Of a stretch of 64,000 nt of DNA, positions 1 through 64,000 are shown piece after piece. Position numbers and translations under genes: made by a program. Under the pieces are notes generated by a model. That model searched no databases and had not been told where the DNA came from. It saw only the letters and a list, made by a program, of their open reading frames with translations. Every line of letters starts with the position of its first letter. The stretch's first letter is position 1. Source of the stretch: Roseovarius gaetbuli (GTDB taxonomy: Bacteria; Pseudomonadota; Alphaproteobacteria; Rhodobacterales; Rhodobacteraceae); contig NZ_FWFJ01000014.1 in the NCBI RefSeq assembly GCF_900172365.1, forward strand, positions 1 through 64,000. Direction: 5' to 3'.

Positions 1-48
1 CCTCAGAAAAATGAGCCTCCGACCCGGCTGCGGCTCATTTTTCTGAGG
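1..48. terminator. Bidirectional intrinsic terminator
   Basis: A perfect 17-bp inverted repeat (1-17 and 32-48) encloses a 14-base loop. Each strand reads A-run, G+C stem base, T-run (the right arm ends GGCTCATTTTTCTG), so it can terminate transcription in both directions. It lies downstream of the minus-strand HNH remnant. Confidence 0.8.
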
Positions 49-70
49 GTACGATCATAAAGCGATTCTT

Positions 71-304
71 TCACGCTGAAGCGGGTCCGACTGGAAGTCG
101 GAGGGTTTGCTCCACGGCGTGGATACTAAAGTCACGCGCAAGCTCGGCCTCGGTCAGCGTGGCATGGATTTCGTTGTGGCAAATCTGGTGCAATAAGACG
201 GTAGCCCCGCCCTTAAGTTTCGGCACAAGGTGGTGCAGGCTTTGCCGCGTGCCCGGCGCAATGACACGGCCACAAAGCGGGCAGATCGGTAATTCTGACG
301 CTAT
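71..304 (-). pseudogene. Remnant of a small HNH endonuclease
   Basis: This 77-codon open frame contains a recognisable HNH core: a CPLC zinc knuckle near the N-terminus, then LHHLVPK, then HQICHNEIH. Small HNH proteins with this layout are about 100 residues and usually begin Met-Ala-Glu-Leu. Here the frame reads ATA-GCG-TCA-GAA-TTA where an ATG would be expected, and an in-frame stop sits three codons further upstream of that ATA, with no ATG, GTG or TTG between. The C-terminus runs into an unrelated short tail (after HAVEQTLR) and stops just before the terminator at 1-48. I read it as a degraded gene with both ends damaged; a non-canonical start is the alternative. The HNH motifs are seen directly, the inactivation is inferred. 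Confidence 0.6.
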
Positions 305-372
305 GACTTGATCCTTTCATCCACTGCGGGCAAGAGGATGGCGCGCAGTGGATGAAAGACAAGAGGTACGTG

Positions 373-1689
373 ATGGACGGGCAGCCAGAAATTATCACCC
401 AGGCGATGGGATATGCCCTGCAAGGGTGGGAGATGGCCCAGGGCTGGCTGCTGAGCCCCGCCGCTTGGTCGCAATTCGCGCTTTTGGTTGCCGCCTATCT
501 TTTGGCCGTGCTGATCAGTCGCCGCCTTGTCCCCAGCCTGACCCGGTTTTTGACACCTCCCGCAGGGCAGGAAAACGTCATCGCCTCGGCGCGGCGCTTT
601 GTGCTGATCTTCTTGCCGCTTTTGATGCCCTTGCTGGCCTATGGCCTGACCGGGATTGGCGAGGGCGTGACCCGCTCGATCTTTGGGTCGGGCGAGGTGA
701 TCGCCTTTGGCAAGCGGCTGTTCCTGTTTTTGGCAGCGCGCCTTTTCGTTCGAGAGATTCTGACCGACCCGTTCCTGCGCATGTTGGGGCGGTTCGTTCT
801 CATGCCGGTCGCCGCCCTCTATCTTTTCGGCCTGTTTGACGTTGCAAATGCCAAGCTTGCGGCGATTTCGGTCAACCTTGGCAATATCAGCTTTTCGGTC
901 CTCGCATTGATCCGCGGGGCGGTCTCGGGCGCGCTGTTGTTCTGGCTCGGGCGCTGGTCGCACACGCAATCCGAGGATTATATCAAGCGCCAGGAAGAGC
1001 TGCGGCCCGCCACGCGGGAACTGGCGATGAAGGCCAGCCAGATCATGATTTTCGGCGCAGCCTTCCTGTTGCTGATGTCGATCATGGGCATCGACCTTAC
1101 GGCGATCGCCGTCTTTGGCGGTGCGCTTGGTGTTGGTATCGGGCTTGGCCTGCAACAGATCGCGGCGAATTTCGTCTCGGGTGTCATCCTCTTGCTCGAG
1201 GGGCAAACAACGGTTGGCGATTACGTGGTTCTGGACAATGGCGAAGAGGGTACGATTTTCAAAATGACCGCCCGCGCCGCCATTCTGGAAACCATCGACG
1301 GGCGCTGGATCGTGGTGCCAAACGAGGATTTCATCACCAGTCGGGTGGTCAATTATTCCGATGCCGGCACGCGTCATCGCTATGAGGCGGCGTTTTCCGT
1401 TAGCTATGACACGGATATCAACCTGATCCCCGACATGGTCGAGGCCGCCGTGCGCAAGCTGCCCTTTATCCTGCAAGAGCCCGACGGCCCCGAATGCGAG
1501 CTTAAGGCCTTTGCCGATAGCGGCGTGGAATTCAGCGTCGAATATTGGGTCGAGGGGATCGAGGACCTGACCCAGAAATACCGCTCCGACGTTCTTTTCG
1601 CCATCTGGAACGTGCTCAAGGCCAACAATATCGAAATTCCCTATCCGCAACGCGTCGTGCACCACAAAGGGCTGAACCCGGTCACATGA
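373..1689 (+). CDS. MscS-family mechanosensitive channel
   Basis: Inner-membrane small-conductance mechanosensitive channel homologue, 438 residues, which would release solutes when membrane tension rises. Several hydrophobic segments cover the first two thirds. The pore-lining helix is clear at about residues 249-268, with the Gly/Ala-rich motif GGALGVGIGLGLQQIAANF, followed by the beta domain (LLLEGQTTVGDYV) and a C-terminal alpha/beta domain. It is longer than E. coli MscS (286 residues) because of extra N-terminal membrane segments, as in many larger MscS relatives. ATG 373 is preferred over ATG 352 because AAGAGG lies 6 bases upstream of it. The stop overlaps the next start (ATGA), so the two genes are probably co-translated. 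Confidence 0.88.
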   Translation: MDGQPEIITQAMGYALQGWEMAQGWLLSPAAWSQFALLVAAYLLAVLISRRLVPSLTRFLTPPAGQENVIASARRFVLIFLPLLMPLLAYGLTGIGEGVTRSIFGSGEVIAFGKRLFLFLAARLFVREILTDPFLRMLGRFVLMPVAALYLFGLFDVANAKLAAISVNLGNISFSVLALIRGAVSGALLFWLGRWSHTQSEDYIKRQEELRPATRELAMKASQIMIFGAAFLLLMSIMGIDLTAIAVFGGALGVGIGLGLQQIAANFVSGVILLLEGQTTVGDYVVLDNGEEGTIFKMTARAAILETIDGRWIVVPNEDFITSRVVNYSDAGTRHRYEAAFSVSYDTDINLIPDMVEAAVRKLPFILQEPDGPECELKAFADSGVEFSVEYWVEGIEDLTQKYRSDVLFAIWNVLKANNIEIPYPQRVVHHKGLNPVT

Positions 1690-2858
1690 CACAGGCGTTG
1701 GTCATCGGGGCCGGGCCTGCGGGCCTTATGGCGGCGCAGGAGATGGCGCAGGCCGGGCTAAGCGTTGTCGTGGCCGAGGCGAAACCATCGGTTGGGCGCA
1801 AGTTCTTGATGGCCGGCAAGTCCGGGCTGAACCTGACCAAAGCCGAGGAGTTTGACGCATTTCTTGCCGCCTACGGCGAGGCCGCCCCGCACCTGCGCCC
1901 GATGCTGGCCGAGTTTGGGCCCGACGCGGTACAGGACTGGGCGCGTGACCTTGGGCAGGATCTTTTTACCGGCTCCACGGGGCGGGTTTTCCCGCGCGCG
2001 ATGAAAGCCTCGCCGCTCATGCGCGCCTGGCTCAATCAGCTGCGCGCTGCGGGGGTAGATATCCGCACCCGCTGGTCCTGGCAGGGCTGGGATCAGGGCG
2101 CGGTTTTCGACACGCCCGATGGGGTGCAAAGGGTGGCCTCGGATGTCACGGTTCTGGCCTGTGGCGGCGCAAGCTGGGCGCGACTGGGGTCTGACGGGGC
2201 CTGGACGAGGCATTTGCCCCCCGGTGATATCGCCGCGTTTCAGCCCGCTAATGTCGGCGCTCTGGTCGAATGGTCGGCGCATATGAAACGCCATTTCGGA
2301 CAGCCCGTCAAAGGCGTGGCGCTTGGGGCCGGGGCGCTTCGCTCTCGCGGCGAATTTATCATCTCGGCAAGCGGGATTGAGGGCGGCGGGGTGTATGAGG
2401 TCAGCGCCGCGCTGCGCGAGGGCGCGCCGCTTGTGCTTGATCTCCTGCCCGACATGACAGAGGCGCAGATCGACAGCAAACTGGACAAGACCCGCGGCCG
2501 CGACAGCCTGCAAAACCGGCTGCGCAAGGCGCTGAAACTTGATCCGGTAAAACAGGCGCTGTTGATGGAATTTGGCCGCCCTCTGCCCGATGATCCGGCA
2601 AAGTTGCTGAAAGCCCTGCCCATTCGTTTTGTCGGCATGCGCCCGATGGATGAGGCGATTTCAACCGCCGGGGGGCTGCGGTTCGAGGCCTTGGATCGCG
2701 GCTTGATGATCCGCAATCGCCCCGGCGTTTTTGCCGCCGGTGAGATGCTTGACTGGGAGGCACCGACAGGTGGCTACCTGTTAACCGCCTGTCTTGCGAC
2801 CGGGCGTTGGGCCGGGCGCCACGCCGCCGCGTATCAGGGCAATGCCGCCGCCTTTTGA
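1686..2858 (+). CDS. HI0933/BaiN-type NAD(P)/FAD flavoprotein (PP_4765-like)
   Basis: A 390-residue flavoprotein of the HI0933/BaiN group, apparently the shorter PP_4765-like branch. The N-terminus has the Rossmann FAD motif VIGAGPAGLMAAQ at residues 6-18 and the family signature GRKFLMAGKSGLNLT around residue 40. The C-terminus has AGEMLDWEAPTGGYLL, the second FAD-contacting segment. The physiological substrate of this branch is not known to me. The start overlaps the stop of the MscS gene by four bases. The 3' end overlaps the convergent GST gene by 25 bases, which is common in this compact window. Confidence 0.88.
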   Translation: MTQALVIGAGPAGLMAAQEMAQAGLSVVVAEAKPSVGRKFLMAGKSGLNLTKAEEFDAFLAAYGEAAPHLRPMLAEFGPDAVQDWARDLGQDLFTGSTGRVFPRAMKASPLMRAWLNQLRAAGVDIRTRWSWQGWDQGAVFDTPDGVQRVASDVTVLACGGASWARLGSDGAWTRHLPPGDIAAFQPANVGALVEWSAHMKRHFGQPVKGVALGAGALRSRGEFIISASGIEGGGVYEVSAALREGAPLVLDLLPDMTEAQIDSKLDKTRGRDSLQNRLRKALKLDPVKQALLMEFGRPLPDDPAKLLKALPIRFVGMRPMDEAISTAGGLRFEALDRGLMIRNRPGVFAAGEMLDWEAPTGGYLLTACLATGRWAGRHAAAYQGNAAAF

Positions 2859-3421
2859 AACGCCGGACGCTCCATGATGCTCGCCGCATAGGCGTTCAGC
2901 TTGTCACCGGCATCCGGGAAATCCGCCTTTTTCGCCCAGCCGATGCAATGGGTCAAAAGCATATCGGGCACAGTCATTTCCTCGCCCATCAGGAACGGCC
3001 CTTCAAGGGCGTCCGAGATACGCGCGATATTGCGGGCATATTCCCATTTCAGTGAGTCCTTGACGGCCGGCACGCGCTGTTCTTCGGGCAGCACGAAACT
3101 GTGACGCGCGGCGGCCCAGAGAACGCCGTCGATGTCATCGAGAATCTGGTGGGTAAAGGCATCCTGACGGGCGCGTGCGACGGTGCCGGGCGCATTGGTG
3201 AGCGCGCGGTGCTTGTCGGCCAGAAAGGTCATGATCGCGGCGGAATCGGTCAGCACCGCATCGCCATCCCGCAGCGCCGGGATCTTGCCCGACGGGTTGG
3301 CGGCAAGCGCCTCGGGCGAGCGGGGCGCGGCCGGGATGTGGGTATAGTCCTGGCCAAGTTCTTCTAGCATCCAAAGCACGCGAAAGGCGCGGCTGGCGCG
3401 GGTGCCGATGACGTCATACAT
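2834..3421 (-). CDS. Glutathione S-transferase family protein
   Basis: A 195-residue cytosolic glutathione S-transferase homologue. The N-terminal thioredoxin-like half contains the conserved turn GKIPAL and the gamma-glutamyl-binding segment DSAAIMTFLA. The C-terminal all-helical half contains GPFLMGEEMTVPDMLLTHC, the typical N-capping region. The substrate cannot be told from sequence. It lies convergently to the flavoprotein and is separated by about 73 bases from holA on the same strand; that gap shows no clear terminator. Confidence 0.88.
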   Translation of the reverse strand: MYDVIGTRASRAFRVLWMLEELGQDYTHIPAAPRSPEALAANPSGKIPALRDGDAVLTDSAAIMTFLADKHRALTNAPGTVARARQDAFTHQILDDIDGVLWAAARHSFVLPEEQRVPAVKDSLKWEYARNIARISDALEGPFLMGEEMTVPDMLLTHCIGWAKKADFPDAGDKLNAYAASIMERPAFQKAAALP

Positions 3422-3494
3422 TACGAATTATCCCTGTTTTTGAGTGATTGACACAGCTTCGCCCAAACGGCGGGCGGGTGCAATGCCATAGCGC

Positions 3495-4523
3495 CTAGCG
3501 CATCGCCGCAAGCATCGCCAGACGGATCAGGGCGCGCTCGACAAGGGCCATGCCCGGCGCGCGCTGCCCGGCGGATCGCAATTGCAGGTCGGTATCGGTG
3601 AGGATCGTCAGCGCCTGTTCAAGCTTGGGCGCGCCCCAGCCTTGCGCCTGACGCAGCATGCGATCACGACGCGGACCAAAGATCGGCGGGCGCATGCGGC
3701 CGATGCCCTGTGCCGCGCCGCCGGGATCAGAGGCCGCCGTATAAAGCGCGCGAAAATGCCGGGTGGCGCCGATGCAAAGCGTCACCGGCTGTGCGCCCTG
3801 CGCCTTGAGCCGCCGCATCACCGGGCCGATTTCGGGCGAGCGGCCTTCGGCCACGATATTGAGCACATCATCAAGATCGGCCTCGGTCGAGGCAGGCGCG
3901 CAGGCGGTGATGTCATCCGCCGTCACCGGCGTGTCATCGTCGATCTTGTAGAGCGCAAGCTTTTCCATGGTCTGGCGGAAATCACCGGGGTCAAGATCCT
4001 GCGCAAGCGCCGTCAGATCGGTCATCGCGCCAGAGCCGACATTGCGCAGCCCGACCTTGGCCAGAGACGCCTCGATATCCGCGCGCGAGGGTGGATCGTC
4101 GTAAATCCCGACGGCATAGGCGTTGGGATGGGCCTCGAACGCCTTGCGCAGTTTTGATGTCGCCTTGAGCTGGTTGGCGCTTACGATGATCTGGGCGTCG
4201 CCCTCGGCCCAATCGGCAAGGGCGGCAAGAATCGGGGCGCAGAGCACCTCGGTCGCCTCTTCGACAAAGGCGACGCGGGGGCCGGGGAAAAACCCCTGCG
4301 CCTTGATCGCATCAAGCAAAAGGGCCGGGTCCTTGCGCAGATCGCCCGCCGACATGCGGGTCAGGCGCATTTCCTCTTCACCAGTGGGGCCAATGAGGGC
4401 CGCAATCACCTCTTGCCGTTTGAGGGCAATGCGCATGGCATCGGGGCCATAGATCAACAGGCCGGCGCGTCCCGGCTCGGGCCGCGAAAAATACCGCAGC
4501 GCATCACGAGGCGAGAGTTTCAT
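3495..4523 (-). CDS. holA: DNA polymerase III delta subunit
   Basis: 342 residues, the normal length for the delta subunit that opens the beta sliding clamp in the clamp-loader complex. Recognisable parts are the N-terminal domain (LLIYGPDAMRIALKRQ, then the LTRMSAGDLRKDPALLLDA stretch) and the helical C-terminal domain ending in ALIRLAMLAAMR. Sequence conservation in HolA is low, so the call also rests on position: it follows lptE and leuS, the usual alphaproteobacterial order. Its start overlaps the lptE stop by four bases (TCAT on the plus strand), indicating translational coupling. Confidence 0.92.
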   Translation of the reverse strand: MKLSPRDALRYFSRPEPGRAGLLIYGPDAMRIALKRQEVIAALIGPTGEEEMRLTRMSAGDLRKDPALLLDAIKAQGFFPGPRVAFVEEATEVLCAPILAALADWAEGDAQIIVSANQLKATSKLRKAFEAHPNAYAVGIYDDPPSRADIEASLAKVGLRNVGSGAMTDLTALAQDLDPGDFRQTMEKLALYKIDDDTPVTADDITACAPASTEADLDDVLNIVAEGRSPEIGPVMRRLKAQGAQPVTLCIGATRHFRALYTAASDPGGAAQGIGRMRPPIFGPRRDRMLRQAQGWGAPKLEQALTILTDTDLQLRSAGQRAPGMALVERALIRLAMLAAMR

Positions 4524-5011
4524 TGCGCCGGGGTTGGCGCGGCGGCCAGAAGGCGGGTGCTTATCTGTTCGCTGAGGATGTTCATCAGGCGTGTTTCAGC
4601 GTCGCGTTCCGCGGCCAGCGTGGCAACCGGCGTGCCCGAGGCGGAATAGCTTGTAAAGCTGTCAACCTTGCCCGAGGTCACCACCGCGCCGGTTTCAAGA
4701 TCGCGCAGGGCATAGGTCACATTGCCCAGAACGTTAAAACGGGTGGCCACGTTGCTGGCGCTGATCGCGATCGAATCTTGCCGGATATCAATGCCATAGC
4801 TAAGCCCATAGCGCGCCGAAGAGGTCCGCCCAAAGCGGTTTTCTAGCGCGCGGGTCAGCAGATAACCGGCGCGGGTGTTGGGCGCGTCGATCTCGATCTG
4901 GCCCTGAAGGGCATTACCCGCCCCGCCCGGCGCATAGGCCGGGGTAAACCCGCAGGCCCCAAGAGCAGCGGCCCCCAGAAAAAGCAGATGGCGGCGGTTA
5001 AATGACAACAT
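4520..5011 (-). CDS. lptE: LPS assembly lipoprotein LptE
   Basis: A 163-residue outer-membrane lipoprotein that would pair with LptD to insert lipopolysaccharide into the outer leaflet. The N-terminus [20 protein letters not shown] has an Arg-Arg pair, a short hydrophobic stretch and an LGAC lipobox, so Cys20 is the expected lipidated residue. The rest (GFTPAYAPG, then the beta-rich LPS-binding fold) matches the LptE/RlpB family. It overlaps leuS by 14 bases upstream and holA by four bases downstream, the conserved leuS-lptE-holA operon. Confidence 0.92.
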
Positions 5012-7739
5012 TCACGATCCGTCCGGGGACGACGATGACCTTCTTGGGCTGGGCCCCATCCAGCGCCTTGACCACAGCATCGTGGGCCAGCGCGATTTTT
5101 TCAACCTCAGACTTCGGCATATCATGCGGAACGCTGATTTCTGCGCGCCGCTTGCCGTTGATCTGGATCGGCAGGGTGACGTTCTCATCGACCAGCATCT
5201 TTGCGTCGGCCACCGGCCAGGGCGCGGTGGCGACAAGGCCCTCGCCGCCCAGCATCGCCCAGATATCTTCGGACAAATGCGGCGTCATCGGCGACATCAG
5301 CTGTGCCAGCGTGAGGGTGGCGCCGGTCTTGGCCGCCTTGCCCGCGCCAGAGCGCGCCAACGTGTTGGTAAAGGCATAAAGCCGGGCGATGGCGGCGTTG
5401 AAGCCGAAGGATTCGACGCCCTTGGTGACCTCGTCGATGGCCTTGTGCATCTCGCGCAGGAGGGCCTCGTCGGCCTCTGGCGTGGCCGCCTCGGGGGCGT
5501 TGGCGACCTCGGAGGCGATGCGCCAGACCCGCGCAAGGTGTTTCGATGCCGCCTCGGCGCCCGAGGCGGTCCATTCGACGTCGCGCTCGGGGGGGCTATC
5601 GCTCAGCACGAACCAGCGGGCGGTATCGGCGCCATAGGCGGAAATGATGCTGGCGGGATCGACCACGTTTTTCTTGGATTTGGACATCTTGGCGGAGGGG
5701 ATCACATCTAATGCGTTATCCTCTTCACCAACAGTTTTCGTGCGCCGCCGTTCAAATTCCCAAAACTCGTTGAGAGCAATCACGTTTTGCGCATCTATTT
5801 CTTCTTTCTCAACAGCACCTCTTAGCAGCGCCTTAGGCCGCCCGTTGAACTCAAAGCGAATTACGTCCTCAGGAAAATAATACTTAACTCTTGTTTCCCG
5901 TCCGGCATTTATGACCTGCCCCTCCTCCTCGTCGGAGCTTACGCCAGCTTCTCGAGTGGTCTCAGCACCCGCATACATTTCATGCGTGACCATGCCTTGG
6001 GTGAACAGCGCATTGAAAGGCTCGATTGCCTTTTTCGGCAAATGCCCGGTGATGTGCATCGCGCGGGCAAAGAAGCGCGAATACAAGAGGTGCAGGATCG
6101 CGTGCTCGATGCCGCCGATATACTGATCGACGTTCATCCAGTATTCGGCCTCGGCCATATCGGTGGGCGTCGCTGCATGCGGCGCGGTGAAGCGCGCGTA
6201 ATACCAGGAGCTATCGACAAAGGTGTCCATCGTATCGGTTTCGCGGGTCGCGGGCGCGCCACAGCTCGGGCAGGTGCAATCGCGCCACGTGGGGTGGCGG
6301 TCAAGCGGGTTGCCGGGAGTCGAGAAATCAATCGGCGTGCCGTCCTCGTCGTAGGGCAATTGGACGGGAAGGTTTTCCTTGGCCTCGGGCACTACGCCGC
6401 AGGCCGCGCAATGCACCACCGGGATCGGACAGCCCCAATAGCGCTGCCGCGACAGGCCCCAATCGCGCAGGCGGAACTTGGTCACGCCCTGCCCGACGCC
6501 ATTGGCTTCGCAGAATTCAATCGCGGCATTGACCGCCTCTTCGCCGGTCTGCACCTCGTCACCGGCAAAGCCGCGCACAAAGCGGGTTTTGTCGGATTTC
6601 GCGGGCACGAAGGCCTCGGGCAGCGGCTCGGCACCGCCATCAAGCGGCTCGAACACCGGGATGATCGGAAGCTCGTATTTGGTGGCAAACTCAAAGTCGC
6701 GCTGATCATGCGCTGGACAGCCGAAGATCGCGCCGGTGCCATAATCCATCAGGATGAAATTGGCGATATAGACCGGCAATTCACAGGATGTATCGAACGG
6801 GTGACGCGCGCGCAGCCCGGTGTCAAAGCCCATCTTTTCGGCCTTCTCAATCGCCTCGGCGGTGGTGCCGCCCTTGCGGGCCTCGGCGCAAAAGGCCGCC
6901 ACGTCCTCACGCTCGCGCTCAAGCGTCTTGGCAAGCGGGTGATCCGGCGAAATGCCCACAAAAGACGCGCCCATCAATGTGTCGGGGCGGGTGGTATAGA
7001 CCTCGACCCGGTCATGCCCGTCAAACCCGTCGACAAGACCAAAGGCAAACTGAAGACCGCGCGATTTGCCGATCCAGTTTTCCTGCATCAGGCGCACCTT
7101 GGCGGGCCAGTTTTCCAGCCCGTCCAGCGCCTCAAGCAATTCCTCGGCCATGTCGGAAATGCGGAAGAACCATTGCGTCAACTCGCGGCGCTCGACCTCG
7201 GCGCCAGAACGCCAGCCCTTGCCGTCAATCACCTGTTCGTTGGCCAGAACGGTCATATCAACCGGATCCCAGTTGACCACGGCGTTCTTGCGATAGACCA
7301 GACCCTCGGCGAGCATATCGAGAAAAAGCGCCTGTTGCTGACCGTAATACTCCGGATCGCAGGTCGCGAATTCGCGGCTCCAGTCGATGCTGAGGCCAAG
7401 CGGCTTCATCTGGGCGCGCATGTCGGCGATGTTCTGATAGGTCCAGTCCTTGGGATGCCCGCCGATCGCCATAGCGGCGTTTTCGGCCGGCATGCCAAAT
7501 GCGTCCCATCCCATCGGGTGCAGCACGTTATGCCCGGTCGCGATCTTATAGCGCGCCACCACATCGCCCATCGTATAGTTACGCACATGGCCCATGTGGA
7601 TACGTCCCGACGGATAGGGGAACATTTCCAGCACATAGTATTTTGGCTTGTCGCCCTCGCGGGTGGCCTCGAAAATACCGGCCTGATCCCAGGCCTGTTG
7701 CCATTTCGCTTCGATTTCAGCGGCTGAATAGCGCGACAT
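4998..7739 (-). CDS. leuS: Leucyl-tRNA synthetase
   Basis: Class I synthetase charging tRNA-Leu, 913 residues (E. coli LeuRS has 860). The HIGH-type motif is seen as [20 protein letters not shown] near residue 42, the CP1 editing-domain threonine-rich motif as [14 protein letters not shown], zinc-ligand pairs CAACG and CTCPSCG, and KMSKSKK at residues 684-690. Between MYAG (residue 588) and KMSKS lies a charged segment of about 95 residues in the position of the leucine-specific insert. Its DNA (about 5700-5975) is visibly less G+C rich than the rest of the gene. First gene of the leuS-lptE-holA operon; the start follows the usual [11 protein letters not shown]-terminus. Confidence 0.97.
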
Positions 7740-7891
7740 GGACGGCGCCCCTTATCTGTGATCACGGTGTTGGGGCGGTGATAGGGCCTCGCTGCGCGCG
7801 GGTCCAGTGGTTAGGGCCAAAAATGCAGGGCTTTGCAGCGCAGAGCGGCAGTATTATAAGCCCACAAGTGACAGAGGCAGCGGCAATTTAC

Positions 7892-9136
7892 ATGAAAATC
7901 CTTTTCATCCATCAGAATTTCCCCGGACAATACAAACATCTGGCCCCGCTCTTGGCGCGCCAGGGGCATCAATGCGTGGCTTTGACCCTGCGGGTGAAAG
8001 AGGCGACCACCTGGCAAGGGGTGCGGGTTCTGCCCTATGCCCTGCCGGAACGGGACGGCCAAAAGCTTCATCCCTGGCTGGTTGATCTTGATACCAAGGT
8101 GACGCGTGGCGGGGCCTGTTATCGCGCGGCCAGCAGAATCCGCGATGCGGGTTTCGAGCCGGATCTTATCCTGGCGCATCCCGGCTGGGGCGAATCGATG
8201 TTTCTGCGCGATGTCTGGCCAAAGGCGCGGATGGGGCTTTACTGCGAGCTTTATCATCACGCAGGCTTTCCGCATCTGAATTTCGACCCGGAGTTCGCCA
8301 GCAAATCGCCCGAGGTCGAGCCGCTGCGCATTCGGATGAAGAACCTCAACAACCATCTGCATTTCGAGTTTGCCCATGCCGGGATAAGCCCGACGGCGTT
8401 TCAGGCCGATACATTTCCCGCGCCGTTTCGCAAGCGTATCACCCTGAGCCATGATGGTATCAACACGGTTCAGGCCTGTCCCGCCCCGGACGTGCGCCTT
8501 ACCATCGAGGGGCAATGCGACGTCACCCGCAAGGATGAGGTGATCACCTTCGTGAACCGCAATCTGGAACCTTACCGCGGCTATCACATCTTCATGCGCG
8601 CCCTGCCCCGGCTTTTGCGCGAACGCCCGAATGCAACCGTGCTTATCGTGGGCGGCGACGAGGTAAGCTATGGCGCGCGCGCGCCCAAGGGAAAGACCTG
8701 GAAACAGATTTTCATCGACGAGGTGCGCGACCAGATTTCAGATGCCGATTGGGAAAGGGTCCGGTTCCTGGGCCGCATCCCCTATGATCAGTTCCTGCGC
8801 CTGCTTCAGGTCAGCCGCGTTCACGTCTACCTGACCTATCCGTTTGTTCTAAGCTGGAGTTTGCTTGAGGCAATGAGCTGTGGCGCGGCAATCGTGGCGG
8901 GCGACACAGAGCCGGTGCGCGAAGTGATCCGCGACGATGAAACCGGGCGGCTGGTCGATTTCTTTGACGGCGATGCACTGGTGGATCAGGTCTGTGATCT
9001 GCTCGACGATCCGGGGGCGCGCAAGCGTATGGGCGAAACCGCCCGCAAGATGATCCGCGCAAAGTATGATCTTCAAACGATCTGCCTGCCCCGGCAAATC
9101 GACTGGGTCAAAGATGTGATGGATCAGCCGCTTTAG
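7892..9136 (+). CDS. GT4-like glycosyltransferase
   Basis: 414 residues with a GT-B glycosyltransferase layout: the N-terminal domain starts MKILFIHQNFPGQYKHLAP, and the C-terminal domain has FVNRNLEPYRGYHIFMRALP, FLGRIPYDQFLRLLQVSRVH and the donor-site region SWSLLEAMSCGAAIVAGDTE (the EX7E-type motif). It resembles the family often annotated as glycosyl transferase group 1 in exopolysaccharide loci. Upstream AGAGG is about 14 bases from the ATG, a long spacing, so translation may be weak. It lies divergently from leuS and convergently to the DUF3576 gene, interrupting what is normally an adjacent pair. Its acceptor and donor are unknown; a link to the island at 11-50 kb is possible. Confidence 0.85.
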   Translation: MKILFIHQNFPGQYKHLAPLLARQGHQCVALTLRVKEATTWQGVRVLPYALPERDGQKLHPWLVDLDTKVTRGGACYRAASRIRDAGFEPDLILAHPGWGESMFLRDVWPKARMGLYCELYHHAGFPHLNFDPEFASKSPEVEPLRIRMKNLNNHLHFEFAHAGISPTAFQADTFPAPFRKRITLSHDGINTVQACPAPDVRLTIEGQCDVTRKDEVITFVNRNLEPYRGYHIFMRALPRLLRERPNATVLIVGGDEVSYGARAPKGKTWKQIFIDEVRDQISDADWERVRFLGRIPYDQFLRLLQVSRVHVYLTYPFVLSWSLLEAMSCGAAIVAGDTEPVREVIRDDETGRLVDFFDGDALVDQVCDLLDDPGARKRMGETARKMIRAKYDLQTICLPRQIDWVKDVMDQPL

Positions 9137-9157
9137 CCAAGAACAGATGCAAAGCGT

Positions 9158-9183
9158 CGTGCCGGGGAGAACGCCCCGGCACG
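9158..9183. terminator. Convergent-gene hairpin terminator
   Basis: A perfect 10-bp G+C-rich inverted repeat (CGTGCCGGGG at 9158-9167, CCCCGGCACG at 9174-9183) with a 6-base loop, placed exactly between two convergent genes. The plus side is followed by ATTTCGTT, only a weak T-tract. Confidence 0.65.
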
Positions 9184-9196
9184 CATTTCGTTCAAA

Positions 9197-9676
9197 TCAG
9201 AACTTCGCCGCATTGATCCGCAACTGACGGGCCCGGTTGAGAATCGCATCCTCGACCGCGCGTTCGGTGGCGGCGCTGACCGGTCCGCCACGGGTTTGCA
9301 GCGCGACATTCAAGGATCGTGCATCAAGCGCCGGATTACTGATCAGGATCGTGGCGCGATAGGCCTGACCGCCGCCCGGAGGTGTGCCATAACCGGTTGA
9401 AATCACGCCGGTAAACGGATCGGCCGCCTCGACAGGCAGGAAATCCAGCACCTGAAGCGTCGCGGTCCAGAGAAAGCGATTTACCTTGATCTGATCCTTG
9501 GAGCCCTTGAAGGCGTCAAGAAGAGAGGACCCATCGCCATAGACCGTGGCTTCGCGTCCGCCTTTCACCTGCATTGCTTCTGGATCAAGCCTTGCATCCT
9601 TGAAGGCGCTGCACCCGGTAAAGAGCACAAGGCAGGCCACACCAAGGCCAGCGATATTCATACGGGATTTGATCAT
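9197..9676 (-). CDS. DUF3576 lipoprotein
   Basis: A small exported protein of the DUF3576 family, 159 residues from this start. The signal peptide ends in a lipobox (ACLVLFTGC), so it should be a lipoprotein. The mature part has the conserved NRFLWTATLQVLDFLPVEAADP and GVISTGYG segments, and ends QLRINAAKF. The function is unknown; the family normally sits directly upstream of leuS in this bacterial group. A GTG at 9691 in the same frame is preceded by a GGAAGAG stretch at good spacing and is an alternative start adding five residues. Confidence 0.87.
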   Translation of the reverse strand: MIKSRMNIAGLGVACLVLFTGCSAFKDARLDPEAMQVKGGREATVYGDGSSLLDAFKGSKDQIKVNRFLWTATLQVLDFLPVEAADPFTGVISTGYGTPPGGGQAYRATILISNPALDARSLNVALQTRGGPVSAATERAVEDAILNRARQLRINAAKF

Positions 9677-9819
9677 GGCACCGTCCGACACTGTTTCTCT
9701 TCCCTACTATCCAAGCTGGGCCAGAGGGGCAAGGCGTTTGACGGAACCGGATGGACTTGTGCCCGCCCGTCGGGCTGTGGCAAGGATAAATCACCGCCAC
9801 TTGTGAAAGGAAATGCGCC

Positions 9820-10473
9820 GTGGGCCTGAGCGAGATCAAACAGCGCGTGCATAAAGCCGAGGCCGAGGCCGGGCGTGCCCCCGGAAGCGTGACCCTGATC
9901 GCTGTCTCCAAGGTACAGCCCGATGCGCGCGTCGAGGCGGTTCTTGAAGAGGGCCACCGCACATTCGGCGAAAACCGCGTGCAGGAGGCGGCCGGCAAAT
10001 GGCCCGGCTTTCGCGAGCGTTTTGACGGGATCGACCTGCACCTGATCGGCCCGCTTCAGACCAACAAGGCGCGTCAGGCGTTTGATCTGTTTCAGGCGAT
10101 CCACTCGGTTGACCGCCCCAAGCTGGCCCAGACCATTGCCCGGCTCGCGCAGGAGGTCGGCCATTGCCCCGATCTGTTCCTTCAGGTCAACACCGGCGAA
10201 GAAAACCAGAAAGTCGGCGTTCTGCCCGCTGACGCGGATGCCTTCGTGGCCGACTGCCGCGCGCTTGATCTGCCGGTCAAGGGCCTGATGTGCATCCCGC
10301 CGGTCGACGAAGAACCAAGCCTGCACTTCGCGCTTCTGGCCAAGATGGCGGCGCGCAACGATCTAAGCGGTCTGTCGATGGGCATGAGCGGCGATTTCGA
10401 GCGCGCGATTGCCCTCGGCGCCACCCATATCCGGGTCGGCAGCGCGATCTTCGGCGAACGCGACTACGGCTAG
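9820..10473 (+). CDS. yggS: YggS/PROSC-family PLP-binding protein
   Basis: A 217-residue pyridoxal-phosphate-binding protein of the YggS/PLPBP family, involved in vitamin B6 homeostasis rather than catalysis. Visible hallmarks are LIAVSKVQP with the PLP lysine, the GENRVQEAAGKW segment, HLIGPLQTNKAR, FLQVNTGEENQKVG, and the phosphate-binding LSMGMSGDFERAI plus IRVGSAIFGER. The start is GTG at 9820, with AAAGGA 8 bases upstream; the nearby ATG is out of frame. The stop overlaps the convergent L,D-transpeptidase-like gene by four bases. Confidence 0.95.
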   Translation: MGLSEIKQRVHKAEAEAGRAPGSVTLIAVSKVQPDARVEAVLEEGHRTFGENRVQEAAGKWPGFRERFDGIDLHLIGPLQTNKARQAFDLFQAIHSVDRPKLAQTIARLAQEVGHCPDLFLQVNTGEENQKVGVLPADADAFVADCRALDLPVKGLMCIPPVDEEPSLHFALLAKMAARNDLSGLSMGMSGDFERAIALGATHIRVGSAIFGERDYG

Positions 10474-10967
10474 CCCCTGACGATTAACCGCGTCCTCTCG
10501 GTGATCTGCCCGGCAATCCGGCGCAGGTGATCCGGGCGCAGCCCGATACACCCCGCCGTCGGATAACCCGGTCGCCGCCAGCGATGGATGAAGATGCACG
10601 ACCCCCGCCCCGGCACCGCCTCGGGCCAGTTCCAATCCGTGATCAACACCAGATCATAAAGCGGGTCGCCCCGGCGCAACGCCTCATGACTATGAGGATA
10701 GGGCGCGCGCACCATCAGGTTATAGTCTTCATGGCCCGGATCATCCGACCAAAGATCGCCGGGGCCAATCGGCACCGCCCATTTGGCGGGCCGCGCCATG
10801 CGATCGGGCCGATACAGCATACCCACAATCCGGTGCACCCCGACCGGCGTCGCCCCGTCGCCCTCGCGCTTGCGCGCAGAAATCCCACCCAGCCCGATGG
10901 TACAGGGATACCGCATCCCGCGAAATCGCAGGCCAAGCGGGCTCAGGAAAAGATCATCAGGCGTCAT
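10470..10967 (-). CDS. L,D-transpeptidase (YkuD-type) family protein
   Basis: 165 residues of the YkuD-like L,D-transpeptidase fold (ErfK-like short type). The catalytic histidine/cysteine pair is visible as SCIFIHRWRRPGYPTAGCIG, matching the H-x-S/T-x-GC-type signature with Cys in AGCIGL. No signal peptide is seen, which is typical of the short family, whose members act either after export by an unknown route or in other roles. Chosen start is ATG 10967; a TTG 18 bases upstream is in frame. Peptidoglycan cross-linking is family knowledge, not shown here. Confidence 0.88.
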   Translation of the reverse strand: MTPDDLFLSPLGLRFRGMRYPCTIGLGGISARKREGDGATPVGVHRIVGMLYRPDRMARPAKWAVPIGPGDLWSDDPGHEDYNLMVRAPYPHSHEALRRGDPLYDLVLITDWNWPEAVPGRGSCIFIHRWRRPGYPTAGCIGLRPDHLRRIAGQITERTRLIVRG

Positions 10968-11033
10968 CCGCTCATTTTGTCGCAAATCCCCGCATAGGGA
11001 AAGCCGCGACAGCCCTTCTTTTCAAAAGCCTGA

Positions 11034-11056
11034 CTTTCATCTTTCCATAAATACTC
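11034..11056. repeat. Roseobacter-type intergenic motif (partial)
   Basis: The stretch reading TTTCATCTTTCCATAAATAC resembles a short motif that recurs in intergenic regions of many roseobacters, where it usually continues into a C-rich palindrome. Here it stops at ACTCAAATCC without the palindrome. A related element lies at 53770-53827. The assignment rests on memory of the motif, not on a search. Confidence 0.4.
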
Positions 11057-11154
11057 AAATCCTCAGTCGGCCGCGCGCGATTCCGACTGTGGCAAGGCGC
11101 GCCCGCTGCGCCTATACTACTTCGAGTGGGGGCTTTGCGGGACATCGGAACGAT

Positions 11155-14049
11155 ATGAATTGGATGCGGATTTTCATCACCGGGCTTGCCATGCTGACGG
11201 CCGCCCCGGCCCTCGCCGAGCGCGACAGCGTGAAAAGCTATATTTTCGGCAATAGCCTGATCAATCACCTAAGCGACAGCCCCGGCACGGCCGTGCCCTA
11301 TTGGCTTGGCCAACTGGCGCGCGCGGATGGCAAAACTTTTGCAACTTCGGGGCAATGGGGCTTTCTGCGCGACTTTGCCGATCTGCCGCCCAAACCCAAC
11401 TGGTCCTTTCCCGGCGTGACCTCGGCGGGCACCCCGCGTGCCGGTGCCGGGTTTGACACGGTGATGATCAGCCCGGCGAATTTCATTCAATATCAGGCTC
11501 CCGATGCCGCCTTTGAGGGCGATAATCCCGACGCCCAAAGCCCGCTCTCCGCGACGCTCAAGGTGCTTGACTGGACCCAAGAGGCCTGGCCCGGCGCGCG
11601 CGTCATGATTTACGAGGGCTGGCCCGATATGGGCGGCTTTGCCCGCAATTTCCCACCCTCCAAGCGTGGTTTGCGCCGTTGGCACGCTCATGCAACGGGG
11701 GACTATCGCGACTGGTATGACAGCTATGTCATGGCACTGCGTGCCGCGCGCCGCGACGTGGATGTGACGCTCGTGCCGGTCTCGTCGATCCTGTCGGGGC
11801 TGCAAACCGGGCTTTTGTCCGATGTGCCCGTAGGCGCACTTTTCACCGACAATGCGCCGCATGGCACCGATACGCTCTATTTCCTCGCCGCCCTCGTCAC
11901 CTATGGCGCGTTTTACGAGGCCCCGGCGCCCAAGGGATTTGATCTGCCCGACACGCTGCACCCGCTGGTGCGCGAGAGGTATCCGCAGATCGTCGACGAT
12001 ATCTCAAAAGCCCTTGGGCTAGCCCCCGAGCAGGCAAATGCCGCTGCCGCGGGTCGGCAAACGGCAAGTACCACCCTGCCCGGCATCGGGGTTCAGTCTC
12101 CAAGCCTCGGGATGGGCCTGAATGGTGTGTCGGACTGGTCAAGCCAGCACCCGTTTCTTGACGTGATGAAAACCGCGCGCCCCTGGATCGGCCATAGCAC
12201 CGAGGACTGGGGCGCATTCACCACCGAAGCCCTGCGCGCGGGGGGCTATCTTGACGCCAATGGCTGGCCGCTTGCGATCCCCGAGGGTGCGCGTGCGCTT
12301 GAGTCCTTCATCCTGACCGATCAACCAACCGGGGCCAGCCATCTCAATGGTCGCTATCTTTTGCGCTATGACGGCGATGGCGTGATCCGGGTGACCGGGC
12401 GGGCCGATAATGTGCGCTATAATTATCGCCTCCGCGAGGTCCGCTTTGATGTGACACCCGGTGACGGGCCGGTCGCACTCAGCCTGCTGAAAACCAATCC
12501 TGATGATCCGCTGCGCAACATCACGATCATACGCGAGGACCAACTGGCGTTGAGCGACCTTGGCGTGATCTTCAACCCGCTCTGGCTTGATCGTATCGCC
12601 GATATGCGGGTGCTGCGGTTCATGGACTGGATGTTCACCAACGGCTCGGTTCAGATTACATGGGATGATCGGCCCACCCTGAGCGATGCAAGCTATGTCT
12701 GGCGCGGCGTCCCGGTCGAGGTGATGGTCGCACTTGCCAATGAGGTAGGCGCCGATCCGTGGTTCAACATGCCCCACGCCGCCGATGATGCCTATATGCG
12801 CGCCTTTGCCGAATTGGTGCGCGATCACCTTGATCCTGCCCTGCGCGCGCATGTGGAATATTCCAACGAGGTCTGGAATTTCATCTTTCCTCAGGCGGTC
12901 TGGGCGCGCGACGCCGCAACCGCGCTTTGGGGGGAAGAGGCGGGCGAAGATGGCTGGATTCAATTCACCGGCCTGCGCGGCGCGCAAATGTCGGCGATCT
13001 GGCGCGAGGTTTATGGCGACGGCGCCGATAGGCGGCTGGCGATGGTCGCCGCCACCCATACCGGCTGGCCCGGCTTGGAAGAGCCGCTCTTGCAGGCGCC
13101 CTTGGCGATCAAGGCCGGACAGTTGAAACAGCCCCCCGCCGAGGCCTTTGATGCCTATGCGGTCACCGGCTATTTCGGTCATGATCTGGGCGGTAAAGAC
13201 ACCGTAGAGAGGGTTCTGTCATGGATCGCGGCAAGTCGCGCCGTGGCCGAAGCCAAGACCTTTGAGACCGGGCTATCGGGCGCGGCGCGCGAGGCCTATC
13301 TTGAGGCGCATGCAAGCGATCTTGCCTATGATCTGGCGGCGGCAAGCCTGCGGCAGGGATCGTTTCGCGAGCTGCTGCAAGAGCTTTTGCCCTATCACGC
13401 CGAAGTCGCCCGCCGCCATGAGCTGCGCCTTGTGATGTACGAAGGCGGAAGCCATGTGACCGGCCGTGGCACGGCGGTGGACAACGAAGCGCTGACCCGC
13501 TTCTTTACCGCGTTCAATTACACCTCGCAGATGGGTGCGCTTTATGACGACCTTTTGACCGGCTGGTCAAAGGCGGGCGGCACCCTGTTCAACGCCTTCG
13601 TCGATGTCGCCGCCCCCTCGAAATGGGGAAGCTGGGGCGCGCTGCGCCATCTCAACGACACCAACCCGCGATGGGACGCCTTGATGCGCGCCAATAAAAC
13701 CGCCCCCGAATGGGCAGATCCTCGCGCGCCGGATGCGTTTTTGAAGGGGATAACACGGCAGGCAGGCGAGAGCGGCGCGACGCTAAATGGCACCGCCAAG
13801 GCCGATATCCTGTTGGGCGGCGCGGGGGATGATACCCTGCGCGGACATGGCGGCAATGACCGCCTGCATGGCGGCGCGGGGCGTGATCTTGCGATCCTGA
13901 CCGGCGCGCGCGCCGATTTCACAAGCCGACGCGACGGCCCCCGCGTGATCCTGAAAGGGCCGGATGGCGAGGTCACGCTTGTCGCGATTGAGGCCGTGGA
14001 ATTCACCGCAGAGCCGGGTGCAGAGCACGCCCTTAACGATCTGATGTAA
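11155..14049 (+). CDS. Secreted SGNH-like / glycoside hydrolase-like protein with RTX repeats
   Basis: 964 residues with a Sec-type signal peptide (cleavage likely after APALA, residue about 22). Residues 25-290 look like an SGNH/GDSL hydrolase: block I as IFGNSLINH and a C-terminal DNAPHGTD. Residues 320-880 resemble a clan-A glycoside hydrolase barrel: Asn-Glu of VEYSNEVWN puts the putative acid/base at E572, and MYEGGSH puts the putative nucleophile at E763. Residues 885-910 carry nonapeptide RTX repeats (GGAGDDTLRGHGGNDRLHGG) that bind calcium. It sits at the edge of the polysaccharide cluster and could trim or deacylate that polymer. A Sec signal together with RTX repeats is unusual, since RTX proteins normally leave by type I secretion. 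Catalytic assignments are inferred from motifs only. Confidence 0.75.
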   Translation: MNWMRIFITGLAMLTAAPALAERDSVKSYIFGNSLINHLSDSPGTAVPYWLGQLARADGKTFATSGQWGFLRDFADLPPKPNWSFPGVTSAGTPRAGAGFDTVMISPANFIQYQAPDAAFEGDNPDAQSPLSATLKVLDWTQEAWPGARVMIYEGWPDMGGFARNFPPSKRGLRRWHAHATGDYRDWYDSYVMALRAARRDVDVTLVPVSSILSGLQTGLLSDVPVGALFTDNAPHGTDTLYFLAALVTYGAFYEAPAPKGFDLPDTLHPLVRERYPQIVDDISKALGLAPEQANAAAAGRQTASTTLPGIGVQSPSLGMGLNGVSDWSSQHPFLDVMKTARPWIGHSTEDWGAFTTEALRAGGYLDANGWPLAIPEGARALESFILTDQPTGASHLNGRYLLRYDGDGVIRVTGRADNVRYNYRLREVRFDVTPGDGPVALSLLKTNPDDPLRNITIIREDQLALSDLGVIFNPLWLDRIADMRVLRFMDWMFTNGSVQITWDDRPTLSDASYVWRGVPVEVMVALANEVGADPWFNMPHAADDAYMRAFAELVRDHLDPALRAHVEYSNEVWNFIFPQAVWARDAATALWGEEAGEDGWIQFTGLRGAQMSAIWREVYGDGADRRLAMVAATHTGWPGLEEPLLQAPLAIKAGQLKQPPAEAFDAYAVTGYFGHDLGGKDTVERVLSWIAASRAVAEAKTFETGLSGAAREAYLEAHASDLAYDLAAASLRQGSFRELLQELLPYHAEVARRHELRLVMYEGGSHVTGRGTAVDNEALTRFFTAFNYTSQMGALYDDLLTGWSKAGGTLFNAFVDVAAPSKWGSWGALRHLNDTNPRWDALMRANKTAPEWADPRAPDAFLKGITRQAGESGATLNGTAKADILLGGAGDDTLRGHGGNDRLHGGAGRDLAILTGARADFTSRRDGPRVILKGPDGEVTLVAIEAVEFTAEPGAEHALNDLM

Positions 14050-15280
14050 TCGCGCGGCGCGCGCCCTCGATCAGGGTCTCGGCGCCAAGGGACGAGCGGA
14101 AATGAGCCACGACCCGGCGCCGCCCCGCCTCTGACAAAGCCGCACAAAGCGCGGGATCACCCGCCAAAGCGGCAATCGCATCGGCAAGCATTTCCGGCTC
14201 TTTCGGGGGCACAAGCATGCCGTCCTTGCCGTGGGTGATAAGCTCTCGCACACCGCCCGCATCGGTGCCGATGGTCGGCACGCCACAGGCCATCGCCTCC
14301 ATATAGGCAACGCCAAGCGGTTCGTGCCAGCTTGCCAACACAAAGACATCCGCCGCCAAAAGATGACGGCGCACCTCGGCGGCACTTATCGCGCCCAACA
14401 GGCGGGCGTTCTGGCCAAGGCCAAGACCGTCAAGATGCGCCTGAAGCGCCTGATGATAGCCCGCGCCGCCGGCGTCATCCTCGCCCGCGATATCAAGCTC
14501 GACCTCGATACCGCGATCCCGCAGGATACGCAGCGCGCTCAGCAGGTCCTGATGGCCCTTGACCACATTGAGCCGCCCACAGGCAAAAAGCCGCAACGGC
14601 GCGCCGGGTTTGGGCGGGATGTAGGGCGCGCTGCGTTTGAAATCTTGCGTATCGACGCCCATCGGCTGAATCATGACGTCGCGCGGAAGGTCGGGGCCAA
14701 GCACCGCCTCGGCCTCGGCCAGCAATTTGCGGGTGATGATCGTGGCAAAGCTGGCATGGCGCCACTTGAAGCCCTGACCGGGGCCATAATCGGACATCGG
14801 CCCATGCAGCGTCAGGCTAAAACTCGGCCCGCCCATCCGCCGGGCAAGCGCACAGATCAGCGCGGCGCGACCACAGGAATGCGCGTGCACATGCTCAATT
14901 CCACGCGCCCGGCACTCGGCCATCAAGCGGTGCGCTGCGGGAAGGCAGATCAGGGCATCGCGCAAGAACGCCGTGCCGCCACCCTCGCCCAGAATATCAC
15001 GCAGAATATCCCCCCAAGGCGCACGCAACAGGCCCGCAACCGCAGGAATCGGCGCGATTTCACCGAGGTACGTGGTGCGCGCCATCGCCTCTTTTGACCA
15101 GTCATGCGAAATCAGACCCGGCGGCGGCGGGCGGGTGCTGAACAACGTCGCCTCAACCCCGAGCCGCGCCAGATCGGCCAGTTCGCGCCAGAAAAAGATA
15201 TGCGTCTGGCCCGGAAACTGGGGCACGAGATAGCCAAGTTTCAGCGGCGCATCCTGTTTTGTCGGCGGGAATTCTGGCAT
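14033..15280 (-). CDS. GT4 family glycosyltransferase
   Basis: 415 residues, GT-B fold, retaining GT4 type as in colanic-acid-like WcaL proteins. N-terminal domain: LGYLVPQFPGQTHIFFWREL; middle: HVHAHSCGRAALICALA and SFSLTLHGP; C-terminal domain: LFACGRLNVVKGHQDLLSAL and the EX7E donor motif in HEPLGVAYMEAMACGVPTIG. A longer open frame reaches 15952, but the extension is antisense to the next gene; the MPEFPPTK start at 15280 fits the family. It overlaps the RTX-protein stop by 17 bases convergently and is divergent from the GT2 gene at 15380. Confidence 0.88.
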   Translation of the reverse strand: MPEFPPTKQDAPLKLGYLVPQFPGQTHIFFWRELADLARLGVEATLFSTRPPPPGLISHDWSKEAMARTTYLGEIAPIPAVAGLLRAPWGDILRDILGEGGGTAFLRDALICLPAAHRLMAECRARGIEHVHAHSCGRAALICALARRMGGPSFSLTLHGPMSDYGPGQGFKWRHASFATIITRKLLAEAEAVLGPDLPRDVMIQPMGVDTQDFKRSAPYIPPKPGAPLRLFACGRLNVVKGHQDLLSALRILRDRGIEVELDIAGEDDAGGAGYHQALQAHLDGLGLGQNARLLGAISAAEVRRHLLAADVFVLASWHEPLGVAYMEAMACGVPTIGTDAGGVRELITHGKDGMLVPPKEPEMLADAIAALAGDPALCAALSEAGRRRVVAHFRSSLGAETLIEGARRAITSDR

Positions 15281-15379
15281 CTGCTGTTTCGCTTTTGAAA
15301 GGTTTGCTAAATAGGGGCTTAGCACAGGACGCGCAGGCGCATAAAGTTTGCGCAAGAAAGAATTGGAAACCCTCTGTTG

Positions 15380-16222
15380 ATGGATCACGCCAAACCCGCG
15401 CTGAGCGTCATCATCCCCGCCCATAACGAGGCCGGGTTGATCGGGCCCTGCCTTGATGCGCTTTTGGCCTCGGATTGGGCCGGGGGCGGGGTCGAGGTGA
15501 TCGTCGTCGCCAATGGCTGCACCGACGCGACCGTGCCCGAGGCCGAAACCCGGCGCGCGCCCACAGAGGCGCGGGGCTGGCACTTGCAGGTGCTTGATCT
15601 TGCTCAGGGCAGCAAACCCGGCGCCCTCAACGCCGGCGAGCGGGCGGCGACGGGTCGGGTGCTTGCCTATCTTGATGCCGACGTAGAGGTGACGCCGCCC
15701 CTGTTGGCCCAGATCGCACAGGTTCTGAGCGGCACGGACCCGGCCTATGCCAGCGGGCAGGTGATCATTCCGCCGCCGCAAACCGCCTTTAGCCGCACCT
15801 ATGCGCGGTTTTACCGACAGGTGCCGTTCTTTCACCATGGCGTTCCGGGATGCGGGTTTTTTGCCATGAACCGCAGCGCGCGGGCGCGGTGGGACGATTG
15901 GCCCGGTATCATTTCGGATGATACATTTGCGCGGTTGAATTTTGCCCCTCAAGAACGCACCGCGGTCAAAGCCGGGTATCGCTGGCCCCTCGTCGAGGGG
16001 TTTGGCGCGCTTGTCAAAGTGCGGCGCAGACAGGATCGCGGCGTCGCCGAACTTGCCGAGGCCTATCCCGCGCTTTTGGCCAATGACGATAGCCGCCCCT
16101 CGGGGCGTGACTGGATCATCGGCGCGGCGCGCCGCGCGCCGCTGGCGTTTCTGGCCTATGTCGCCGTCGCGCTTGCCGTGCGCATGGGCAAAGGCAGCGG
16201 CGAATGGACACGCGGGCGCTAA
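15380..16222 (+). CDS. GT2 family glycosyltransferase
   Basis: 280 residues, GT-A fold. Visible motifs are LSVIIPAHNEAGLIGPCLDA at the N-terminus, VIVVANGCTDAT, GSKPGALNAGE, and the metal-binding DxD as AYLDADVEV. The acceptor-side motif is atypical (IISDDTFARLNF), like the group that includes transferases acting in exopolysaccharide assembly. The C-terminus has one hydrophobic stretch. ATG 15380 is preceded in frame by a TTG at 15377. First gene of the plus-strand run that continues with the flippase and the PKS block. Confidence 0.87.
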   Translation: MDHAKPALSVIIPAHNEAGLIGPCLDALLASDWAGGGVEVIVVANGCTDATVPEAETRRAPTEARGWHLQVLDLAQGSKPGALNAGERAATGRVLAYLDADVEVTPPLLAQIAQVLSGTDPAYASGQVIIPPPQTAFSRTYARFYRQVPFFHHGVPGCGFFAMNRSARARWDDWPGIISDDTFARLNFAPQERTAVKAGYRWPLVEGFGALVKVRRRQDRGVAELAEAYPALLANDDSRPSGRDWIIGAARRAPLAFLAYVAVALAVRMGKGSGEWTRGR

Positions 16223-16254
16223 TGCCCTGCGATTTCAATGGATTCGCCGCAGAA

Positions 16255-16274
16255 CTGCCGTAATGCTACGGCAG
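16255..16274. other. Perfect 8-bp inverted repeat upstream of flippase
   Basis: CTGCCGTA and TACGGCAG flank a 4-base loop, about 50 bases upstream of the flippase start. No T-run follows, so it is more likely an operator or mRNA hairpin than a terminator. Confidence 0.45.
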
Positions 16275-16324
16275 ATCGGTGCGGGGTCGCCATCAAGGTC
16301 AAGACGGGGTTTAGAGTGCGCGTT

Positions 16325-17683
16325 ATGACGCAGGTTTTCTCAGGAGACGGGCTTTTGGCTCGGGCGATGCGCTCTTCGGCGCTGACCGTGGCAAGCTTTG
16401 GCAGCTCGCAGGTGCTCCGGCTTGCCTCGAACCTGATCCTCGCGCGGCTGTTGTTTCCCGAGGCCTTCGGCATCATGGCGATTGTCAGCGTGATCATCCA
16501 AGGCCTGATGCAGTTTTCTGATGTCGGCGTCAGCCCGGCCATCATGCAGAGCAAACGCGGCGATGATCCGGATTTCCTAAACACCGCCTGGACCATTCAG
16601 ATGATGCGCGGGATCGGCCTCTGGCTGGCGGCCTGTGCCCTGGCCTGGCCGGTGGCGCAGATCTACGACGCGCCCCTCCTGCTTCAGCTTTTGCCAGTCG
16701 CGGGGCTGTCCCTGCTGATCACCGGGTTCAACCCGACGCGGCTTGACAGCGCCAAGCGGCATTTGCGCTTTGGCCGGGTGACGGCGATAGATTTCGCCGT
16801 GCAGATCGCGGGCATTCTGGCCGCCGTTGGGCTTGCCTGGTGGCTTCAATCGGTCTGGGCGCTGGTGATTTCAGGGCTAATCAGCGCGCTTGTGGGGCTG
16901 GTGCTCTACTGGGTGTTTCTGCCCGGTCCGGGCAACCGCGTGCGGTGGGAAAAGCCCGCCGCGCAAGAGCTTGTCAATTTCGGAAAATGGATTTTCCTGA
17001 GTACGATCTGCGGCTTTCTGTTCAACCAGGCGGATAAGCTTATCCTTGGCAAATACCTTAGTTTCTCGGTCTTTGGCGTCTATAACATCGGGTTTTTCCT
17101 GGCCTCTTTCCCGATGCTTCTGGGCAATATGCTGACCTGGCGGCTGCTGATCCCGATCTACCGCGAATTGCCACCCGGCGAGAGCCCCGAGAACTTTGCC
17201 AAGCTCAGACGGATGCGCTTTGCCGTCACGCTTGCGCTTTTGGCGCTTGTGGCGATCTTTGCGCTTTTGGGGGTCTGGCTTATCGGGGTGATGTATGATG
17301 ATCGCTATGAAATGGCCGACGCGGTGGTGGTCATGATGGCAGTCATGCAAATCCCGCAGATCGTTGTAATGACCTATGATCAGGCCTCGCTTGCCGCCGG
17401 GGATTCGCGCCGCTTTTTCATTCTGACGCTGGCCAAGGCCGTGTTGATGATCACCGCGCTTATCCTTGGCCTTGAATGGGGCGGCTTGATGGGGGCGCTG
17501 ATAAGTTACGGCGTGGCCATGCTTTTTGCCTATCCGGTTGTGGTCTGGCTGGCGCGCCGGATGCGCGCCTGGGATCCGTTGCATGACGCGTCGATGGCGC
17601 TTGTCGGGCTTGGGATCGGGGGGCTGGCGGTTTGGGTCAATCTTGACGCGGTTGCCAATCTGGCGCGTGCGTCGGGGTGGTAA
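16325..17683 (+). CDS. Wzx-type polysaccharide flippase (PST family)
   Basis: 452 residues with about 12 predicted membrane segments and the start pattern of PST/MOP exporters (SSALTVASFGSSQVLRLASN, then LILARLLFPEAFGIMAIVS and ITGFNPTRLDSAKRHLRFGR). Members flip undecaprenyl-linked sugar units across the inner membrane. ATG 16325 is chosen because the open frame further upstream overlaps the inverted repeat and lacks family similarity. It lies 100 bases after the GT2 gene and 105 bases before the PKS gene on the same strand. Whether it exports only sugar or also a polyketide-decorated unit cannot be told from sequence. Confidence 0.88.
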   Translation: MTQVFSGDGLLARAMRSSALTVASFGSSQVLRLASNLILARLLFPEAFGIMAIVSVIIQGLMQFSDVGVSPAIMQSKRGDDPDFLNTAWTIQMMRGIGLWLAACALAWPVAQIYDAPLLLQLLPVAGLSLLITGFNPTRLDSAKRHLRFGRVTAIDFAVQIAGILAAVGLAWWLQSVWALVISGLISALVGLVLYWVFLPGPGNRVRWEKPAAQELVNFGKWIFLSTICGFLFNQADKLILGKYLSFSVFGVYNIGFFLASFPMLLGNMLTWRLLIPIYRELPPGESPENFAKLRRMRFAVTLALLALVAIFALLGVWLIGVMYDDRYEMADAVVVMMAVMQIPQIVVMTYDQASLAAGDSRRFFILTLAKAVLMITALILGLEWGGLMGALISYGVAMLFAYPVVVWLARRMRAWDPLHDASMALVGLGIGGLAVWVNLDAVANLARASGW

Positions 17684-17711
17684 GGCGCAAGGCGGGGGAC
17701 AAAAACTATGG

Positions 17712-17756
17712 TATTGCCAAGGAGTTGCCCCAAATTCTTCGCATTGTTTGGCAATA
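17712..17756 (+). promoter_or_regulatory. Inverted repeat before the PKS gene
   Basis: TATTGCCAA (17712-17720) and TTGGCAATA (17748-17756) form a perfect 9-bp inverted repeat with a 27-base spacer in the 105-base gap before the PKS start. The gap is A+T rich compared with its surroundings. It could be an operator with two half sites or the base of an mRNA stem in the leader. No clear -35/-10 pair was recognised. Confidence 0.45.
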
Positions 17757-17788
17757 TCAAAGCACCTATATTTTAAGCAGTGGATTTG

Positions 17789-20700
17789 ATGAAAGATGAC
17801 ATGATCCCCCAAGCGGCCGACGACAATGACATTGCGATTGTCGGCATGGCGGCGCATCTTCCGGGTGCGCAGACGGTGGCACAGTATTGGGAAAATCTGC
17901 GCAGCGGCATAAGCTCGATCCGCAAGCTTTCGGAAGACGAGCTTTTGGCAAGCGGCGAAAGCCAGCACATGATCCGCCAGAAAAACTATGTCCCGTTCGG
18001 CGCACCGCTTGACGGGTTCGAGATGTTCGATGGCGAGTTTTTCGGCTTTGGCCCCAAGGAAAGCGCCATTCTCGACCCCCAGCACCGCCATTTTCTTGAA
18101 ACCGCCTGGGAGGCGCTTGAAGATGCCGGGCACCCGCCGGAAAATTTCGGCGGCACTGTCGGGGTTTTTGCGGGCTGCGGCATGGGCAGCTATTTCTATT
18201 TCAACCTGTGTTCCAACCCTGATCTGGTCGACAATGTCGGCATGTTCCTGTTGCGCCATACCGGCAATGACAAGGATTTCCTGACCACGCGGCTTAGCCA
18301 TATTCTTGATCTCAAGGGGCCGAGCCTGTCGATCCAGACCGCCTGTTCGACCTCTCTTGTGGCTGTGCATTACGCGGCGCAATCGCTTTTGAATGGCGAA
18401 TGCGACATGGCGCTTGCCGGTGGCGTGACCATCGAGCTGCCGCAAAAACGCGGCTATCTTTACAAGGACGGCGAGATTCTGTCGCCCGACGGGCAATGCC
18501 ACGCCTTTGATCACCGCGCCCAAGGCACGGTCTTTGGTTCGGGCTCCGGCGTTGTCGTGCTGCGCCGATTGGCCGATGCACTGGCCGATGGCGATCACAT
18601 CTGGGGCGTGATCAAGGGCACGGCGGTCAATAACGACGGTGCCGCCAAGGCCGGTTACCTTGCCCCCTCGGTCGACGGTCAGGCGATTGCCGTGGCCGAG
18701 GCACAGGCGATTGCCGGCATCAGCGCCGAAACCGTGGATTATGTGGAATGCCATGGCACCGGCACCTATCTTGGCGACCCGATCGAGGTTGCCGCCCTCA
18801 CACAGGCGTTCCGCGAGACCACCCAAGCGGTGGATTTCTGCCGCATCGGCAGTGTGAAGACCAACATCGGCCATCTCGATACCGCCGCCGGTGTGGCCAG
18901 CCTGATCAAGGCGACGCTGGCGCTCTATCACAAGGAAATGCCGCCTTCTCTGGGCTATGAGGCGGCCAATCCCGCGATTGGCTTTGACGGCAGCCCCTTT
19001 GCCGTCAATGACCGACTTACGCCTTGGCCAAAGCGCGACCATCCGCGCCGCGCCGGGGTCAATTCGCTTGGGGTTGGCGGCACCAATGCCCATGCGGTTT
19101 TGCAAGAACCGCCCGAAGCTGCGCCCTCTGAGCCCGGCGATTGGCCGTTTCAGCTTTTCACCCTCTCGGCGCGCAACAAATCCGCACTTGAAGACGGTGC
19201 CGCGCGGCTGGCAAGCCATCTGCGCGCGCATCCCGAGCAACCGCTGGCCGATGTCGCCTGGACCCTGAAAGAGGGTCGGCGCGCCTTTGATCGCCGCCGC
19301 GTCGTAGTCGCTGATAGCCACGAGGCCGCCGCCGCGCTTTTGGAAAAGGGCGATCCTCGGCGGGTGTTTACCCACGAGGTCCTGGGCCATGACCCGCAGG
19401 TCGTGTTCATGTTCCCCGGCGGCGGTGCGCAATATGCGGGCATGGCGCGCGACCTTTATGAAACAGAGCCGGTCTTTGCCGAATGGATGGATCGCGGGCT
19501 TGATCTGCTTCAGCCCAGGCTTGATTACGACATCCGCGCGATCTGGTTGCCGGACGGCGATGGACTGCCCGAGGCGCAAGAGCGGCTCAAGCGCCCTTCG
19601 GTGCAATTGCCGCTGATCATGATCACCGAATATGCGCTTGCCCAACTCTGGCAGAGCTGGGGGGTGACCCCCGCCGCCCTTATCGGGCATTCGATGGGCG
19701 AAAACACCGCCGCCTGTCTCGCCGGGGTGATGAGCTTCGAGGATTGCATCGGTCTTGTGCATCTGCGCGGGCAGCTTTTTGACGAGGTCGCGCCGGGCGG
19801 CATGCTGAGCGTGCCATTGGCCGCCGAGGCGCTGCGCCCCTGGCTTGGCGAAGGCCTTGACCTTGCGGCGGTGAATGCGCCCGAACTCTCGGTTGCCTCT
19901 GGGCCGCAGGCGGCCCTTGATGATTTGGCCGCGCGCCTTGCCGCCGAGGGGATCGAGGCACAGCGCATTCCAATCGACATCGCCGCCCATAGCCGGATGC
20001 TCGTGCCGATCCTTGACCGGTTCCGCGCCTATCTGGCCTCTATCACTCTCAATCCGCCACAAATCCCGCTGATCTCGAACCGCAGCGGCGATTACATGAC
20101 GCCGGAGCAGGCCACCGATCCGGATTACTGGGTTGGGCATCTGCGACATACGGTAGAGTATGCAAAGGGCCTTGGCCGCCTTGCCGAGGGCGAGGCACGG
20201 GTGTTTCTTGAGGTCGGGCCCGGCAAGGCTTTGTCGTCCCTGGCTCAGGCGCATGACGCGATCACCGCCAATCAGGTGATCGGCACCCTACGCCATCCCG
20301 ATGACGTGGTGCCCGATGACGAATACTTCATGGCGATGCTTGGCCGGATGTGGGCCGTGGGCGTCACCATCGACTGGCATCAGATCTGGGGCGAGGCGCG
20401 CCGCTTGCGCGTGCCGCTTCCGACTTATGCCTTTCAACACAAACCCTATTTCATCGCCCCCGGCGCGGCGCGGCACGAGGCAGCAACCGATTTTCCGCTG
20501 CGGCGCGATGATCTGGCGGACTGGGGGTATCGACCGCATTGGCGGCCTCGGCTGGCCGAGGTCGACCTCAGCGACGGCGCCGACATGGACGCGATCCCGC
20601 CCGAGAGCTGGCTTATCTTTGAGGATGACGCCGGGCTTGCCAAAAAGGTTGGCGCGCGCCTTGAGAGCGCCAATCATACGGTGACGTATGTTAGCCCCGG

Positions 20701-23700
20701 CGATGCCTTCGCCACACTTGCACCGGGGCGTTATGCGCTCTCGCCGGAACGCGGGCGCGAGGGCTATGATCAGCTGATCCGCGCGTTGGTCTCGGAGGGG
20801 CGTGCGCCCACCCGGATCGCGCATTTCTGGCAGGTTACGGCGGATGAACGCCACCGCCCCGGATCAAGCTTTTTCCACCGGCTTCAGGAACAGGGATTCT
20901 ATAGCCTGCTGTTTCTGGCACAGGCCATGGCCGACGAGGGCCTGCCGACGCCGATCCATATCACCGCGATCACCTCTGGCGCGGCGCAGGTCAAGGGCGA
21001 GCCGCTTGCGCACCCGGCCAAGGCCACCGCGATGGGCCCGCTGCGGGTGATCCCGCGCGAGATGCCCGGCGTGACCTGCGCCAGCCTTGATATCCCCATG
21101 CCCGACACCCGGCGCGGGATGCCCGACGCGCTTGTCACGCAGGTGCTGGAGGATCTGCTGCAAGAGCCCGGCAACCGCGTGGCGGCCCTGCGCAGTGCGC
21201 GGCGCTATGAACAAGACTATCGCGCCCAGCCGATCCCCGAGGGCGAGACGCCGATTGCCGATGGCGATACGGTTCTGATCACCGGCGGCTTTGGTGGCAT
21301 CGGCCGGACGCTGGCCGAAGACCTGATCCGCAGGAATGGCGCCAATATCGTGCTGATGTCGCGCCGGGCGCTGCCCGCGCGCGAAGATTGGCCACGCTAT
21401 CTTGCGACCCGTGGCGCGGGCGATCCGCTGGCGCGCCGGATTGCCGCGATCGAGCGATTGGAGGGGCTTGGCGGGCGCGTGATGGTGATCACGGCGGATG
21501 TCTGCAACATCGAGGATATGCGCGCCGCACGGGCGCAGATCGAGGCCGGGTTTGGCCGCGTCAACGGCGTCATCCACGCCGCCGGCGTGATCGCCGACGC
21601 GCCACTTCTGAGCAAGGGGCCGGACAGTATCGAGGATGTGTTCACCCCGAAAATTCACGGCACGCAGGTGCTTGAACAGGTGTTCCCCGATGGAACGCTT
21701 GACTGGCTCGTGCTGTTTTCCTCGACCTCGACGGTGACCGCCCCGGCGGGGCAGGTCGATTACGTGGCGGCGAACGAATACCTCAACGCCTATGCCAAAT
21801 CGCGCAGCGCCGACAAGACCCGCGTGCTTGCGCTCAACTGGGGGATCTGGGCCAAGGTCGGCATGGCCGCCGAGGCGGTTGCGCGCCAAAAGGGCGATGT
21901 CATTCCCGCCCCGCGTGTGCCCGTCACGGCGCCGCTGATCGACACGGCAAGCCATGACGCCGAGGGCAACCGGCTTTTCCATGCCAGCTATTGCGCGGCC
22001 GACACTTGGGTATTTGACGAGCATCGCACCAAGGCCGGTCAGGCGCTTTTGCCCGGCACCGGGTATCTGGAGCTTTTGGCCGAAGCCCTGCGCGCGCAGG
22101 GCGAAGAGGGCGCGTTTGAAATTCGCGACCTGTGGTTCCTGCGCCCGTTTGACATGCCGGATCAAGGCGCCCGCGACATGCGCCTGCGTTTGACGCGCAG
22201 CGCTGCGGGCTATGACGCAGAGGTGCAAAGCGCGTCGACCCTGGCCGGGCGTCAGGGGTGGCAAAGCAATGCCCAAGGCGGCGTGACCCTCGTGCCGCGC
22301 GCCGCGCCTGCGCCGCTTGATCTTGCCACCATTCGCAAGCGCATGGAAAGCTGGCAAGAGGCGGGCGATGCGCCCCTAAGCGCCCCGCAAGAGGCACATC
22401 TTGCGTTCGGGTCCCGTTGGCGGGTGTTGCAAGCCATGGGCTTTGGCGACGGTGAGGGCCTTGCGTATCTGCGCCTGCCAGAGGTGGCGATGGACGATCT
22501 CGCACAGGGCTATCTTTTGCATCCGGCCCTGATGGATATCGCGACCGGTTGGGCGATGAAGCTGATCGAGGGCTATGCGCCGACGCATCTCTGGGTGCCG
22601 ATGTCTTATGGCGCGGTCCGGGTCTTTGCGCCGCTGGCGGGCGAGGTGTTCAGCCATGTGCGCAATGCCGACGACAACCGTGCCGGGGCCGCGACCGCAA
22701 GTTTTGACATCACGATCTGCGACAGGTCGGGCCGGGTGCTTGTCGACATCCGGAATTTCGCGATCCGCCGCCAAGAGGGCGGGCTTGCGCTTAGCGCGCC
22801 GACCGCGCGGGACCTGGAGTTTGACCCCGGACAAGGCGGCGAGGCCCAGAGCCTCTCGCCCGCAGAGGAACGGCTTCAGCACAACCTTGAACAGGGGATT
22901 TTGCCAAGCGAGGGGCCAGAGGCGTTTCGCCGCGCGCTTGCCAGCGGGCTGTCACAGGTGGTCGTGTCCTCGCTTGACCTTGACGCGCTTTGCGCACAGG
23001 CCGAAGATAGCGCCCGCGGCCCGGATGAGAGCGGGCAAAAGTTCGACCGCCCCGATCTTGAAAGCGATTTCGTTGCCCCCGAGGGCGAGATCGAAACCCG
23101 GCTGGCAGAGTTCTGGAGCAGCCTTTTGGGCCTTGAAACCGTCGGTGCCGAGGATAGCTTTTTTGATCTTGGCGGGCATTCCCTGATTGCCGTGCGGCTG
23201 TTCGGGATGATCCGCAAGGCGTGGCAAGTGGATTTCCCGATTTCGGTGCTGTTCGAGGCGCCCACGATCCGCGCGTGCGCCGCGCTGATCGAGGCGCGCA
23301 TCGGGCCGCAAGGGGCCAGTACCACCACCGGTGCCGCCACCCAAAATCCAAGCACGCCAGAGCGCCGCTTCACCCATCTGGTGCCTATGCACCGGGGCGA
23401 AGGCGGGCCGAAGCGACCGTTTTTCCTTGTGGCGGGGATGTTCGGCAACGTCCTCAACCTGCGCCACCTTGCGCATCTTCTCGGCGATGACCGGCCATTT
23501 TATGGGCTTCAGGCGCGCGGGCTTTATGGCGGCGAGGCGCCGCATGACGATCTTGTCGAGGCAGCGCGCGACTATATCACCGAAATGCGCCAGATTCAGC
23601 CGCATGGCCCCTATCTTTTGGGTGGCTTTTCCGGCGGCGGCATCACCGCCTATGAGATGGCGCAACAATTGCGCGCAGCGGGCGAAGAGGTGGGTGCACT

Positions 23701-24223
23701 GGTCATGCTTGACACCCCCCTGCCGCAACGCCGTGCGCTATCGCGCAAGGATCGCCTGCTTATCCAGTGGCAGGAATTGCGCGCGCGCGGCCCGCTTTAT
23801 CCGCTGCACTGGGCCAGCAACCGGATCAAATGGGAACTGGCCAAACGCCGCCCGCAAGAGGCCGCGACAAACACCGAGCATCAGTTTCACGACAGCGAGA
23901 TCGAGGCCGCGTTCTATCGCGCGATTGCGCGCTATGACTTGCGCCCCTGGGATGGCCCGCTCTCCCTGTTCCGCCCGCCGCTTGTGGGCAAATGGCAGGT
24001 CTCGAACGGGCTCTGGGTGAATTCAGAGCGCGCTTATGTGCTGCCCGACAATGACTGGACCCGCCATGCGCCACAGGTGCAGGTGACAGAGGTGCCGGGT
24101 GATCACGATTCAATGGTGCTAGAGCCCAATGTGCGGGTTCTGGCCGCCCGCATCCGGCGCGCGATCGAGACCGCCGAAGCGGATATTCCCAACCCGCCCC
24201 TTGCCCGGAGGGCCGCAGAATGA
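17789..24223 (+). CDS. Type I polyketide synthase KS-AT-KR-DH-ACP-TE
   Basis: 2144 residues. KS, about 10-435: active-site Cys186 in TACSTS, His322 in HGTGT, His362 in NIGH. AT, about 535-840: Ser635 in GHSMGE, with the specificity region reading DIAAHS, more malonyl- than methylmalonyl-like. After a linker, KR about 1155-1345: NADPH loop GGFGGIG at 1166, Tyr1325 in VDYVAANEY. DH-like region about 1400-1650: His1412 in HRTKAGQALLPG, one residue out of register with HxxxGxxxxP. ACP: Ser1798 in LGGHSL. TE: Ser1948 in GGFSGGG and His2106. No ER or methyltransferase is seen, so one module could give a reduced, possibly dehydrated unit released by the TE. Upstream GTG 17780 is an alternative start. 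The stop overlaps the next glycosyltransferase (ATGA). The product is unknown. Confidence 0.92.
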   Translation: MKDDMIPQAADDNDIAIVGMAAHLPGAQTVAQYWENLRSGISSIRKLSEDELLASGESQHMIRQKNYVPFGAPLDGFEMFDGEFFGFGPKESAILDPQHRHFLETAWEALEDAGHPPENFGGTVGVFAGCGMGSYFYFNLCSNPDLVDNVGMFLLRHTGNDKDFLTTRLSHILDLKGPSLSIQTACSTSLVAVHYAAQSLLNGECDMALAGGVTIELPQKRGYLYKDGEILSPDGQCHAFDHRAQGTVFGSGSGVVVLRRLADALADGDHIWGVIKGTAVNNDGAAKAGYLAPSVDGQAIAVAEAQAIAGISAETVDYVECHGTGTYLGDPIEVAALTQAFRETTQAVDFCRIGSVKTNIGHLDTAAGVASLIKATLALYHKEMPPSLGYEAANPAIGFDGSPFAVNDRLTPWPKRDHPRRAGVNSLGVGGTNAHAVLQEPPEAAPSEPGDWPFQLFTLSARNKSALEDGAARLASHLRAHPEQPLADVAWTLKEGRRAFDRRRVVVADSHEAAAALLEKGDPRRVFTHEVLGHDPQVVFMFPGGGAQYAGMARDLYETEPVFAEWMDRGLDLLQPRLDYDIRAIWLPDGDGLPEAQERLKRPSVQLPLIMITEYALAQLWQSWGVTPAALIGHSMGENTAACLAGVMSFEDCIGLVHLRGQLFDEVAPGGMLSVPLAAEALRPWLGEGLDLAAVNAPELSVASGPQAALDDLAARLAAEGIEAQRIPIDIAAHSRMLVPILDRFRAYLASITLNPPQIPLISNRSGDYMTPEQATDPDYWVGHLRHTVEYAKGLGRLAEGEARVFLEVGPGKALSSLAQAHDAITANQVIGTLRHPDDVVPDDEYFMAMLGRMWAVGVTIDWHQIWGEARRLRVPLPTYAFQHKPYFIAPGAARHEAATDFPLRRDDLADWGYRPHWRPRLAEVDLSDGADMDAIPPESWLIFEDDAGLAKKVGARLESANHTVTYVSPGDAFATLAPGRYALSPERGREGYDQLIRALVSEGRAPTRIAHFWQVTADERHRPGSSFFHRLQEQGFYSLLFLAQAMADEGLPTPIHITAITSGAAQVKGEPLAHPAKATAMGPLRVIPREMPGVTCASLDIPMPDTRRGMPDALVTQVLEDLLQEPGNRVAALRSARRYEQDYRAQPIPEGETPIADGDTVLITGGFGGIGRTLAEDLIRRNGANIVLMSRRALPAREDWPRYLATRGAGDPLARRIAAIERLEGLGGRVMVITADVCNIEDMRAARAQIEAGFGRVNGVIHAAGVIADAPLLSKGPDSIEDVFTPKIHGTQVLEQVFPDGTLDWLVLFSSTSTVTAPAGQVDYVAANEYLNAYAKSRSADKTRVLALNWGIWAKVGMAAEAVARQKGDVIPAPRVPVTAPLIDTASHDAEGNRLFHASYCAADTWVFDEHRTKAGQALLPGTGYLELLAEALRAQGEEGAFEIRDLWFLRPFDMPDQGARDMRLRLTRSAAGYDAEVQSASTLAGRQGWQSNAQGGVTLVPRAAPAPLDLATIRKRMESWQEAGDAPLSAPQEAHLAFGSRWRVLQAMGFGDGEGLAYLRLPEVAMDDLAQGYLLHPALMDIATGWAMKLIEGYAPTHLWVPMSYGAVRVFAPLAGEVFSHVRNADDNRAGAATASFDITICDRSGRVLVDIRNFAIRRQEGGLALSAPTARDLEFDPGQGGEAQSLSPAEERLQHNLEQGILPSEGPEAFRRALASGLSQVVVSSLDLDALCAQAEDSARGPDESGQKFDRPDLESDFVAPEGEIETRLAEFWSSLLGLETVGAEDSFFDLGGHSLIAVRLFGMIRKAWQVDFPISVLFEAPTIRACAALIEARIGPQGASTTTGAATQNPSTPERRFTHLVPMHRGEGGPKRPFFLVAGMFGNVLNLRHLAHLLGDDRPFYGLQARGLYGGEAPHDDLVEAARDYITEMRQIQPHGPYLLGGFSGGGITAYEMAQQLRAAGEEVGALVMLDTPLPQRRALSRKDRLLIQWQELRARGPLYPLHWASNRIKWELAKRRPQEAATNTEHQFHDSEIEAAFYRAIARYDLRPWDGPLSLFRPPLVGKWQVSNGLWVNSERAYVLPDNDWTRHAPQVQVTEVPGDHDSMVLEPNVRVLAARIRRAIETAEADIPNPPLARRAAE

Positions 24224-25224
24224 CGGACACCCCGCGCGTTCTCTGCATCATCCTGAATTGGCGCACGCCAGAGATGAGCCTGAAATCCTGCGCCGCGGCA
24301 CAGATCGCGATGCAGGATATCGCGGGCGAGATTGTGCTGGTCGACAACGACTCCGGCGATGGGTCGTACGAAAAACTACAAGCGGGCATCAAGGGCCAAA
24401 GCCGGGTGCGCGTGGTGCAATCTGGGCGCAATGGCGGCTTTGGCGCGGGCAATAATGCCGGTATGCGGGCGGGCTTGGCCGACGGCACGCCGCCCGATTA
24501 TGTCTATATCCTGAATTCCGATGCTTTCCCGGCGCGCGACGCGATCACCCGCCTTCTGGCGCATCTTGAGGCCACGCCCCAGGCGGGCCTTGTCGGCAGC
24601 TATATCCATGGCTCTGACGGGGCGGCGCATGTCACCTGTTTCCGCTTTCCCTCGATTGCCGGTGAGTTCGAAGGCGCGGCGCGCATGGGTCCGGTCAGCA
24701 GGATGTTGAAACGCCATATCGTGCCCCTTGCGGTGCCCGAGGCCGACCGCCCGGTTGATTGGCTGGCCGGCGCAAGCCTGATGATCCGGCAAGGCGTGCT
24801 TGATCAGATCGGCGGCTTTGACGAGCGGTTTTTCCTCTATTTCGAGGAAACCGACCTTTGCCTGCGGGCCGCGCGAGCAGGCTGGCACACCCATTTCGTA
24901 CGCCAGAGCGAGGTCGAGCATATCGGCTCGGTCAGCACCGGCATGAAAACATGGGCACGGGTGCCCGATTACTGGTTCGCCTCGCGGCGGCATTATTTCG
25001 TGAAAAACCACGGGCGCGCCTATGCCGTCGCGGCAACGCTGGCGCATTTGGCCGGCGGGGTGCTGGGACAGGTCTGGCGCATCGTCCGGCGCAAACCGGC
25101 CGCTGGTCCGCCGCATTTCCTGCGAAGTTTACTGGTAAGTGATAGCCGTGCGGCGCTGCGCGATATTGCGGGTCGCGGCCCCAAAAGCGCCAGCAAAGGC
25201 GCGCGTGCCGTGGCTGAGAAATGA
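24220..25224 (+). CDS. GT2 glycosyltransferase (rhamnosyltransferase-like)
   Basis: 334 residues, GT-A fold of the WbbL/rhamnosyltransferase-like group. Motifs in order: VLCIILNWRTPEMSLKS, VLVDNDSGDGS, RNGGFGAGNNAGMRAG, ILNSDAFP (DxD equivalent), DWLAGASLMIRQGVLDQIGG and FDERFFLYFEETDLCLRA. A hydrophobic stretch follows near residue 275. Its start overlaps the PKS stop by four bases, and the formyltransferase-adenylation gene begins 10 bases after its end. This tight placement suggests a sugar is added to the polyketide/glycine product, or that the block is simply embedded in a glycan operon. The sugar donor is unknown. Confidence 0.88.
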   Translation: MTDTPRVLCIILNWRTPEMSLKSCAAAQIAMQDIAGEIVLVDNDSGDGSYEKLQAGIKGQSRVRVVQSGRNGGFGAGNNAGMRAGLADGTPPDYVYILNSDAFPARDAITRLLAHLEATPQAGLVGSYIHGSDGAAHVTCFRFPSIAGEFEGAARMGPVSRMLKRHIVPLAVPEADRPVDWLAGASLMIRQGVLDQIGGFDERFFLYFEETDLCLRAARAGWHTHFVRQSEVEHIGSVSTGMKTWARVPDYWFASRRHYFVKNHGRAYAVAATLAHLAGGVLGQVWRIVRRKPAAGPPHFLRSLLVSDSRAALRDIAGRGPKSASKGARAVAEK

Positions 25225-25234
25225 GGATAAGACG

Positions 25235-28200
25235 ATGTTGACCGCCCTTCTGATCGGGAATGAATCGCTGGCCCTCAACTGTGGCGAGGCCTGGCTTGGG
25301 CGCGGGCATGAAATCGCGGCCGTGGTCACGCGCAACCCCGATGTGAGGGCTTGGGCGACGGCCAAGGGCCTGCCCCTGATTGCCCCCGGCGCGGGCCTCT
25401 CCGAGGCGCTCAGCGGGGTGTCGTTTGACTGGCTGTTGTCGATTGCCAATCTGTCGGTTCTTCCCGAGAGCGTACTGGCAAAGGCAACCAAGGGCGCGGT
25501 GAATTTTCACGACGGGCCATTGCCGCGCTACGCGGGGCTCAACGCGCCGGTCTGGGCCTTGATCGAGGGCGAGGCGCGCCACGGCATCACCTGGCATCTG
25601 ATAGAAGGCGGAGTGGATGAGGGCCGCATCATCGAGCAGCGCCTGTTTGATATCGCGGCCGATGACACCGCCTTTACCCTCAACGCCAAATGCTATGGCG
25701 CGGCGCTGGATAGCTTTCCCACCGTGATGGATCAGCTTGAGCGCGGCCTGCCCGGTGCGGTGACCCAAGACCTTGACGCGCGCTCCTATTTCGCCCGCGC
25801 CGACCGCCCCGAGGCCGCCGCCTGGCTGGATTTCACCAAGCCCGCAAGCGATCTTGCCCGGCTGGTGCGCGCGCTGGATCATGGCGGGTATCTTAACCCG
25901 CTGTGCATGGCGCGCATCAAACTTGGCGATCAGGTGGTTCTGGTTGGCAAGGCCGAAATCCTAAGCGGTAAAACCGGCCCGGCGGGAACGGTTATAGAAG
26001 TCACCAAAGACCAACTGAGTGTCGCAACAGGCGATGGCGCAATCCGGCTAGGCGCGCTTTGCGCAGGCGACGGAACGGCGATTGATCCGGTCAAACTGGC
26101 CACGCCGGGCATGATGCTTGCACAAAGCGGCGCGGCGGAGGGTCTCACCCGGATCATGACCGATCTGGCGCCGAATGACGGCTATTGGCGCGCCGCCTTG
26201 CGGGCCATGCAGCCGATTACCCTGCCGGTTGCGCCGGGGGATGGCGCGGGCGAAGAGCGGCATGCGCTTGACCTTACAGGCGACACGCCGCTTGGCATTG
26301 CCGCCCTCTGGGCCAGCCGCCTTGCGGGAGAAGCAGGCGCAACGCTGGCCTATCGCGGCAAGGCGGTGTCACAGATCGAACACCCCGGTCATACCTGTCC
26401 TTGGGTGCCTCTGACCCTGCCCGAGGGCGAGACGCTGGCGGATTTGCAGACGGCAATGCAGGCCGCCCTTGACCGCGCCGAGACCAAGGGCGGCTTTGCG
26501 CTTGATATCTTTGCGCGCGACCCCGGCCTTGACGCGGGTCACCGGCCCACGCTTGGCCTTCGGGTTGAGGGCAGCGGGCTTATCCCCGGCACGGTGGTGA
26601 CGCTCGATCTGGGATCGACGCCGTCGCTTGTTTATGATCCCGCGCGCCTCTCGCCTGCGATGGCCGATTTGCTGGCCAAACGGCTTGAGGATCTCGGTCG
26701 CGGCGCGCCGGACAGCACGATCAGCGATTTGCCCCTTCTGCCCGAGGCCGAGCATCGTCTTGTCACTCAAAGCTGGAACCGCACCGCGCAGACCTATGAT
26801 CCGCTGCCGCTTCACAGGATGATCGAGGCCCGCGCCGCGCGCGCGCCCGATACGACGGCCCTGGTGTTTGAGGATCAGGCCCTCAGCCACGCAGAGCTTG
26901 AGACGCGCGCCAATCGCGCCGCGCATGTTCTACGCGAGATGGGGGTTGGCCCCGGTGTTCTGGTCGGGCTTTGCCTGCCGCGCTCGGCCGATATGATCGT
27001 GGCGGCGCTTGCGATCTGGAAGGCAGGCGGGGCCTATGTGCCGATGGACCCGGCCTATCCGACCGAGCGGCTTGCGCTTTACCTGACCGATAGTGGCGCG
27101 CCGGTGGTGATTAGCCACGCCGCATTGGCCGCGACCCTTCCCAAGACCGACGCAGAGGTGCTCTGTCTTGATAGTGATCCACGGCTTGCAAGCGCCCCCG
27201 CCACCGCGCCAGAGGGCGGTGCCGGACCGGATGATCTGGCCTATGTGATCTATACCTCCGGCTCGACCGGGCGGCCCAAGGGCGTGATGGTCGAGCATCG
27301 CAACGTGGCAAATTTCTTTGCCGGGATGGACGGGCGCATTGCCCATGATCCGCCGGGGGTCTGGCTGGCGGTGACCAGCCTCAATTTCGACATTTCGGTG
27401 CTTGAGCTGTTTTATGCCCTCGCGCGTGGTTTCAAGCTTGTGCTGAGCGGCGATGAGACCCGCGCGCTTGTCTCGTCGGGTCATCTTGCCACCTCGGATC
27501 GCGGGATGGAGTTCAGCCTTTATTACTGGGGCAATGACGATGGCACCGGGCGTGACAAATACAAATCCCTGCTGGAAGGCGCCCAATTTGCCGACACCCA
27601 CGGCTTTTGCGCGGTCTGGACGCCCGAGCGGCATTTTCACGCCTTTGGCGGCCCCTATCCCAATCCTTCGGTGACCGGGGCAGCGGTGGCGGCGGTGACG
27701 CAAAACATCGGCGTGCGCGCCGGAAGCTGTGTCGCGCCGCTGCACCACCCGGCCCGCATCGCCGAGGAATGGGCGGTGATCGACAACCTCACCAACGGGC
27801 GCGCGGGCCTTGCCATTGCCAGCGGCTGGCAGCCGGATGATTTCGTGCTGCGCCCCGAAAACACCCCGCCCGATAACAAGCCGGCGATGTTCGACGCGAT
27901 CCGCGATCTGCGCAAGCTGTGGAAGGGCGAAGCGGTTGAATACCCGCGCGCCGATGGTAGCCTGCACAGCGTCGTGACCCAACCGCGCCCGGTGTCAAAA
28001 GATGTCCCGATCTGGGTGACAACGGCGGGCAATCCGGCCACCTGGAAAGAGGCCGGGGCGCATGGCGCCAATGTTCTGACCCATCTTCTCGGCCAATCGG
28101 TGAGCGAAGTGCATCAGAAAATCGGCCTCTATCATGCGGCGCTGCGCGAGGCAGGGCATGATCCGGCTGATTTCACCGTCACGCTGATGCTACATACCTA

Positions 28201-29818
28201 TGTGGCGCAATCGCGCGACGAGGCCGAGCGCGTGGCGCGCGAACCGATGAAGGATTACCTGCGCTCTGCGGCCGGGTTGATCAAGCAATATGCCTGGGCG
28301 TTTCCTGCCTTCAAGAAGCCCGAAGGCGTCAGCAATCCGTTCGAGCTTGATCTTGGATCGCTTTCTGAGGACGAGTTGGAAGGCATCCTCGATTTCGCCT
28401 TTCTGCGGTATTTCGAGGATTCCGGCCTTTTCGGCACGGTCGAGGATTGTGTCGCGCGGGTTGAAGAGCTTAAGCGGATCGGCGTGGATGAGGTTGCCTG
28501 TTTGATTGATTACGGCATTCCGGTGCGCCAGGTTCTGGACGGCTTGCGCCCGCTGGCGCAGGTGCTCGAACGCTGCAATCGCGTCGGCAGCATCCCCGAG
28601 GATGACTTTTCCATCGCGGCGCAGATTTTGCGCCATGGCGTCACGCATTTGCAATGCACGCCGTCGATGGCGCGGATGATCGCGATGAACGACGAGGCGC
28701 GCCATGCGCTTGGGCGCATCAAGCATCTGATGCTCGGTGGAGAGCCTTTGCCGGGGGCGCTTGTGGGCGAGATGGCAACGCTGAGCGGCGCCACAATCGA
28801 AAACATGTACGGGCCGACCGAAACCACGATCTGGTCCACCACTGCCCCGGCCACGCCGGGCACAGGCGTGGCGCCGATCGGCACGCCGATTGCCAATACC
28901 CAGACCTATGTTCTTGACGACACGATGCGCCCCGTGCCGGTTGGCGCGCCCGGCGAATTGTGGATTGGCGGCGACGGTGTAACGCGTGGCTATCTTAACC
29001 GCGATGATCTGACCGCAGATCGGTTTCGCGCCGATCCGTTCCGCCCCGGCGGGCGGATTTACGGCACGGGCGATCTTGTGCGATGGCGCGCCGATGGGCA
29101 GATCGAGTTTATCGGGCGGGCCGACACGCAAGTCAAGCTGCGCGGTTATCGGATCGAGCTTGGCGAGATCGAAAGCGCGCTTGAGGCCTGCGCCGGGGTC
29201 GAGCAGGCGGTCGTTCTGGCGCGTGAGGATAGCCCCGGCGACACCCGCCTTGTCGCCTATCTGCGTGGCTCTGCCGAGATTGAGGCTCTCAAGACAGCAC
29301 TGGCAAGCACCCTGCCCGCGCATATGATGCCTGCGCATTTCCTGCGCCTTGAGGTGTTCCCGCTGACGCCCAACCGCAAGGTGGATCGCAAGGCGCTTCC
29401 GGCGCCGTCCCAGGCCGATCCCGCGCCGCAAACCGCAGTCAGCTCTGCCGCACAGGGCAGCACGCTGGAGCGCGATATCGCTGCGATCTGGTCGCGCATT
29501 CTTGGCGTGGCCCAGATCGGGCCGCAGGACAGTTTCTTTGATCTTGGCGGGCACTCGCTTTTGGCGGTGCAGGCGCATCGCGAAATCCGACAGGAGCTGG
29601 CGGCGAGCGCGTTGAGCATCACCGACATTTTCCGCTTTCCCAAGCTGGCGGCCCTGGCCGCGCGGGTGGCAGAGGCGCGCGGCGATACCCCCGCCATGAG
29701 CCCCGCCCCCGCGCAGCAGGCCAATGCCACCGCGCCCGCAGAGCTTGGCGCGCGTGCCACCTCGCGAGCCGATGCGATGTCGCGGCGGCGCGCGATGCGT
29801 GCGGCGCGCCAAGGCTAG
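25235..29818 (+). CDS. Formyltransferase-adenylation protein with inserted luciferase-like monooxygenase and carrier domain
   Basis: 1527 residues. (1) Formyltransferase-like domain, about 1-300, with the family triad as Asn90, His92 (NFHDGPLPRYAG) and Asp128 (GGVDEG). (2) About 340-520, a stretch resembling only the C-terminal part of a condensation domain, without HHxxxDG. (3) Adenylation domain from about 528, A3 as YTSGSTGRPKG at 673; after FDISVLEL it is interrupted at about 757-1115 by a luciferase-like monooxygenase of the MupA/Atu3671 type. (4) The adenylation domain resumes with NMYGPTETT at 1190 and ends at PNRKVDRKAL. (5) Carrier domain with Ser1441 in LGGHSL. Pocket residues read D-I-L-Q-M-G-M-I-W-K, the glycine-type code. 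No thioesterase follows. GAGG lies 8 bases before ATG 25235. The order of reactions is unknown. Confidence 0.88.
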   Translation: MLTALLIGNESLALNCGEAWLGRGHEIAAVVTRNPDVRAWATAKGLPLIAPGAGLSEALSGVSFDWLLSIANLSVLPESVLAKATKGAVNFHDGPLPRYAGLNAPVWALIEGEARHGITWHLIEGGVDEGRIIEQRLFDIAADDTAFTLNAKCYGAALDSFPTVMDQLERGLPGAVTQDLDARSYFARADRPEAAAWLDFTKPASDLARLVRALDHGGYLNPLCMARIKLGDQVVLVGKAEILSGKTGPAGTVIEVTKDQLSVATGDGAIRLGALCAGDGTAIDPVKLATPGMMLAQSGAAEGLTRIMTDLAPNDGYWRAALRAMQPITLPVAPGDGAGEERHALDLTGDTPLGIAALWASRLAGEAGATLAYRGKAVSQIEHPGHTCPWVPLTLPEGETLADLQTAMQAALDRAETKGGFALDIFARDPGLDAGHRPTLGLRVEGSGLIPGTVVTLDLGSTPSLVYDPARLSPAMADLLAKRLEDLGRGAPDSTISDLPLLPEAEHRLVTQSWNRTAQTYDPLPLHRMIEARAARAPDTTALVFEDQALSHAELETRANRAAHVLREMGVGPGVLVGLCLPRSADMIVAALAIWKAGGAYVPMDPAYPTERLALYLTDSGAPVVISHAALAATLPKTDAEVLCLDSDPRLASAPATAPEGGAGPDDLAYVIYTSGSTGRPKGVMVEHRNVANFFAGMDGRIAHDPPGVWLAVTSLNFDISVLELFYALARGFKLVLSGDETRALVSSGHLATSDRGMEFSLYYWGNDDGTGRDKYKSLLEGAQFADTHGFCAVWTPERHFHAFGGPYPNPSVTGAAVAAVTQNIGVRAGSCVAPLHHPARIAEEWAVIDNLTNGRAGLAIASGWQPDDFVLRPENTPPDNKPAMFDAIRDLRKLWKGEAVEYPRADGSLHSVVTQPRPVSKDVPIWVTTAGNPATWKEAGAHGANVLTHLLGQSVSEVHQKIGLYHAALREAGHDPADFTVTLMLHTYVAQSRDEAERVAREPMKDYLRSAAGLIKQYAWAFPAFKKPEGVSNPFELDLGSLSEDELEGILDFAFLRYFEDSGLFGTVEDCVARVEELKRIGVDEVACLIDYGIPVRQVLDGLRPLAQVLERCNRVGSIPEDDFSIAAQILRHGVTHLQCTPSMARMIAMNDEARHALGRIKHLMLGGEPLPGALVGEMATLSGATIENMYGPTETTIWSTTAPATPGTGVAPIGTPIANTQTYVLDDTMRPVPVGAPGELWIGGDGVTRGYLNRDDLTADRFRADPFRPGGRIYGTGDLVRWRADGQIEFIGRADTQVKLRGYRIELGEIESALEACAGVEQAVVLAREDSPGDTRLVAYLRGSAEIEALKTALASTLPAHMMPAHFLRLEVFPLTPNRKVDRKALPAPSQADPAPQTAVSSAAQGSTLERDIAAIWSRILGVAQIGPQDSFFDLGGHSLLAVQAHREIRQELAASALSITDIFRFPKLAALAARVAEARGDTPAMSPAPAQQANATAPAELGARATSRADAMSRRRAMRAARQG

Positions 29819-29822
29819 GGCG

Positions 29823-30470
29823 ATGCTGATCTCCGCGCTGCGCGCGGTCCTGCCGCCGGATGTCGCGCTTGGCAGTGCTGATCCCACCGCGCCCGAGACC
29901 GGGCTTTGGCCCGGCGAAAGCGCCGCAATGGCCCGCGCAATCCCTGCCCGGCGACGCGAGTTTGCCGCCGGGCGGCGCGCCGCACGCGATGCGATGCAGG
30001 CGCTTGATTTACCCCCCACAGCAATTCTGCCCGGCCCGGATCGTGCGCCGATCTGGCTCGACGGGATCACTGGAAGCATCAGCCATGGCGGCGGCACCTG
30101 TCTTGCCCTGGTGGCGCGACGGGGGGCTATCACCGGCCTTGGGATTGATCTTGAACCGGCAGAGCCATTGCCGCCGGACATGATTGAGACTATTTGTACC
30201 GGGCCGGAACACGACGCAATCAAGGACCATGATCTTATGGGCCGAGTGATCTTTTGCGCCAAGGAGGCCGCCTACAAGGCGCAATATCCGCTTAGCCGCA
30301 AAATCCTTGAATTTCACGATCTGCAAACCACCATCGACCTTGCCGGGGGGCAGTTCGAGGCGCGTTTCACGCGGACTTGCCCGCCCTTTCAGGCGGGCGC
30401 GCAGATGGTCGGCCGCATCGTCATCGCCCGAAACCTTGTTGCCGCTGTTGTGGTGCTGTCCGCGCCGTGA
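29823..30470 (+). CDS. 4'-Phosphopantetheinyl transferase, Sfp/EntD type
   Basis: 216 residues. It would transfer phosphopantetheine from CoA to the carrier-domain serines of the two preceding megasynthases. Motifs: SISHGGG, the magnesium-binding GIDLEPAEPL, and FCAKEAAYKAQYPLS, all characteristic of the EntD-like branch. It begins 4 bases after the stop of the formyltransferase-adenylation gene, so it is almost certainly co-expressed with it, and it marks the end of the biosynthetic block. Its presence suggests the carrier domains are meant to be functional. Confidence 0.92.
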   Translation: MLISALRAVLPPDVALGSADPTAPETGLWPGESAAMARAIPARRREFAAGRRAARDAMQALDLPPTAILPGPDRAPIWLDGITGSISHGGGTCLALVARRGAITGLGIDLEPAEPLPPDMIETICTGPEHDAIKDHDLMGRVIFCAKEAAYKAQYPLSRKILEFHDLQTTIDLAGGQFEARFTRTCPPFQAGAQMVGRIVIARNLVAAVVVLSAP

Positions 30471-30691
30471 AACCGCCCGAGAACAGAGTGTTTCCAATCA
30501 CGTGCAAATAAACTGTGGCGAGATTGCGGCCAAATCGCTAAATTAAGGCGGAGATTAGACAAAAATCTGTCAGGGCCGTTTGGGGGCATTCGGTCGGCAG
30601 GGTGTTTGAGGTGGGCATTGCCCCCGGCACTTGGCCGATGATTACGCACCTCGGGCGGTTTTTCGTTTCAAACGACGCTGAAAGGTGGATG

Positions 30692-31977
30692 ATGGGTTCG
30701 ATCCAATCCTTGCCCGGTTTATATCGCATGCTGCGCCGCAGGCTGTGGCTTATTGCATTCGTGACGCTTGCAGGCAGCGTTGGCGCGGTGTTTTTCGCGC
30801 TCAATCAGCCACGCGCCTATGAGGCGACAGCGGTCATCCAGATCGAAACCCCGCAAGTGGGCCGCGACATCACCGGGCGCGTCGTGCCGACGGATGCGAT
30901 GCAACGCCTGCAACTGATCGAGCAGCGCCTGATGGCGCGCGACAACCTCATCAAGGTGATCGACAAGCATGCGCTTTTTGCCGACGCCCCCAATATGCCG
31001 CTGCCGCAGAAGATCTTTAACCTGCGGATCTCGACCCGGATCGAACAGATTTCCGTCGGGCTTCAGGGCGTGGCGACCACCCCTTCGGGGCTAAGCGTCA
31101 CGGTGCGCCTTGGGGACGCGCAAAAGGCCGCCGATATCGCGAATGAATTTGTCGATACCGTGCTGACTCAGAACCGCGAACGGCGTCTGGCGCTGGTGCG
31201 CGAAACCCTTGGATTTTACAGTGCCGAAGAAGAGCGCGTCAGCGCTCAGATCGCTGCGGTCGAGGCCGACATCGCAGAGTTCAAGCGCGCCAATGCCGAT
31301 GCCCTGCCCGAGAATGCGGGCGCGTTGCGCACGCAGCTTAACATGCTGAATGAAACCACCCTTGAGATCGAGCGCCAGATCATCGCGCTTCAAATCGACA
31401 GTTCGCGGCAGCGGCAGGAGGTCTTCGCGCGGCAGGTCGAGCAGCTTACCGATCAGCGCAACCTTGTCGGGGCGCGCATTGCCCGGATCGAAGACGCGAT
31501 TGCCGCCGCCCCGCGCGTCGAGCGCGAGCTGGGCGCCTTGCTGCGCAGCCAGACCCAGTTGCAGGAGCAGCTCAACACCATCACCCGCAACCGGGTTGAG
31601 GCCGAAATGTCGAGCGTTCTGGAAAACAGCCAGCAGCAAGAGCGGTTCGAGATTTTGGAAACGGCGATTCCGCCTGCGATTCCGGTCTCGACCAGCCGCA
31701 AAAAGCTTGCGCTCATGGGCGGTGTTGCCAGCCTTCTTGCCGGGCTCGGCCTTGCGTTCCTGCTTGAGATCATGAACCCGGCGCTGCGCACCGCCGCGCA
31801 GCTTGAGCAAGAGCTAGACATCACCCCGGTGGTGACAATCCCGGTCGTGCGTCTGCGTCACGAGCGGCGCAAGCAGGCGGCAAAGGCGATTGGTGCCTTT
31901 ATCCTTGCCTTGATCAGCCTGCCCTTTATCTTGCGTTTCATCCACGAGCGGGTCATCCCGCTTCGGATCTTGGGCAA

Positions 31978-31984
<7 letters not shown>
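30692..31984 (+). CDS. Wzz-type polysaccharide chain-length determinant
   Basis: 430 residues of the Wzz/PCP family, an inner-membrane protein that controls polymer length. An N-terminal membrane helix (LWLIAFVTLAGSVGAVFFAL) is followed by a periplasmic domain with long coiled-coil prone stretches (about 150-310), then the conserved Pro-rich segment PPAIPVSTSRKK and the second helix GGVASLLAGLGLAFLLEIM. An additional hydrophobic segment near the C-terminus (FILALISLPFILRF) is unusual. AAAGGTGG precedes two adjacent ATGs; 30692 has the better spacing. No kinase domain is fused; the kinase is the convergent neighbour, overlapping by 7 bases. Confidence 0.87.
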
Positions 31985-33165
<1,181 letters not shown>

Positions 33166-33346
33166 GGCGCGATCCTCCGGCCACGCCCCAAGCGAAACGG
33201 CGCGCCAAGGCACGTGATCTCCGCCAACCTGAAAAGGCCCTGCTCAGCCATTTGAAATTCCCTTACCTGCCCGATCAGGTAGACAGGATAAATCCGGCGA
33301 CAATGCGACCGAAAAAGAGAGATTGTATGCCCCTTTCCGGGGAACC

Positions 33347-35452
33347 TCAGAAGCCCATCAAGTTGGCCTCATCCACCGCCTGTTGCAAAAACCCCTCGCG
33401 ATCCGAGATCGGCGCCCAGCCAAGAACCGATTTCGGGTGGGCGTTGTCAAAGGGCGAGAAATGCGCCCGCGATTTCCAGTCACGCAAAGAGGCGCGGATC
33501 ACACCGGGACGACGCAGCGCATAGGTTTTGAGCGCAGATTTGACCGCATCCGCCGCCCAAAGCGCCGTGAGATTGCCCGATGTCACGCGAATGCGCGCGC
33601 CAAGGCGGTTGTGGATGGCGTCAAAATAGGCGCGCGCCGACAGCTGAACATCGCCAACAAGGTTGAACGATTGACCAAGGGCCGCGTCCTGTTCGCCCAT
33701 GCGGATAAGCCCATCCGACACATCGCCGATCATCACGAAGGGCAACGGGTTTCTGCCCGGCCCCCAGATCCGAACCGCGCCTGCCCCATGCCAGCGGCCA
33801 ATCCCCCAATGTTGCAGCGGCCCGCCGCGCCCGACCACGATACCGGGGCGCGCAATGCAAAGGGGCAGCCCCTCGTTGCGGTGCATCACCCAAAGCCGCG
33901 CCTCGCATTCCGCCTTGGAGCGGGCATAGAGGTTACGGTCACTCATATCGGCGGCAAAGCCGGTCTGCTCGGTGATCCGTTGGGCCGGGTCGGACATGTC
34001 ATAAGAGGCAATCGTGCCGGTATAGACAAAGCGTTTCACCCCCGCCGCCAGAGCCGCACGCGCGATCCGGTCAGACACTGCCACGTCGTTCTCAAGGCAA
34101 TCCTCCCAGGTGGTGCCAAGCGCGCGGGCAAGGTTGAAGACCACCTCGATGCCCTCCATCGCGGCGACAAGACCGGCCTCGTCAATGAGGGAAACAGGAC
34201 AGGTTTCAACCTGTTCGGCAAGATCGGCAAAAGGACCATGCGCGCCGCGCGACAGAACCCGCACATCACGCCCCTGCGCGACCAGGGCACGGGTCAGATC
34301 ACGGCCCAGAAACCCGGTACCGCCAATGACCAAAGCGGTGGGTTTGGGCGCACGGCGCGGGGCGGGAAAGGTCTTGGTTTCGCGGCCCTGATCGGGCATC
34401 AGGACGATGGTGGCGTCAATCGCGCGCATCACCGTTTCCGCCGCCGCCCCGTCAAAGCGCGCGTCCATCGGGGTATCGCCACGAATGGCCGCGTAAAACC
34501 CGGCAAACAGCCCCTGAAAACTAAGCGCGTAGGGCGATTTGCGATTCAGCGAGGTGAATTGCCGCGCGGCGTTCACCGTACCTTCGCGAAGGTTCTCCCA
34601 GCCGGTGGCCATCTGGCGCGCAAACGGGTTCAGCACCAGATCAGCGGTGTTTTCATGCGCCAGCGTCAGAACATCCGCCGCGTAATCAAGCCGGGCAATC
34701 CCCGAAGAGCCGCGCACAGTCAGCGAGCGGTCATCAAGCGTTTCCACCAGTTGCAGGTTGAACGCGATATCGACATCCCCCGCCCGTGCCGTGATCCGCC
34801 AGCTTTGCGGGCGCGTGCCGCTTCCGGGCAGGTCAATCAGCTTGCCAAGGCTAAGCCCCGTTACCGTGACAGGGCCGAAAAGGTCATGCGCAAAGGCAAA
34901 AAGATGCGGGCCCAACTCAAGGATAAGATTGCGCGGCTCGCGCAGCATCCAAAGGCCAAACGGCCCCGAGCGCAGCGGCGCAAGCGGGAACGACCAGGTG
35001 ATCTCGGCACTCGACAAACGCCCCAGATCGCCCGCCGCGATTTTGCGCTTGAGGCGGGCATAGGCGGGCAGCCCCATGAAATTATGCCCGGCGGCGAAAT
35101 GGCGCCCCGAGGCCTTGGCGGCGGCGTTGATCTCGGCCACCTCATCGCCCGAAAGCGCGACGGGTTTTTCCACCAGGACATGCAGGCCGGCACCAAGGCA
35201 GGTCTTGACCAATGCCGCGTGGCTCTGCGGCGGGGTCAGGATATGCACGGCCTCAACCGCGCCCGAAGCGATCAAATCCTCGACCGAGCCAAAGGCGCGC
35301 GCACCATGCGCCGAGGCAAGCGCTTCCGCCGCGCCGCGCGAGACGTCACAGACCGCCGTCAACCGCACGCCGGGCGTGGCGCGCAAAGCATCGGCATGCC
35401 AGCCCGCGATATAGCCCGCCCCGATCAACCCGACCTTGATATCAATGGCCAT
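33347..35452 (-). CDS. Gfo/Idh/MocA oxidoreductase fused to SDR epimerase/dehydratase
   Basis: 701 residues joining two NAD(P)-dependent enzymes. Residues 1-about 345 form a Gfo/Idh/MocA oxidoreductase: GLIGAGYIAGWHADAL and the catalytic-lysine motif VLVEKPVALS. Residues about 370-701 form an extended SDR of the sugar epimerase/dehydratase type: LVIGGTGFLGRDLTRAL and the Tyr-x3-Lys as YARSKAE. Both probably act on nucleotide sugars; the coupled reaction is not known. The start ATG 35452 has a strong GAGGGGG sequence upstream. It is co-transcribed with the glycosyltransferases upstream (gap 13 bases), with 181 bases to the kinase start downstream. Confidence 0.87.
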   Translation of the reverse strand: MAIDIKVGLIGAGYIAGWHADALRATPGVRLTAVCDVSRGAAEALASAHGARAFGSVEDLIASGAVEAVHILTPPQSHAALVKTCLGAGLHVLVEKPVALSGDEVAEINAAAKASGRHFAAGHNFMGLPAYARLKRKIAAGDLGRLSSAEITWSFPLAPLRSGPFGLWMLREPRNLILELGPHLFAFAHDLFGPVTVTGLSLGKLIDLPGSGTRPQSWRITARAGDVDIAFNLQLVETLDDRSLTVRGSSGIARLDYAADVLTLAHENTADLVLNPFARQMATGWENLREGTVNAARQFTSLNRKSPYALSFQGLFAGFYAAIRGDTPMDARFDGAAAETVMRAIDATIVLMPDQGRETKTFPAPRRAPKPTALVIGGTGFLGRDLTRALVAQGRDVRVLSRGAHGPFADLAEQVETCPVSLIDEAGLVAAMEGIEVVFNLARALGTTWEDCLENDVAVSDRIARAALAAGVKRFVYTGTIASYDMSDPAQRITEQTGFAADMSDRNLYARSKAECEARLWVMHRNEGLPLCIARPGIVVGRGGPLQHWGIGRWHGAGAVRIWGPGRNPLPFVMIGDVSDGLIRMGEQDAALGQSFNLVGDVQLSARAYFDAIHNRLGARIRVTSGNLTALWAADAVKSALKTYALRRPGVIRASLRDWKSRAHFSPFDNAHPKSVLGWAPISDREGFLQQAVDEANLMGF

Positions 35453-35465
35453 GAAGCCCCCTCTT

Positions 35466-36431
35466 TCACTTGTACTCGATGATCCGCATCGCCTGTCCAC
35501 GCCATTTGCGCAGGTGATAGGTCAGCATGCCGATCAGGTTTGGAAATTTCGATAAGCTCAGGAAAACCGAATGGTGCAGCGCGGCTCGTGTGGCCATGCC
35601 TTCGCGGCGCAACCCCTGAACGGTGCGCAGATAGGACAGGACATAGAGCGCCAGTGCAGCCGCCAAGAGCGGCCAGAACACCAGCCCCAATAGCGCCAAA
35701 ACCGGCAAAACCGCCCCGTAAAGCCAGACCCGACGGCGTTCGCGGGTGAAGTATTCAGGGTGCAGATCACCGACCTGCGCAAAGCCGTGACCAGATCGTA
35801 CCGCGCGTTGCCACCACTGGCCAAAGCGCGTCATATCCGCATCGTGACGCGTCATCGCGAGCGGCAGGCGCACTAGCCGCCAACCGGCCTTGCGCAGGCG
35901 TGTGCAAAACTCGTCATCCTCGGCGGCGATCACCGTCGGGTCGAACCCGCCAACGCCCTCAAAGGCCGATGCGCGCACCATCATGTCGCCGCCACAGGCC
36001 ATGATCTCGCCCGCCGGGCGGTGCCATTCGTGATCGCAAAGCGCGTTGTAAACGCTGCGCTCGGGGTAAAGCTCGGAGCGCCAGCCGGTGACAAGGCCAA
36101 GGTCAGGGTCGTCCTGCAAGGCGCGCGCGCCCGCCGCGATCCAGCCCGGCACAACCGCGCAATCGCCATCGACGAATTGCACCGCATCGGGCATGTCCCC
36201 CGCCAGTGCCGCCACCCCGGCAGAGCGCGCACGCGCCGCCGTAAAGGGCGTTGCGGTATCAAGTTCCACCACCTCTGCCCCTGCCGCCCGCGCCGCCGCA
36301 ACGCTTTGGTCGCGCGACCCGCTATCGACATAAATGAGGCGCAGGCCCTGCCCCGAAAGCGAGGCAAGACAGCGTTCAAGCCGCGCGCCCTCGTTGCGCC
36401 CGATGATCACGGCGGCGATCGACAAGCTCAT
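35466..36431 (-). CDS. GT2 family glycosyltransferase, membrane-associated
   Basis: 321 residues, GT-A fold: IAAVIIGRNEGARLERCLAS, the VDSGSRDQSV turn, and FVDGDCAVVPGW containing the metal-binding Asp residues. FDPTVIAAEDDEFCTRLR carries the acceptor-site ED motif. Hydrophobic segments near residues 240-275 suggest membrane association. Transferases of this type add one sugar to a lipid-linked intermediate. ATG 36431 overlaps the upstream GT4 stop by four bases; a longer open frame upstream is antisense or out of context. Confidence 0.87.
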   Translation of the reverse strand: MSLSIAAVIIGRNEGARLERCLASLSGQGLRLIYVDSGSRDQSVAAARAAGAEVVELDTATPFTAARARSAGVAALAGDMPDAVQFVDGDCAVVPGWIAAGARALQDDPDLGLVTGWRSELYPERSVYNALCDHEWHRPAGEIMACGGDMMVRASAFEGVGGFDPTVIAAEDDEFCTRLRKAGWRLVRLPLAMTRHDADMTRFGQWWQRAVRSGHGFAQVGDLHPEYFTRERRRVWLYGAVLPVLALLGLVFWPLLAAALALYVLSYLRTVQGLRREGMATRAALHHSVFLSLSKFPNLIGMLTYHLRKWRGQAMRIIEYK

Positions 36432-37675
36432 GCATCCGCCTCCGGTCGTTTGGTCAACGGCGGGGTGCCCGTGGCGTATCCCTCGAACAGCTCTGCCAGC
36501 CATGCGCCCTCGGCCTCAGAGGTGAATTCGGCCAGCACCTTGGCGCGCCCGGCCTCGCCCATGGCGCGGCGCAGATCGCCATCCCCAAGGATCGACGCGA
36601 GCGCCGCGCGCAAAGCGCCCTCATCCCCCGGCGCCACCACAAACCCGCTTTTGCCATCCTCGACAAGCTCTGGCACCCCGGCGATGCGGGTGGTGATCAC
36701 CGGCAGGCGGGCGGCCATTGCCTCCATCAACACGACCGGCACGCCTTCGGCAAAGCTCGGAAGGACAAGCGCCGTGGATTGCGCCAAAAGCCCGGCCACC
36801 TCGGATTGCGAGCGATAGCCCGCAAATGTGAGATGCGCGGTTAGCCCCATGGCCTGCGCCATGCGTTCAAGGTCATTGCGTTCCGGTCCGTCCCCGACCA
36901 GCGTCAGGTGCAGATCGGGGTGCGCAGGGAGCAGATCGCGCAGCGCCGCAAAGAGCACCGGCACGCCCTTGACCGCCGCCAACCGCCCGACAAACAACAG
37001 ATGCGCGGGCGCACCCCGAGCGGGTGCGTCATACCGCGCGGGATCAACCCCGCAATGCACGATATGCAGCTTGGCCCAGTGCTTGGGCGCCGAAAACGCC
37101 ATCGCCTGCGAGCGGCAGAATTCGCTGATGCAGGCGACAAATCGGGCGCGGGCGATCTTTTCGTCCAACCGCCAGCGATACGGCTCGAAAAAGATATCGG
37201 GGCCATGCAGCGTGAAACTATAGGGAATGCCCGACATCTCGCTCATCAGCATGGCCACGGTACAGCTTGATTTGGCAATGTGGTTGTGCAGATGGGTGAT
37301 CCCGCGTCGACGAAGGTGATCGGCCAGAACCGCCGCTTCGACCAGATAGATAAGCTGGTAAAGCGTCGGTTTTATCCCGCCGGGGCTCGTGCGCCACGCA
37401 AGGCAGAGCGCGCTTAGCCAGCGTTTTGGCCGCCTGAATGCCGCCAGATGCGCGCGGATAAGGCGCAGCGGCGATGTGGCAGCCTCAAGCACGTGAAAGG
37501 TCTGCGCGGCCTCAAGGCGTTGCTCGGGGCCGGTATGATGCTCAGGCCCGGTGCGGCGCATCGAACAGGTCTCGACCACCATGCCATGGGCGCGCAGGGC
37601 GGCAACCTCGCGCTGAATGAAGGTATCGGTCGCGCGCGGGTATTCGCCGGTGAGATAGGCAATCGGGCCGCTCAT
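36428..37675 (-). CDS. GT4 family glycosyltransferase (WcaL-like)
   Basis: 415 residues, GT-B fold, colanic-acid WcaL-like: IAYLTGEYPRATDTFIQREV at the N-terminus, HLHNHIAKSSCTVAMLM, SFTLHGPDIFFEP, LFVGRLAAVKGVPVLFAALR, and donor motif AEGVPVVLMEAMAARLPVIT (EX7E). It is the middle gene of a tightly overlapping minus-strand set, with four-base overlaps on both sides. Confidence 0.9.
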   Translation of the reverse strand: MSGPIAYLTGEYPRATDTFIQREVAALRAHGMVVETCSMRRTGPEHHTGPEQRLEAAQTFHVLEAATSPLRLIRAHLAAFRRPKRWLSALCLAWRTSPGGIKPTLYQLIYLVEAAVLADHLRRRGITHLHNHIAKSSCTVAMLMSEMSGIPYSFTLHGPDIFFEPYRWRLDEKIARARFVACISEFCRSQAMAFSAPKHWAKLHIVHCGVDPARYDAPARGAPAHLLFVGRLAAVKGVPVLFAALRDLLPAHPDLHLTLVGDGPERNDLERMAQAMGLTAHLTFAGYRSQSEVAGLLAQSTALVLPSFAEGVPVVLMEAMAARLPVITTRIAGVPELVEDGKSGFVVAPGDEGALRAALASILGDGDLRRAMGEAGRAKVLAEFTSEAEGAWLAELFEGYATGTPPLTKRPEADA

Positions 37676-38637
37676 GGGGTTGCCTCAAGGGCGTCGCGCA
37701 GTGCCGCCGCGCCCCCCTGTTCGGGATGCCAGCCAAGGCCGACCTTGGCGCGGGCGTTCGAATATCGGACCGGCATTATGCGCGCGCGCAACGTGGCGGG
37801 GCGCAAAAGACCCGGAAGGCGCGGGCCAAGCGGCGCAAGGGCGCGCGCCGATGCATGCAAAACCCGCCAGCTCAGCGGGATCACACCGCGCGGCCAACCG
37901 CCCCGGCGCAACGCCGTGACAAACTCTGCGCGACTCGGACAGGCATCGCCCAAGATATTGTAAACACCCCCTGCGCCACTGCCTCGTGCGGCCAGACCAA
38001 AGGCCCGCGCGCAGTCAGAGAGGGCAACAACCGGCACCTCGCCGCGCGTCTCAAGCAGGATCAGGACCGGACCGATGCCAAGGCCTAAATGCGCGTTCAT
38101 CACCCGCCCCGGGCCGATGATTGCGCCGGGGCGCAGGATGGTCAGGTCAAGACCGGCCTCTTGGGCAATCCGTTCCTGCGCAAGCTTGGCGCGGGCATAG
38201 CTGTCGCGCTCCAGCGGAGCGGCTTCAAGCGGGGTATCCTCGTCGATCAGCGCGCCCTCAAGACCCGCATCGGCGCTATAGACCGCGATCGAACTTGCAA
38301 GCACAAGGCGCGGTGGTTTTGGCGCGGCGGCCATGGCAAGGGTCAAACGGCGGGTCGCCTCTAGCGTGTCACGCTCCTGCACATTCCAATCCCCCGACAA
38401 GGCGCTTGCCAGATGGATCACCACGTCAATGCCCAGCAAAACCTTGGCCAATTGCGCAGGGGTCGCTGCCGCAAGATCAAGGACCACCGTTTCGGCGCCA
38501 TCCCTGCGCGCGCCGGGCTGTGAGGCCCGGACAAGCGCCCGCACCGCATGGCCCCGACCAAGCATGTCGGCAACCACCGCACGCCCCAGGAACCCACCGA
38601 CACCGGTCACAAGAACGGTTTGCGGCGTCACGCCCAT
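37672..38637 (-). CDS. NAD-dependent epimerase/dehydratase (extended SDR)
   Basis: 321 residues. Rossmann loop VTGVGGFLGRAVVADML at the N-terminus, LASSIAVYS, and catalytic Tyr-x3-Lys as SYARAKLAQE. It belongs to the extended SDR group that modifies nucleotide sugars by epimerisation, dehydration or reduction; the exact substrate is not recognisable. It overlaps the Gfo/Idh/MocA gene by 10 bases upstream and the GT4 gene by four bases downstream, so it is part of the same sugar-assembly operon. Confidence 0.88.
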   Translation of the reverse strand: MGVTPQTVLVTGVGGFLGRAVVADMLGRGHAVRALVRASQPGARRDGAETVVLDLAAATPAQLAKVLLGIDVVIHLASALSGDWNVQERDTLEATRRLTLAMAAAPKPPRLVLASSIAVYSADAGLEGALIDEDTPLEAAPLERDSYARAKLAQERIAQEAGLDLTILRPGAIIGPGRVMNAHLGLGIGPVLILLETRGEVPVVALSDCARAFGLAARGSGAGGVYNILGDACPSRAEFVTALRRGGWPRGVIPLSWRVLHASARALAPLGPRLPGLLRPATLRARIMPVRYSNARAKVGLGWHPEQGGAAALRDALEATP

Positions 38638-39746
38638 GGCAAAAGCTCCATGCGCTCACAGCCGCTCTGCATGACCTGCGGCCCGGTGGTACGGCCCGCA
38701 TTCTGGATCGCCAAAGTGACTTCGGTCAGGTGCAGCGCCATGTCATTGGACAACCGACAGGCGCGCCCCTCGGCAAGAGCGGCGAGCATCTCGACCGGGC
38801 CAAGCGCGAAATTCATCGAGGCCGCGCCCCAGCGTCCCGGCTTGGGGTGCGTGGCCCCGCGCGCGCGAATGCGACGACCGAAAGGATGCTCCAAAAGGCG
38901 CCGACGGATCGTCAGACGGCGAAAGAACCGCACCGGCGCGGCATTGTCCCAGGCGCGCGCCACCTGCAAGACGCCCTTGTCGCCGATCACCCTGATCCGG
39001 TGATCATGCGGCGCGGCAATCGAACAGGTCAGCCGCGCCACCGGGCCATCGGCAAAAAACAGTGTCGCCACCGAGAAATCCGGCGTCGCACCCGCGCCCG
39101 GCTTGTCGGGGATCACGCTGGCCGAGGCCGCAACCACGGTCTCGACCCGGCCAAACATCGCGATCAGCCAACTGAGGTAATAGCCCGCATGTTCCAGCGT
39201 ACAGCCAACGCGAAACTCGTCCTCATAGGGCCATGGCGCGCCGCTTTCGCTCTGCCATTTGCCATAGGGCGCCTGCGGGATGAAGCCGTCGTCAAGCTCT
39301 GCGTAAACAAGGCGCGGCGTGCCCGCCACGTCGCGGCGCACGGCGGCGGCCAGAACCTGCGCCGCCTCGCCAAGCACCGAACAGGGCGCCGAGGCCAACA
39401 TCAAACCGCGCGTCGCCGCCAGATCAAAAAGCTCCTGCGCCTGCGCCACTTCCATCGCCAACGGCTTTTCGGAATAGACATGATGCCCGGCCTCAAGACA
39501 GGCGCGGTTGACCTCGTAATGCGCGCCCGGATTGGTCAGGTTCAACACCACACCATCCGTCCCGAGGGTCACCAGCAGGCCTGCAAGGTCAGCCGCCGGC
39601 GCCACGCCCCAATGGGCACAAAACGCCGCAAGTCGGGCGTGATCACGGTCATAGGCGGCGCAAGCCGTCACCTCGGGGTGGCTGGCGAGTGAACGCATGT
39701 AAAGATCGGCCACGAATCCGCAGCCTATGATCGCAACCCGGCTCAT
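38628..39746 (-). CDS. Gfo/Idh/MocA family oxidoreductase
   Basis: 372 residues, first gene of the minus-strand operon. The N-terminal Rossmann domain has AIIGCGFVADLYMRSL, the EKP motif is HVYSEKPLAMEV, and the C-terminal domain carries residues such as FRVGCTLEHAGYYLSWL that form the substrate pocket. These NAD(P)-dependent enzymes oxidise or reduce sugar carbons, for example on UDP-sugars in glycan pathways. A longer open frame exists up to 40718, but it runs antisense to the WecG-type gene. ATG 39746 lies at the natural divergent promoter region. Confidence 0.87.
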   Translation of the reverse strand: MSRVAIIGCGFVADLYMRSLASHPEVTACAAYDRDHARLAAFCAHWGVAPAADLAGLLVTLGTDGVVLNLTNPGAHYEVNRACLEAGHHVYSEKPLAMEVAQAQELFDLAATRGLMLASAPCSVLGEAAQVLAAAVRRDVAGTPRLVYAELDDGFIPQAPYGKWQSESGAPWPYEDEFRVGCTLEHAGYYLSWLIAMFGRVETVVAASASVIPDKPGAGATPDFSVATLFFADGPVARLTCSIAAPHDHRIRVIGDKGVLQVARAWDNAAPVRFFRRLTIRRRLLEHPFGRRIRARGATHPKPGRWGAASMNFALGPVEMLAALAEGRACRLSNDMALHLTEVTLAIQNAGRTTGPQVMQSGCERMELLPWA

Positions 39747-39998
39747 GCCGCTTGCCTCATATTGGCATTCTTTACCAAGATCATCGCCCAGTTCCCCTGC
39801 ATTACCCCCCGCTAAGCACATGAAAATGGCGATAATTCGACCATTTTTCCAAATTCCGGGATATTTGCCGCCCCGTGATGCCGACCGGCCACGCCGAAGC
39901 GGCAAAATCGCAAAAAGACCCCGGTTTCGCCCTATGGTCAGCCATGTTTCAAGGCTGATATACCTGATTTGCGCAGATCGCGTATCGGGGCCATCATC
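39747..39998. promoter_or_regulatory. Divergent intergenic region with inverted repeat
   Basis: This 252-base gap between divergent genes is A+T richer in its middle. AAAATGG (39823-39829) and CCATTTT (39841-39847) form a 7-bp inverted repeat around an 11-base spacer, a possible operator for the minus-strand sugar operon and the plus-strand transferase. No confident promoter hexamers were recognised. Confidence 0.4.
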
Positions 39999-40754
39999 GT
40001 GGAATTTCAGATCAAAGAACAGAGTATCCGGATCGCCCCGCGCGACCGCGCCGCGCTTGAGCGCGAGGTCGCGGCGCGCTTGCGCGAGGGGCGCGGCTTT
40101 GCTCTGGCGACGCTCAATCTTGATCACCTGGTGAAATTGCCGCGCGATCCGGCGTTTCTGGCGGCCTACGGCCAGCACGACATGATCGTGGCCGATGGCA
40201 ACCCGATTGTCTGGCTGTCGCGGCTTGCGGGGCGGCCTGTTGGCCTGGTTCCCGGCTCTGACATGGTGATGCCGCTGGTGCGGATCGCGGCAGAGTGCGG
40301 CGTGCCTCTGGCCCTGCTGGGCAGTACGGCCCCGGTGTTGGCCGAGGCCGCAGACGCCCTGCAAGCGCAGGTGCCGGGGCTTAAGGTCGCTGCGCAGATT
40401 GCCCCGCCGATGGGGTTTGATCCAACCGGCCCCGAGGCCGATGACATGATTGCCCAGCTTGAGCAATCCGGCGCGCTGCTCTGCCTTGTGGCGCTTGGCG
40501 CGCCGAAACAGGAAATCTTTGCCGCCCGCGCCTATGCGCGGCTTCCCAATGTGGGCTTTGCCGCCTTTGGCGCCGGGCTTGATTTCATCGCCGGTCAGCA
40601 GGTGCGCGCGCCTCAATGGGTGCGCGCGATGGCGCTGGAATGGCTCTGGCGGATGCTGGGCCAGCCGCGCCGAATGGTGCCGCGTTATGCCCGCTGCGCA
40701 GCCATCCTTCCGGGTCACGCGCTGCGCGCGTGGCGCATGCGACGCCTAGGGTAA
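39999..40754 (+). CDS. WecG/TagA/CpsF family glycosyltransferase
   Basis: 251 residues, GT26 family: transfers an N-acetylmannosamine(-uronate) or similar sugar onto a lipid-linked acceptor. Motifs: LATLNLDHLVKL, IVADGNPIVWLSRLAG, LLGSTAPVL, LVALGAPKQEIFAAR, VGFAAFGAGLDFIAG, and RAPQWVRAMALEWLWRML near the C-terminus. A GTG at 39999 with GGGG 8 bases upstream gives the start; TTG 39969 in frame is the alternative. It is isolated on the plus strand between two minus-strand operons, and its stop overlaps the convergent SDR gene by nine bases. Confidence 0.88.
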   Translation: MEFQIKEQSIRIAPRDRAALEREVAARLREGRGFALATLNLDHLVKLPRDPAFLAAYGQHDMIVADGNPIVWLSRLAGRPVGLVPGSDMVMPLVRIAAECGVPLALLGSTAPVLAEAADALQAQVPGLKVAAQIAPPMGFDPTGPEADDMIAQLEQSGALLCLVALGAPKQEIFAARAYARLPNVGFAAFGAGLDFIAGQQVRAPQWVRAMALEWLWRMLGQPRRMVPRYARCAAILPGHALRAWRMRRLG

Positions 40755-41513
40755 GATCACGCGCGGGCTCTGCCGCCGCATCAGCACCGCATCCTTTATC
40801 CGCCCCTTTAGACCGCGCGGCGGCAGGATTTCACGATCCTGTTCAAACACGCTTCCGGTGAGGGCCGGGTCGTGCCAGAGCGCAAGCGCCGCCCCCCATC
40901 GGGCCGATTGGGCGGGGTCAAGCCCATGCGCCACCCCCATCTTGGTCGCCAGCATGCCGGGCATCCAGTCGTTGATCACGATATCGGGGAAACGGTCGGC
41001 AAGATCGGCAATCATCGCCCGGCTCAGGATGCGCGCCGCGCCTTTGGATACCGCATAGCCCGACGAGGCCGACAGCGGCGCGAGATCGGCAAAGGTCGAG
41101 ACATTCATGATTCGCCCGAAACCGACCTCAACCATCCCTTCAAGCGCGGCGTGGCTGCAATTGACCATGCCACCAAGATTGATCGCGACCGTATCCATAA
41201 AGCTCTCTGGCGTTTCATCCAGAAAATCGCGGCGCGGATAGACGGCGGCATTGTTGATCAACAGGGTGATCGGCACCTCTTCGCTGACCTCGCGCAGGCC
41301 TTCGCGCACCGCGCCCGCATCGGCGACATCGACCTGAAGCACCTCGACCGCGCCCTCGGGCGCCATCGCGGCGGTTTCCTCAATCCCTTCACGGCGACGG
41401 CCAAGCGCCACCACGCGCATTCCGCGCGCCACCAGTTCAAGCGCAAGCGCCCGGCCAAGCCCGCCGCCCGCGCCGGTCACCACGGCAATCCCAGATTTCA
41501 TCCTGTCGTTCAT
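40746..41513 (-). CDS. Short-chain dehydrogenase/reductase
   Basis: 255 residues, classical SDR: cofactor loop VVTGAGGGLGRALALEL, LLINNAAV, and the active-site Tyr-x3-Lys as SGYAVSKGAARIL. It overlaps the GMC oxidoreductase stop by four bases, which suggests the two enzymes act in one pathway, perhaps oxidising and reducing the same sugar or alcohol. The substrate is unknown. A longer open frame to 41663 lies antisense to nothing useful and overlaps the GMC gene, so the MNDRMKSG start is preferred. Confidence 0.9.
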   Translation of the reverse strand: MNDRMKSGIAVVTGAGGGLGRALALELVARGMRVVALGRRREGIEETAAMAPEGAVEVLQVDVADAGAVREGLREVSEEVPITLLINNAAVYPRRDFLDETPESFMDTVAINLGGMVNCSHAALEGMVEVGFGRIMNVSTFADLAPLSASSGYAVSKGAARILSRAMIADLADRFPDIVINDWMPGMLATKMGVAHGLDPAQSARWGAALALWHDPALTGSVFEQDREILPPRGLKGRIKDAVLMRRQSPRVILP

Positions 41514-43093
41514 TCCGGCGTATCCTTCGAGAGGTCCCGGCCAATCGCCTCGGCCACGCGGAGCGCGTTGGCGGCAATGGTCAGGCTGGGGTTCACCCCC
41601 ATCGACGAGGGCATGAAAGAGGCATCCGCCACATAGAGATTGTCCAGCCCATGCGCGCGACAATCGGCATTGAGAACGCTGGTTTTCGGATCGGTCCCAA
41701 AGCGCAGCGTGCCACAGGGATGGCCAAAATTCAACTCGGGCTGATGGGTCAGGAACACCCGCCGGTGCCCGCGCAGCGCCTTGAAAATAGCACGGCGAAA
41801 GGCGCGGCGACGGGTCAGCAATTCGTCATGCAGGTGATAGGTGAAATCAAGCGCATCCGGCGCGCTCTCGTCCCATGTGACGCGGTTTTCGGGATACCCA
41901 AGATCCTCCATCAAGCCGACAAACACCTTGGCCCGCCCCATAAGGCGCGCGGCAATTGCCGCCGGAATGCGGGTCAGATGACGCAGGGCGCGGATATGGC
42001 GCAGCGCAGAGCGATCGAACATGCCGTTGAGGAAATGCACGATCTCGCCGTACCCAGCCTCAATCCCCATCGCCTGCACCGTGCCAAAACGCTGCCCATC
42101 CCGGTGGTAGAGATCGCGCAGCGAAATCGCCTTGCCGGGGCCGCCTGCCTGCGCGGTGCGCGGTGGCCAGAGGGCGAACATCTCGTTGAGGTGAAACATC
42201 AGGTTGCGCCCGACAAGCCCGCTTTGATTGGCGCAGCCCTCAGGCCACTGCGCGGATTTTGACGCCAATAGCAAACGCGGCGAGCCGAACGCCCCGGCCG
42301 CCAGAACAAAGCGGCGCGCGCGCAGATCAAACGCCTCGCCATCGCGCAGCACCTCGATATGGCTTATCCGGCCCGTATCGCCACAGAGCCGCCGTACCGT
42401 ACACTTATCAAGCACCGTCGCGCGCCCCGTCGCAAGCGCCGGTTCCACCCCGGCAGAGCGGCCATCCATCTTGCAGCGGCGCGGGCATTTCAACCCCAGA
42501 CAATCATGGCAGCCCTCGACATAACGGATCGCGGAATGGAGCCGGTAGGGATGAAGCCCGCCACGCCTGAGGCTTGCCATCAGGGCGCTGTCTGTGGGGT
42601 CAAGCGGCGGCGGCTTGGCCAGATCGGCGGGCGGCTCTTGCGACAAAGGATCGGCCTCGCCACAGACATGCAACAGCGCTTGGGCGCGCGCGTACCAGGG
42701 GCGCATTGCGTCAAACCCCACCGGCCAGCCGCCGGTGGGATGGGGCCGATCCTCGGTGGCCTCAAGATCGTGACGTTCCGGGCGCTCAAGCGTGGCGGCA
42801 TAAAACACCGACGAGCCACCGACGCCTGCGCCAATCGGGCCAAAGAATTCCGACGCGCGCCCGTTGATCGTGGCGCGCATCGGCCCCGGCCAATAACCGC
42901 GCAGCTGTCGCGCCACCGGATCGGCCATGTCGGGGTTAAGGCCCTGACGCTCGGCGCGATGCCCGCTTGGGCCTTTTTCAACGAAGAGCACCGACAGACC
43001 CATTTCCGCCAGCCGACGCCCGACAATGCCGCCGCCCATGCCGGCGCCGATCACGATCACATCCCAAAGGGTCTCGCGAATATCGGCGCTCAT
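41510..43093 (-). CDS. GMC family FAD-dependent oxidoreductase
   Basis: 527 residues of the glucose-methanol-choline family. The FAD Rossmann motif is VIVIGAGMGGGIVGRRLAEM at the N-terminus, the second flavin segment is GAGVGGSSVFYAATLERPE, and the C-terminus has NLYVADASFMPSSMGVNPSL with the family His/Asn region. A cysteine-rich CHDCLGLKCPRRC stretch, which is typical of some sugar/alcohol GMC enzymes rather than an Fe-S proof, lies near residue 195. It sits between an acyltransferase and an SDR with four-base overlaps on both sides. Oxidation of a sugar hydroxyl in the polymer precursor is a reasonable guess. Confidence 0.88.
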   Translation of the reverse strand: MSADIRETLWDVIVIGAGMGGGIVGRRLAEMGLSVLFVEKGPSGHRAERQGLNPDMADPVARQLRGYWPGPMRATINGRASEFFGPIGAGVGGSSVFYAATLERPERHDLEATEDRPHPTGGWPVGFDAMRPWYARAQALLHVCGEADPLSQEPPADLAKPPPLDPTDSALMASLRRGGLHPYRLHSAIRYVEGCHDCLGLKCPRRCKMDGRSAGVEPALATGRATVLDKCTVRRLCGDTGRISHIEVLRDGEAFDLRARRFVLAAGAFGSPRLLLASKSAQWPEGCANQSGLVGRNLMFHLNEMFALWPPRTAQAGGPGKAISLRDLYHRDGQRFGTVQAMGIEAGYGEIVHFLNGMFDRSALRHIRALRHLTRIPAAIAARLMGRAKVFVGLMEDLGYPENRVTWDESAPDALDFTYHLHDELLTRRRAFRRAIFKALRGHRRVFLTHQPELNFGHPCGTLRFGTDPKTSVLNADCRAHGLDNLYVADASFMPSSMGVNPSLTIAANALRVAEAIGRDLSKDTPE

Positions 43094-45108
43094 TTCGCCA
43101 CCGCAGGCAGGGCAAAGACCGGCGCGAACAGATCGCTGAGCGCGATGGCGGCGCGATTGGTCAGGTGGTTATTGTCGAAATACCACGCCGCGCCGCCCTG
43201 CATCACCGAACAGTCGCGCGCATCGCACAGGCGCGGCCAGCCGTCGATCAGCATGATCCGCCCGGCGCGGGCAAGCGCGAACAGCGGCGCTTCGGCGCGC
43301 GCAGCGCGGGCCTTGGCGGCAAAGCGCGGCACCGCAAAGCGGCTTTGATCGTCGCGCGCCATGCGCCCATGGGCCAGATCGCGGGCAACCTCGCGTGATG
43401 CATACTCGGGCACCTCGGGCATCTGGCGCAGTACAAAGACCGGCCCGAATTGCGCTCGCAGCTCTGCTACTGTGCGGGTCAGGGCGGCGTTGAATAGCGT
43501 GTGTTGCGGCCCGACCGGCAGATTGCTTTCGGGGGCGGGCGCAAGGGCGATGCGATTGTGCGCGTCAATACCGCTGCCCTGTCCCTCGGCGTAATAGCTC
43601 CAGCGGCCGACAAGCAGCAGGGTTTTGAGGCTTTTGATCTGCGACAGGCCCGCGCGGATCGTTTCAGTGGCGCGGGTGCAATCGGCATCCTGCGCAGGGG
43701 TGGCCGCGCTCTCGGTCTTGGTCACGTCAAAAAGCGGCGGACAGCCGGCATGCCAAATGACCAAGGCGGGGCGATTGGCGTCAAAAGCCGCGCGCTCGAT
43801 CCCCTCTTTCATCGCCCTAAGATGGCTATCGCCCCAGATCAGAACTTCGGGCGGGCCATCCGGGCCGATGGGACAGGTTTCAACCCCGGCCAGCGGCCCG
43901 CTCTCGGGGGTCACACAGCGCGACCAATCCTGATTGAAATCGGCCGAGGCCTCGATATGGGTGCGCACATCAGGCGCGAACCGACCGGCCATGCCGTCGC
44001 CCTTCCAGACCAGAGCGCCAAGCGCCAGCAAGGCAACGGAGGCAAGGACCGTGCCGCCCACCAAGGGCAGGGTCGCGGGGCCGCGCATGCGCCGCACGGG
44101 CCGCTCGACATAGCGCCAGGACAACACCGAAAGGCCAAAGGCAAGCGCCAGCCAAAACGCCGCCTCGACCGCGCCGGAGTAACCGCCCCGCCAGTATTGC
44201 GAGAGGGTCAGAACCGGCCAGTGCCAGAGGTAAAGCGAATAGGAAATCACCCCGATGAACACCGGAGCGGGATGCGACAGCGCGCGATTGACCGGGTTCA
44301 CGTCGCGCCCGTTGGCGAGGATCAGAACCGTGCCGATCACCGGCGCAAGCGCCTGAAGCCCCGGAAACCCCGGCCCTGGCGTGATCATCACGATCCCTGC
44401 CAGAACAAGGCCAAGCCCGGCCCATGACAGGGCCGGATGCACCACCCATCGCAGGTTTTTCTGATGCCCGGCAATGGCCAAAAGCACCCCGGCCAAAAGC
44501 TCCCATGCGCGGAACGGGAACAGGTAAAAGGCCGCTGTCGGCGATGTGTCGGTCAGGCGCACACAGGCCAGAAGCGAGAGGATCGCCGCGCCGACCATGA
44601 TCGCGGGCAAGGCGCGCCGCCAGCGAACCAGAAGCAAGAGGGCAAATGGCAGGACGATATAGAACTGTTCCTCGACGGCGAGCGACCAGGTGTGCAACAG
44701 CACCTTATCCTCGGCGCCGATGTCGAAGTACCCCGCCTCGCGGTAGAAATGCACGTTCGAGAGATAGACCGTCGCCGCGATCAAAGCCTTGCCAAAGGCG
44801 CGGAATTCGAACGGCAAAAGCACGAACCACGCCACGAGGAACGACACCGCCGCCATGGCGAAATAGGCAGGCGCCAGCCGCCTGATCCGGCGCAGGTAGA
44901 ACGCGCCAACGCGGATGCGCCCGGTCTCGATCAACTCGGACCAGAGGATGCCGCCGATCAGGAACCCCGAGAGCACGAAGAAGACATCGACGCCGACAAA
45001 GCCGCCCGACAGCCCCGGCAAACCAAAGTGATAGAGCACCACCGCCAAGACCGCGATCGAGCGCAGCCCGTCGATCTCGGGGCGATAGCCAGAGGGGCGC
45101 GCGCTCAT
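43090..45108 (-). CDS. OafA/YrhL-type acyltransferase with C-terminal SGNH domain
   Basis: 672 residues. The N-terminal acyltransferase-3 domain (about 1-370) has the opening YRPEIDGLRSIAVLAVVLYH and about ten membrane segments. The C-terminal SGNH domain has Ser in IWGDSHLRAMKEG and the late His in FDNNHLTNRAA. Proteins with this layout O-acetylate surface polysaccharides using a membrane-passed acetyl donor. It lies in a coupled operon with a GT4 gene (four-base overlap upstream) and the GMC oxidoreductase. The chosen ATG 45108 fits the family start MSARPSGYRPEIDGLR; an upstream in-frame ATG at 45132 exists. Confidence 0.92.
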   Translation of the reverse strand: MSARPSGYRPEIDGLRSIAVLAVVLYHFGLPGLSGGFVGVDVFFVLSGFLIGGILWSELIETGRIRVGAFYLRRIRRLAPAYFAMAAVSFLVAWFVLLPFEFRAFGKALIAATVYLSNVHFYREAGYFDIGAEDKVLLHTWSLAVEEQFYIVLPFALLLLVRWRRALPAIMVGAAILSLLACVRLTDTSPTAAFYLFPFRAWELLAGVLLAIAGHQKNLRWVVHPALSWAGLGLVLAGIVMITPGPGFPGLQALAPVIGTVLILANGRDVNPVNRALSHPAPVFIGVISYSLYLWHWPVLTLSQYWRGGYSGAVEAAFWLALAFGLSVLSWRYVERPVRRMRGPATLPLVGGTVLASVALLALGALVWKGDGMAGRFAPDVRTHIEASADFNQDWSRCVTPESGPLAGVETCPIGPDGPPEVLIWGDSHLRAMKEGIERAAFDANRPALVIWHAGCPPLFDVTKTESAATPAQDADCTRATETIRAGLSQIKSLKTLLLVGRWSYYAEGQGSGIDAHNRIALAPAPESNLPVGPQHTLFNAALTRTVAELRAQFGPVFVLRQMPEVPEYASREVARDLAHGRMARDDQSRFAVPRFAAKARAARAEAPLFALARAGRIMLIDGWPRLCDARDCSVMQGGAAWYFDNNHLTNRAAIALSDLFAPVFALPAVAK

Positions 45109-46448
45109 GTTGTTGCCTCGGGATTGGCCCATGGCGCACAGGTGGCGGGCGTCGCGGGCGCGTCAAAGAACGCAGGCATCGGCGCGCCCGAAAGCACGGC
45201 CTGATAGACCGAAAGCACCTGTTCGGCTTTGCGGCCCCAGGTGAAATTCTGCGCCACCCAATCGCGTGCCGTCTGGCCGGTTTGCGCCAGGGCTGCGCGA
45301 TCCTCGGCAAGAAACTCCAAGGCGCGGCGAAACCCGGAAATGATGCTTTCGCGCGACCCGATGGGCACTTTGTAGCCGCGCCCGGCCTGCACCAATTCGC
45401 CGGGACCGGCGTAATCGACGATCAAGGGCGGCACGCCAAGCGCCATCGCCTCTAGCACCACACCGCCGCCGAATTCGCGGATCGAAGGAAAGGCGAACAG
45501 GTGACAACCGGCAAGCACGTTCTGCACCTCTTGATGGGGCAACCAGCCGTGAAAGGTCACCGCGTCACTGACGCCAAGCGCCTCGGCCTGCGTGCGCAGA
45601 TCGGCCATCATCGGCCCGTCGCCCACCAGATCAAGCAATAACCTGCCCGCGCGCAGCATCGGCACGGCGGCCTCGATCAGCATGTCGGGGCCTTTGTAGG
45701 GCACCAACCGCCCGACGAACCCGGCGCGCATTGGCCCGTCCCCCGGCGCGCCGGCGCGCGAAAACCGCGCCGGATCAATCGCGTTTTCCGGCAGGTAGAT
45801 GCATTTGCCGCGCAGCGCCTCTGGCATCTCGCCAAGCGTGTGGCGCGACCCGGCAAGGATGGCGCTTGCGTGACGCAAGGTGGCGCGCCGCCCCGGCAGG
45901 GCCTTATAGGCGCTGCGCAGATAGCTAAGCCATTCGCGTTCGCGGCGGCGCTCGCGGTCAAAGCCCTCGGGCCATGGCACGCCACCATTCAAGGGACCAA
46001 GCACAAAGGGCACACCCGCGCGCGCGCATTTGGCGGCAATCGGGCTTGAGAGGGTCGGGCTTAGCGGGGTGATGCGATGCACGATGTCATACTTACCGGC
46101 GCGGACATCCGCGCCAAAGGTCTTCCAGACGAGATGTTCAAACCACGGATAAGACAGCGCGTTGATCAGTTGCAGCGTGGTCCAGCCCTTGCCCTCGCCC
46201 ATCCGAAGCTTTTGCCCAAGCGCCCAGAGCGGGCGGGCAAGCGCCTCGGAGTCGATGGCGGTGAAATCACGGCCCTCGCAAAGCCCCGCGCGCAGGAATG
46301 CCTCGCGGTTGCGCACCTGCGTGACGATATGCACATCCGCCACCTCGCGCAGCGCGCTTGCCAGCGACCAGCCGACAAGCGGCACGCTGACCCATTCGGG
46401 ATTGGCGGCCTCGGCGATTGCAAGAACGCGTGGTCTCTGCACTGTCAT
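45105..46448 (-). CDS. GT4 family glycosyltransferase
   Basis: 447 residues, GT-B fold. Features: RVLAIAEAANPEWVSVPLVG at the N-terminus, FVLGPLNGGVPWPEGF, AGFVGRLVPYKGPDMLIEA and the donor motif FGGGVVLEAMALGVPPLI. The LNGGVPW segment is typical of a group of GT4 enzymes found next to polymerases. The gene starts 11 bases after the polymerase-like gene and overlaps the acyltransferase by four bases. Confidence 0.89.
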   Translation of the reverse strand: MTVQRPRVLAIAEAANPEWVSVPLVGWSLASALREVADVHIVTQVRNREAFLRAGLCEGRDFTAIDSEALARPLWALGQKLRMGEGKGWTTLQLINALSYPWFEHLVWKTFGADVRAGKYDIVHRITPLSPTLSSPIAAKCARAGVPFVLGPLNGGVPWPEGFDRERRREREWLSYLRSAYKALPGRRATLRHASAILAGSRHTLGEMPEALRGKCIYLPENAIDPARFSRAGAPGDGPMRAGFVGRLVPYKGPDMLIEAAVPMLRAGRLLLDLVGDGPMMADLRTQAEALGVSDAVTFHGWLPHQEVQNVLAGCHLFAFPSIREFGGGVVLEAMALGVPPLIVDYAGPGELVQAGRGYKVPIGSRESIISGFRRALEFLAEDRAALAQTGQTARDWVAQNFTWGRKAEQVLSVYQAVLSGAPMPAFFDAPATPATCAPWANPEATT

Positions 46449-46458
46449 CGCGCGCCCC

Positions 46459-47853
46459 TCACATCACCGGACGCCAGCCAAGCGAGCGCGGCCCCTTGCG
46501 TGACGGTTTTTGATCGCGCATCCTTTCGGCAATCCCAAGAAGCGTGCCCGCAAACAGCCATGTCAGCGGCGTCAGCGTCGCATTCGGCAGCATGTCAATC
46601 AGGTTGATCGCCAGCAAAAGCGCAACCGGCCCCAAAAGCGGCGAGATATCTTGCCACCCAAGACGGCGGGCATTGCCCCAGAGCATCAGGATCGGCAGGG
46701 CGATCAGGCCAAACTCGGCCATGTAGCCAACCCAGCCATAAATCCCGATCAGGATGATCCAACGCCCGTCGGTCACGGTTTCGATAATCCCTGTCACCGG
46801 ATTGAGGATGTGATTGCGCCCCCAGCTTCCCCAGCCGAAGAGCGGCTTGAGATAGGCACGCTCCATCAGGATATCCTCGTTATCCAGGCGAAAGCGGAGC
46901 GAATTCGCGCGCTCGGGGCTGGCGCGCCCGGCCTGTTCCAGCAACCAGTCGACCGGCACAAGCCCGGCGCCCTTGAGCACCGGATAGCTTATCGCGACAA
47001 GCACCATCGCCGCCGCGATCCGAAGCTGCAAGCGCACCGGCAGCAAAAGCGCCAGCGGCGCGAGGTAGATGCCATAGAGCAGCGAGCCAAGCGATTTGCA
47101 CAGCACCAGCACAACACCCAGATAAAGCGCCGCGCCGATCAGGGTGGCGCGACGGCGCCCATCGGCCTCGCGCGCCAAAGCAATCGCACAGGTGATCGAC
47201 ATGACCGTAAAGAACGCCACCCAAAGCCCGTGATACATGAACACGATCGGGCGAAACCCGCCATCACGGATCATCTGTTCGAAGTTGTGCTGGAAATAGC
47301 CGTAGATCCAGATGTTGAGCTGTGGCGACAGGCGCACCTCAAGCAGCATCGGCAGCGAATAGATCATCCCGCCGACAAACAGCGCGCCGACCAGTTCGCG
47401 CAGGCCCTGCGGCGTGGCCAGGATTTGGCGCGCCATCAGGAACGGCAGGATCAGGATGAACTGTAGCAGGACCAGCGCCACCATATCCTTGAGGCCCAGG
47501 GCGGGCAGGCCGATGCTGCCGTAAAACACCGGCTCTGTGTTGCCGAGAACGGTGGCAATGGGGCTGAAGATGAACAAGACGACGAGCGCCCTTGCCAGCC
47601 GCGCGCGCGGCAAGAGCGGCGCCTGACGGCCATAATAGAACAGGCAGATGGCAAAGGTGACAACGCTTGGCAGGGATTCCTTGGTCAGCGGCGGCATAAG
47701 AGGAAAGTCAAACGCGGCGGGCGGCGGCGGCAGGAACATATAGGCCCCGAGCAAAGACCAGATCAGCGCACGCTCGATCGGCCAGCGACGAAACATCACC
47801 AGCGTCACAAGCGGCCAGACCGCCAGCATGAGATAGGCCAAACCATTCGGCAT
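46459..47853 (-). CDS. Wzy-like O-antigen polymerase/ligase membrane protein
   Basis: 464 residues, about 10-12 membrane helices, with a large loop between helices near residues 290-345. It begins MPNGLAYLMLAVWPLVTLV. Low sequence similarity makes Wzy polymerase and WaaL ligase hard to separate; a Wzx, Wzz and priming transferase nearby favour polymerase. The loop includes PLFGWGSWGRNHILNP, reminiscent of O-antigen ligase-superfamily proteins. First gene of the minus-strand operon 47853-40746. Confidence 0.8.
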   Translation of the reverse strand: MPNGLAYLMLAVWPLVTLVMFRRWPIERALIWSLLGAYMFLPPPPAAFDFPLMPPLTKESLPSVVTFAICLFYYGRQAPLLPRARLARALVVLFIFSPIATVLGNTEPVFYGSIGLPALGLKDMVALVLLQFILILPFLMARQILATPQGLRELVGALFVGGMIYSLPMLLEVRLSPQLNIWIYGYFQHNFEQMIRDGGFRPIVFMYHGLWVAFFTVMSITCAIALAREADGRRRATLIGAALYLGVVLVLCKSLGSLLYGIYLAPLALLLPVRLQLRIAAAMVLVAISYPVLKGAGLVPVDWLLEQAGRASPERANSLRFRLDNEDILMERAYLKPLFGWGSWGRNHILNPVTGIIETVTDGRWIILIGIYGWVGYMAEFGLIALPILMLWGNARRLGWQDISPLLGPVALLLAINLIDMLPNATLTPLTWLFAGTLLGIAERMRDQKPSRKGPRSLGWRPVM

Positions 47854-48106
47854 AACGCGCCGGGCACCTCTTTTTGTTTACAACCACGCCATCTGTCGTT
47901 GATCAAAGCGCGGGCCAATTCGCGACCCTAGCGCGCCTCATTCCCCGCCCCGGCCCCACCGCGGGGTTGATTTCATGCTTACTCTATGCTCCAAAAGGTG
48001 CAGATATCAACAAATTCAACGTGCTAGCGTCCTATTCCGCGCATGGCATGCATCAATGCCCGCGTATCGGGCCAATTGTTTTGACAAGGGCAAGGATCGC
48101 CCCAGC
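47854..48106. promoter_or_regulatory. Divergent promoter region of polymerase and GT genes
   Basis: A 253-base gap with A+T-rich parts between the polymerase-like gene (minus) and a glycosyltransferase (plus). On the minus strand TTGATC and TGTAAA lie 18 bases apart just upstream of the polymerase gene and could be a weak promoter. An open frame crosses the gap on the plus strand but lacks a good start, and the ATG at 48107 has AAGGA 10 bases upstream. Confidence 0.4.
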
Positions 48107-49288
48107 ATGGCGCAGGCACAGCCCCTTCGGATCGCCTATTTGTGCGATCAAAGCCCCGAGGACCGGCACAGCTATTCCGGGGGCAACGCCCGTCTTTTGG
48201 CCACCCTGCGCGACCACGTCGGCGATGTCACCGTGCTTGGCTCGGGCTGGCATGCGGCCGAGCCCGTCCGACAGGCGATCGAGGCCCTGCCCGACAGCGT
48301 CACCATGCGCGCCCGTTGGCGGGCACATCTGGCGCTTGGGCGGGTGATCGCACGCGGTGTCGCCAATGACTTGCGACAGGGGCAATATGACGTGTTGTTC
48401 TGCGCCTATAGCTTTCACTCGCTGCATCGGCTGCGCCTGCCTTACCCCATGGTCACGGCCTATACATCCGACGCCACACCGACGGCTTACAAACGGTCCG
48501 AGGTGGGCGCGGCGTTCGGATCATTCCTCAAAGTGTCGCGATTGATCGACCCGCTGATCCTGCGCGCGGAACGCCAGGTGTTTCAGGCAAGCGACCTTTT
48601 GTTCTGGCCAAGCGAGTGGCTCAAGTCAGAGGCCGACCCGCTTTATGGGCTTGACCCGGCAAAGTCGCTTGTCGTGCCTTGGGGTGCCAATATCGCCGAC
48701 CCCGGTCGGCCCGACGCGCCCCCCCTCCTTGGGCAAGGCGCACCGATTTATCTTTTGGTTCTGGGGCGCGACTGGTTTGCCAAGGGTGGCCCAGTGGCGT
48801 TTGACACGATGAAGGCCCTGCGCGCCCTGGGCCATGATGCGCGGCTTACGGTCATCGGTTGTACCCCGCCCGAGTTTCACCGCAACGCCCATGTCACCGT
48901 GCACCCGCATCTGGACAAAGCCAAACCGGACGAGCGCGCGACGCTCGACGCCTGTCTCAAATCGGCGCATTTCATGGTGATGGCTTCGTTTGAATCCTAC
49001 GGCTTTGCCTTTTGCGAGGCCTCGGCGCATGGGCTTCCGTCGCTTTGCCTTAAGGTGGGGGGTGTGCCGGTGCGCGAGGGGGTGAACGGTCATGCCATTG
49101 CCGCCGAAGGCGACAGCGTGGCGGCCTTCACGTCGCTGATCACCGGCTATTTGCAAGATCCCGCCGCCTATTTCAGGCTGCGCGCCACCAGCCGACAGGA
49201 ATATGAAACCCGGCTTAATTGGCGTGCTTGGGGAGAAACGGTTCGCGCGCGCCTGGTCGAGGCACGCGCGCGTCTTGAGAGAGGCTAG
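48107..49288 (+). CDS. GT4-like glycosyltransferase
   Basis: 393 residues, GT-B fold. It starts MAQAQPLRIAYLCDQSPEDR, has YSGGNARLLATLRDHVGD, then a middle domain with VTAYTSDATPTAYKR, and C-terminal YLLVLGRDWFAKGGPVAFD and FESYGFAFCEASAHGLPSLC (EX7E-like). The length and layout match transferases found in roseobacter exopolysaccharide loci. It is convergent with the priming-transferase gene, with only a 4-base gap. Confidence 0.87.
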   Translation: MAQAQPLRIAYLCDQSPEDRHSYSGGNARLLATLRDHVGDVTVLGSGWHAAEPVRQAIEALPDSVTMRARWRAHLALGRVIARGVANDLRQGQYDVLFCAYSFHSLHRLRLPYPMVTAYTSDATPTAYKRSEVGAAFGSFLKVSRLIDPLILRAERQVFQASDLLFWPSEWLKSEADPLYGLDPAKSLVVPWGANIADPGRPDAPPLLGQGAPIYLLVLGRDWFAKGGPVAFDTMKALRALGHDARLTVIGCTPPEFHRNAHVTVHPHLDKAKPDERATLDACLKSAHFMVMASFESYGFAFCEASAHGLPSLCLKVGGVPVREGVNGHAIAAEGDSVAAFTSLITGYLQDPAAYFRLRATSRQEYETRLNWRAWGETVRARLVEARARLERG

Positions 49289-49292
49289 CCGA

Positions 49293-49982
49293 TCAGCAGC
49301 CGGTTCCGCAGAGCACCACGCGGAAGGTACGCAGCATCACCACCACATCGGTGACAAGCGACAGTTCCTTGAAATAGCTGTTGTCGAATTCTGCACGCTC
49401 GGCAAAGCTGCTTTCGTTGCGCACCGAGATTTGCCAGAAGCCGGTAATGCCCGGGCGCATGGCGAAATAGGCAAGGCCCGGATACATCACGCGTTGTGAC
49501 GGCATCATCGGACGCGGGCCGACAATCGACATATCGCCCTTGAGCACGTTGAAAAGCTGCGGCAGCTCGTCCAGCGATGTCTTGCGAATGATCCGCCCGA
49601 TGGTGGTGATCCGCGGGTCATGGCGCAGCTTCTGATGCTCGTCCCATTCGCGGCGATGCTCGGGGTTCGCATTCAGATAGGTTTCAAGCTGCGCCTCGGC
49701 ATCGGTGACCATGCTGCGCAATTTCCACATCCGGAAGGTCACGCCATTCCGGCCGACGCGGTTCTGCGCGAAAAACGGCGACTTCCCATCCAGGGCGACC
49801 AGCACCGCAAGCACCGCAACGACAGCGATGACCGGAACGGCCGCGACAAGGACAATCACGATGTCGATGAGGCGCTTGAAAAACCCTGTGTAAACCTGTG
49901 GTCGGCCACCCGGAACAGCAAAGGTTTGAATAAAATCGTTGGTATTCAGGCGTGGCTGCGCCCGAAGCATTCTAAAATTCAT
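49293..49982 (-). CDS. Undecaprenyl-phosphate sugar phosphotransferase (ExoY-like)
   Basis: 229 residues, bacterial sugar-transferase family. Unlike the long WbaP type it has a single N-terminal membrane helix (LIDIVIVLVAAVPVIAVVAV) and the catalytic domain: KSPFFAQNRVGRNG, FRMWKLRSMVTDAE, TSLDELPQLFNVLKGDMS, IVGPRPMMPSQ, ITGFWQISVRNESSFAER. It would start repeat-unit assembly by placing the first sugar (often galactose- or glucose-1-phosphate) on undecaprenyl phosphate. ATG 49982 follows GGGGAG by 7 bases. Its 5' region is unusually long. Confidence 0.92.
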   Translation of the reverse strand: MNFRMLRAQPRLNTNDFIQTFAVPGGRPQVYTGFFKRLIDIVIVLVAAVPVIAVVAVLAVLVALDGKSPFFAQNRVGRNGVTFRMWKLRSMVTDAEAQLETYLNANPEHRREWDEHQKLRHDPRITTIGRIIRKTSLDELPQLFNVLKGDMSIVGPRPMMPSQRVMYPGLAYFAMRPGITGFWQISVRNESSFAERAEFDNSYFKELSLVTDVVVMLRTFRVVLCGTGC

Positions 49983-50723
49983 GTTGGCACTCCCCAGAAG
50001 GACACGATCCCCAAACTCACTACCGTTACGCAGTCGGGCACCCCTTGCACCCGTCGGCGGCCGGACAGCCCGGCCGACGTCTTTCAATTGCGACCTAATT
50101 GCGGCACAAACTGCACCGAATTACGACGCTCCGGATCACACGTAATCCGAAGGTGCTGCATATGACATCAAGGTTGCTCGGCAGCCTTCTCGACAGATAG
50201 ACAGATGCCCCCACACCCACCTCGTCGGGAAAATTATTCAGCTTTTAAGCTAACTTACACAGGATCGCCTATAACGATAGAGCAAGTCAAGAACCCAGCA
50301 AAAACACAACCTTAGCGTTATTTGCGGCGCAAACCGTCGCCAAATTGACCCAAGGACAGCTTTGGCATTGCCGCAATTTTGCCCTGTTCGTTACCGTCCG
50401 GCTTCCCACCCTTTGTTCCCAATTTTGCCACATTTCAGCCCCAAAACGCAGCAAGACACTGTTGCCGAGGCGGCACCGCTTAACCACAGTCGCAGCAGCA
50501 ATTACGACCGCATGCGAAACAATGAATATGTATAGGCACCATTGCTTCGCATAAACGGGGAAAATGCGGTCGCCGATCCCCCAAATGCCCATTTAAGCGG
50601 CGGATACTGTCGCCACTTGCGAAACGCATGTGCGGGCCGGGGCCGACCTTCGCAATGCGAAGACGGCCCGCGACCGACCTGCCGCATCCTTGCCACAATT
50701 CTGACACCTTTAAAGAGAGTCTG
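49983..50723. promoter_or_regulatory. Long gene-free region upstream of the priming transferase
   Basis: About 740 bases without a convincing gene; with the following terminators, about 850 to the end of ilvE. Composition is lower in G+C near 50160-50330. On the minus strand TTGACT (complement at 50285-50290) is the only clear -35-like hexamer seen, without a good -10 partner. Short open frames on both strands lack Shine-Dalgarno sequences and family features. It could hold a long 5' leader, several operators, or an untranslated RNA; none is proven. Confidence 0.45.
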
Positions 50724-50742
50724 AAAAACGCCCCTCAGGGCG
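50724..50742 (-). terminator. Secondary terminator downstream of ilvE
   Basis: CGCCC (50729-50733) and GGGCG (50738-50742) with a 4-base loop, followed on the minus strand by TTTTT. It sits about 90 bases beyond the main ilvE terminator and may catch read-through. Confidence 0.5.
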
Positions 50743-50827
50743 CGTCGCTCACGAAACCGTGATCACCATCCCCGAATCACCCCTGTGAAAATGGGCAATC
50801 CGGACGAAATCAGGGGCTGGCGCATGC

Positions 50828-50859
50828 AAAAACGCCGCCCGAGACTATCCCGGACGGCG
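50828..50859 (-). terminator. ilvE intrinsic terminator
   Basis: Two 12-base arms (50833-50844 and 50848-50859), pairing with two G-T wobbles around a 3-base loop, are followed on the minus strand by TTTTT (50828-50832). It lies about 30 bases downstream of the ilvE stop. Confidence 0.8.
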
Positions 50860-50887
50860 TATGAAACCTGAGTTTTAAAAAGCTGTT

Positions 50888-51754
50888 TTAAGCGCGCACA
50901 AGCGCCTCATAGCCCTCGGAGATCTCGCGGGTCAGGGCGCCCACCTCGAAATTATAATCGCCGATCTGGCCCACCGGGGTCACCTCGGCGGCAGAGCCCG
51001 TCAGGAAGCACTGTTCAAAGCCCTCAAGCTCTTCGGGCATGATGTGGCGCTCATGAACCTTGATCTGGCGATCACGCAGCATGCCGATGACCGTCTGCCG
51101 GGTCAGCCCGTTGAGGATCGAATCCGGCAGCGGTGTGTGGATCTCGCCGTCCTTGACGAAGAAGATGTTCGCGCCGGTCGCCTCGGCGACATAGCCGCGA
51201 TAATCAAGGAACATCGCATCCGAACAGCCCTTGGCCTCGGCCGCGTGCTTGGACATGGTGCAGATCATGTAAAGACCGGCCGCCTTGGCCGCCACCGGGA
51301 TGGTCTCGGGGCTGGGGCGTTTCCACTTGGCGATATCAAGCTTGGCGCCCTTCATCTTGGCGTCGCCATAATAGTTGCCCCATTCCCAGGCGGTGACCGC
51401 CATGCGGATCGGGTTGCGCGAGGCCGCAACGCCCATGTCTTCGCCCGCGCCACGGAACGCGACGACGCGCAGATAGGCGTTGGTGAGATTGTTGGCATCG
51501 AGCACCGCGCGCTTGGCCGCCTCGATCTCATCCACGGTATAAGGAATCGCCATATCCATAAGCTCGCCCGACTTCAAAAGCCGCGCCGAGTGTTCGCGGC
51601 TTTTGAACACCTTGCCATCATAACAGCGCTCGCCCTCGAAAACTGAGCTGGCATAGTGCAGCGCATGGGTCAGGATGTGGACATTGGCATCACGCCAATC
51701 GACAAGGCCACCATCCATCCAGATCTTTCCGTCGCGATCATCATAGCCAGACAT
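50888..51754 (-). CDS. ilvE: Branched-chain amino acid aminotransferase
   Basis: 288 residues, class IV PLP transaminase that makes leucine, isoleucine and valine from their keto acids. Motifs: KIWMDGGLVDWRDANVHILTH, ASSVFEGERCYDG, the PLP lysine K157 in PVAAKAAGLY, DAMFLDYRGYVAEATGANIF, and ILNGLTRQTVIGM with the conserved NG-TR segment. The second of two adjacent ATGs is chosen (7 bases from GGAG; MSGYDDRDGK is the family-type start). It is transcribed divergently from petP and is not linked to other ilv genes here. Confidence 0.94.
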   Translation of the reverse strand: MSGYDDRDGKIWMDGGLVDWRDANVHILTHALHYASSVFEGERCYDGKVFKSREHSARLLKSGELMDMAIPYTVDEIEAAKRAVLDANNLTNAYLRVVAFRGAGEDMGVAASRNPIRMAVTAWEWGNYYGDAKMKGAKLDIAKWKRPSPETIPVAAKAAGLYMICTMSKHAAEAKGCSDAMFLDYRGYVAEATGANIFFVKDGEIHTPLPDSILNGLTRQTVIGMLRDRQIKVHERHIMPEELEGFEQCFLTGSAAEVTPVGQIGDYNFEVGALTREISEGYEALVRA

Positions 51755-51786
51755 CATCCGTCTCCTCTTGACTGTCTTTGCATTTG

Positions 51787-51812
51787 TTGCGCAAATTCCG
51801 TCCGTTTCGGAC
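51787..51812. promoter_or_regulatory. Two palindromes in the ilvE/petP intergenic region
   Basis: TTGCGCAA at 51787-51794 is a perfect 8-bp palindrome, and GTCCG-TTT-CGGAC at 51800-51812 is a perfect 5-3-5 inverted repeat. Both lie in the 5' leader of ilvE and upstream of petP. They are candidates for binding sites of the MarR-type PetP or PetR; this is inference. Confidence 0.4.
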
Positions 51813-51853
51813 ATAAAGTTACGTTAAAACTGAGATTCGCTACCAGTTTGACC

Positions 51854-51882
51854 TTGGAATGTCAATAAAGCTGACTTAATAT
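51854..51882 (+). promoter_or_regulatory. Probable sigma-70-type promoter of petP-petR
   Basis: TTGGAA (51854-51859) and TAATAT (51877-51882) are separated by exactly 17 bases, about 40 bases before the petP start. The surrounding DNA is A+T rich. Confidence 0.55.
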
Positions 51883-51920
51883 GAAATATATCGCGTGAGT
51901 ATTGTGAACGGAGACGGGTC

Positions 51921-52418
51921 ATGGCCGAATTTCAGGGTGGCGAAAACCTTCTGTTTCTGACCGATGAACAGCTGCGCCAGGGTATCGAGGCGATGTTCTT
52001 TGCCTATCGCGGCTTTACCGCCGATCCCGACCGCATTCTGGCCACCATGGCCTATGGGCGCGCACATCACCGGGCGATCCACTTTATCTCGCGCAGCCCC
52101 GGCACCACGGTCAACAACCTGCTTGCGATCCTCGGGGTGACCAAGCAATCGCTCAACCGGGTGCTGCGGGCCCTGGTCGAGGATGGGCTTGTCGATAGCA
52201 GGGTCGGCAAAAGCGACAAGCGCGAACGTCATCTTTACCTGACCGAAGAGGGCGAGGCGCTTGAACGCAAGCTGTCGGATGCCCAACGCGCCCGCATGCG
52301 CGCCGCTTACCGCGCGGCGGGGCCGCAGGCGGTGGCCGGGTTTCGTCAGGTGCTGGAGGCGATGATGGACCCCGACATGCGCCGCCGTTATTACGCTATC
52401 AGGGAGACTGACGCATGA
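51921..52418 (+). CDS. petP: MarR-family transcriptional regulator, PetP-like
   Basis: 165 residues with a winged-helix MarR domain: TTVNNLLAILGVTKQSLNRV as helix-turn-helix and DSRVGKSDKRERHLYLTEEG as the wing. Its length and its coupling to an OmpR-type regulator match PetP of Rhodobacter capsulatus, known with PetR from the region upstream of the bc1-complex genes. Here no petABC genes follow. GGAG lies 7 bases before the start, and the stop overlaps the next gene by four bases (ATGA). Confidence 0.85.
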   Translation: MAEFQGGENLLFLTDEQLRQGIEAMFFAYRGFTADPDRILATMAYGRAHHRAIHFISRSPGTTVNNLLAILGVTKQSLNRVLRALVEDGLVDSRVGKSDKRERHLYLTEEGEALERKLSDAQRARMRAAYRAAGPQAVAGFRQVLEAMMDPDMRRRYYAIRETDA

Positions 52419-53116
52419 CCGGGCCTGCACCACACCTGTTGATCGTCGATGATGACGAACGCATTCGCGGCCTGCTGCGCAAGTTTCTGATGCGGCACGG
52501 GTTTCTGGTGTCCGTCGCCCGCGATGCGGCCCATGCCCGCCGGGTGCTGGCGGGGCTGGATTTTGACCTTATCGTGATGGATGTGATGATGCCCGGCGAA
52601 AGCGGGATCGACCTGACGCGCGCGCTGCGTGAAACCCATAGCACGCCGATCCTTCTTCTGACGGCGCGCGGCGAAACCCCGGATCGCATCGAGGGGCTTG
52701 AGGCCGGTGCCGACGATTACCTGGCAAAACCCTTCGAGCCGAAAGAGCTTTTGCTTCGGATCAACGCGATCCTGCGCCGGATGCCGGAGCCAGAGCCGGA
52801 CAATGCCGCGCCCAAGGTCGTGCAGATGGGCCCGGTGCGCTATGACATCGAGCGCGCAGAGCTTAGTCGCGGCGGCACGCCGATCCGGCTGACTGCGACC
52901 GAGGTTCAGCTTATGCGCATCTTTGCCGAGAACCTGCGCCAGCCGGTGACGCGCACCAAGCTTGTCGAGGATCTTGGGCGCGACGGCGGTCAGGCCCAGG
53001 AACGCGCTGTTGACGTGCAGATCACGCGTCTGCGCCGCAAGATCGAATCCGACCCCAAGCAGCCGCGCTATCTTCAGACCGTGCGCGGCGAGGGCTATAT
53101 GCTGTCGCCCGACTAG
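52415..53116 (+). CDS. petR: OmpR-family response regulator, PetR-like
   Basis: 233 residues: receiver domain with the acidic pocket LLIVDDDERIRG, phospho-acceptor Asp56 in LIVMDVMMPGESG, Thr and Lys in LLTARGE and LAKPFEP; then a winged-helix DNA-binding domain from about 135, ending RYLQTVRGEGYMLSPD. No sensor kinase is adjacent, so its partner is encoded elsewhere. R. capsulatus PetR was reported as needed for photosynthetic and respiratory growth, which suggests an important envelope or energy role; that link is by homology only. Confidence 0.88.
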   Translation: MTGPAPHLLIVDDDERIRGLLRKFLMRHGFLVSVARDAAHARRVLAGLDFDLIVMDVMMPGESGIDLTRALRETHSTPILLLTARGETPDRIEGLEAGADDYLAKPFEPKELLLRINAILRRMPEPEPDNAAPKVVQMGPVRYDIERAELSRGGTPIRLTATEVQLMRIFAENLRQPVTRTKLVEDLGRDGGQAQERAVDVQITRLRRKIESDPKQPRYLQTVRGEGYMLSPD

Positions 53117-53254
53117 GCAGTTACACGCTTAAGTGATCGCGCGACCCCACTCTATGATTGAAACGAGGGCCCCTCGGCAGGCATGCTGCGGGCACCTGAA
53201 CACATGCAGGTTTATGCATGAAAGAGTTCGTCATAAATATATAGGGAGATGACC

Positions 53255-53752
53255 ATGAAATTCGGAAAATTCATCGGGGCCGCCACGCTTGGCCTATCGA
53301 TGCTGGCAAGCGTCGCACTGGCCGAACAGGTCTCGGTCAAGGCGGTGATGGTACCGCAGGAACAGATGAAATTCGACATGAATGATGGCACCAAGCATTT
53401 CGTCCTTGCGGTGCATCGTCAGGGGGATGCCACCGGCGACGGCCCGCTGGCAGGGGCCAAGGTCGACGAATTTGGCTGGCATGACATCAACCCGCCGATG
53501 GCCGGTGATCCGCGCGGCTATCTGCGCTTTGAAACGGAAACGGGCGATGTTGCGGTCGTCAAATTCACCGTCCGCGCCGTGTTCATGAAGGGCGAGGACA
53601 AGCCCGCGCTGCATGACAACGGGTTTTGGGAGCTGACCAGTGGCACCGGTATCTTTGCCGGAAAACGCGGCGTTGGCGCGCTTGAAATTCATCCCGCGGG
53701 CGGGCCGAATCGTGAATTCACGCTGACAGGTGTGATCGACGACGCCCCGTAA
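53255..53752 (+). CDS. Conserved periplasmic protein of unknown function
   Basis: 165 residues with a clear Sec signal peptide (MKFGKFIGAATLGLSMLASV, cleavage after ALA). The mature part is beta-rich and ends GPNREFTLTGVIDDAP; segments include FDMNDGTKHFVLAVHRQG and TGIFAGKRGVGALEIHP. I do not recognise a family. The ATG at 53255 is chosen because AGGGAG lies 6 bases upstream; ATG 53249 in the same frame would leave no ribosome site. It stands alone between petR and leuC and is followed by an intergenic repeat element. Confidence 0.75.
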   Translation: MKFGKFIGAATLGLSMLASVALAEQVSVKAVMVPQEQMKFDMNDGTKHFVLAVHRQGDATGDGPLAGAKVDEFGWHDINPPMAGDPRGYLRFETETGDVAVVKFTVRAVFMKGEDKPALHDNGFWELTSGTGIFAGKRGVGALEIHPAGGPNREFTLTGVIDDAP

Positions 53753-53769
53753 GAGCGAAGCCCGGTGAT

Positions 53770-53827
53770 GGGGGCGCCGCCCCCGTCGCCCAAGGGCGAC
53801 TCCCCCGGGATATTTGGGGCAAGAAGA
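53770..53827. repeat. Intergenic hairpin pair with roseobacter-type motif
   Basis: Two adjacent hairpins: GGGGGC-GCC-GCCCCC (53770-53784) and GTCGCCC-AA-GGGCGAC (53785-53800), followed by TCCCCCGGGATATTTGGGGC and AAGAAGA. This arrangement resembles an intergenic element that recurs in roseobacter genomes. It follows the periplasmic-protein gene, so it may also act as a terminator, although no T-run is present. The rest of the gap up to leuC (53828-54050) shows only a 28-codon open frame with no ribosome site. Confidence 0.55.
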
Positions 53828-54050
53828 ACTCGGGGAGAAAGATTGATTGGGGCTGCATTATAAGGGCCCCTTGATAGACTCGGGCGGGCGCTGTATCTGC
53901 TCTGGCATGATACCGATTTTTGACATGGATGACCGCGCGCGCCTGCCTTGGCGTTTCTTTGGTGCGACGCTTACAATTCTTGCCCGCCTATGAGGCGCGC
54001 AACGCCCTGTCACATCTGAAAACCAGCCACTAGAGAACGGGAGAGGACAC

Positions 54051-55457
54051 ATGTCCCCCAAGACGCTTTATGATAAAATCTGGGATGCCCATGTCGCCCA
54101 CGAGGCCGACGATGGCACCTGCCTGCTTTATATCGACCGCCACCTTGTGCATGAGGTCACCAGCCCGCAGGCCTTTGAAGGGCTGCGGATGACCAACCGC
54201 ACGGTGCGCGCGCCGGACAAGACCATTGCCGTGCCGGACCACAACGTGCCCACCACGCTTGACCGTGCCAATGCCGCCACCATGACCGAAGACAGCCGCA
54301 TTCAGGTTGAGGCGCTTGACAAGAACGCCAAGGATTTCGGCATTCACTATTATCCGGTGTCGGACGTGCGCCAGGGCATCGTGCATATCGTCGGCCCCGA
54401 GCAGGGCTGGACCTTGCCGGGCATGACCGTGGTCTGCGGCGACAGCCACACCGCCACCCATGGCGCGTTCGGCGCTTTGGCCCATGGCATCGGCACGTCC
54501 GAGGTTGAGCATGTTCTGGCGACCCAGACGCTGATCCAGCGCAAGGGCAAGAACATGAAGGTCGAGATCACCGGCAAGCTGCGCCCCGGTGTGACGGCCA
54601 AGGATATCACCCTCTCGGTGATTGGTGTGACCGGCACGGCCGGCGGCACCGGCTATGTGATCGAATATTGTGGCGAGGCCATTCGCGACCTCAGCATGGA
54701 AGGCCGCATGACCGTCTGTAACATGGCGATCGAGGGTGGCGCGCGCGCCGGTCTTATTGCGCCGGATGAAAAGACCTTTGAGTATTGCATGGGTCGCCCG
54801 CATGCGCCGAAAGGCGCGCAGTGGGAAGCCGCGCTTGCCTGGTGGAAAACGCTCTATTCCGATGATGATGCGCATTGGGACAAGGTTGTCACCCTCAAGG
54901 GCGAGGATATCGCCCCCGTGGTCACCTGGGGCACCAGCCCCGAGGATGTCTTGCCGATCACCGCAAACGTGCCCTCGGCGTCGGATTTCACCGGCGGCAA
55001 GGTAGATGCGGCGCAGCGCAGCCTTGATTACATGGGCCTGACCCCCGGCACCCCGCTAAGCGACGTCGAGATCGACACCGTCTTTATCGGGTCCTGCACC
55101 AACGGGCGGATCGAAGATCTGCGTGCGGCTGCGGCGATCCTCAAGGGTAAGAAGGTCAAGGACGGCATTCGCGCGATGATCGTGCCCGGCTCTGGCCTTG
55201 TGCGCGCGCAGGCCGAGGAAGAAGGCCTTGCCGATATCTTCAAGGAGGCCGGCTTTGAATGGCGTCTGGCGGGATGTTCGATGTGTCTTGCGATGAACCC
55301 CGATCAGCTGTCACCCGGCGAGCGCTGTGCGGCCACGTCGAACCGCAACTTCGAGGGCCGCCAGGGCCGCGGCGGACGCACGCACCTGATGAGCCCCGCC
55401 ATGGCGGCGGCAGCGGCGATAACCGGCAAACTGACCGATGTTCGGGAGATGATGTAA
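54051..55457 (+). CDS. leuC: 3-Isopropylmalate dehydratase large subunit
   Basis: 468 residues; isomerises 2- to 3-isopropylmalate in leucine synthesis together with LeuD. The [4Fe-4S] ligands are Cys349 ([10 protein letters not shown]), Cys409 and Cys412 ([16 protein letters not shown]). Other landmarks: [11 protein letters not shown] at the N-terminus, [26 protein letters not shown] lies just before the ATG. The stop TAA overlaps the leuD start by one base (TAATG). leuB lies 5 kb away, with four unrelated genes between. Confidence 0.98.
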
Positions 55458-56062
55458 TGGAAAAGTTCGAAAAACTGAGCGGGATCGCCGCGCCGATGCC
55501 GATGATCAACATCGACACCGATATGATCATCCCCAAGCAGTTCCTGAAAACGATCAAGCGGTCGGGGTTGGGTGTGAACCTGTTCGACGAGATGCGCTAT
55601 GACGATGATGGCAATGAAATCCCCGATTTCGTGCTCAACAAGCCGCAGTACCGCGAAACGCAGATCCTGATCGCGGGTGACAACTTTGGCTGTGGCTCGT
55701 CGCGCGAACATGCGCCTTGGGCGATCAAGGATTTCGGCATCCGCTGCGTGATTGCGCCAAGCTTTGCCGACATCTTTTACAACAACTGCTTCAAGAACGG
55801 CATCCTGCCGATCGCCCTGCCGCAAGAACAGGTCGATATTCTGATGAAGGAGGCCGAAAAAGGCGCCAACGCCCGCGTCGAGGTGGACCTTGAGGCGCAG
55901 ACGGTATCGACATCGGACGGTGAAGTCTTTGCCTTTGAAGTGGACGCATTCAAGAAGCATTGCCTTCTGGAAGGGCTTGATGACATCGGCCTAACGATGG
56001 AAAAAGCCGCCTCTATTGATGCTTTCGAGACCAAGGCGGAACAGACGCGCCCCTGGGTCTAA
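55457..56062 (+). CDS. leuD: 3-Isopropylmalate dehydratase small subunit
   Basis: 201 residues, the normal LeuD length. Motifs: [20 protein letters not shown] at the N-terminus and [16 protein letters not shown], the substrate-binding signature. It forms the swivel domain that completes the LeuCD active site. The start overlaps the leuC stop by one base. A strong terminator follows, so leuCD ends transcription here. Confidence 0.98.
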
Positions 56063-56084
56063 GGCAGCAAGACCAGAAAAAATC

Positions 56085-56113
56085 ACGCCGCGAGCCAGTC
56101 TCGCGGCGTTTTT
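56085..56113 (+). terminator. leuCD intrinsic terminator
   Basis: A perfect 10-bp stem (ACGCCGCGAG at 56085-56094, CTCGCGGCGT at 56100-56109), a 5-base loop and a run of five T. About 20 bases after the leuD stop. Confidence 0.93.
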
Positions 56114-56158
56114 GCTTTCAAGCCCCGTCTTGTGCCGAATTTCCCGCCACACACAAGA

Positions 56159-56216
56159 TGCAGTATTTACATAGGCTTACGCCGCAGTTTTGACCCAACT
56201 TTGATGTAATACTGCA
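56159..56216. promoter_or_regulatory. Long inverted repeat upstream of membrane-protein gene
   Basis: TGCAGTATTTACAT (56159-56172) and ATGTAATACTGCA (56204-56216) form an inverted repeat with one extra base in the left arm. A second hairpin, ACCAAGCTC/GAGC..TTGGT, follows at 56259-56281. The gap from 56114 to 56395 is A+T rich and has no gene. The half sites may bind a regulator of the downstream gene pair. Confidence 0.45.
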
Positions 56217-56395
56217 CCAGTTACTCCCTCAATCGGCCTTAAATCTTACGTCTTATTAACCAAGCTCTTGAGCTGTTTGGTGAAAGTGGGCAAAAGTTGG
56301 GCAATATTGAGGCATACCGCCATAATTTGGCAGGTCAAGTTGGAACAAGGCCGCGGCATCGTATCGCGACCGACCAAGTTGGAAGGGAACGGGCA

Positions 56396-57241
56396 GTGTT
56401 CTCACAGATACCCGGCGCGCTATCGCGTGCCATCCTGATCGCAATGATGGTGGCAGCGCCCTCTTTGCTCGTGCCTTCCACGGGGCCCGACACAGCTCAG
56501 ATCGTGATCGTCTTGTCGATCCTTGCCGCCTTAATGACCTTTATTGAATATTACGGTAAATATCCCAGCATCATCGAGTTTCGCTTTGCGCCGCCGTTCA
56601 ACCGGCTCAAGTTCTTTGCGCTCTCTGCCATTCTTATCATCTTGTCGCTGATTTGCAGGGGCACGACCGAGCCGACCGGTTGGACCGTGTTGCTGACCAA
56701 TATGGGCACGGCCCTTGGTGAGGCGGTTGATTTCCCCTATTCGCCGGTGCGTGTGGTGGTGCTGATGATGCCTGCAGATGCCGATCAGGCGCTTATTGAT
56801 CTGGTGCGCACGGCCTCTGGGATTTCCTATACCGTGTCGCTTGTGATGGTGTTCGTCTTCCTGACGATGGTGCGGCTTTTGGGCTGGCCCTCGCGCAATG
56901 GCGCGTTCAATGTCTGGGTGAACCTGCCGCTGTTTGATCCGACCGGGGGGGGCGATGTGCTTTATCGGCTGCGTCGGGATGCGGGTCTTAACATTGTGTT
57001 AGGGGCTTTGCTGCCATTCTTGATTCCGGCGGCTATTCAGGCGGCCTCGGATATGATTGATCCGATTTCGATTGCGAACCCGCAAACTTTAATCTGGACG
57101 ATGACCGCATGGGCGTTTTTGCCGACAAGCATGTTGATGCGAGGGATCGCCATGAGCCGGATCGCCGACATGATCGAGCAGAAACGGCGCCGTGCCTATG
57201 CCAAAGACGACATTCTCGGCAAGGGTTTGCAACGCGCCTGA
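56396..57241 (+). CDS. Conserved membrane protein, partner of EEP-phosphatase gene
   Basis: 281 residues, start GTG 56396 with AAGGGA about 9 bases upstream (an in-frame ATG lies about 100 bases further upstream without family support). About five hydrophobic segments, for example IVIVLSILAALMTFIEYYG, FALSAILIILSLI, SLVMVFVFLTMVRLL and LNIVLGALLPFLIPAAI. No known domain recognised. It overlaps the endonuclease/exonuclease/phosphatase-type gene by four bases, a pairing often seen between leuD and leuB in this bacterial group. Confidence 0.75.
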   Translation: MFSQIPGALSRAILIAMMVAAPSLLVPSTGPDTAQIVIVLSILAALMTFIEYYGKYPSIIEFRFAPPFNRLKFFALSAILIILSLICRGTTEPTGWTVLLTNMGTALGEAVDFPYSPVRVVVLMMPADADQALIDLVRTASGISYTVSLVMVFVFLTMVRLLGWPSRNGAFNVWVNLPLFDPTGGGDVLYRLRRDAGLNIVLGALLPFLIPAAIQAASDMIDPISIANPQTLIWTMTAWAFLPTSMLMRGIAMSRIADMIEQKRRRAYAKDDILGKGLQRA

Positions 57242-58326
57242 TCCATTTCATTTCAACGATCGGTCTTGTCCTGATCCTGTTGGCGACAGGTCCGGCCGCA
57301 GCAGAAACCATTCGCGTGGCGACCTGGAACGTCGGGCTGGATCGCAAGGGGCCGGGGTTGTTGCTGCGCGATATCCTGCGCGACGACGACCCGCAGATTG
57401 CCGCCATCGCCGCGATCCTGACCGAGTTGCGCCCCGATATCCTTGTCCTGCAAAAGGTCGATTACGACCTTGATCTTATCGCCCTTGGCGCGTTGCGCGA
57501 CCGGATTGCCCGCGACGGCTGGCGGTTTGAGCACCTGTTTGCACGTCGCCCCAATAGCGGGTTCGCCACCGGGCTTGATATGGATGGGGACGGCCGCCTT
57601 GGCGGGCCCAATGATGCGCAGGGGTTTGGCTATTTCTCGGGACAGGGCGGCATGGCGATCCTGTCGCGCTATCCGATTGACGTCGCACGCACAGAGGATT
57701 TCAGCACGCTCTTGTGGCGCGACCTGCCCAGCGCGATCATGCCGATGGTGAAGGGCGTGCCCTTTCCATCGCCCGAGGCCGCCGCCGCGCAACGTCTGTC
57801 TTACGTCGGTCATTGGGTGGTGCCGGTGCTGCTGCCCTCGGGGCCGCTGCGCCTTTTGACATTCCACGCGACACCGCCGGTTTTTGATGGCCCAGAGGAC
57901 ATCAACGGCAGACGCAACCATGATGAAATCCGGTTCTGGCAGCTTTATCTTGATGGCGCGTTCGGACAGCCGCCCAGGGGTCGGTTCATCGTGATCGGCG
58001 ACGCAAACCTTGACCCCGAGGATAGCGACGGGCGACGCGAGGCGATCATTGATCTGCTGGCTGATCCGCGCCTGCAAGACCCCCGCCCGATGCGGCCGGG
58101 CACGGCGCCAGAGGGCGACGGCCAAAGCGGCAACCCAAGGTTGGACACCGCAGCATGGCCCGCGCCCGGACCGGGCAACCTGCGGGTGGATTATGTCCTG
58201 CCCGCCGCCACGATGACCATAGGCGGCAGCGGGGTTTACTGGCCAGAGGACGGAACGCCTGCGGCGGATCTGGTCGAAGCGGCCAGTCGTCACCGGATGG
58301 TCTGGGTCGATCTCGGGATTGACTGA
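57238..58326 (+). CDS. Endonuclease/exonuclease/phosphatase family protein
   Basis: 362 residues from the inferred start. An N-terminal hydrophobic segment with a likely signal peptide (LVLILLATGPAAAETI) precedes the EEP fold: ATWNVGLD, DILVLQKVDYDLD, FHATPPVFDGPED, IVIGDANLDPEDSDGR, RVDYVLPA, and SRHRMVWVDL. The usual metal-binding Glu of the QE motif is Lys in LQKVD, and the last motif is SRH rather than SDH. DMDGDGRLGG near residue 119 looks like a calcium-binding loop. The start is uncertain: CTG 57238 overlaps the previous stop (CTGA); the only ATG in frame lies 129 bases upstream, inside the preceding gene. Confidence 0.8.
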   Translation: MIHFISTIGLVLILLATGPAAAETIRVATWNVGLDRKGPGLLLRDILRDDDPQIAAIAAILTELRPDILVLQKVDYDLDLIALGALRDRIARDGWRFEHLFARRPNSGFATGLDMDGDGRLGGPNDAQGFGYFSGQGGMAILSRYPIDVARTEDFSTLLWRDLPSAIMPMVKGVPFPSPEAAAAQRLSYVGHWVVPVLLPSGPLRLLTFHATPPVFDGPEDINGRRNHDEIRFWQLYLDGAFGQPPRGRFIVIGDANLDPEDSDGRREAIIDLLADPRLQDPRPMRPGTAPEGDGQSGNPRLDTAAWPAPGPGNLRVDYVLPAATMTIGGSGVYWPEDGTPAADLVEAASRHRMVWVDLGID

Positions 58327-59210
58327 CACCGCGACCGCTTTGGCCGCGTAAGAAACGGGGCAGCGGCAGCTTTGAAGGCCTCTTCGGGCGACGTAACCGG
58401 AAGACGCGGGCAAAGCCCGGCCAGCCGCGAGCCGTCGAGGGAATGGGGCGCCTGCCACAAATACCGCATTTCCAGCAGATGCCGCGCCATGGGCCAAAAC
58501 GGCCGCGCGACCTGAATGGGCAGCCATGGCATCGGGCGCGCCTCGACCGCCCGGCCCGTGACATCCGACAAGATCGCCGCCATCTGGGTGGCGCTCAGGG
58601 TATAGCCGTCAAAGGCCATATCCTCGAACCGGTCCAGATCATTGCGCATGTCGGCCAATGCCACGGCAGCGCGGGCCAGATCGGGCAGAAACGCCCAGGC
58701 GTGCGGCACATTGAGCGGGCCAGGATAGCTGAGCCGCCCCTTGTGCACTCCCTTCAGGATGACCCTGTCGAGCCAGCTATCGCTGGGTTCGGTGTCGATG
58801 AAGTCGCCCGCGCGCAGCACAATCGTCTGCACCCCGCTTTGGCGATAGCTTTGTTCAAGCGCGACCCGGATACGGCCCATTGGATTGGTGGCGTTTTGCG
58901 TACGCCTCGGCCCCCACGGCAGGGGCGTTTCAGGGGCATAGACATAGACGTTGCCGGGCAAGATCACCGTGGCCCCGCTGGCCCGCGCGGCAGCCTGAAT
59001 GCGGGCGTGAAGTGTCGGCACCTGAGCCGCCCAATCGGTATAGGGCGGGTTCCAGCCCGCAACGATCACATCCGCCGTGGCGGCGGCCTGCGTCAGGTCT
59101 TCGGGGCCGCGCTCAAACAGGTGGATGTTCCAACCTGCGTTCCAAAAGGCCTCGGCCGCGTGACGGCCAAAACGACCACTGGAACCAAGGATCAAAACTG
59201 ATTTATGCAT
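58290..59210 (-). CDS. NAD(P)-binding (NmrA/SDR-like) protein
   Basis: 306 residues. Rossmann-type start KSVLILGSSGRFGRHAAEAF, GATVILPGNVYVYAPETPLP, and RIRVALEQSYRQSGVQTIVL (a variant Tyr-x3-Lys region is not clear). It resembles atypical SDRs acting as reductases or regulators. Chosen ATG 59210; a longer frame reaches 59279. It is divergent from the LysR gene, a common regulator-target arrangement, and overlaps the EEP gene 3' end by 37 bases convergently. Confidence 0.83.
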   Translation of the reverse strand: MHKSVLILGSSGRFGRHAAEAFWNAGWNIHLFERGPEDLTQAAATADVIVAGWNPPYTDWAAQVPTLHARIQAAARASGATVILPGNVYVYAPETPLPWGPRRTQNATNPMGRIRVALEQSYRQSGVQTIVLRAGDFIDTEPSDSWLDRVILKGVHKGRLSYPGPLNVPHAWAFLPDLARAAVALADMRNDLDRFEDMAFDGYTLSATQMAAILSDVTGRAVEARPMPWLPIQVARPFWPMARHLLEMRYLWQAPHSLDGSRLAGLCPRLPVTSPEEAFKAAAAPFLTRPKRSRCQSIPRSTQTIR

Positions 59211-59295
59211 CGCCCAAACCTCCGATTGCATCGCAATGAGGCAAGATTTACGCATTCCCAGAAGAATAGGAATTGCCAAAATTTATCTAACATGT

Positions 59296-59309
59296 ATTCA
59301 ATTTTGAAT
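59296..59309. promoter_or_regulatory. Palindrome overlapping the lysR start
   Basis: ATTCAA-TT-TTGAAT is a perfect 6-2-6 palindrome whose end overlaps the LysR ATG (59308). It is the only dyad seen in the 97-base divergent gap and could be an autoregulatory LysR site. Confidence 0.4.
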
Positions 59310-60204
59310 GGATAAACGCATATCATCCCTCGACTGGTCACTTATCAGGGCCTTTTTGACAGTGGCGGATTGCGGGTCGCTTTCGGCGGCGGCGCGGCGT
59401 CTTGGGGCCAGCCAGCCAACGCTGGGGCGGCAAGTCAGGCAATTGGAAACCGACCTGCAACAGGTGCTGTTTCACCGACAAGCCAAGGGGCTGATGCTGA
59501 CGGAAAACGGCGAGTTGCTGATCGGGCCCGCGCGGCGGATGCAGGCGGCGCTAAACGAAATCGAACTTACCGCCGCAGGCCGCCAGACCCAGATCGAGGG
59601 CAGCGTCAGGATCACCGCCAGCGTGATGTTTTCGATCTATACCCTGCCCCCGGTGATCGCCAGCCTGCGCGAAAAGGAACCCGGCATCACGATTGATCTG
59701 GTGGCCACCGACAGCACCGAGAACCTGCTGTTTCGCGAAGCGGATATCGCACTGCGGATGTATCGGCCCGAGCAGTTTGAACTTGTGGCGCGCCACCTGG
59801 GCGATCTCAAACTGGGCATGTTTGCCGCCAAAACCTATCTCGACCGCGCCGGGCGGCCCGAAACCGCCAGGGATCTCCTTGATCACCCGCTGATCGGCTA
59901 TGACCGTAACGAGGACATCATTCGCGGCATGCAGGAACGCGGCTGGAGCGCGACGCGCGAGTGGTTCGCGTTGCGCTGTGACAATCACGCGGTCAACTGG
60001 GAGTTGGTGCGCGCGGGCTGTGGTGTCGGGTTTGGCCAGGTCGAACTGGCGCGGCATGACCCAAGCGTCGAGCAGGTGATGCTTGATCTGAACCTGCCAA
60101 GCCTGCCGATCTGGATCGCCACGCATCAGGCGCTGCGCCAGACGCCCCGGATCGCGCAGGTCTGGGATGCGCTGGTCGAGGGACTTGTCCCCAACCTTTC
60201 TTGA
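59308..60204 (+). CDS. LysR-family transcriptional regulator
   Basis: 298 residues: winged helix-turn-helix at 9-66 (LIRAFLTVADCGSLSAAARR, then GASQPTLGRQVRQLE), and an effector domain with TLPPVIASLREKEPGI and GCGVGFGQVELARHD. It is divergent from the NAD(P)-binding protein gene, which is its probable target. No Shine-Dalgarno sequence is visible before ATG 59308, so the mRNA may be leaderless. Confidence 0.9.
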   Translation: MDKRISSLDWSLIRAFLTVADCGSLSAAARRLGASQPTLGRQVRQLETDLQQVLFHRQAKGLMLTENGELLIGPARRMQAALNEIELTAAGRQTQIEGSVRITASVMFSIYTLPPVIASLREKEPGITIDLVATDSTENLLFREADIALRMYRPEQFELVARHLGDLKLGMFAAKTYLDRAGRPETARDLLDHPLIGYDRNEDIIRGMQERGWSATREWFALRCDNHAVNWELVRAGCGVGFGQVELARHDPSVEQVMLDLNLPSLPIWIATHQALRQTPRIAQVWDALVEGLVPNLS

Positions 60205-60265
60205 CCATGGCGGGGCTTCGGGATAGGCCGTCGGGCAACATCAAGCCACAACAAGGACATGCCCC

Positions 60266-61372
60266 ATGAGCAACCCTTCGCTTCTTATCCTGCCCGGTGA
60301 CGGGATCGGCCCCGAGGTCATGGCCGAAGTCGTCAAGATCATCGACTGGTTCGGTGTCAAGCGCGGCATCGCCTTTGACGTCTCGACCGATCTTGTCGGC
60401 GGTTGCGCCTATGACAAGCACGGCGTGCCGCTGCATGATGACACGATGGCAAAGGCGCAAGAGGTCGACGCGGTTCTTTTGGGCGCCGTCGGTGGCCCGG
60501 CCTATGACGACCTTGATTTCAGCGTAAAGCCCGAGCGCGGCCTCCTGCGCCTGCGCAAGGAAATGGATTTGTTCGCCAACCTGCGCCCGGCGCAGTGCTT
60601 TGACGCGCTGGCCGATTTTTCGTCGCTCAAAAAGGATATCGTTGCCGGTCTCGATATCATGATCGTGCGCGAACTTACCTCGGGTGTCTATTTCGGCGAG
60701 CCGCGCGGCATCTTCAAAGAGGGCAACGAGCGGGTTGGCATCAACACCCAACGCTATACCGAATCCGAGATCGACCGGATCGCCCGCGCCGCCTTCGAGC
60801 TGGCGCGCAAGCGCGGTAACAAGGTCTGTTCGATGGAAAAGGCCAACGTGATGGAATCCGGCATCCTGTGGCGTGAAGTGGTGCAGAAAGTGCACGACGA
60901 AGATTACGCCGATGTCGAGCTAAGCCATATGTACGCCGACAACGGCGCGATGCAGCTTGTGCGCGCCCCCAAGCAGTTTGACGTGATCGTCACCGACAAC
61001 CTCTTTGGCGATATCCTGTCGGATTGCGCGGCGATGCTGACCGGCTCGCTTGGCATGTTGCCCTCGGCCAGCCTTGGCGCGCCGATGGCCAATGGTCGCC
61101 CCAAGGCGATGTATGAGCCGGTGCATGGTTCGGCCCCCGACATCACCGGTCAGGGCAAGGCCAATCCGATCGCCTGTATCCTCAGCTTCGCGATGGCGCT
61201 GCGGTATTCCTTTGACATGGGCGATGAGGCGACACGGGTTGAAAAGGCCGTGGAAAAAGTGCTCGCCGATGGGCTTCGCACCGCTGACCTGCTGGGCAAT
61301 GACGGCGAAACGCCGATCTCGACCACCGAGATGGGCGATGCCATCGTCGCGGCGCTTGACGCCAGCCTCTGA
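60266..61372 (+). CDS. leuB: 3-Isopropylmalate dehydrogenase
   Basis: 368 residues; oxidises 3-isopropylmalate with NAD. Motifs: [70 protein letters not shown] and the NAD-binding [20 protein letters not shown]. The normal length of the family is 350-370. It is followed by a strong terminator, and is not contiguous with leuCD. Confidence 0.98.
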
Positions 61373-61394
61373 GCGACACATCCCTGAACATTCC

Positions 61395-61423
61395 AAAGGC
61401 CCGCCAGTTGTGCGGGCCTTTTT
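61395..61423 (+). terminator. leuB intrinsic terminator
   Basis: A perfect 10-bp stem (AAAGGCCCGC at 61395-61404, GCGGGCCTTT at 61412-61421), a 7-base loop and a T-run, about 20 bases after the leuB stop. Confidence 0.93.
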
Positions 61424-61515
61424 CATTTTTAGGGGGCCATCAACGCAAGCCGGGCGGGCCGACAATCACCCGGCGCCTTCGGCTTGAGTCCGGGTGGCGC
61501 CAGAGCCCTGCAAGC

Positions 61516-63036
61516 CTAGAAGAACCCGAGCTTGTTGGGGTTATAGCTGACCAGCATGTTCTTGGTCTGCTGATAGTGATCCAACATCATCTTGTGGTTC
61601 TCGCGCCCGATGCCCGACTGTTTGTAGCCGCCAAAGGCCGCATGCGCCGGATAGGCATGATAGTTGTTGACCCAGACACGCCCCGCCTCGACCGCGCGGC
61701 CAAAGCGGTAGCAAGTATTGGCATCGCGGCTCCAGACACCGGCGCCAAGGCCGTACATGGTGTCATTGGCAATCGCGAGCGCCTCGGCCTCATCCTTGAA
61801 GGTGGTGACCGATACGACCGGGCCAAAGATTTCCTCCTGGAAGACGCGCATCTTGTTGTGCCCCTTCAGGATCGTCGGCTGAACATAGTAGCCGCCCGCC
61901 AGATCACCGTTAAAGCGCGCCGCATCGCCGCCCACAAGCACCTCGGCCCCCTCTTCGACGCCGATGGTCAGATAGGACATGATCTTGTCCTGCTGTTCGG
62001 CACTGGCCTGTGCGCCGACCATGGTTTCGGGGTCGCGCGGGTCGCCCTGTTTGATCGCCTTCACCCGCTCGATGCAGCGCTCGATGAAGGCCTCATAGAT
62101 GTCCTCCTGGATCAACGCGCGGCTGGGACAGGTGCACACCTCGCCCTGATTGAAGGCAAAGAGAACGAACCCCTCGATCGCCTTGTCCAGAAACGCATCA
62201 TCCTTGGCCATCACATCCGAGAAAAAGATGTTCGGGCTTTTACCGCCCAGTTCAAGCGTGACCGGAATCAGGTTTTCGGTCGCCGCCTGCATGATCTTGC
62301 GGCCGGTTGCGGTTGATCCGGTAAAGGCGATCTTGGCGATGCGTGGCGATTTGGCGAGCGGCGCGCCAACCTCGGCGCCCATGCCGTTGACGATGTTCAA
62401 CACGCCCGCAGGCAAGAGATCGGCAATCAACTCGGCCAGAACCATGATCGCGACGGGGGTCTGTTCGGCCGGTTTCATCACGATGCAATTGCCCGCCGCC
62501 AAGGCCGGGGCAAGCTTCCACGCCGCCATCAGGATCGAAAAGTTCCACGGAATGATCTGGCCGACCACGCCAAGCGGTTCGTGGAAATGATAGGCCACCG
62601 TGTCATTGTCGATCTGGGACATGGTGCCCTCTTGTCCGCGCAACACGCCGGCGAAATAGCGGAAATGATCCACCGCCAGCGGGATATCGGCGGCGCGTGT
62701 CTCTCGGATCGGCTTGCCGTTGTCCCAGGTCTCGGCCTGCGCCAGAAGTTCAAGATTGGCCTCAAGCACATCGGCAATCTTGAGCAGGGTGTTCGAACGC
62801 TCGGTCGCGGATGTGCGCCCCCAGGCCTCGCGGGCGCCATGCGCGGCATCAAGCGCAAGTTCGACATCCATCGCGTCAGAGCGCGCAACGGAACAGACGG
62901 TTTCGCCGGTGATCGGGGTGATGTTGTCAAAATAGCGCCCGTTGACGGGGGGTACGAATGTGCCCCCGATGAAGTTGTCGTAACGGGTCTTGAACGGCGA
63001 GGCGTGCTGCCCCGCGAGTTGGGTCATCTCATTCAT
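61516..63036 (-). CDS. NAD(P)-dependent aldehyde dehydrogenase
   Basis: 506 residues of the ALDH superfamily, close in type to acetaldehyde-oxidising ExaC/AldB enzymes. The catalytic cysteine is Cys301 in [14 protein letters not shown], with [12 protein letters not shown] carrying the general-base Glu, [20 protein letters not shown] binding the cofactor, and the end [18 protein letters not shown] lies 7 bases before the start. It is probably controlled by the GAF-Fis regulator encoded immediately upstream on the same strand; ExaC-type ALDHs act downstream of alcohol oxidation. Confidence 0.93.
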
Positions 63037-63135
63037 GGTATTTCCTCCGGTTTTCCCGGTCCTCCGCCGGGGGTGAAGGAAATCTGCGCGCTGTGGGCGG
63101 CCCTGTCAGCCCCGGCAACCGGGGCGATGCGGGCA

Positions 63136-63159
63136 ACCTGTCTCAGGGCTGAGACAGGT
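63136..63159. promoter_or_regulatory. Perfect 11-bp inverted repeat upstream of aldehyde dehydrogenase
   Basis: ACCTGTCTCAG (63136-63146) and CTGAGACAGGT (63149-63159) with a two-base spacer. It is 100 bases before the dehydrogenase start and touches the stop codon of the regulator gene. No T-run follows on either strand, so an operator is more likely than a terminator. Fis-type helix-turn-helix regulators bind dyads of this shape. Confidence 0.6.
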
Positions 63160-64000
63160 CAGGCGATGTTTTCGCCAAGGCCAAGCCGTTTCATCCGCCG
63201 ATAGAGCGTTGCACGCCCGATCCCAAGCGCGCGGGCCGCCGCCGAGACGTTGCCACCGGCGCGTGCCAGGGCGCGAATCACCGCCGCGCGTTCGGCCCGC
63301 TCAAACCCGCGCGGGCCATCCTCGCGGCCAAAGATGTCAGAGGCGGGCACGGCGGTGATCGGCCCGCTCGCCCCAAGCCCGAAGGCCTTGCGCGCCCCGC
63401 GTGTGGCCCCGATCACGATGTCATCGGCATCCACCGCCAGAAGCATCGCCACCTCGGAATCGTCATGATCGGCAAAGACGATCCGCGCGCGCGGAAAGGC
63501 GGCGCGGAAATTGTCGGCCTCAATCTGGCGGGCGGTCTGGGACACGGTCGCGGCAATCAGGCGGTTGAAGCCCTCGGTCTGATCCGAGCGGGCCGACGAG
63601 ACATCAAGCGCCGCCACGATCTTGCCATCGGCGCCATAGATCGGCGCATCCATACAGCTCATGGCGGTGTTGCGGGCCAGAAAGTGTTCCTCGCGGTGGA
63701 TGATTACCCGGCGATCCTCGGCGATGCAGGTGCCGATGCCGTTGGTGCCCTCTGCCGCCTCGGACCAGTCGGCGCCCTGCCACAGGCCCCAGCTCTGGAA
63801 GATATCGGCGTCGCCCTCGCCACAGCGCTGATCCAGAACCACGCCCTCGGCATCGGTCAACAGCACCGCACAGCCCGATTGCCCCAGAAGGCCGAAAAGC
63901 TGATCCAGCTTGGGCGCGGCCACTTGCATGAACTGCTCCATCCCGGCGCGGCGCAGGGCCAGATCGCGGGCATCGACCCGTTCCGGCGCGCGGCGCTCGG
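63159..64000 (-). CDS. GAF-Fis transcriptional regulator (partial, runs off window)
   Basis: At least 280 codons; the frame stays open to the window edge. A first in-frame ATG is at 63941, but sequence upstream of it reads as coding (ERRAPERVDARDLALRRAG), so the true start lies beyond 64000. A GAF-like sensor domain (LLGQSGCAVLLTDAEGVVLD, GTNGIGTCIAEDRRVIIHRE) is followed by a C-terminal Fis-type helix-turn-helix (NVSAAARALGIGRATLYRRM). The AAA+ sigma-54 ATPase domain usual in AcoR-type proteins is absent. It is probably the regulator of the adjacent aldehyde dehydrogenase. Confidence 0.85.
   Translation of the reverse strand, partial: ERRAPERVDARDLALRRAGMEQFMQVAAPKLDQLFGLLGQSGCAVLLTDAEGVVLDQRCGEGDADIFQSWGLWQGADWSEAAEGTNGIGTCIAEDRRVIIHREEHFLARNTAMSCMDAPIYGADGKIVAALDVSSARSDQTEGFNRLIAATVSQTARQIEADNFRAAFPRARIVFADHDDSEVAMLLAVDADDIVIGATRGARKAFGLGASGPITAVPASDIFGREDGPRGFERAERAAVIRALARAGGNVSAAARALGIGRATLYRRMKRLGLGENIA

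Follow-up and report, generated by a model that had tools for sequence, protein, structure and literature searches.

The window analysed here comprises 64,000 nucleotides of Roseovarius gaetbuli (contig NZ_FWFJ01000014.1, positions 1 to 64,000 of the forward strand). A type I polyketide synthase (PKS), a GT2 glycosyltransferase, a non-ribosomal peptide synthetase (NRPS) and a phosphopantetheinyl transferase (PPTase) form one tight block on its + strand, located between a Wzx and a Wzz-like gene. The features are as follows, with the evidence in brackets:

14033-15952, - strand: GT4 ORF upstream of Wzx (Pfam)
15377-16222, + strand: GT2 ORF upstream of Wzx (Pfam)
16238-17683, + strand: Wzx-type flippase, Polysacc_synt_3 (Pfam)
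17684-17788, + strand: leader from the Wzx stop to the PKS ATG, 105 bases (junctions read from the sequence)
17789-24223, + strand: type I PKS, KS-AT-(probable psiKR)KR-DH-ACP-TE, 2144 aa from the ATG at 17789 (Pfam; start and stop read; residues conserved in 175 orthologs)
24220-25224, + strand: GT2 glycosyltransferase, rhamnosyltransferase-like (Pfam Glycos_transf_2; NCBIfam below cut-offs)
25235-29818, + strand: putative NRPS initiation module, formyltransferase (FT)-linker-adenylation (A) domain predicted for glycine and split by a TIGR04020 luciferase-like monooxygenase (MOx)-PCP-basic C-terminal tail (Pfam, NCBIfam, translation, ortholog residues)
29823-30470, + strand: Sfp/EntD-type 4'-phosphopantetheinyl transferase (Pfam 4PPT_N and ACPS, NCBIfam; start read from the sequence)
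30602-31984, + strand: Wzz-domain polysaccharide co-polymerase, XrtA-system-like (Pfam, NCBIfam)
31978-33213, - strand: BY-kinase-like partner, XrtA-associated tyrosine autokinase-like (NCBIfam below cut-offs)
33347-43093, - strand: sugar tailoring and glycosyltransferase genes, namely Gfo/Idh-epimerase fusion, GT2, GT4, epimerase, Gfo/Idh, SDR and GMC oxidoreductase (Pfam)
43090-45132, - strand: AT3 acyltransferase fused to an SGNH domain, candidate sugar acyltransferase of the locus (Pfam)
46459-47853, - strand: Wzy/WaaL-like integral membrane polymerase or ligase (Wzy_C in relatives, fold match)
49293-50087, - strand: initiating sugar-phosphate transferase, Bac_transf (Pfam)

An earlier note on this DNA had described the four genes as consecutive on one strand with overlaps or gaps of at most 10 bases, and reading of the sequence found all of them in place: the PKS stop and the GT2 ATG overlap as ATGA at 24220, 10 bases lie between the GT2 stop (25224) and the NRPS ATG (25235), and 4 bases between the NRPS stop (29818) and the PPTase ATG (29823), whose gene ends at 30470. 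The proposed leader of 105 bases was likewise recovered between the Wzx stop at 17683 and the PKS ATG at 17789, and Pfam confirmed a Wzx-type flippase directly before and a Wzz-domain protein directly after the block at the coordinates listed. No consensus promoter or terminator was found in the leader, where scan sites were no more numerous than in shuffles, and a single weak inverted pair was the only repeat of at least 30 bases in 14000-32000.

Pfam analysis of the PKS, with residue numbers starting at a GTG at 17780, three residues ahead of the ATG, unveiled KS (16-393), AT (542-838), Beta-ketacyl_N (944-1105, probably a psi-KR), KR (1164-1358), DH (1385-1664), PP-binding (1774-1837) and Thioesterase (from 1882) domains, reproducing the KS-AT-KR-DH-ACP-TE order of the earlier reading; an ER domain was not detected by Pfam. 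The checked KS, AT, KR, DH and ACP residues are intact in all 175 orthologs, the TE Ser in 174 and the TE His in 172 of the 175; their roles, like those of the NRPS residues, are presumed. The KS start could be placed in 171 of the 175 orthologs, and in 151 of these the N-terminus is negatively charged.

For the NRPS, Pfam gave Formyl_trans_N/C, an AMP-binding domain split by Bac_luciferase (799-1118), AMP-binding_C and PP-binding. The inserted monooxygenase is a TIGR04020 member (474.7 bits versus a cut-off of 244.45) with PuwE (6ket) as closest solved structure by sequence, and in the translation it sits between FDIS and YGPTE, which we take to be motifs A4 and A5. The glycine code of A domains is DILQLGLIWK; 180 of 185 orthologs carry DILQ[MLFY]GMIWK, and this nearly invariant signature supports the glycine prediction made before. 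The FT Asn/His/Asp residues are present in 182-183 of the 185 orthologs and the charge of the C-terminal tail is positive in 183. Neither a TE nor a condensation domain was found on the NRPS; the 218-aa linker gave no Pfam condensation match in the window copy, and one of three orthologs gave Condensation at E 0.24.

Judged from gene content, the region from 14 to 50 kb reads as a Wzx/Wzy-type glycan locus, with Wzx, Wzy-like and Wzz-like proteins, an initiating transferase and several glycosyltransferases together. The Wzy assignment was made via fold and relatives: the window member has no direct Pfam match, Wzy_C is found in 15 of 25 members of its family, and the best fold match is WaaL (7tpg, E 9.8e-5). 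Relatives of this protein adjoin the PKS in another lineage.

In a per-genus sample of 295 genomes of the family, nearly all of different genera, TIGR04020 scored above its cut-off in 105, and 97 of the 100 loci fetched were full orthologs of this block; the PKS is present in 92, the remaining 5 lying at contig ends. Glycan-assembly genes were located within ~25 kb in 94 of the 97, with one uninformative locus and two exceptions. This count rose from 82 with the first label set to 90 with the Wzy-like family and to 94 with a wider gene search, the labels being transferred by loose BLAST (E 1e-8). None of ten random control stretches of 20 kb held glycan genes, a control that applies to the 20-kb measure only and not to the ~25-kb count. 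Among the nearest named loci, 78 of 80 have glycan genes, and the link extends to Hyphomicrobiales (Shinella, Aminobacter, Rhizobium), to two further families of the class (G549, G440), to Hydrogenophaga (Burkholderiales) and to Deinococcus, another phylum; the divergent relatives L151, L153 and L165 (40-44%) are without glycan labels. The GT2 gene is found in 88 of the 97 family orthologs and in all 80 named loci, and contig ends cut 4 of the 9 loci that lack it. Its motifs are conserved across 82 sequences and no solved structure is related to it by sequence at E 0.01. In Hyphomicrobiales, GT2 homologs reach only 39-40% and lie elsewhere in the locus, some loci having none. NRPS and PKS distances correlate with r 0.91 (n 174).

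The exceptions, L180 and L229, hold the block with no glycan gene found nearby, and both lack the GT2 gene. A glutamine-synthetase-like gene adjoins the PKS in L229 and lies one gene away from it in L180. The earlier question of whether block and glycan genes always travel together is thus answered positively in 94 of 97 loci and negatively in these two (2/97), which show the block without glycan genes, the arrangement that the note had named as speaking against its proposal.

If the position of the block were accidental or inherited once, it would carry no functional meaning. In line with this explanation, copies in the window's family are of common descent and close relatives retain the same neighbours; yet differing glycan neighbourhoods occur on many branches, in other orders and in another phylum, the NRPS tree calls for 22 switches of neighbour type (9 when the window's type is scored by itself), and the controls were empty, rendering it very improbable.

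Alternatively, the line could make a signal, metallophore or antibiotic that is secreted in free form and merely co-regulated or co-located with a biofilm glycan. This would be in line with the two glycan-free loci, with a TE able to release a free acid and with the listing of the orphan hybrid cluster in genome papers (PMC4337385, PMC5014874, PMC8273931). Against this, the scanned ORFs at 14-50 kb include neither a drug exporter nor a TonB receptor nor a regulator, the closest regulator being a response regulator at 52415, and the glycan link outlived many neighbourhood changes. Several recurrent unlabelled flank ORF families (c0, c1, c2, c3, c5, c6, c9, c13, c14, c16, c21, c22, c24) were discarded as antisense shadows of labelled genes, and each of the other unlabelled families was seen in no more than 3 to 6 of the 90 loci. 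Because such functions are missing among the ORFs scanned at 14-50 kb and no unlabelled flank family recurs widely, a free siderophore or antibiotic was lowered as the main reading; we regard a free metabolite of any kind as unlikely.

With a probability of roughly 0.58, we propose instead that two proteins of the block form a dedicated assembly line, from which the surrounding Wzx/Wzy-type surface glycan receives a small acyl building block. In the best reading it is a formylglycine-primed one-module line, whose small acid would be installed on, or prime, the glycan of the locus. The PPTase, by its family, would activate both carrier proteins. The NRPS would load glycine, as its signature suggests, and N-formylate it from formyl-tetrahydrofolate, for which the active-site residues are in place; its built-in flavin monooxygenase may oxidise the alpha carbon, as in relatives. 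Since no condensation domain is recognisable, the NRPS would act as the starter module, whose basic C-terminal tail and the acidic N-terminus of the PKS probably form a docking pair. The PKS would add probably one malonyl-type unit, followed by reduction and dehydration, and the TE would release or transfer a C4-type formamido-hydroxy or formamido-enoyl acid, or an oxidised form. TE domains usually hydrolyse or cyclise, and TE-mediated transfer to a sugar is therefore a guess. The GT2 of the block may place the product in or on the repeat unit, in some lineages together with an AT3-SGNH acyltransferase or an SGNH-fold protein (no ortholog of the latter was found in the window's genome or in 10 of 11 other genomes searched), before Wzx would flip the unit and the Wzy-like enzyme polymerise it. 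In 91 of the 92 family loci holding both genes, the PKS comes before the NRPS, so that gene order there departs from the proposed order of action; in Deinococcus and a divergent Methylobacterium copy it is the NRPS gene that comes first, immediately followed by the PKS gene.

The line might also make a lipid-like anchor, primer or carrier for building the glycan or holding it on the cell. In many loci the block has Wzx and Wzz-like genes next to it, its GT2 could attach the first sugar to the product, and capsule clusters with PKS genes are already known (PMC3908369), the anchor role of RkpA/WcbR itself being only supposed. A single module with a TE and a formylglycine starter, and with no ER by Pfam, is however unlike a maker of fatty chains, and the locus already encodes a Bac_transf initiating enzyme for the usual priming on polyprenyl phosphate; we consider this explanation rather unlikely. 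The linkage of block and glycan genes as one unit is strongly supported (94/97 in the family, 78/80 named loci, other orders, another phylum); no result shows a decoration, the first of the note's suggestions, rather than a primer, an anchor or a co-located free metabolite.

A speculative and quite doubtful extension of the building-block proposal concerns the monooxygenase, which would make alpha-hydroxy N-formylglycyl-S-PCP and hence an N,O-hemiaminal or, with the formamide lost, a glyoxylyl starter; the PKS would turn this into a 4-oxo-crotonyl (aldehyde-enoyl) or hemiaminal group on the exopolysaccharide, by which chains could cross-link or bond to surfaces. If true, the glycan would bear a chemically reactive group acting as glue in about one third of the family's genera.

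Because the block sits among glycan genes in nearly all relatives examined, the orphan "secondary metabolite" cluster probably makes part of the cell's surface polysaccharide. A cluster counted as a secondary-metabolite pathway would thereby become a glycan-modification pathway with a testable function, and the search for its product would shift from the culture extract to the polymer. This would suggest that marine biofilm polysaccharides carry a new acyl substituent and would make surface attachment in a major marine bacterial group cleanly accessible to genetics; secondary-metabolite counts in the family may accordingly include surface-polymer genes.

Among known systems, the MtaG/MelG A-MOx modules of myxothiazol and melithiazol likewise have a glycine A domain into which a luciferase-like MOx is inserted; there it hydroxylates C-alpha (PMC11342130). 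The MtaG/MelG module ends and cleaves the chain, whereas that of the block apparently opens it, with formyl as sole N-acyl group; neither a condensation domain nor a TE was found on the NRPS, at odds with MtaG-type cleavage of an upstream peptide at the chain end. FT-A modules load formylglycine in oxazolomycin and conglobatin, as the corresponding section of PMC4979870 describes. In analogy to OzmO-type and LgrA formylation modules, the NRPS has an FT with intact catalytic residues fused to an A-PCP starter, and the features of an OzmO-type starter are all present (N-terminal FT Asn/His/Asp, glycine A domain, PCP, no upstream condensation domain). It differs from them by the MOx inside the A domain and by a single PKS module with TE, and a Pfam scan of 36 window ORFs yielded no oxazole-forming OzmP/CongE-like cyclodehydratase.

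The note's remark that such machinery is unusual in known exopolysaccharide loci does not hold fully, as RkpA/WcbR PKS genes sit in capsule clusters (PMC3908369). With RkpA/WcbR (Rhizobium, Burkholderia) as with the block, a polysaccharide locus harbours a type I PKS gene; compared by description, they differ in that the passages on RkpA/WcbR mention no NRPS partner, formyltransferase or glycine. The closest counterpart is the orphan roseobacter PKS/NRPS cluster, which the passages of PMC4337385 on this cluster report in 28 of 57 genomes with product unknown and credit, as a conserved cluster of the Roseobacter clade, to Martens et al. It consists of the same four genes (NRPS, PKS, glycosyltransferase, PPTase), and our locus L110, with all four present, is the Leisingera sp. 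ANG-Vp of that paper. The word "polysaccharide" is absent from the main text of PMC4337385 and PMC5014874, and no published tie of the four-gene block to polysaccharide was found in the open-licence literature searched. The cluster, there catalogued as secondary-metabolite, is here tied to glycan loci, also outside roseobacters; the block itself was thus already on record, and the polysaccharide link appears to be the new part.

The four genes which the earlier note had described as a tightly spaced block on one strand behind a Wzx flippase gene were indeed arranged in this manner:

Genes of the block in the window
17789-24223, + strand, PKS, 105 bases after Wzx
24220-25224, + strand, GT2 glycosyltransferase, ATGA overlap with the PKS gene
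25235-29818, + strand, NRPS, 10-base gap after GT2
29823-30470, + strand, PPTase, 4-base gap after the NRPS gene

The genes around the block constitute a Wzx/Wzy-type locus. Upstream, GT4 and GT2 genes precede Wzx; downstream follow genes for a Wzz-domain protein and its BY-kinase-like partner, for sugar-tailoring enzymes, glycosyltransferases and an AT3-SGNH acyltransferase, and farther along for a membrane protein resembling Wzy/WaaL and an initiating enzyme of the Bac_transf family. The Wzy-like assignment is based on Wzy_C matches in 15 of 25 family members, the window's copy itself having none, and on a protein model (mean pLDDT 83.7) whose top solved match was the ligase WaaL (E 9.8e-5, TM 0.48). 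The window's Wzz and kinase resemble proteins of the XrtA system, and on Ruegeria and Aliiroseovarius replicons (loci L039, L040, L045) the block has genes for exosortase XrtD or VPLPA-CTERM in its vicinity. Three further features of the window were also labelled near the block in the best 80 of at least 540 named loci: an RTX calcium-binding repeat protein of 1088 aa upstream of the locus (10783-14049; 36/80), a single protein fusing a Gfo/Idh/MocA dehydrogenase to a sugar epimerase (33347-35500; 24/80), and a GMC oxidoreductase beside an SDR (40746-43093; each 10/80), for which one can only guess at a two-step sugar oxidation-reduction.

For the linkage with glycan genes, labels were transferred by tblastn (E 1e-8) from the window proteins and annotated plasmid proteins. 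Among named relatives, at least 540 of at least 593 matched genomic stretches encode a relative, and the best 80 were kept. These contained the NRPS and GT2 in all 80 cases, the PKS in 79 (absent from L075 alone, which is cut off), the PPTase in 70 and glycan genes in 78. The two loci without glycan genes were L073, a 10-kb contig with the block alone, and L093, whose neighbourhood was labelled UbiA, GtrA, FAD-oxidase and AT3. A less biased sample was drawn from the Rhodobacteraceae, where TIGR04020, the monooxygenase (MOx) family of the NRPS, scored above cut-off in 105 of 295 genomes (294 genera). It comprises 100 loci from 98 of these genomes, the other seven being the window's own and six with matches close to contig ends. 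After setting aside three divergent loci (L165, L250, L261), 97 orthologs remained, of which 92 had the PKS, 88 GT2, 80 the PPTase and 82 a glycan label. Eight of the 15 orthologs without such a label had a Wzy-like gene, in L182, L183 and L253 either Wzx or Bac_transf lay no more than about 25 kb away, L215 carried a gene (with no Pfam match of its own) that shares 69% identity with a GT2-family protein, and L262 was an uninformative 6.9-kb contig. The notion that the block always travels with glycan genes therefore held, within a reach of about 25 kb, for 94 of 97 family orthologs with one uninformative, but not for L180 and L229, where none were found. As a control for the 20-kb measure only, ten random 20-kb stretches from three of the genomes carried no glycan label; each of the 14 genomes searched for Bac_transf had just 1 to 6 copies. 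The block is real, conserved and nearly always located in glycan loci.

In both exceptions the glycan label was absent from the 20-kb stretches and PF02397 and PF13440, the only families searched more widely, from the contigs. Both lack GT2, and a glutamine-synthetase-like gene adjoins the PKS in L229 and lies one gene off in L180; the two may represent a variant form of the block that makes a different product. Among NRPS-PKS pairs of lower similarity (40-44%), those of L151, L153 and L165 had no glycan labels, and those of L044 and L149/L150 stood next to sugar genes. L044, L045, L149, L151, L153 and L165 form a divergent formyltransferase-adenylation-MOx-PCP plus PKS family at 40-44% identity, of which the copies in genomes G322 and G590 have one in-frame stop. 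In one genome a DUF4357 reading frame (L197:6853-7773) separates PKS from GT2.

The NRPS-PKS pair was also found with glycan genes in Shinella, Aminobacter, Rhizobium, two other families of the class (genomes G549, G440), three of four Hydrogenophaga loci and Deinococcus actinosclerus. In the Hyphomicrobiales loci seen, GT2 did not stand beside the block; a homolog (39-40%) lies elsewhere in the locus in Shinella and G549, and the stretches from Aminobacter (L043) and Rhizobium BG6 (L046) yielded none. On the NRPS tree (FastTree, 185 rows), with coarse neighbour labels, a mixed 'other' class and the Deinococcus locus L047 as a long branch, the type of gene adjoining the PKS needs 22 changes, and the window's Wzx type nine, seven of them forced by well-supported branches. 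NRPS and PKS distances correlated with r 0.91 over 174 loci (0 of 200 shuffles as high). The glycan linkage of the pair is not only a matter of shared ancestry.

Pfam analysis gave the order KS-AT-KR-DH-ACP-TE for the PKS, the DH following the KR, while in most PKS modules it precedes it, and FT-A-MOx-A-PCP for the NRPS (FT, formyltransferase; A, adenylation). Residues, whose roles we assume, were compared in the window, L039-L043, L046, L047, L145, L147 and those reading frames of L048-L127 and L165-L264 which passed a length filter. The checked KS, AT, KR, DH and ACP residues were invariant in 175 PKS orthologs, with the TE serine in 174 and histidine in 172; among 185 NRPS orthologs the FT Asn/His/Asp were present in 182-183 and the PCP serine in all. 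The A-domain code DILQ[MLFY]GMIWK occurred in 180 of 185, the other five being one residue off; we take the glycine code to be DILQLGLIWK. The AT motif A-A-H-S (174-175/175) matches neither of the two classic motifs, and malonyl is therefore only the likely substrate. The NRPS tail is basic (mean +4.7 over 30 residues; above zero in 183/185) and the PKS start acidic (mean -2.3; below zero in 151/171, four of 175 giving no KS start), as expected if the NRPS passes its product to the PKS. The NRPS gene lies immediately 5' of the PKS gene in Deinococcus (L047), whose formyltransferase is an upstream gene of its own, and likewise in L044, the divergent copy from Methylobacterium; in the Rhodobacteraceae the PKS gene is upstream in 91 of 92 loci having both.

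In one large lineage a protein of about 310 residues follows the PPTase (63 matches, for example L106:17298-18230; 38/97 family loci; also near L180). Its N-terminal hydrophobic helix suggests that it is probably secreted or membrane-anchored. The Pfam search returned no match; the motifs GHSLVG ... IH-ND-G and a model (pLDDT 91.2) point to an SGNH fold. The best solved matches are weak (E 1e-4 to 1e-3, TM about 0.4) but belong to GDSL/SGNH enzymes, including rhamnogalacturonan acetylesterase, TesA and the O-acetyltransferase PatB. Outside the cytoplasm, this protein may put the block-derived group in place or take it off. The window's genome yielded no relative of it, and there the AT3-SGNH gene could act in its stead.

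As an orphan cluster the block is already known. Passages of PMC4337385 record a four-gene cluster with uncharacterised product in 28 of 57 roseobacter genomes, mentioned again in PMC5014874, both citing Martens and colleagues. PKS Inhi_1972 and NRPS Inhi_1974, listed in the Phaeobacter inhibens genome paper (PMC4062626), are probably the same enzymes, and for Paracoccus marcusii CP157 a hybrid cluster is described on the 225-kb replicon (PMC8273931) which is probably our search match H12/H36. Neither PMC4337385 nor PMC5014874 uses the word 'polysaccharide' in its main text, nor does PMC8273931 use 'exopolysaccharide', and a block-glycan link was not found in the literature searched. A role in glycan biology is the new, testable claim for this orphan cluster.

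Its chemistry can be compared with described assembly lines. In myxothiazol and melithiazol biosynthesis a MOx inside the glycine A domain hydroxylates C-alpha and cleaves the chain (PMC11342130), FT-A modules of oxazolomycin and conglobatin produce formylglycyl-S-PCP (PMC4979870), and an alpha-hydroxylase role was proposed for luciferase-like enzymes of this kind in several pathways (PMC8739492). By analogy, FT and MOx combined on a starter glycine would give an N-formyl-alpha-hydroxyglycyl or glyoxylyl starter, which would undergo one extension, reduction and dehydration. PKS genes in capsule loci are themselves a known kind, as described for rkpA and wcbR (PMC3908369).
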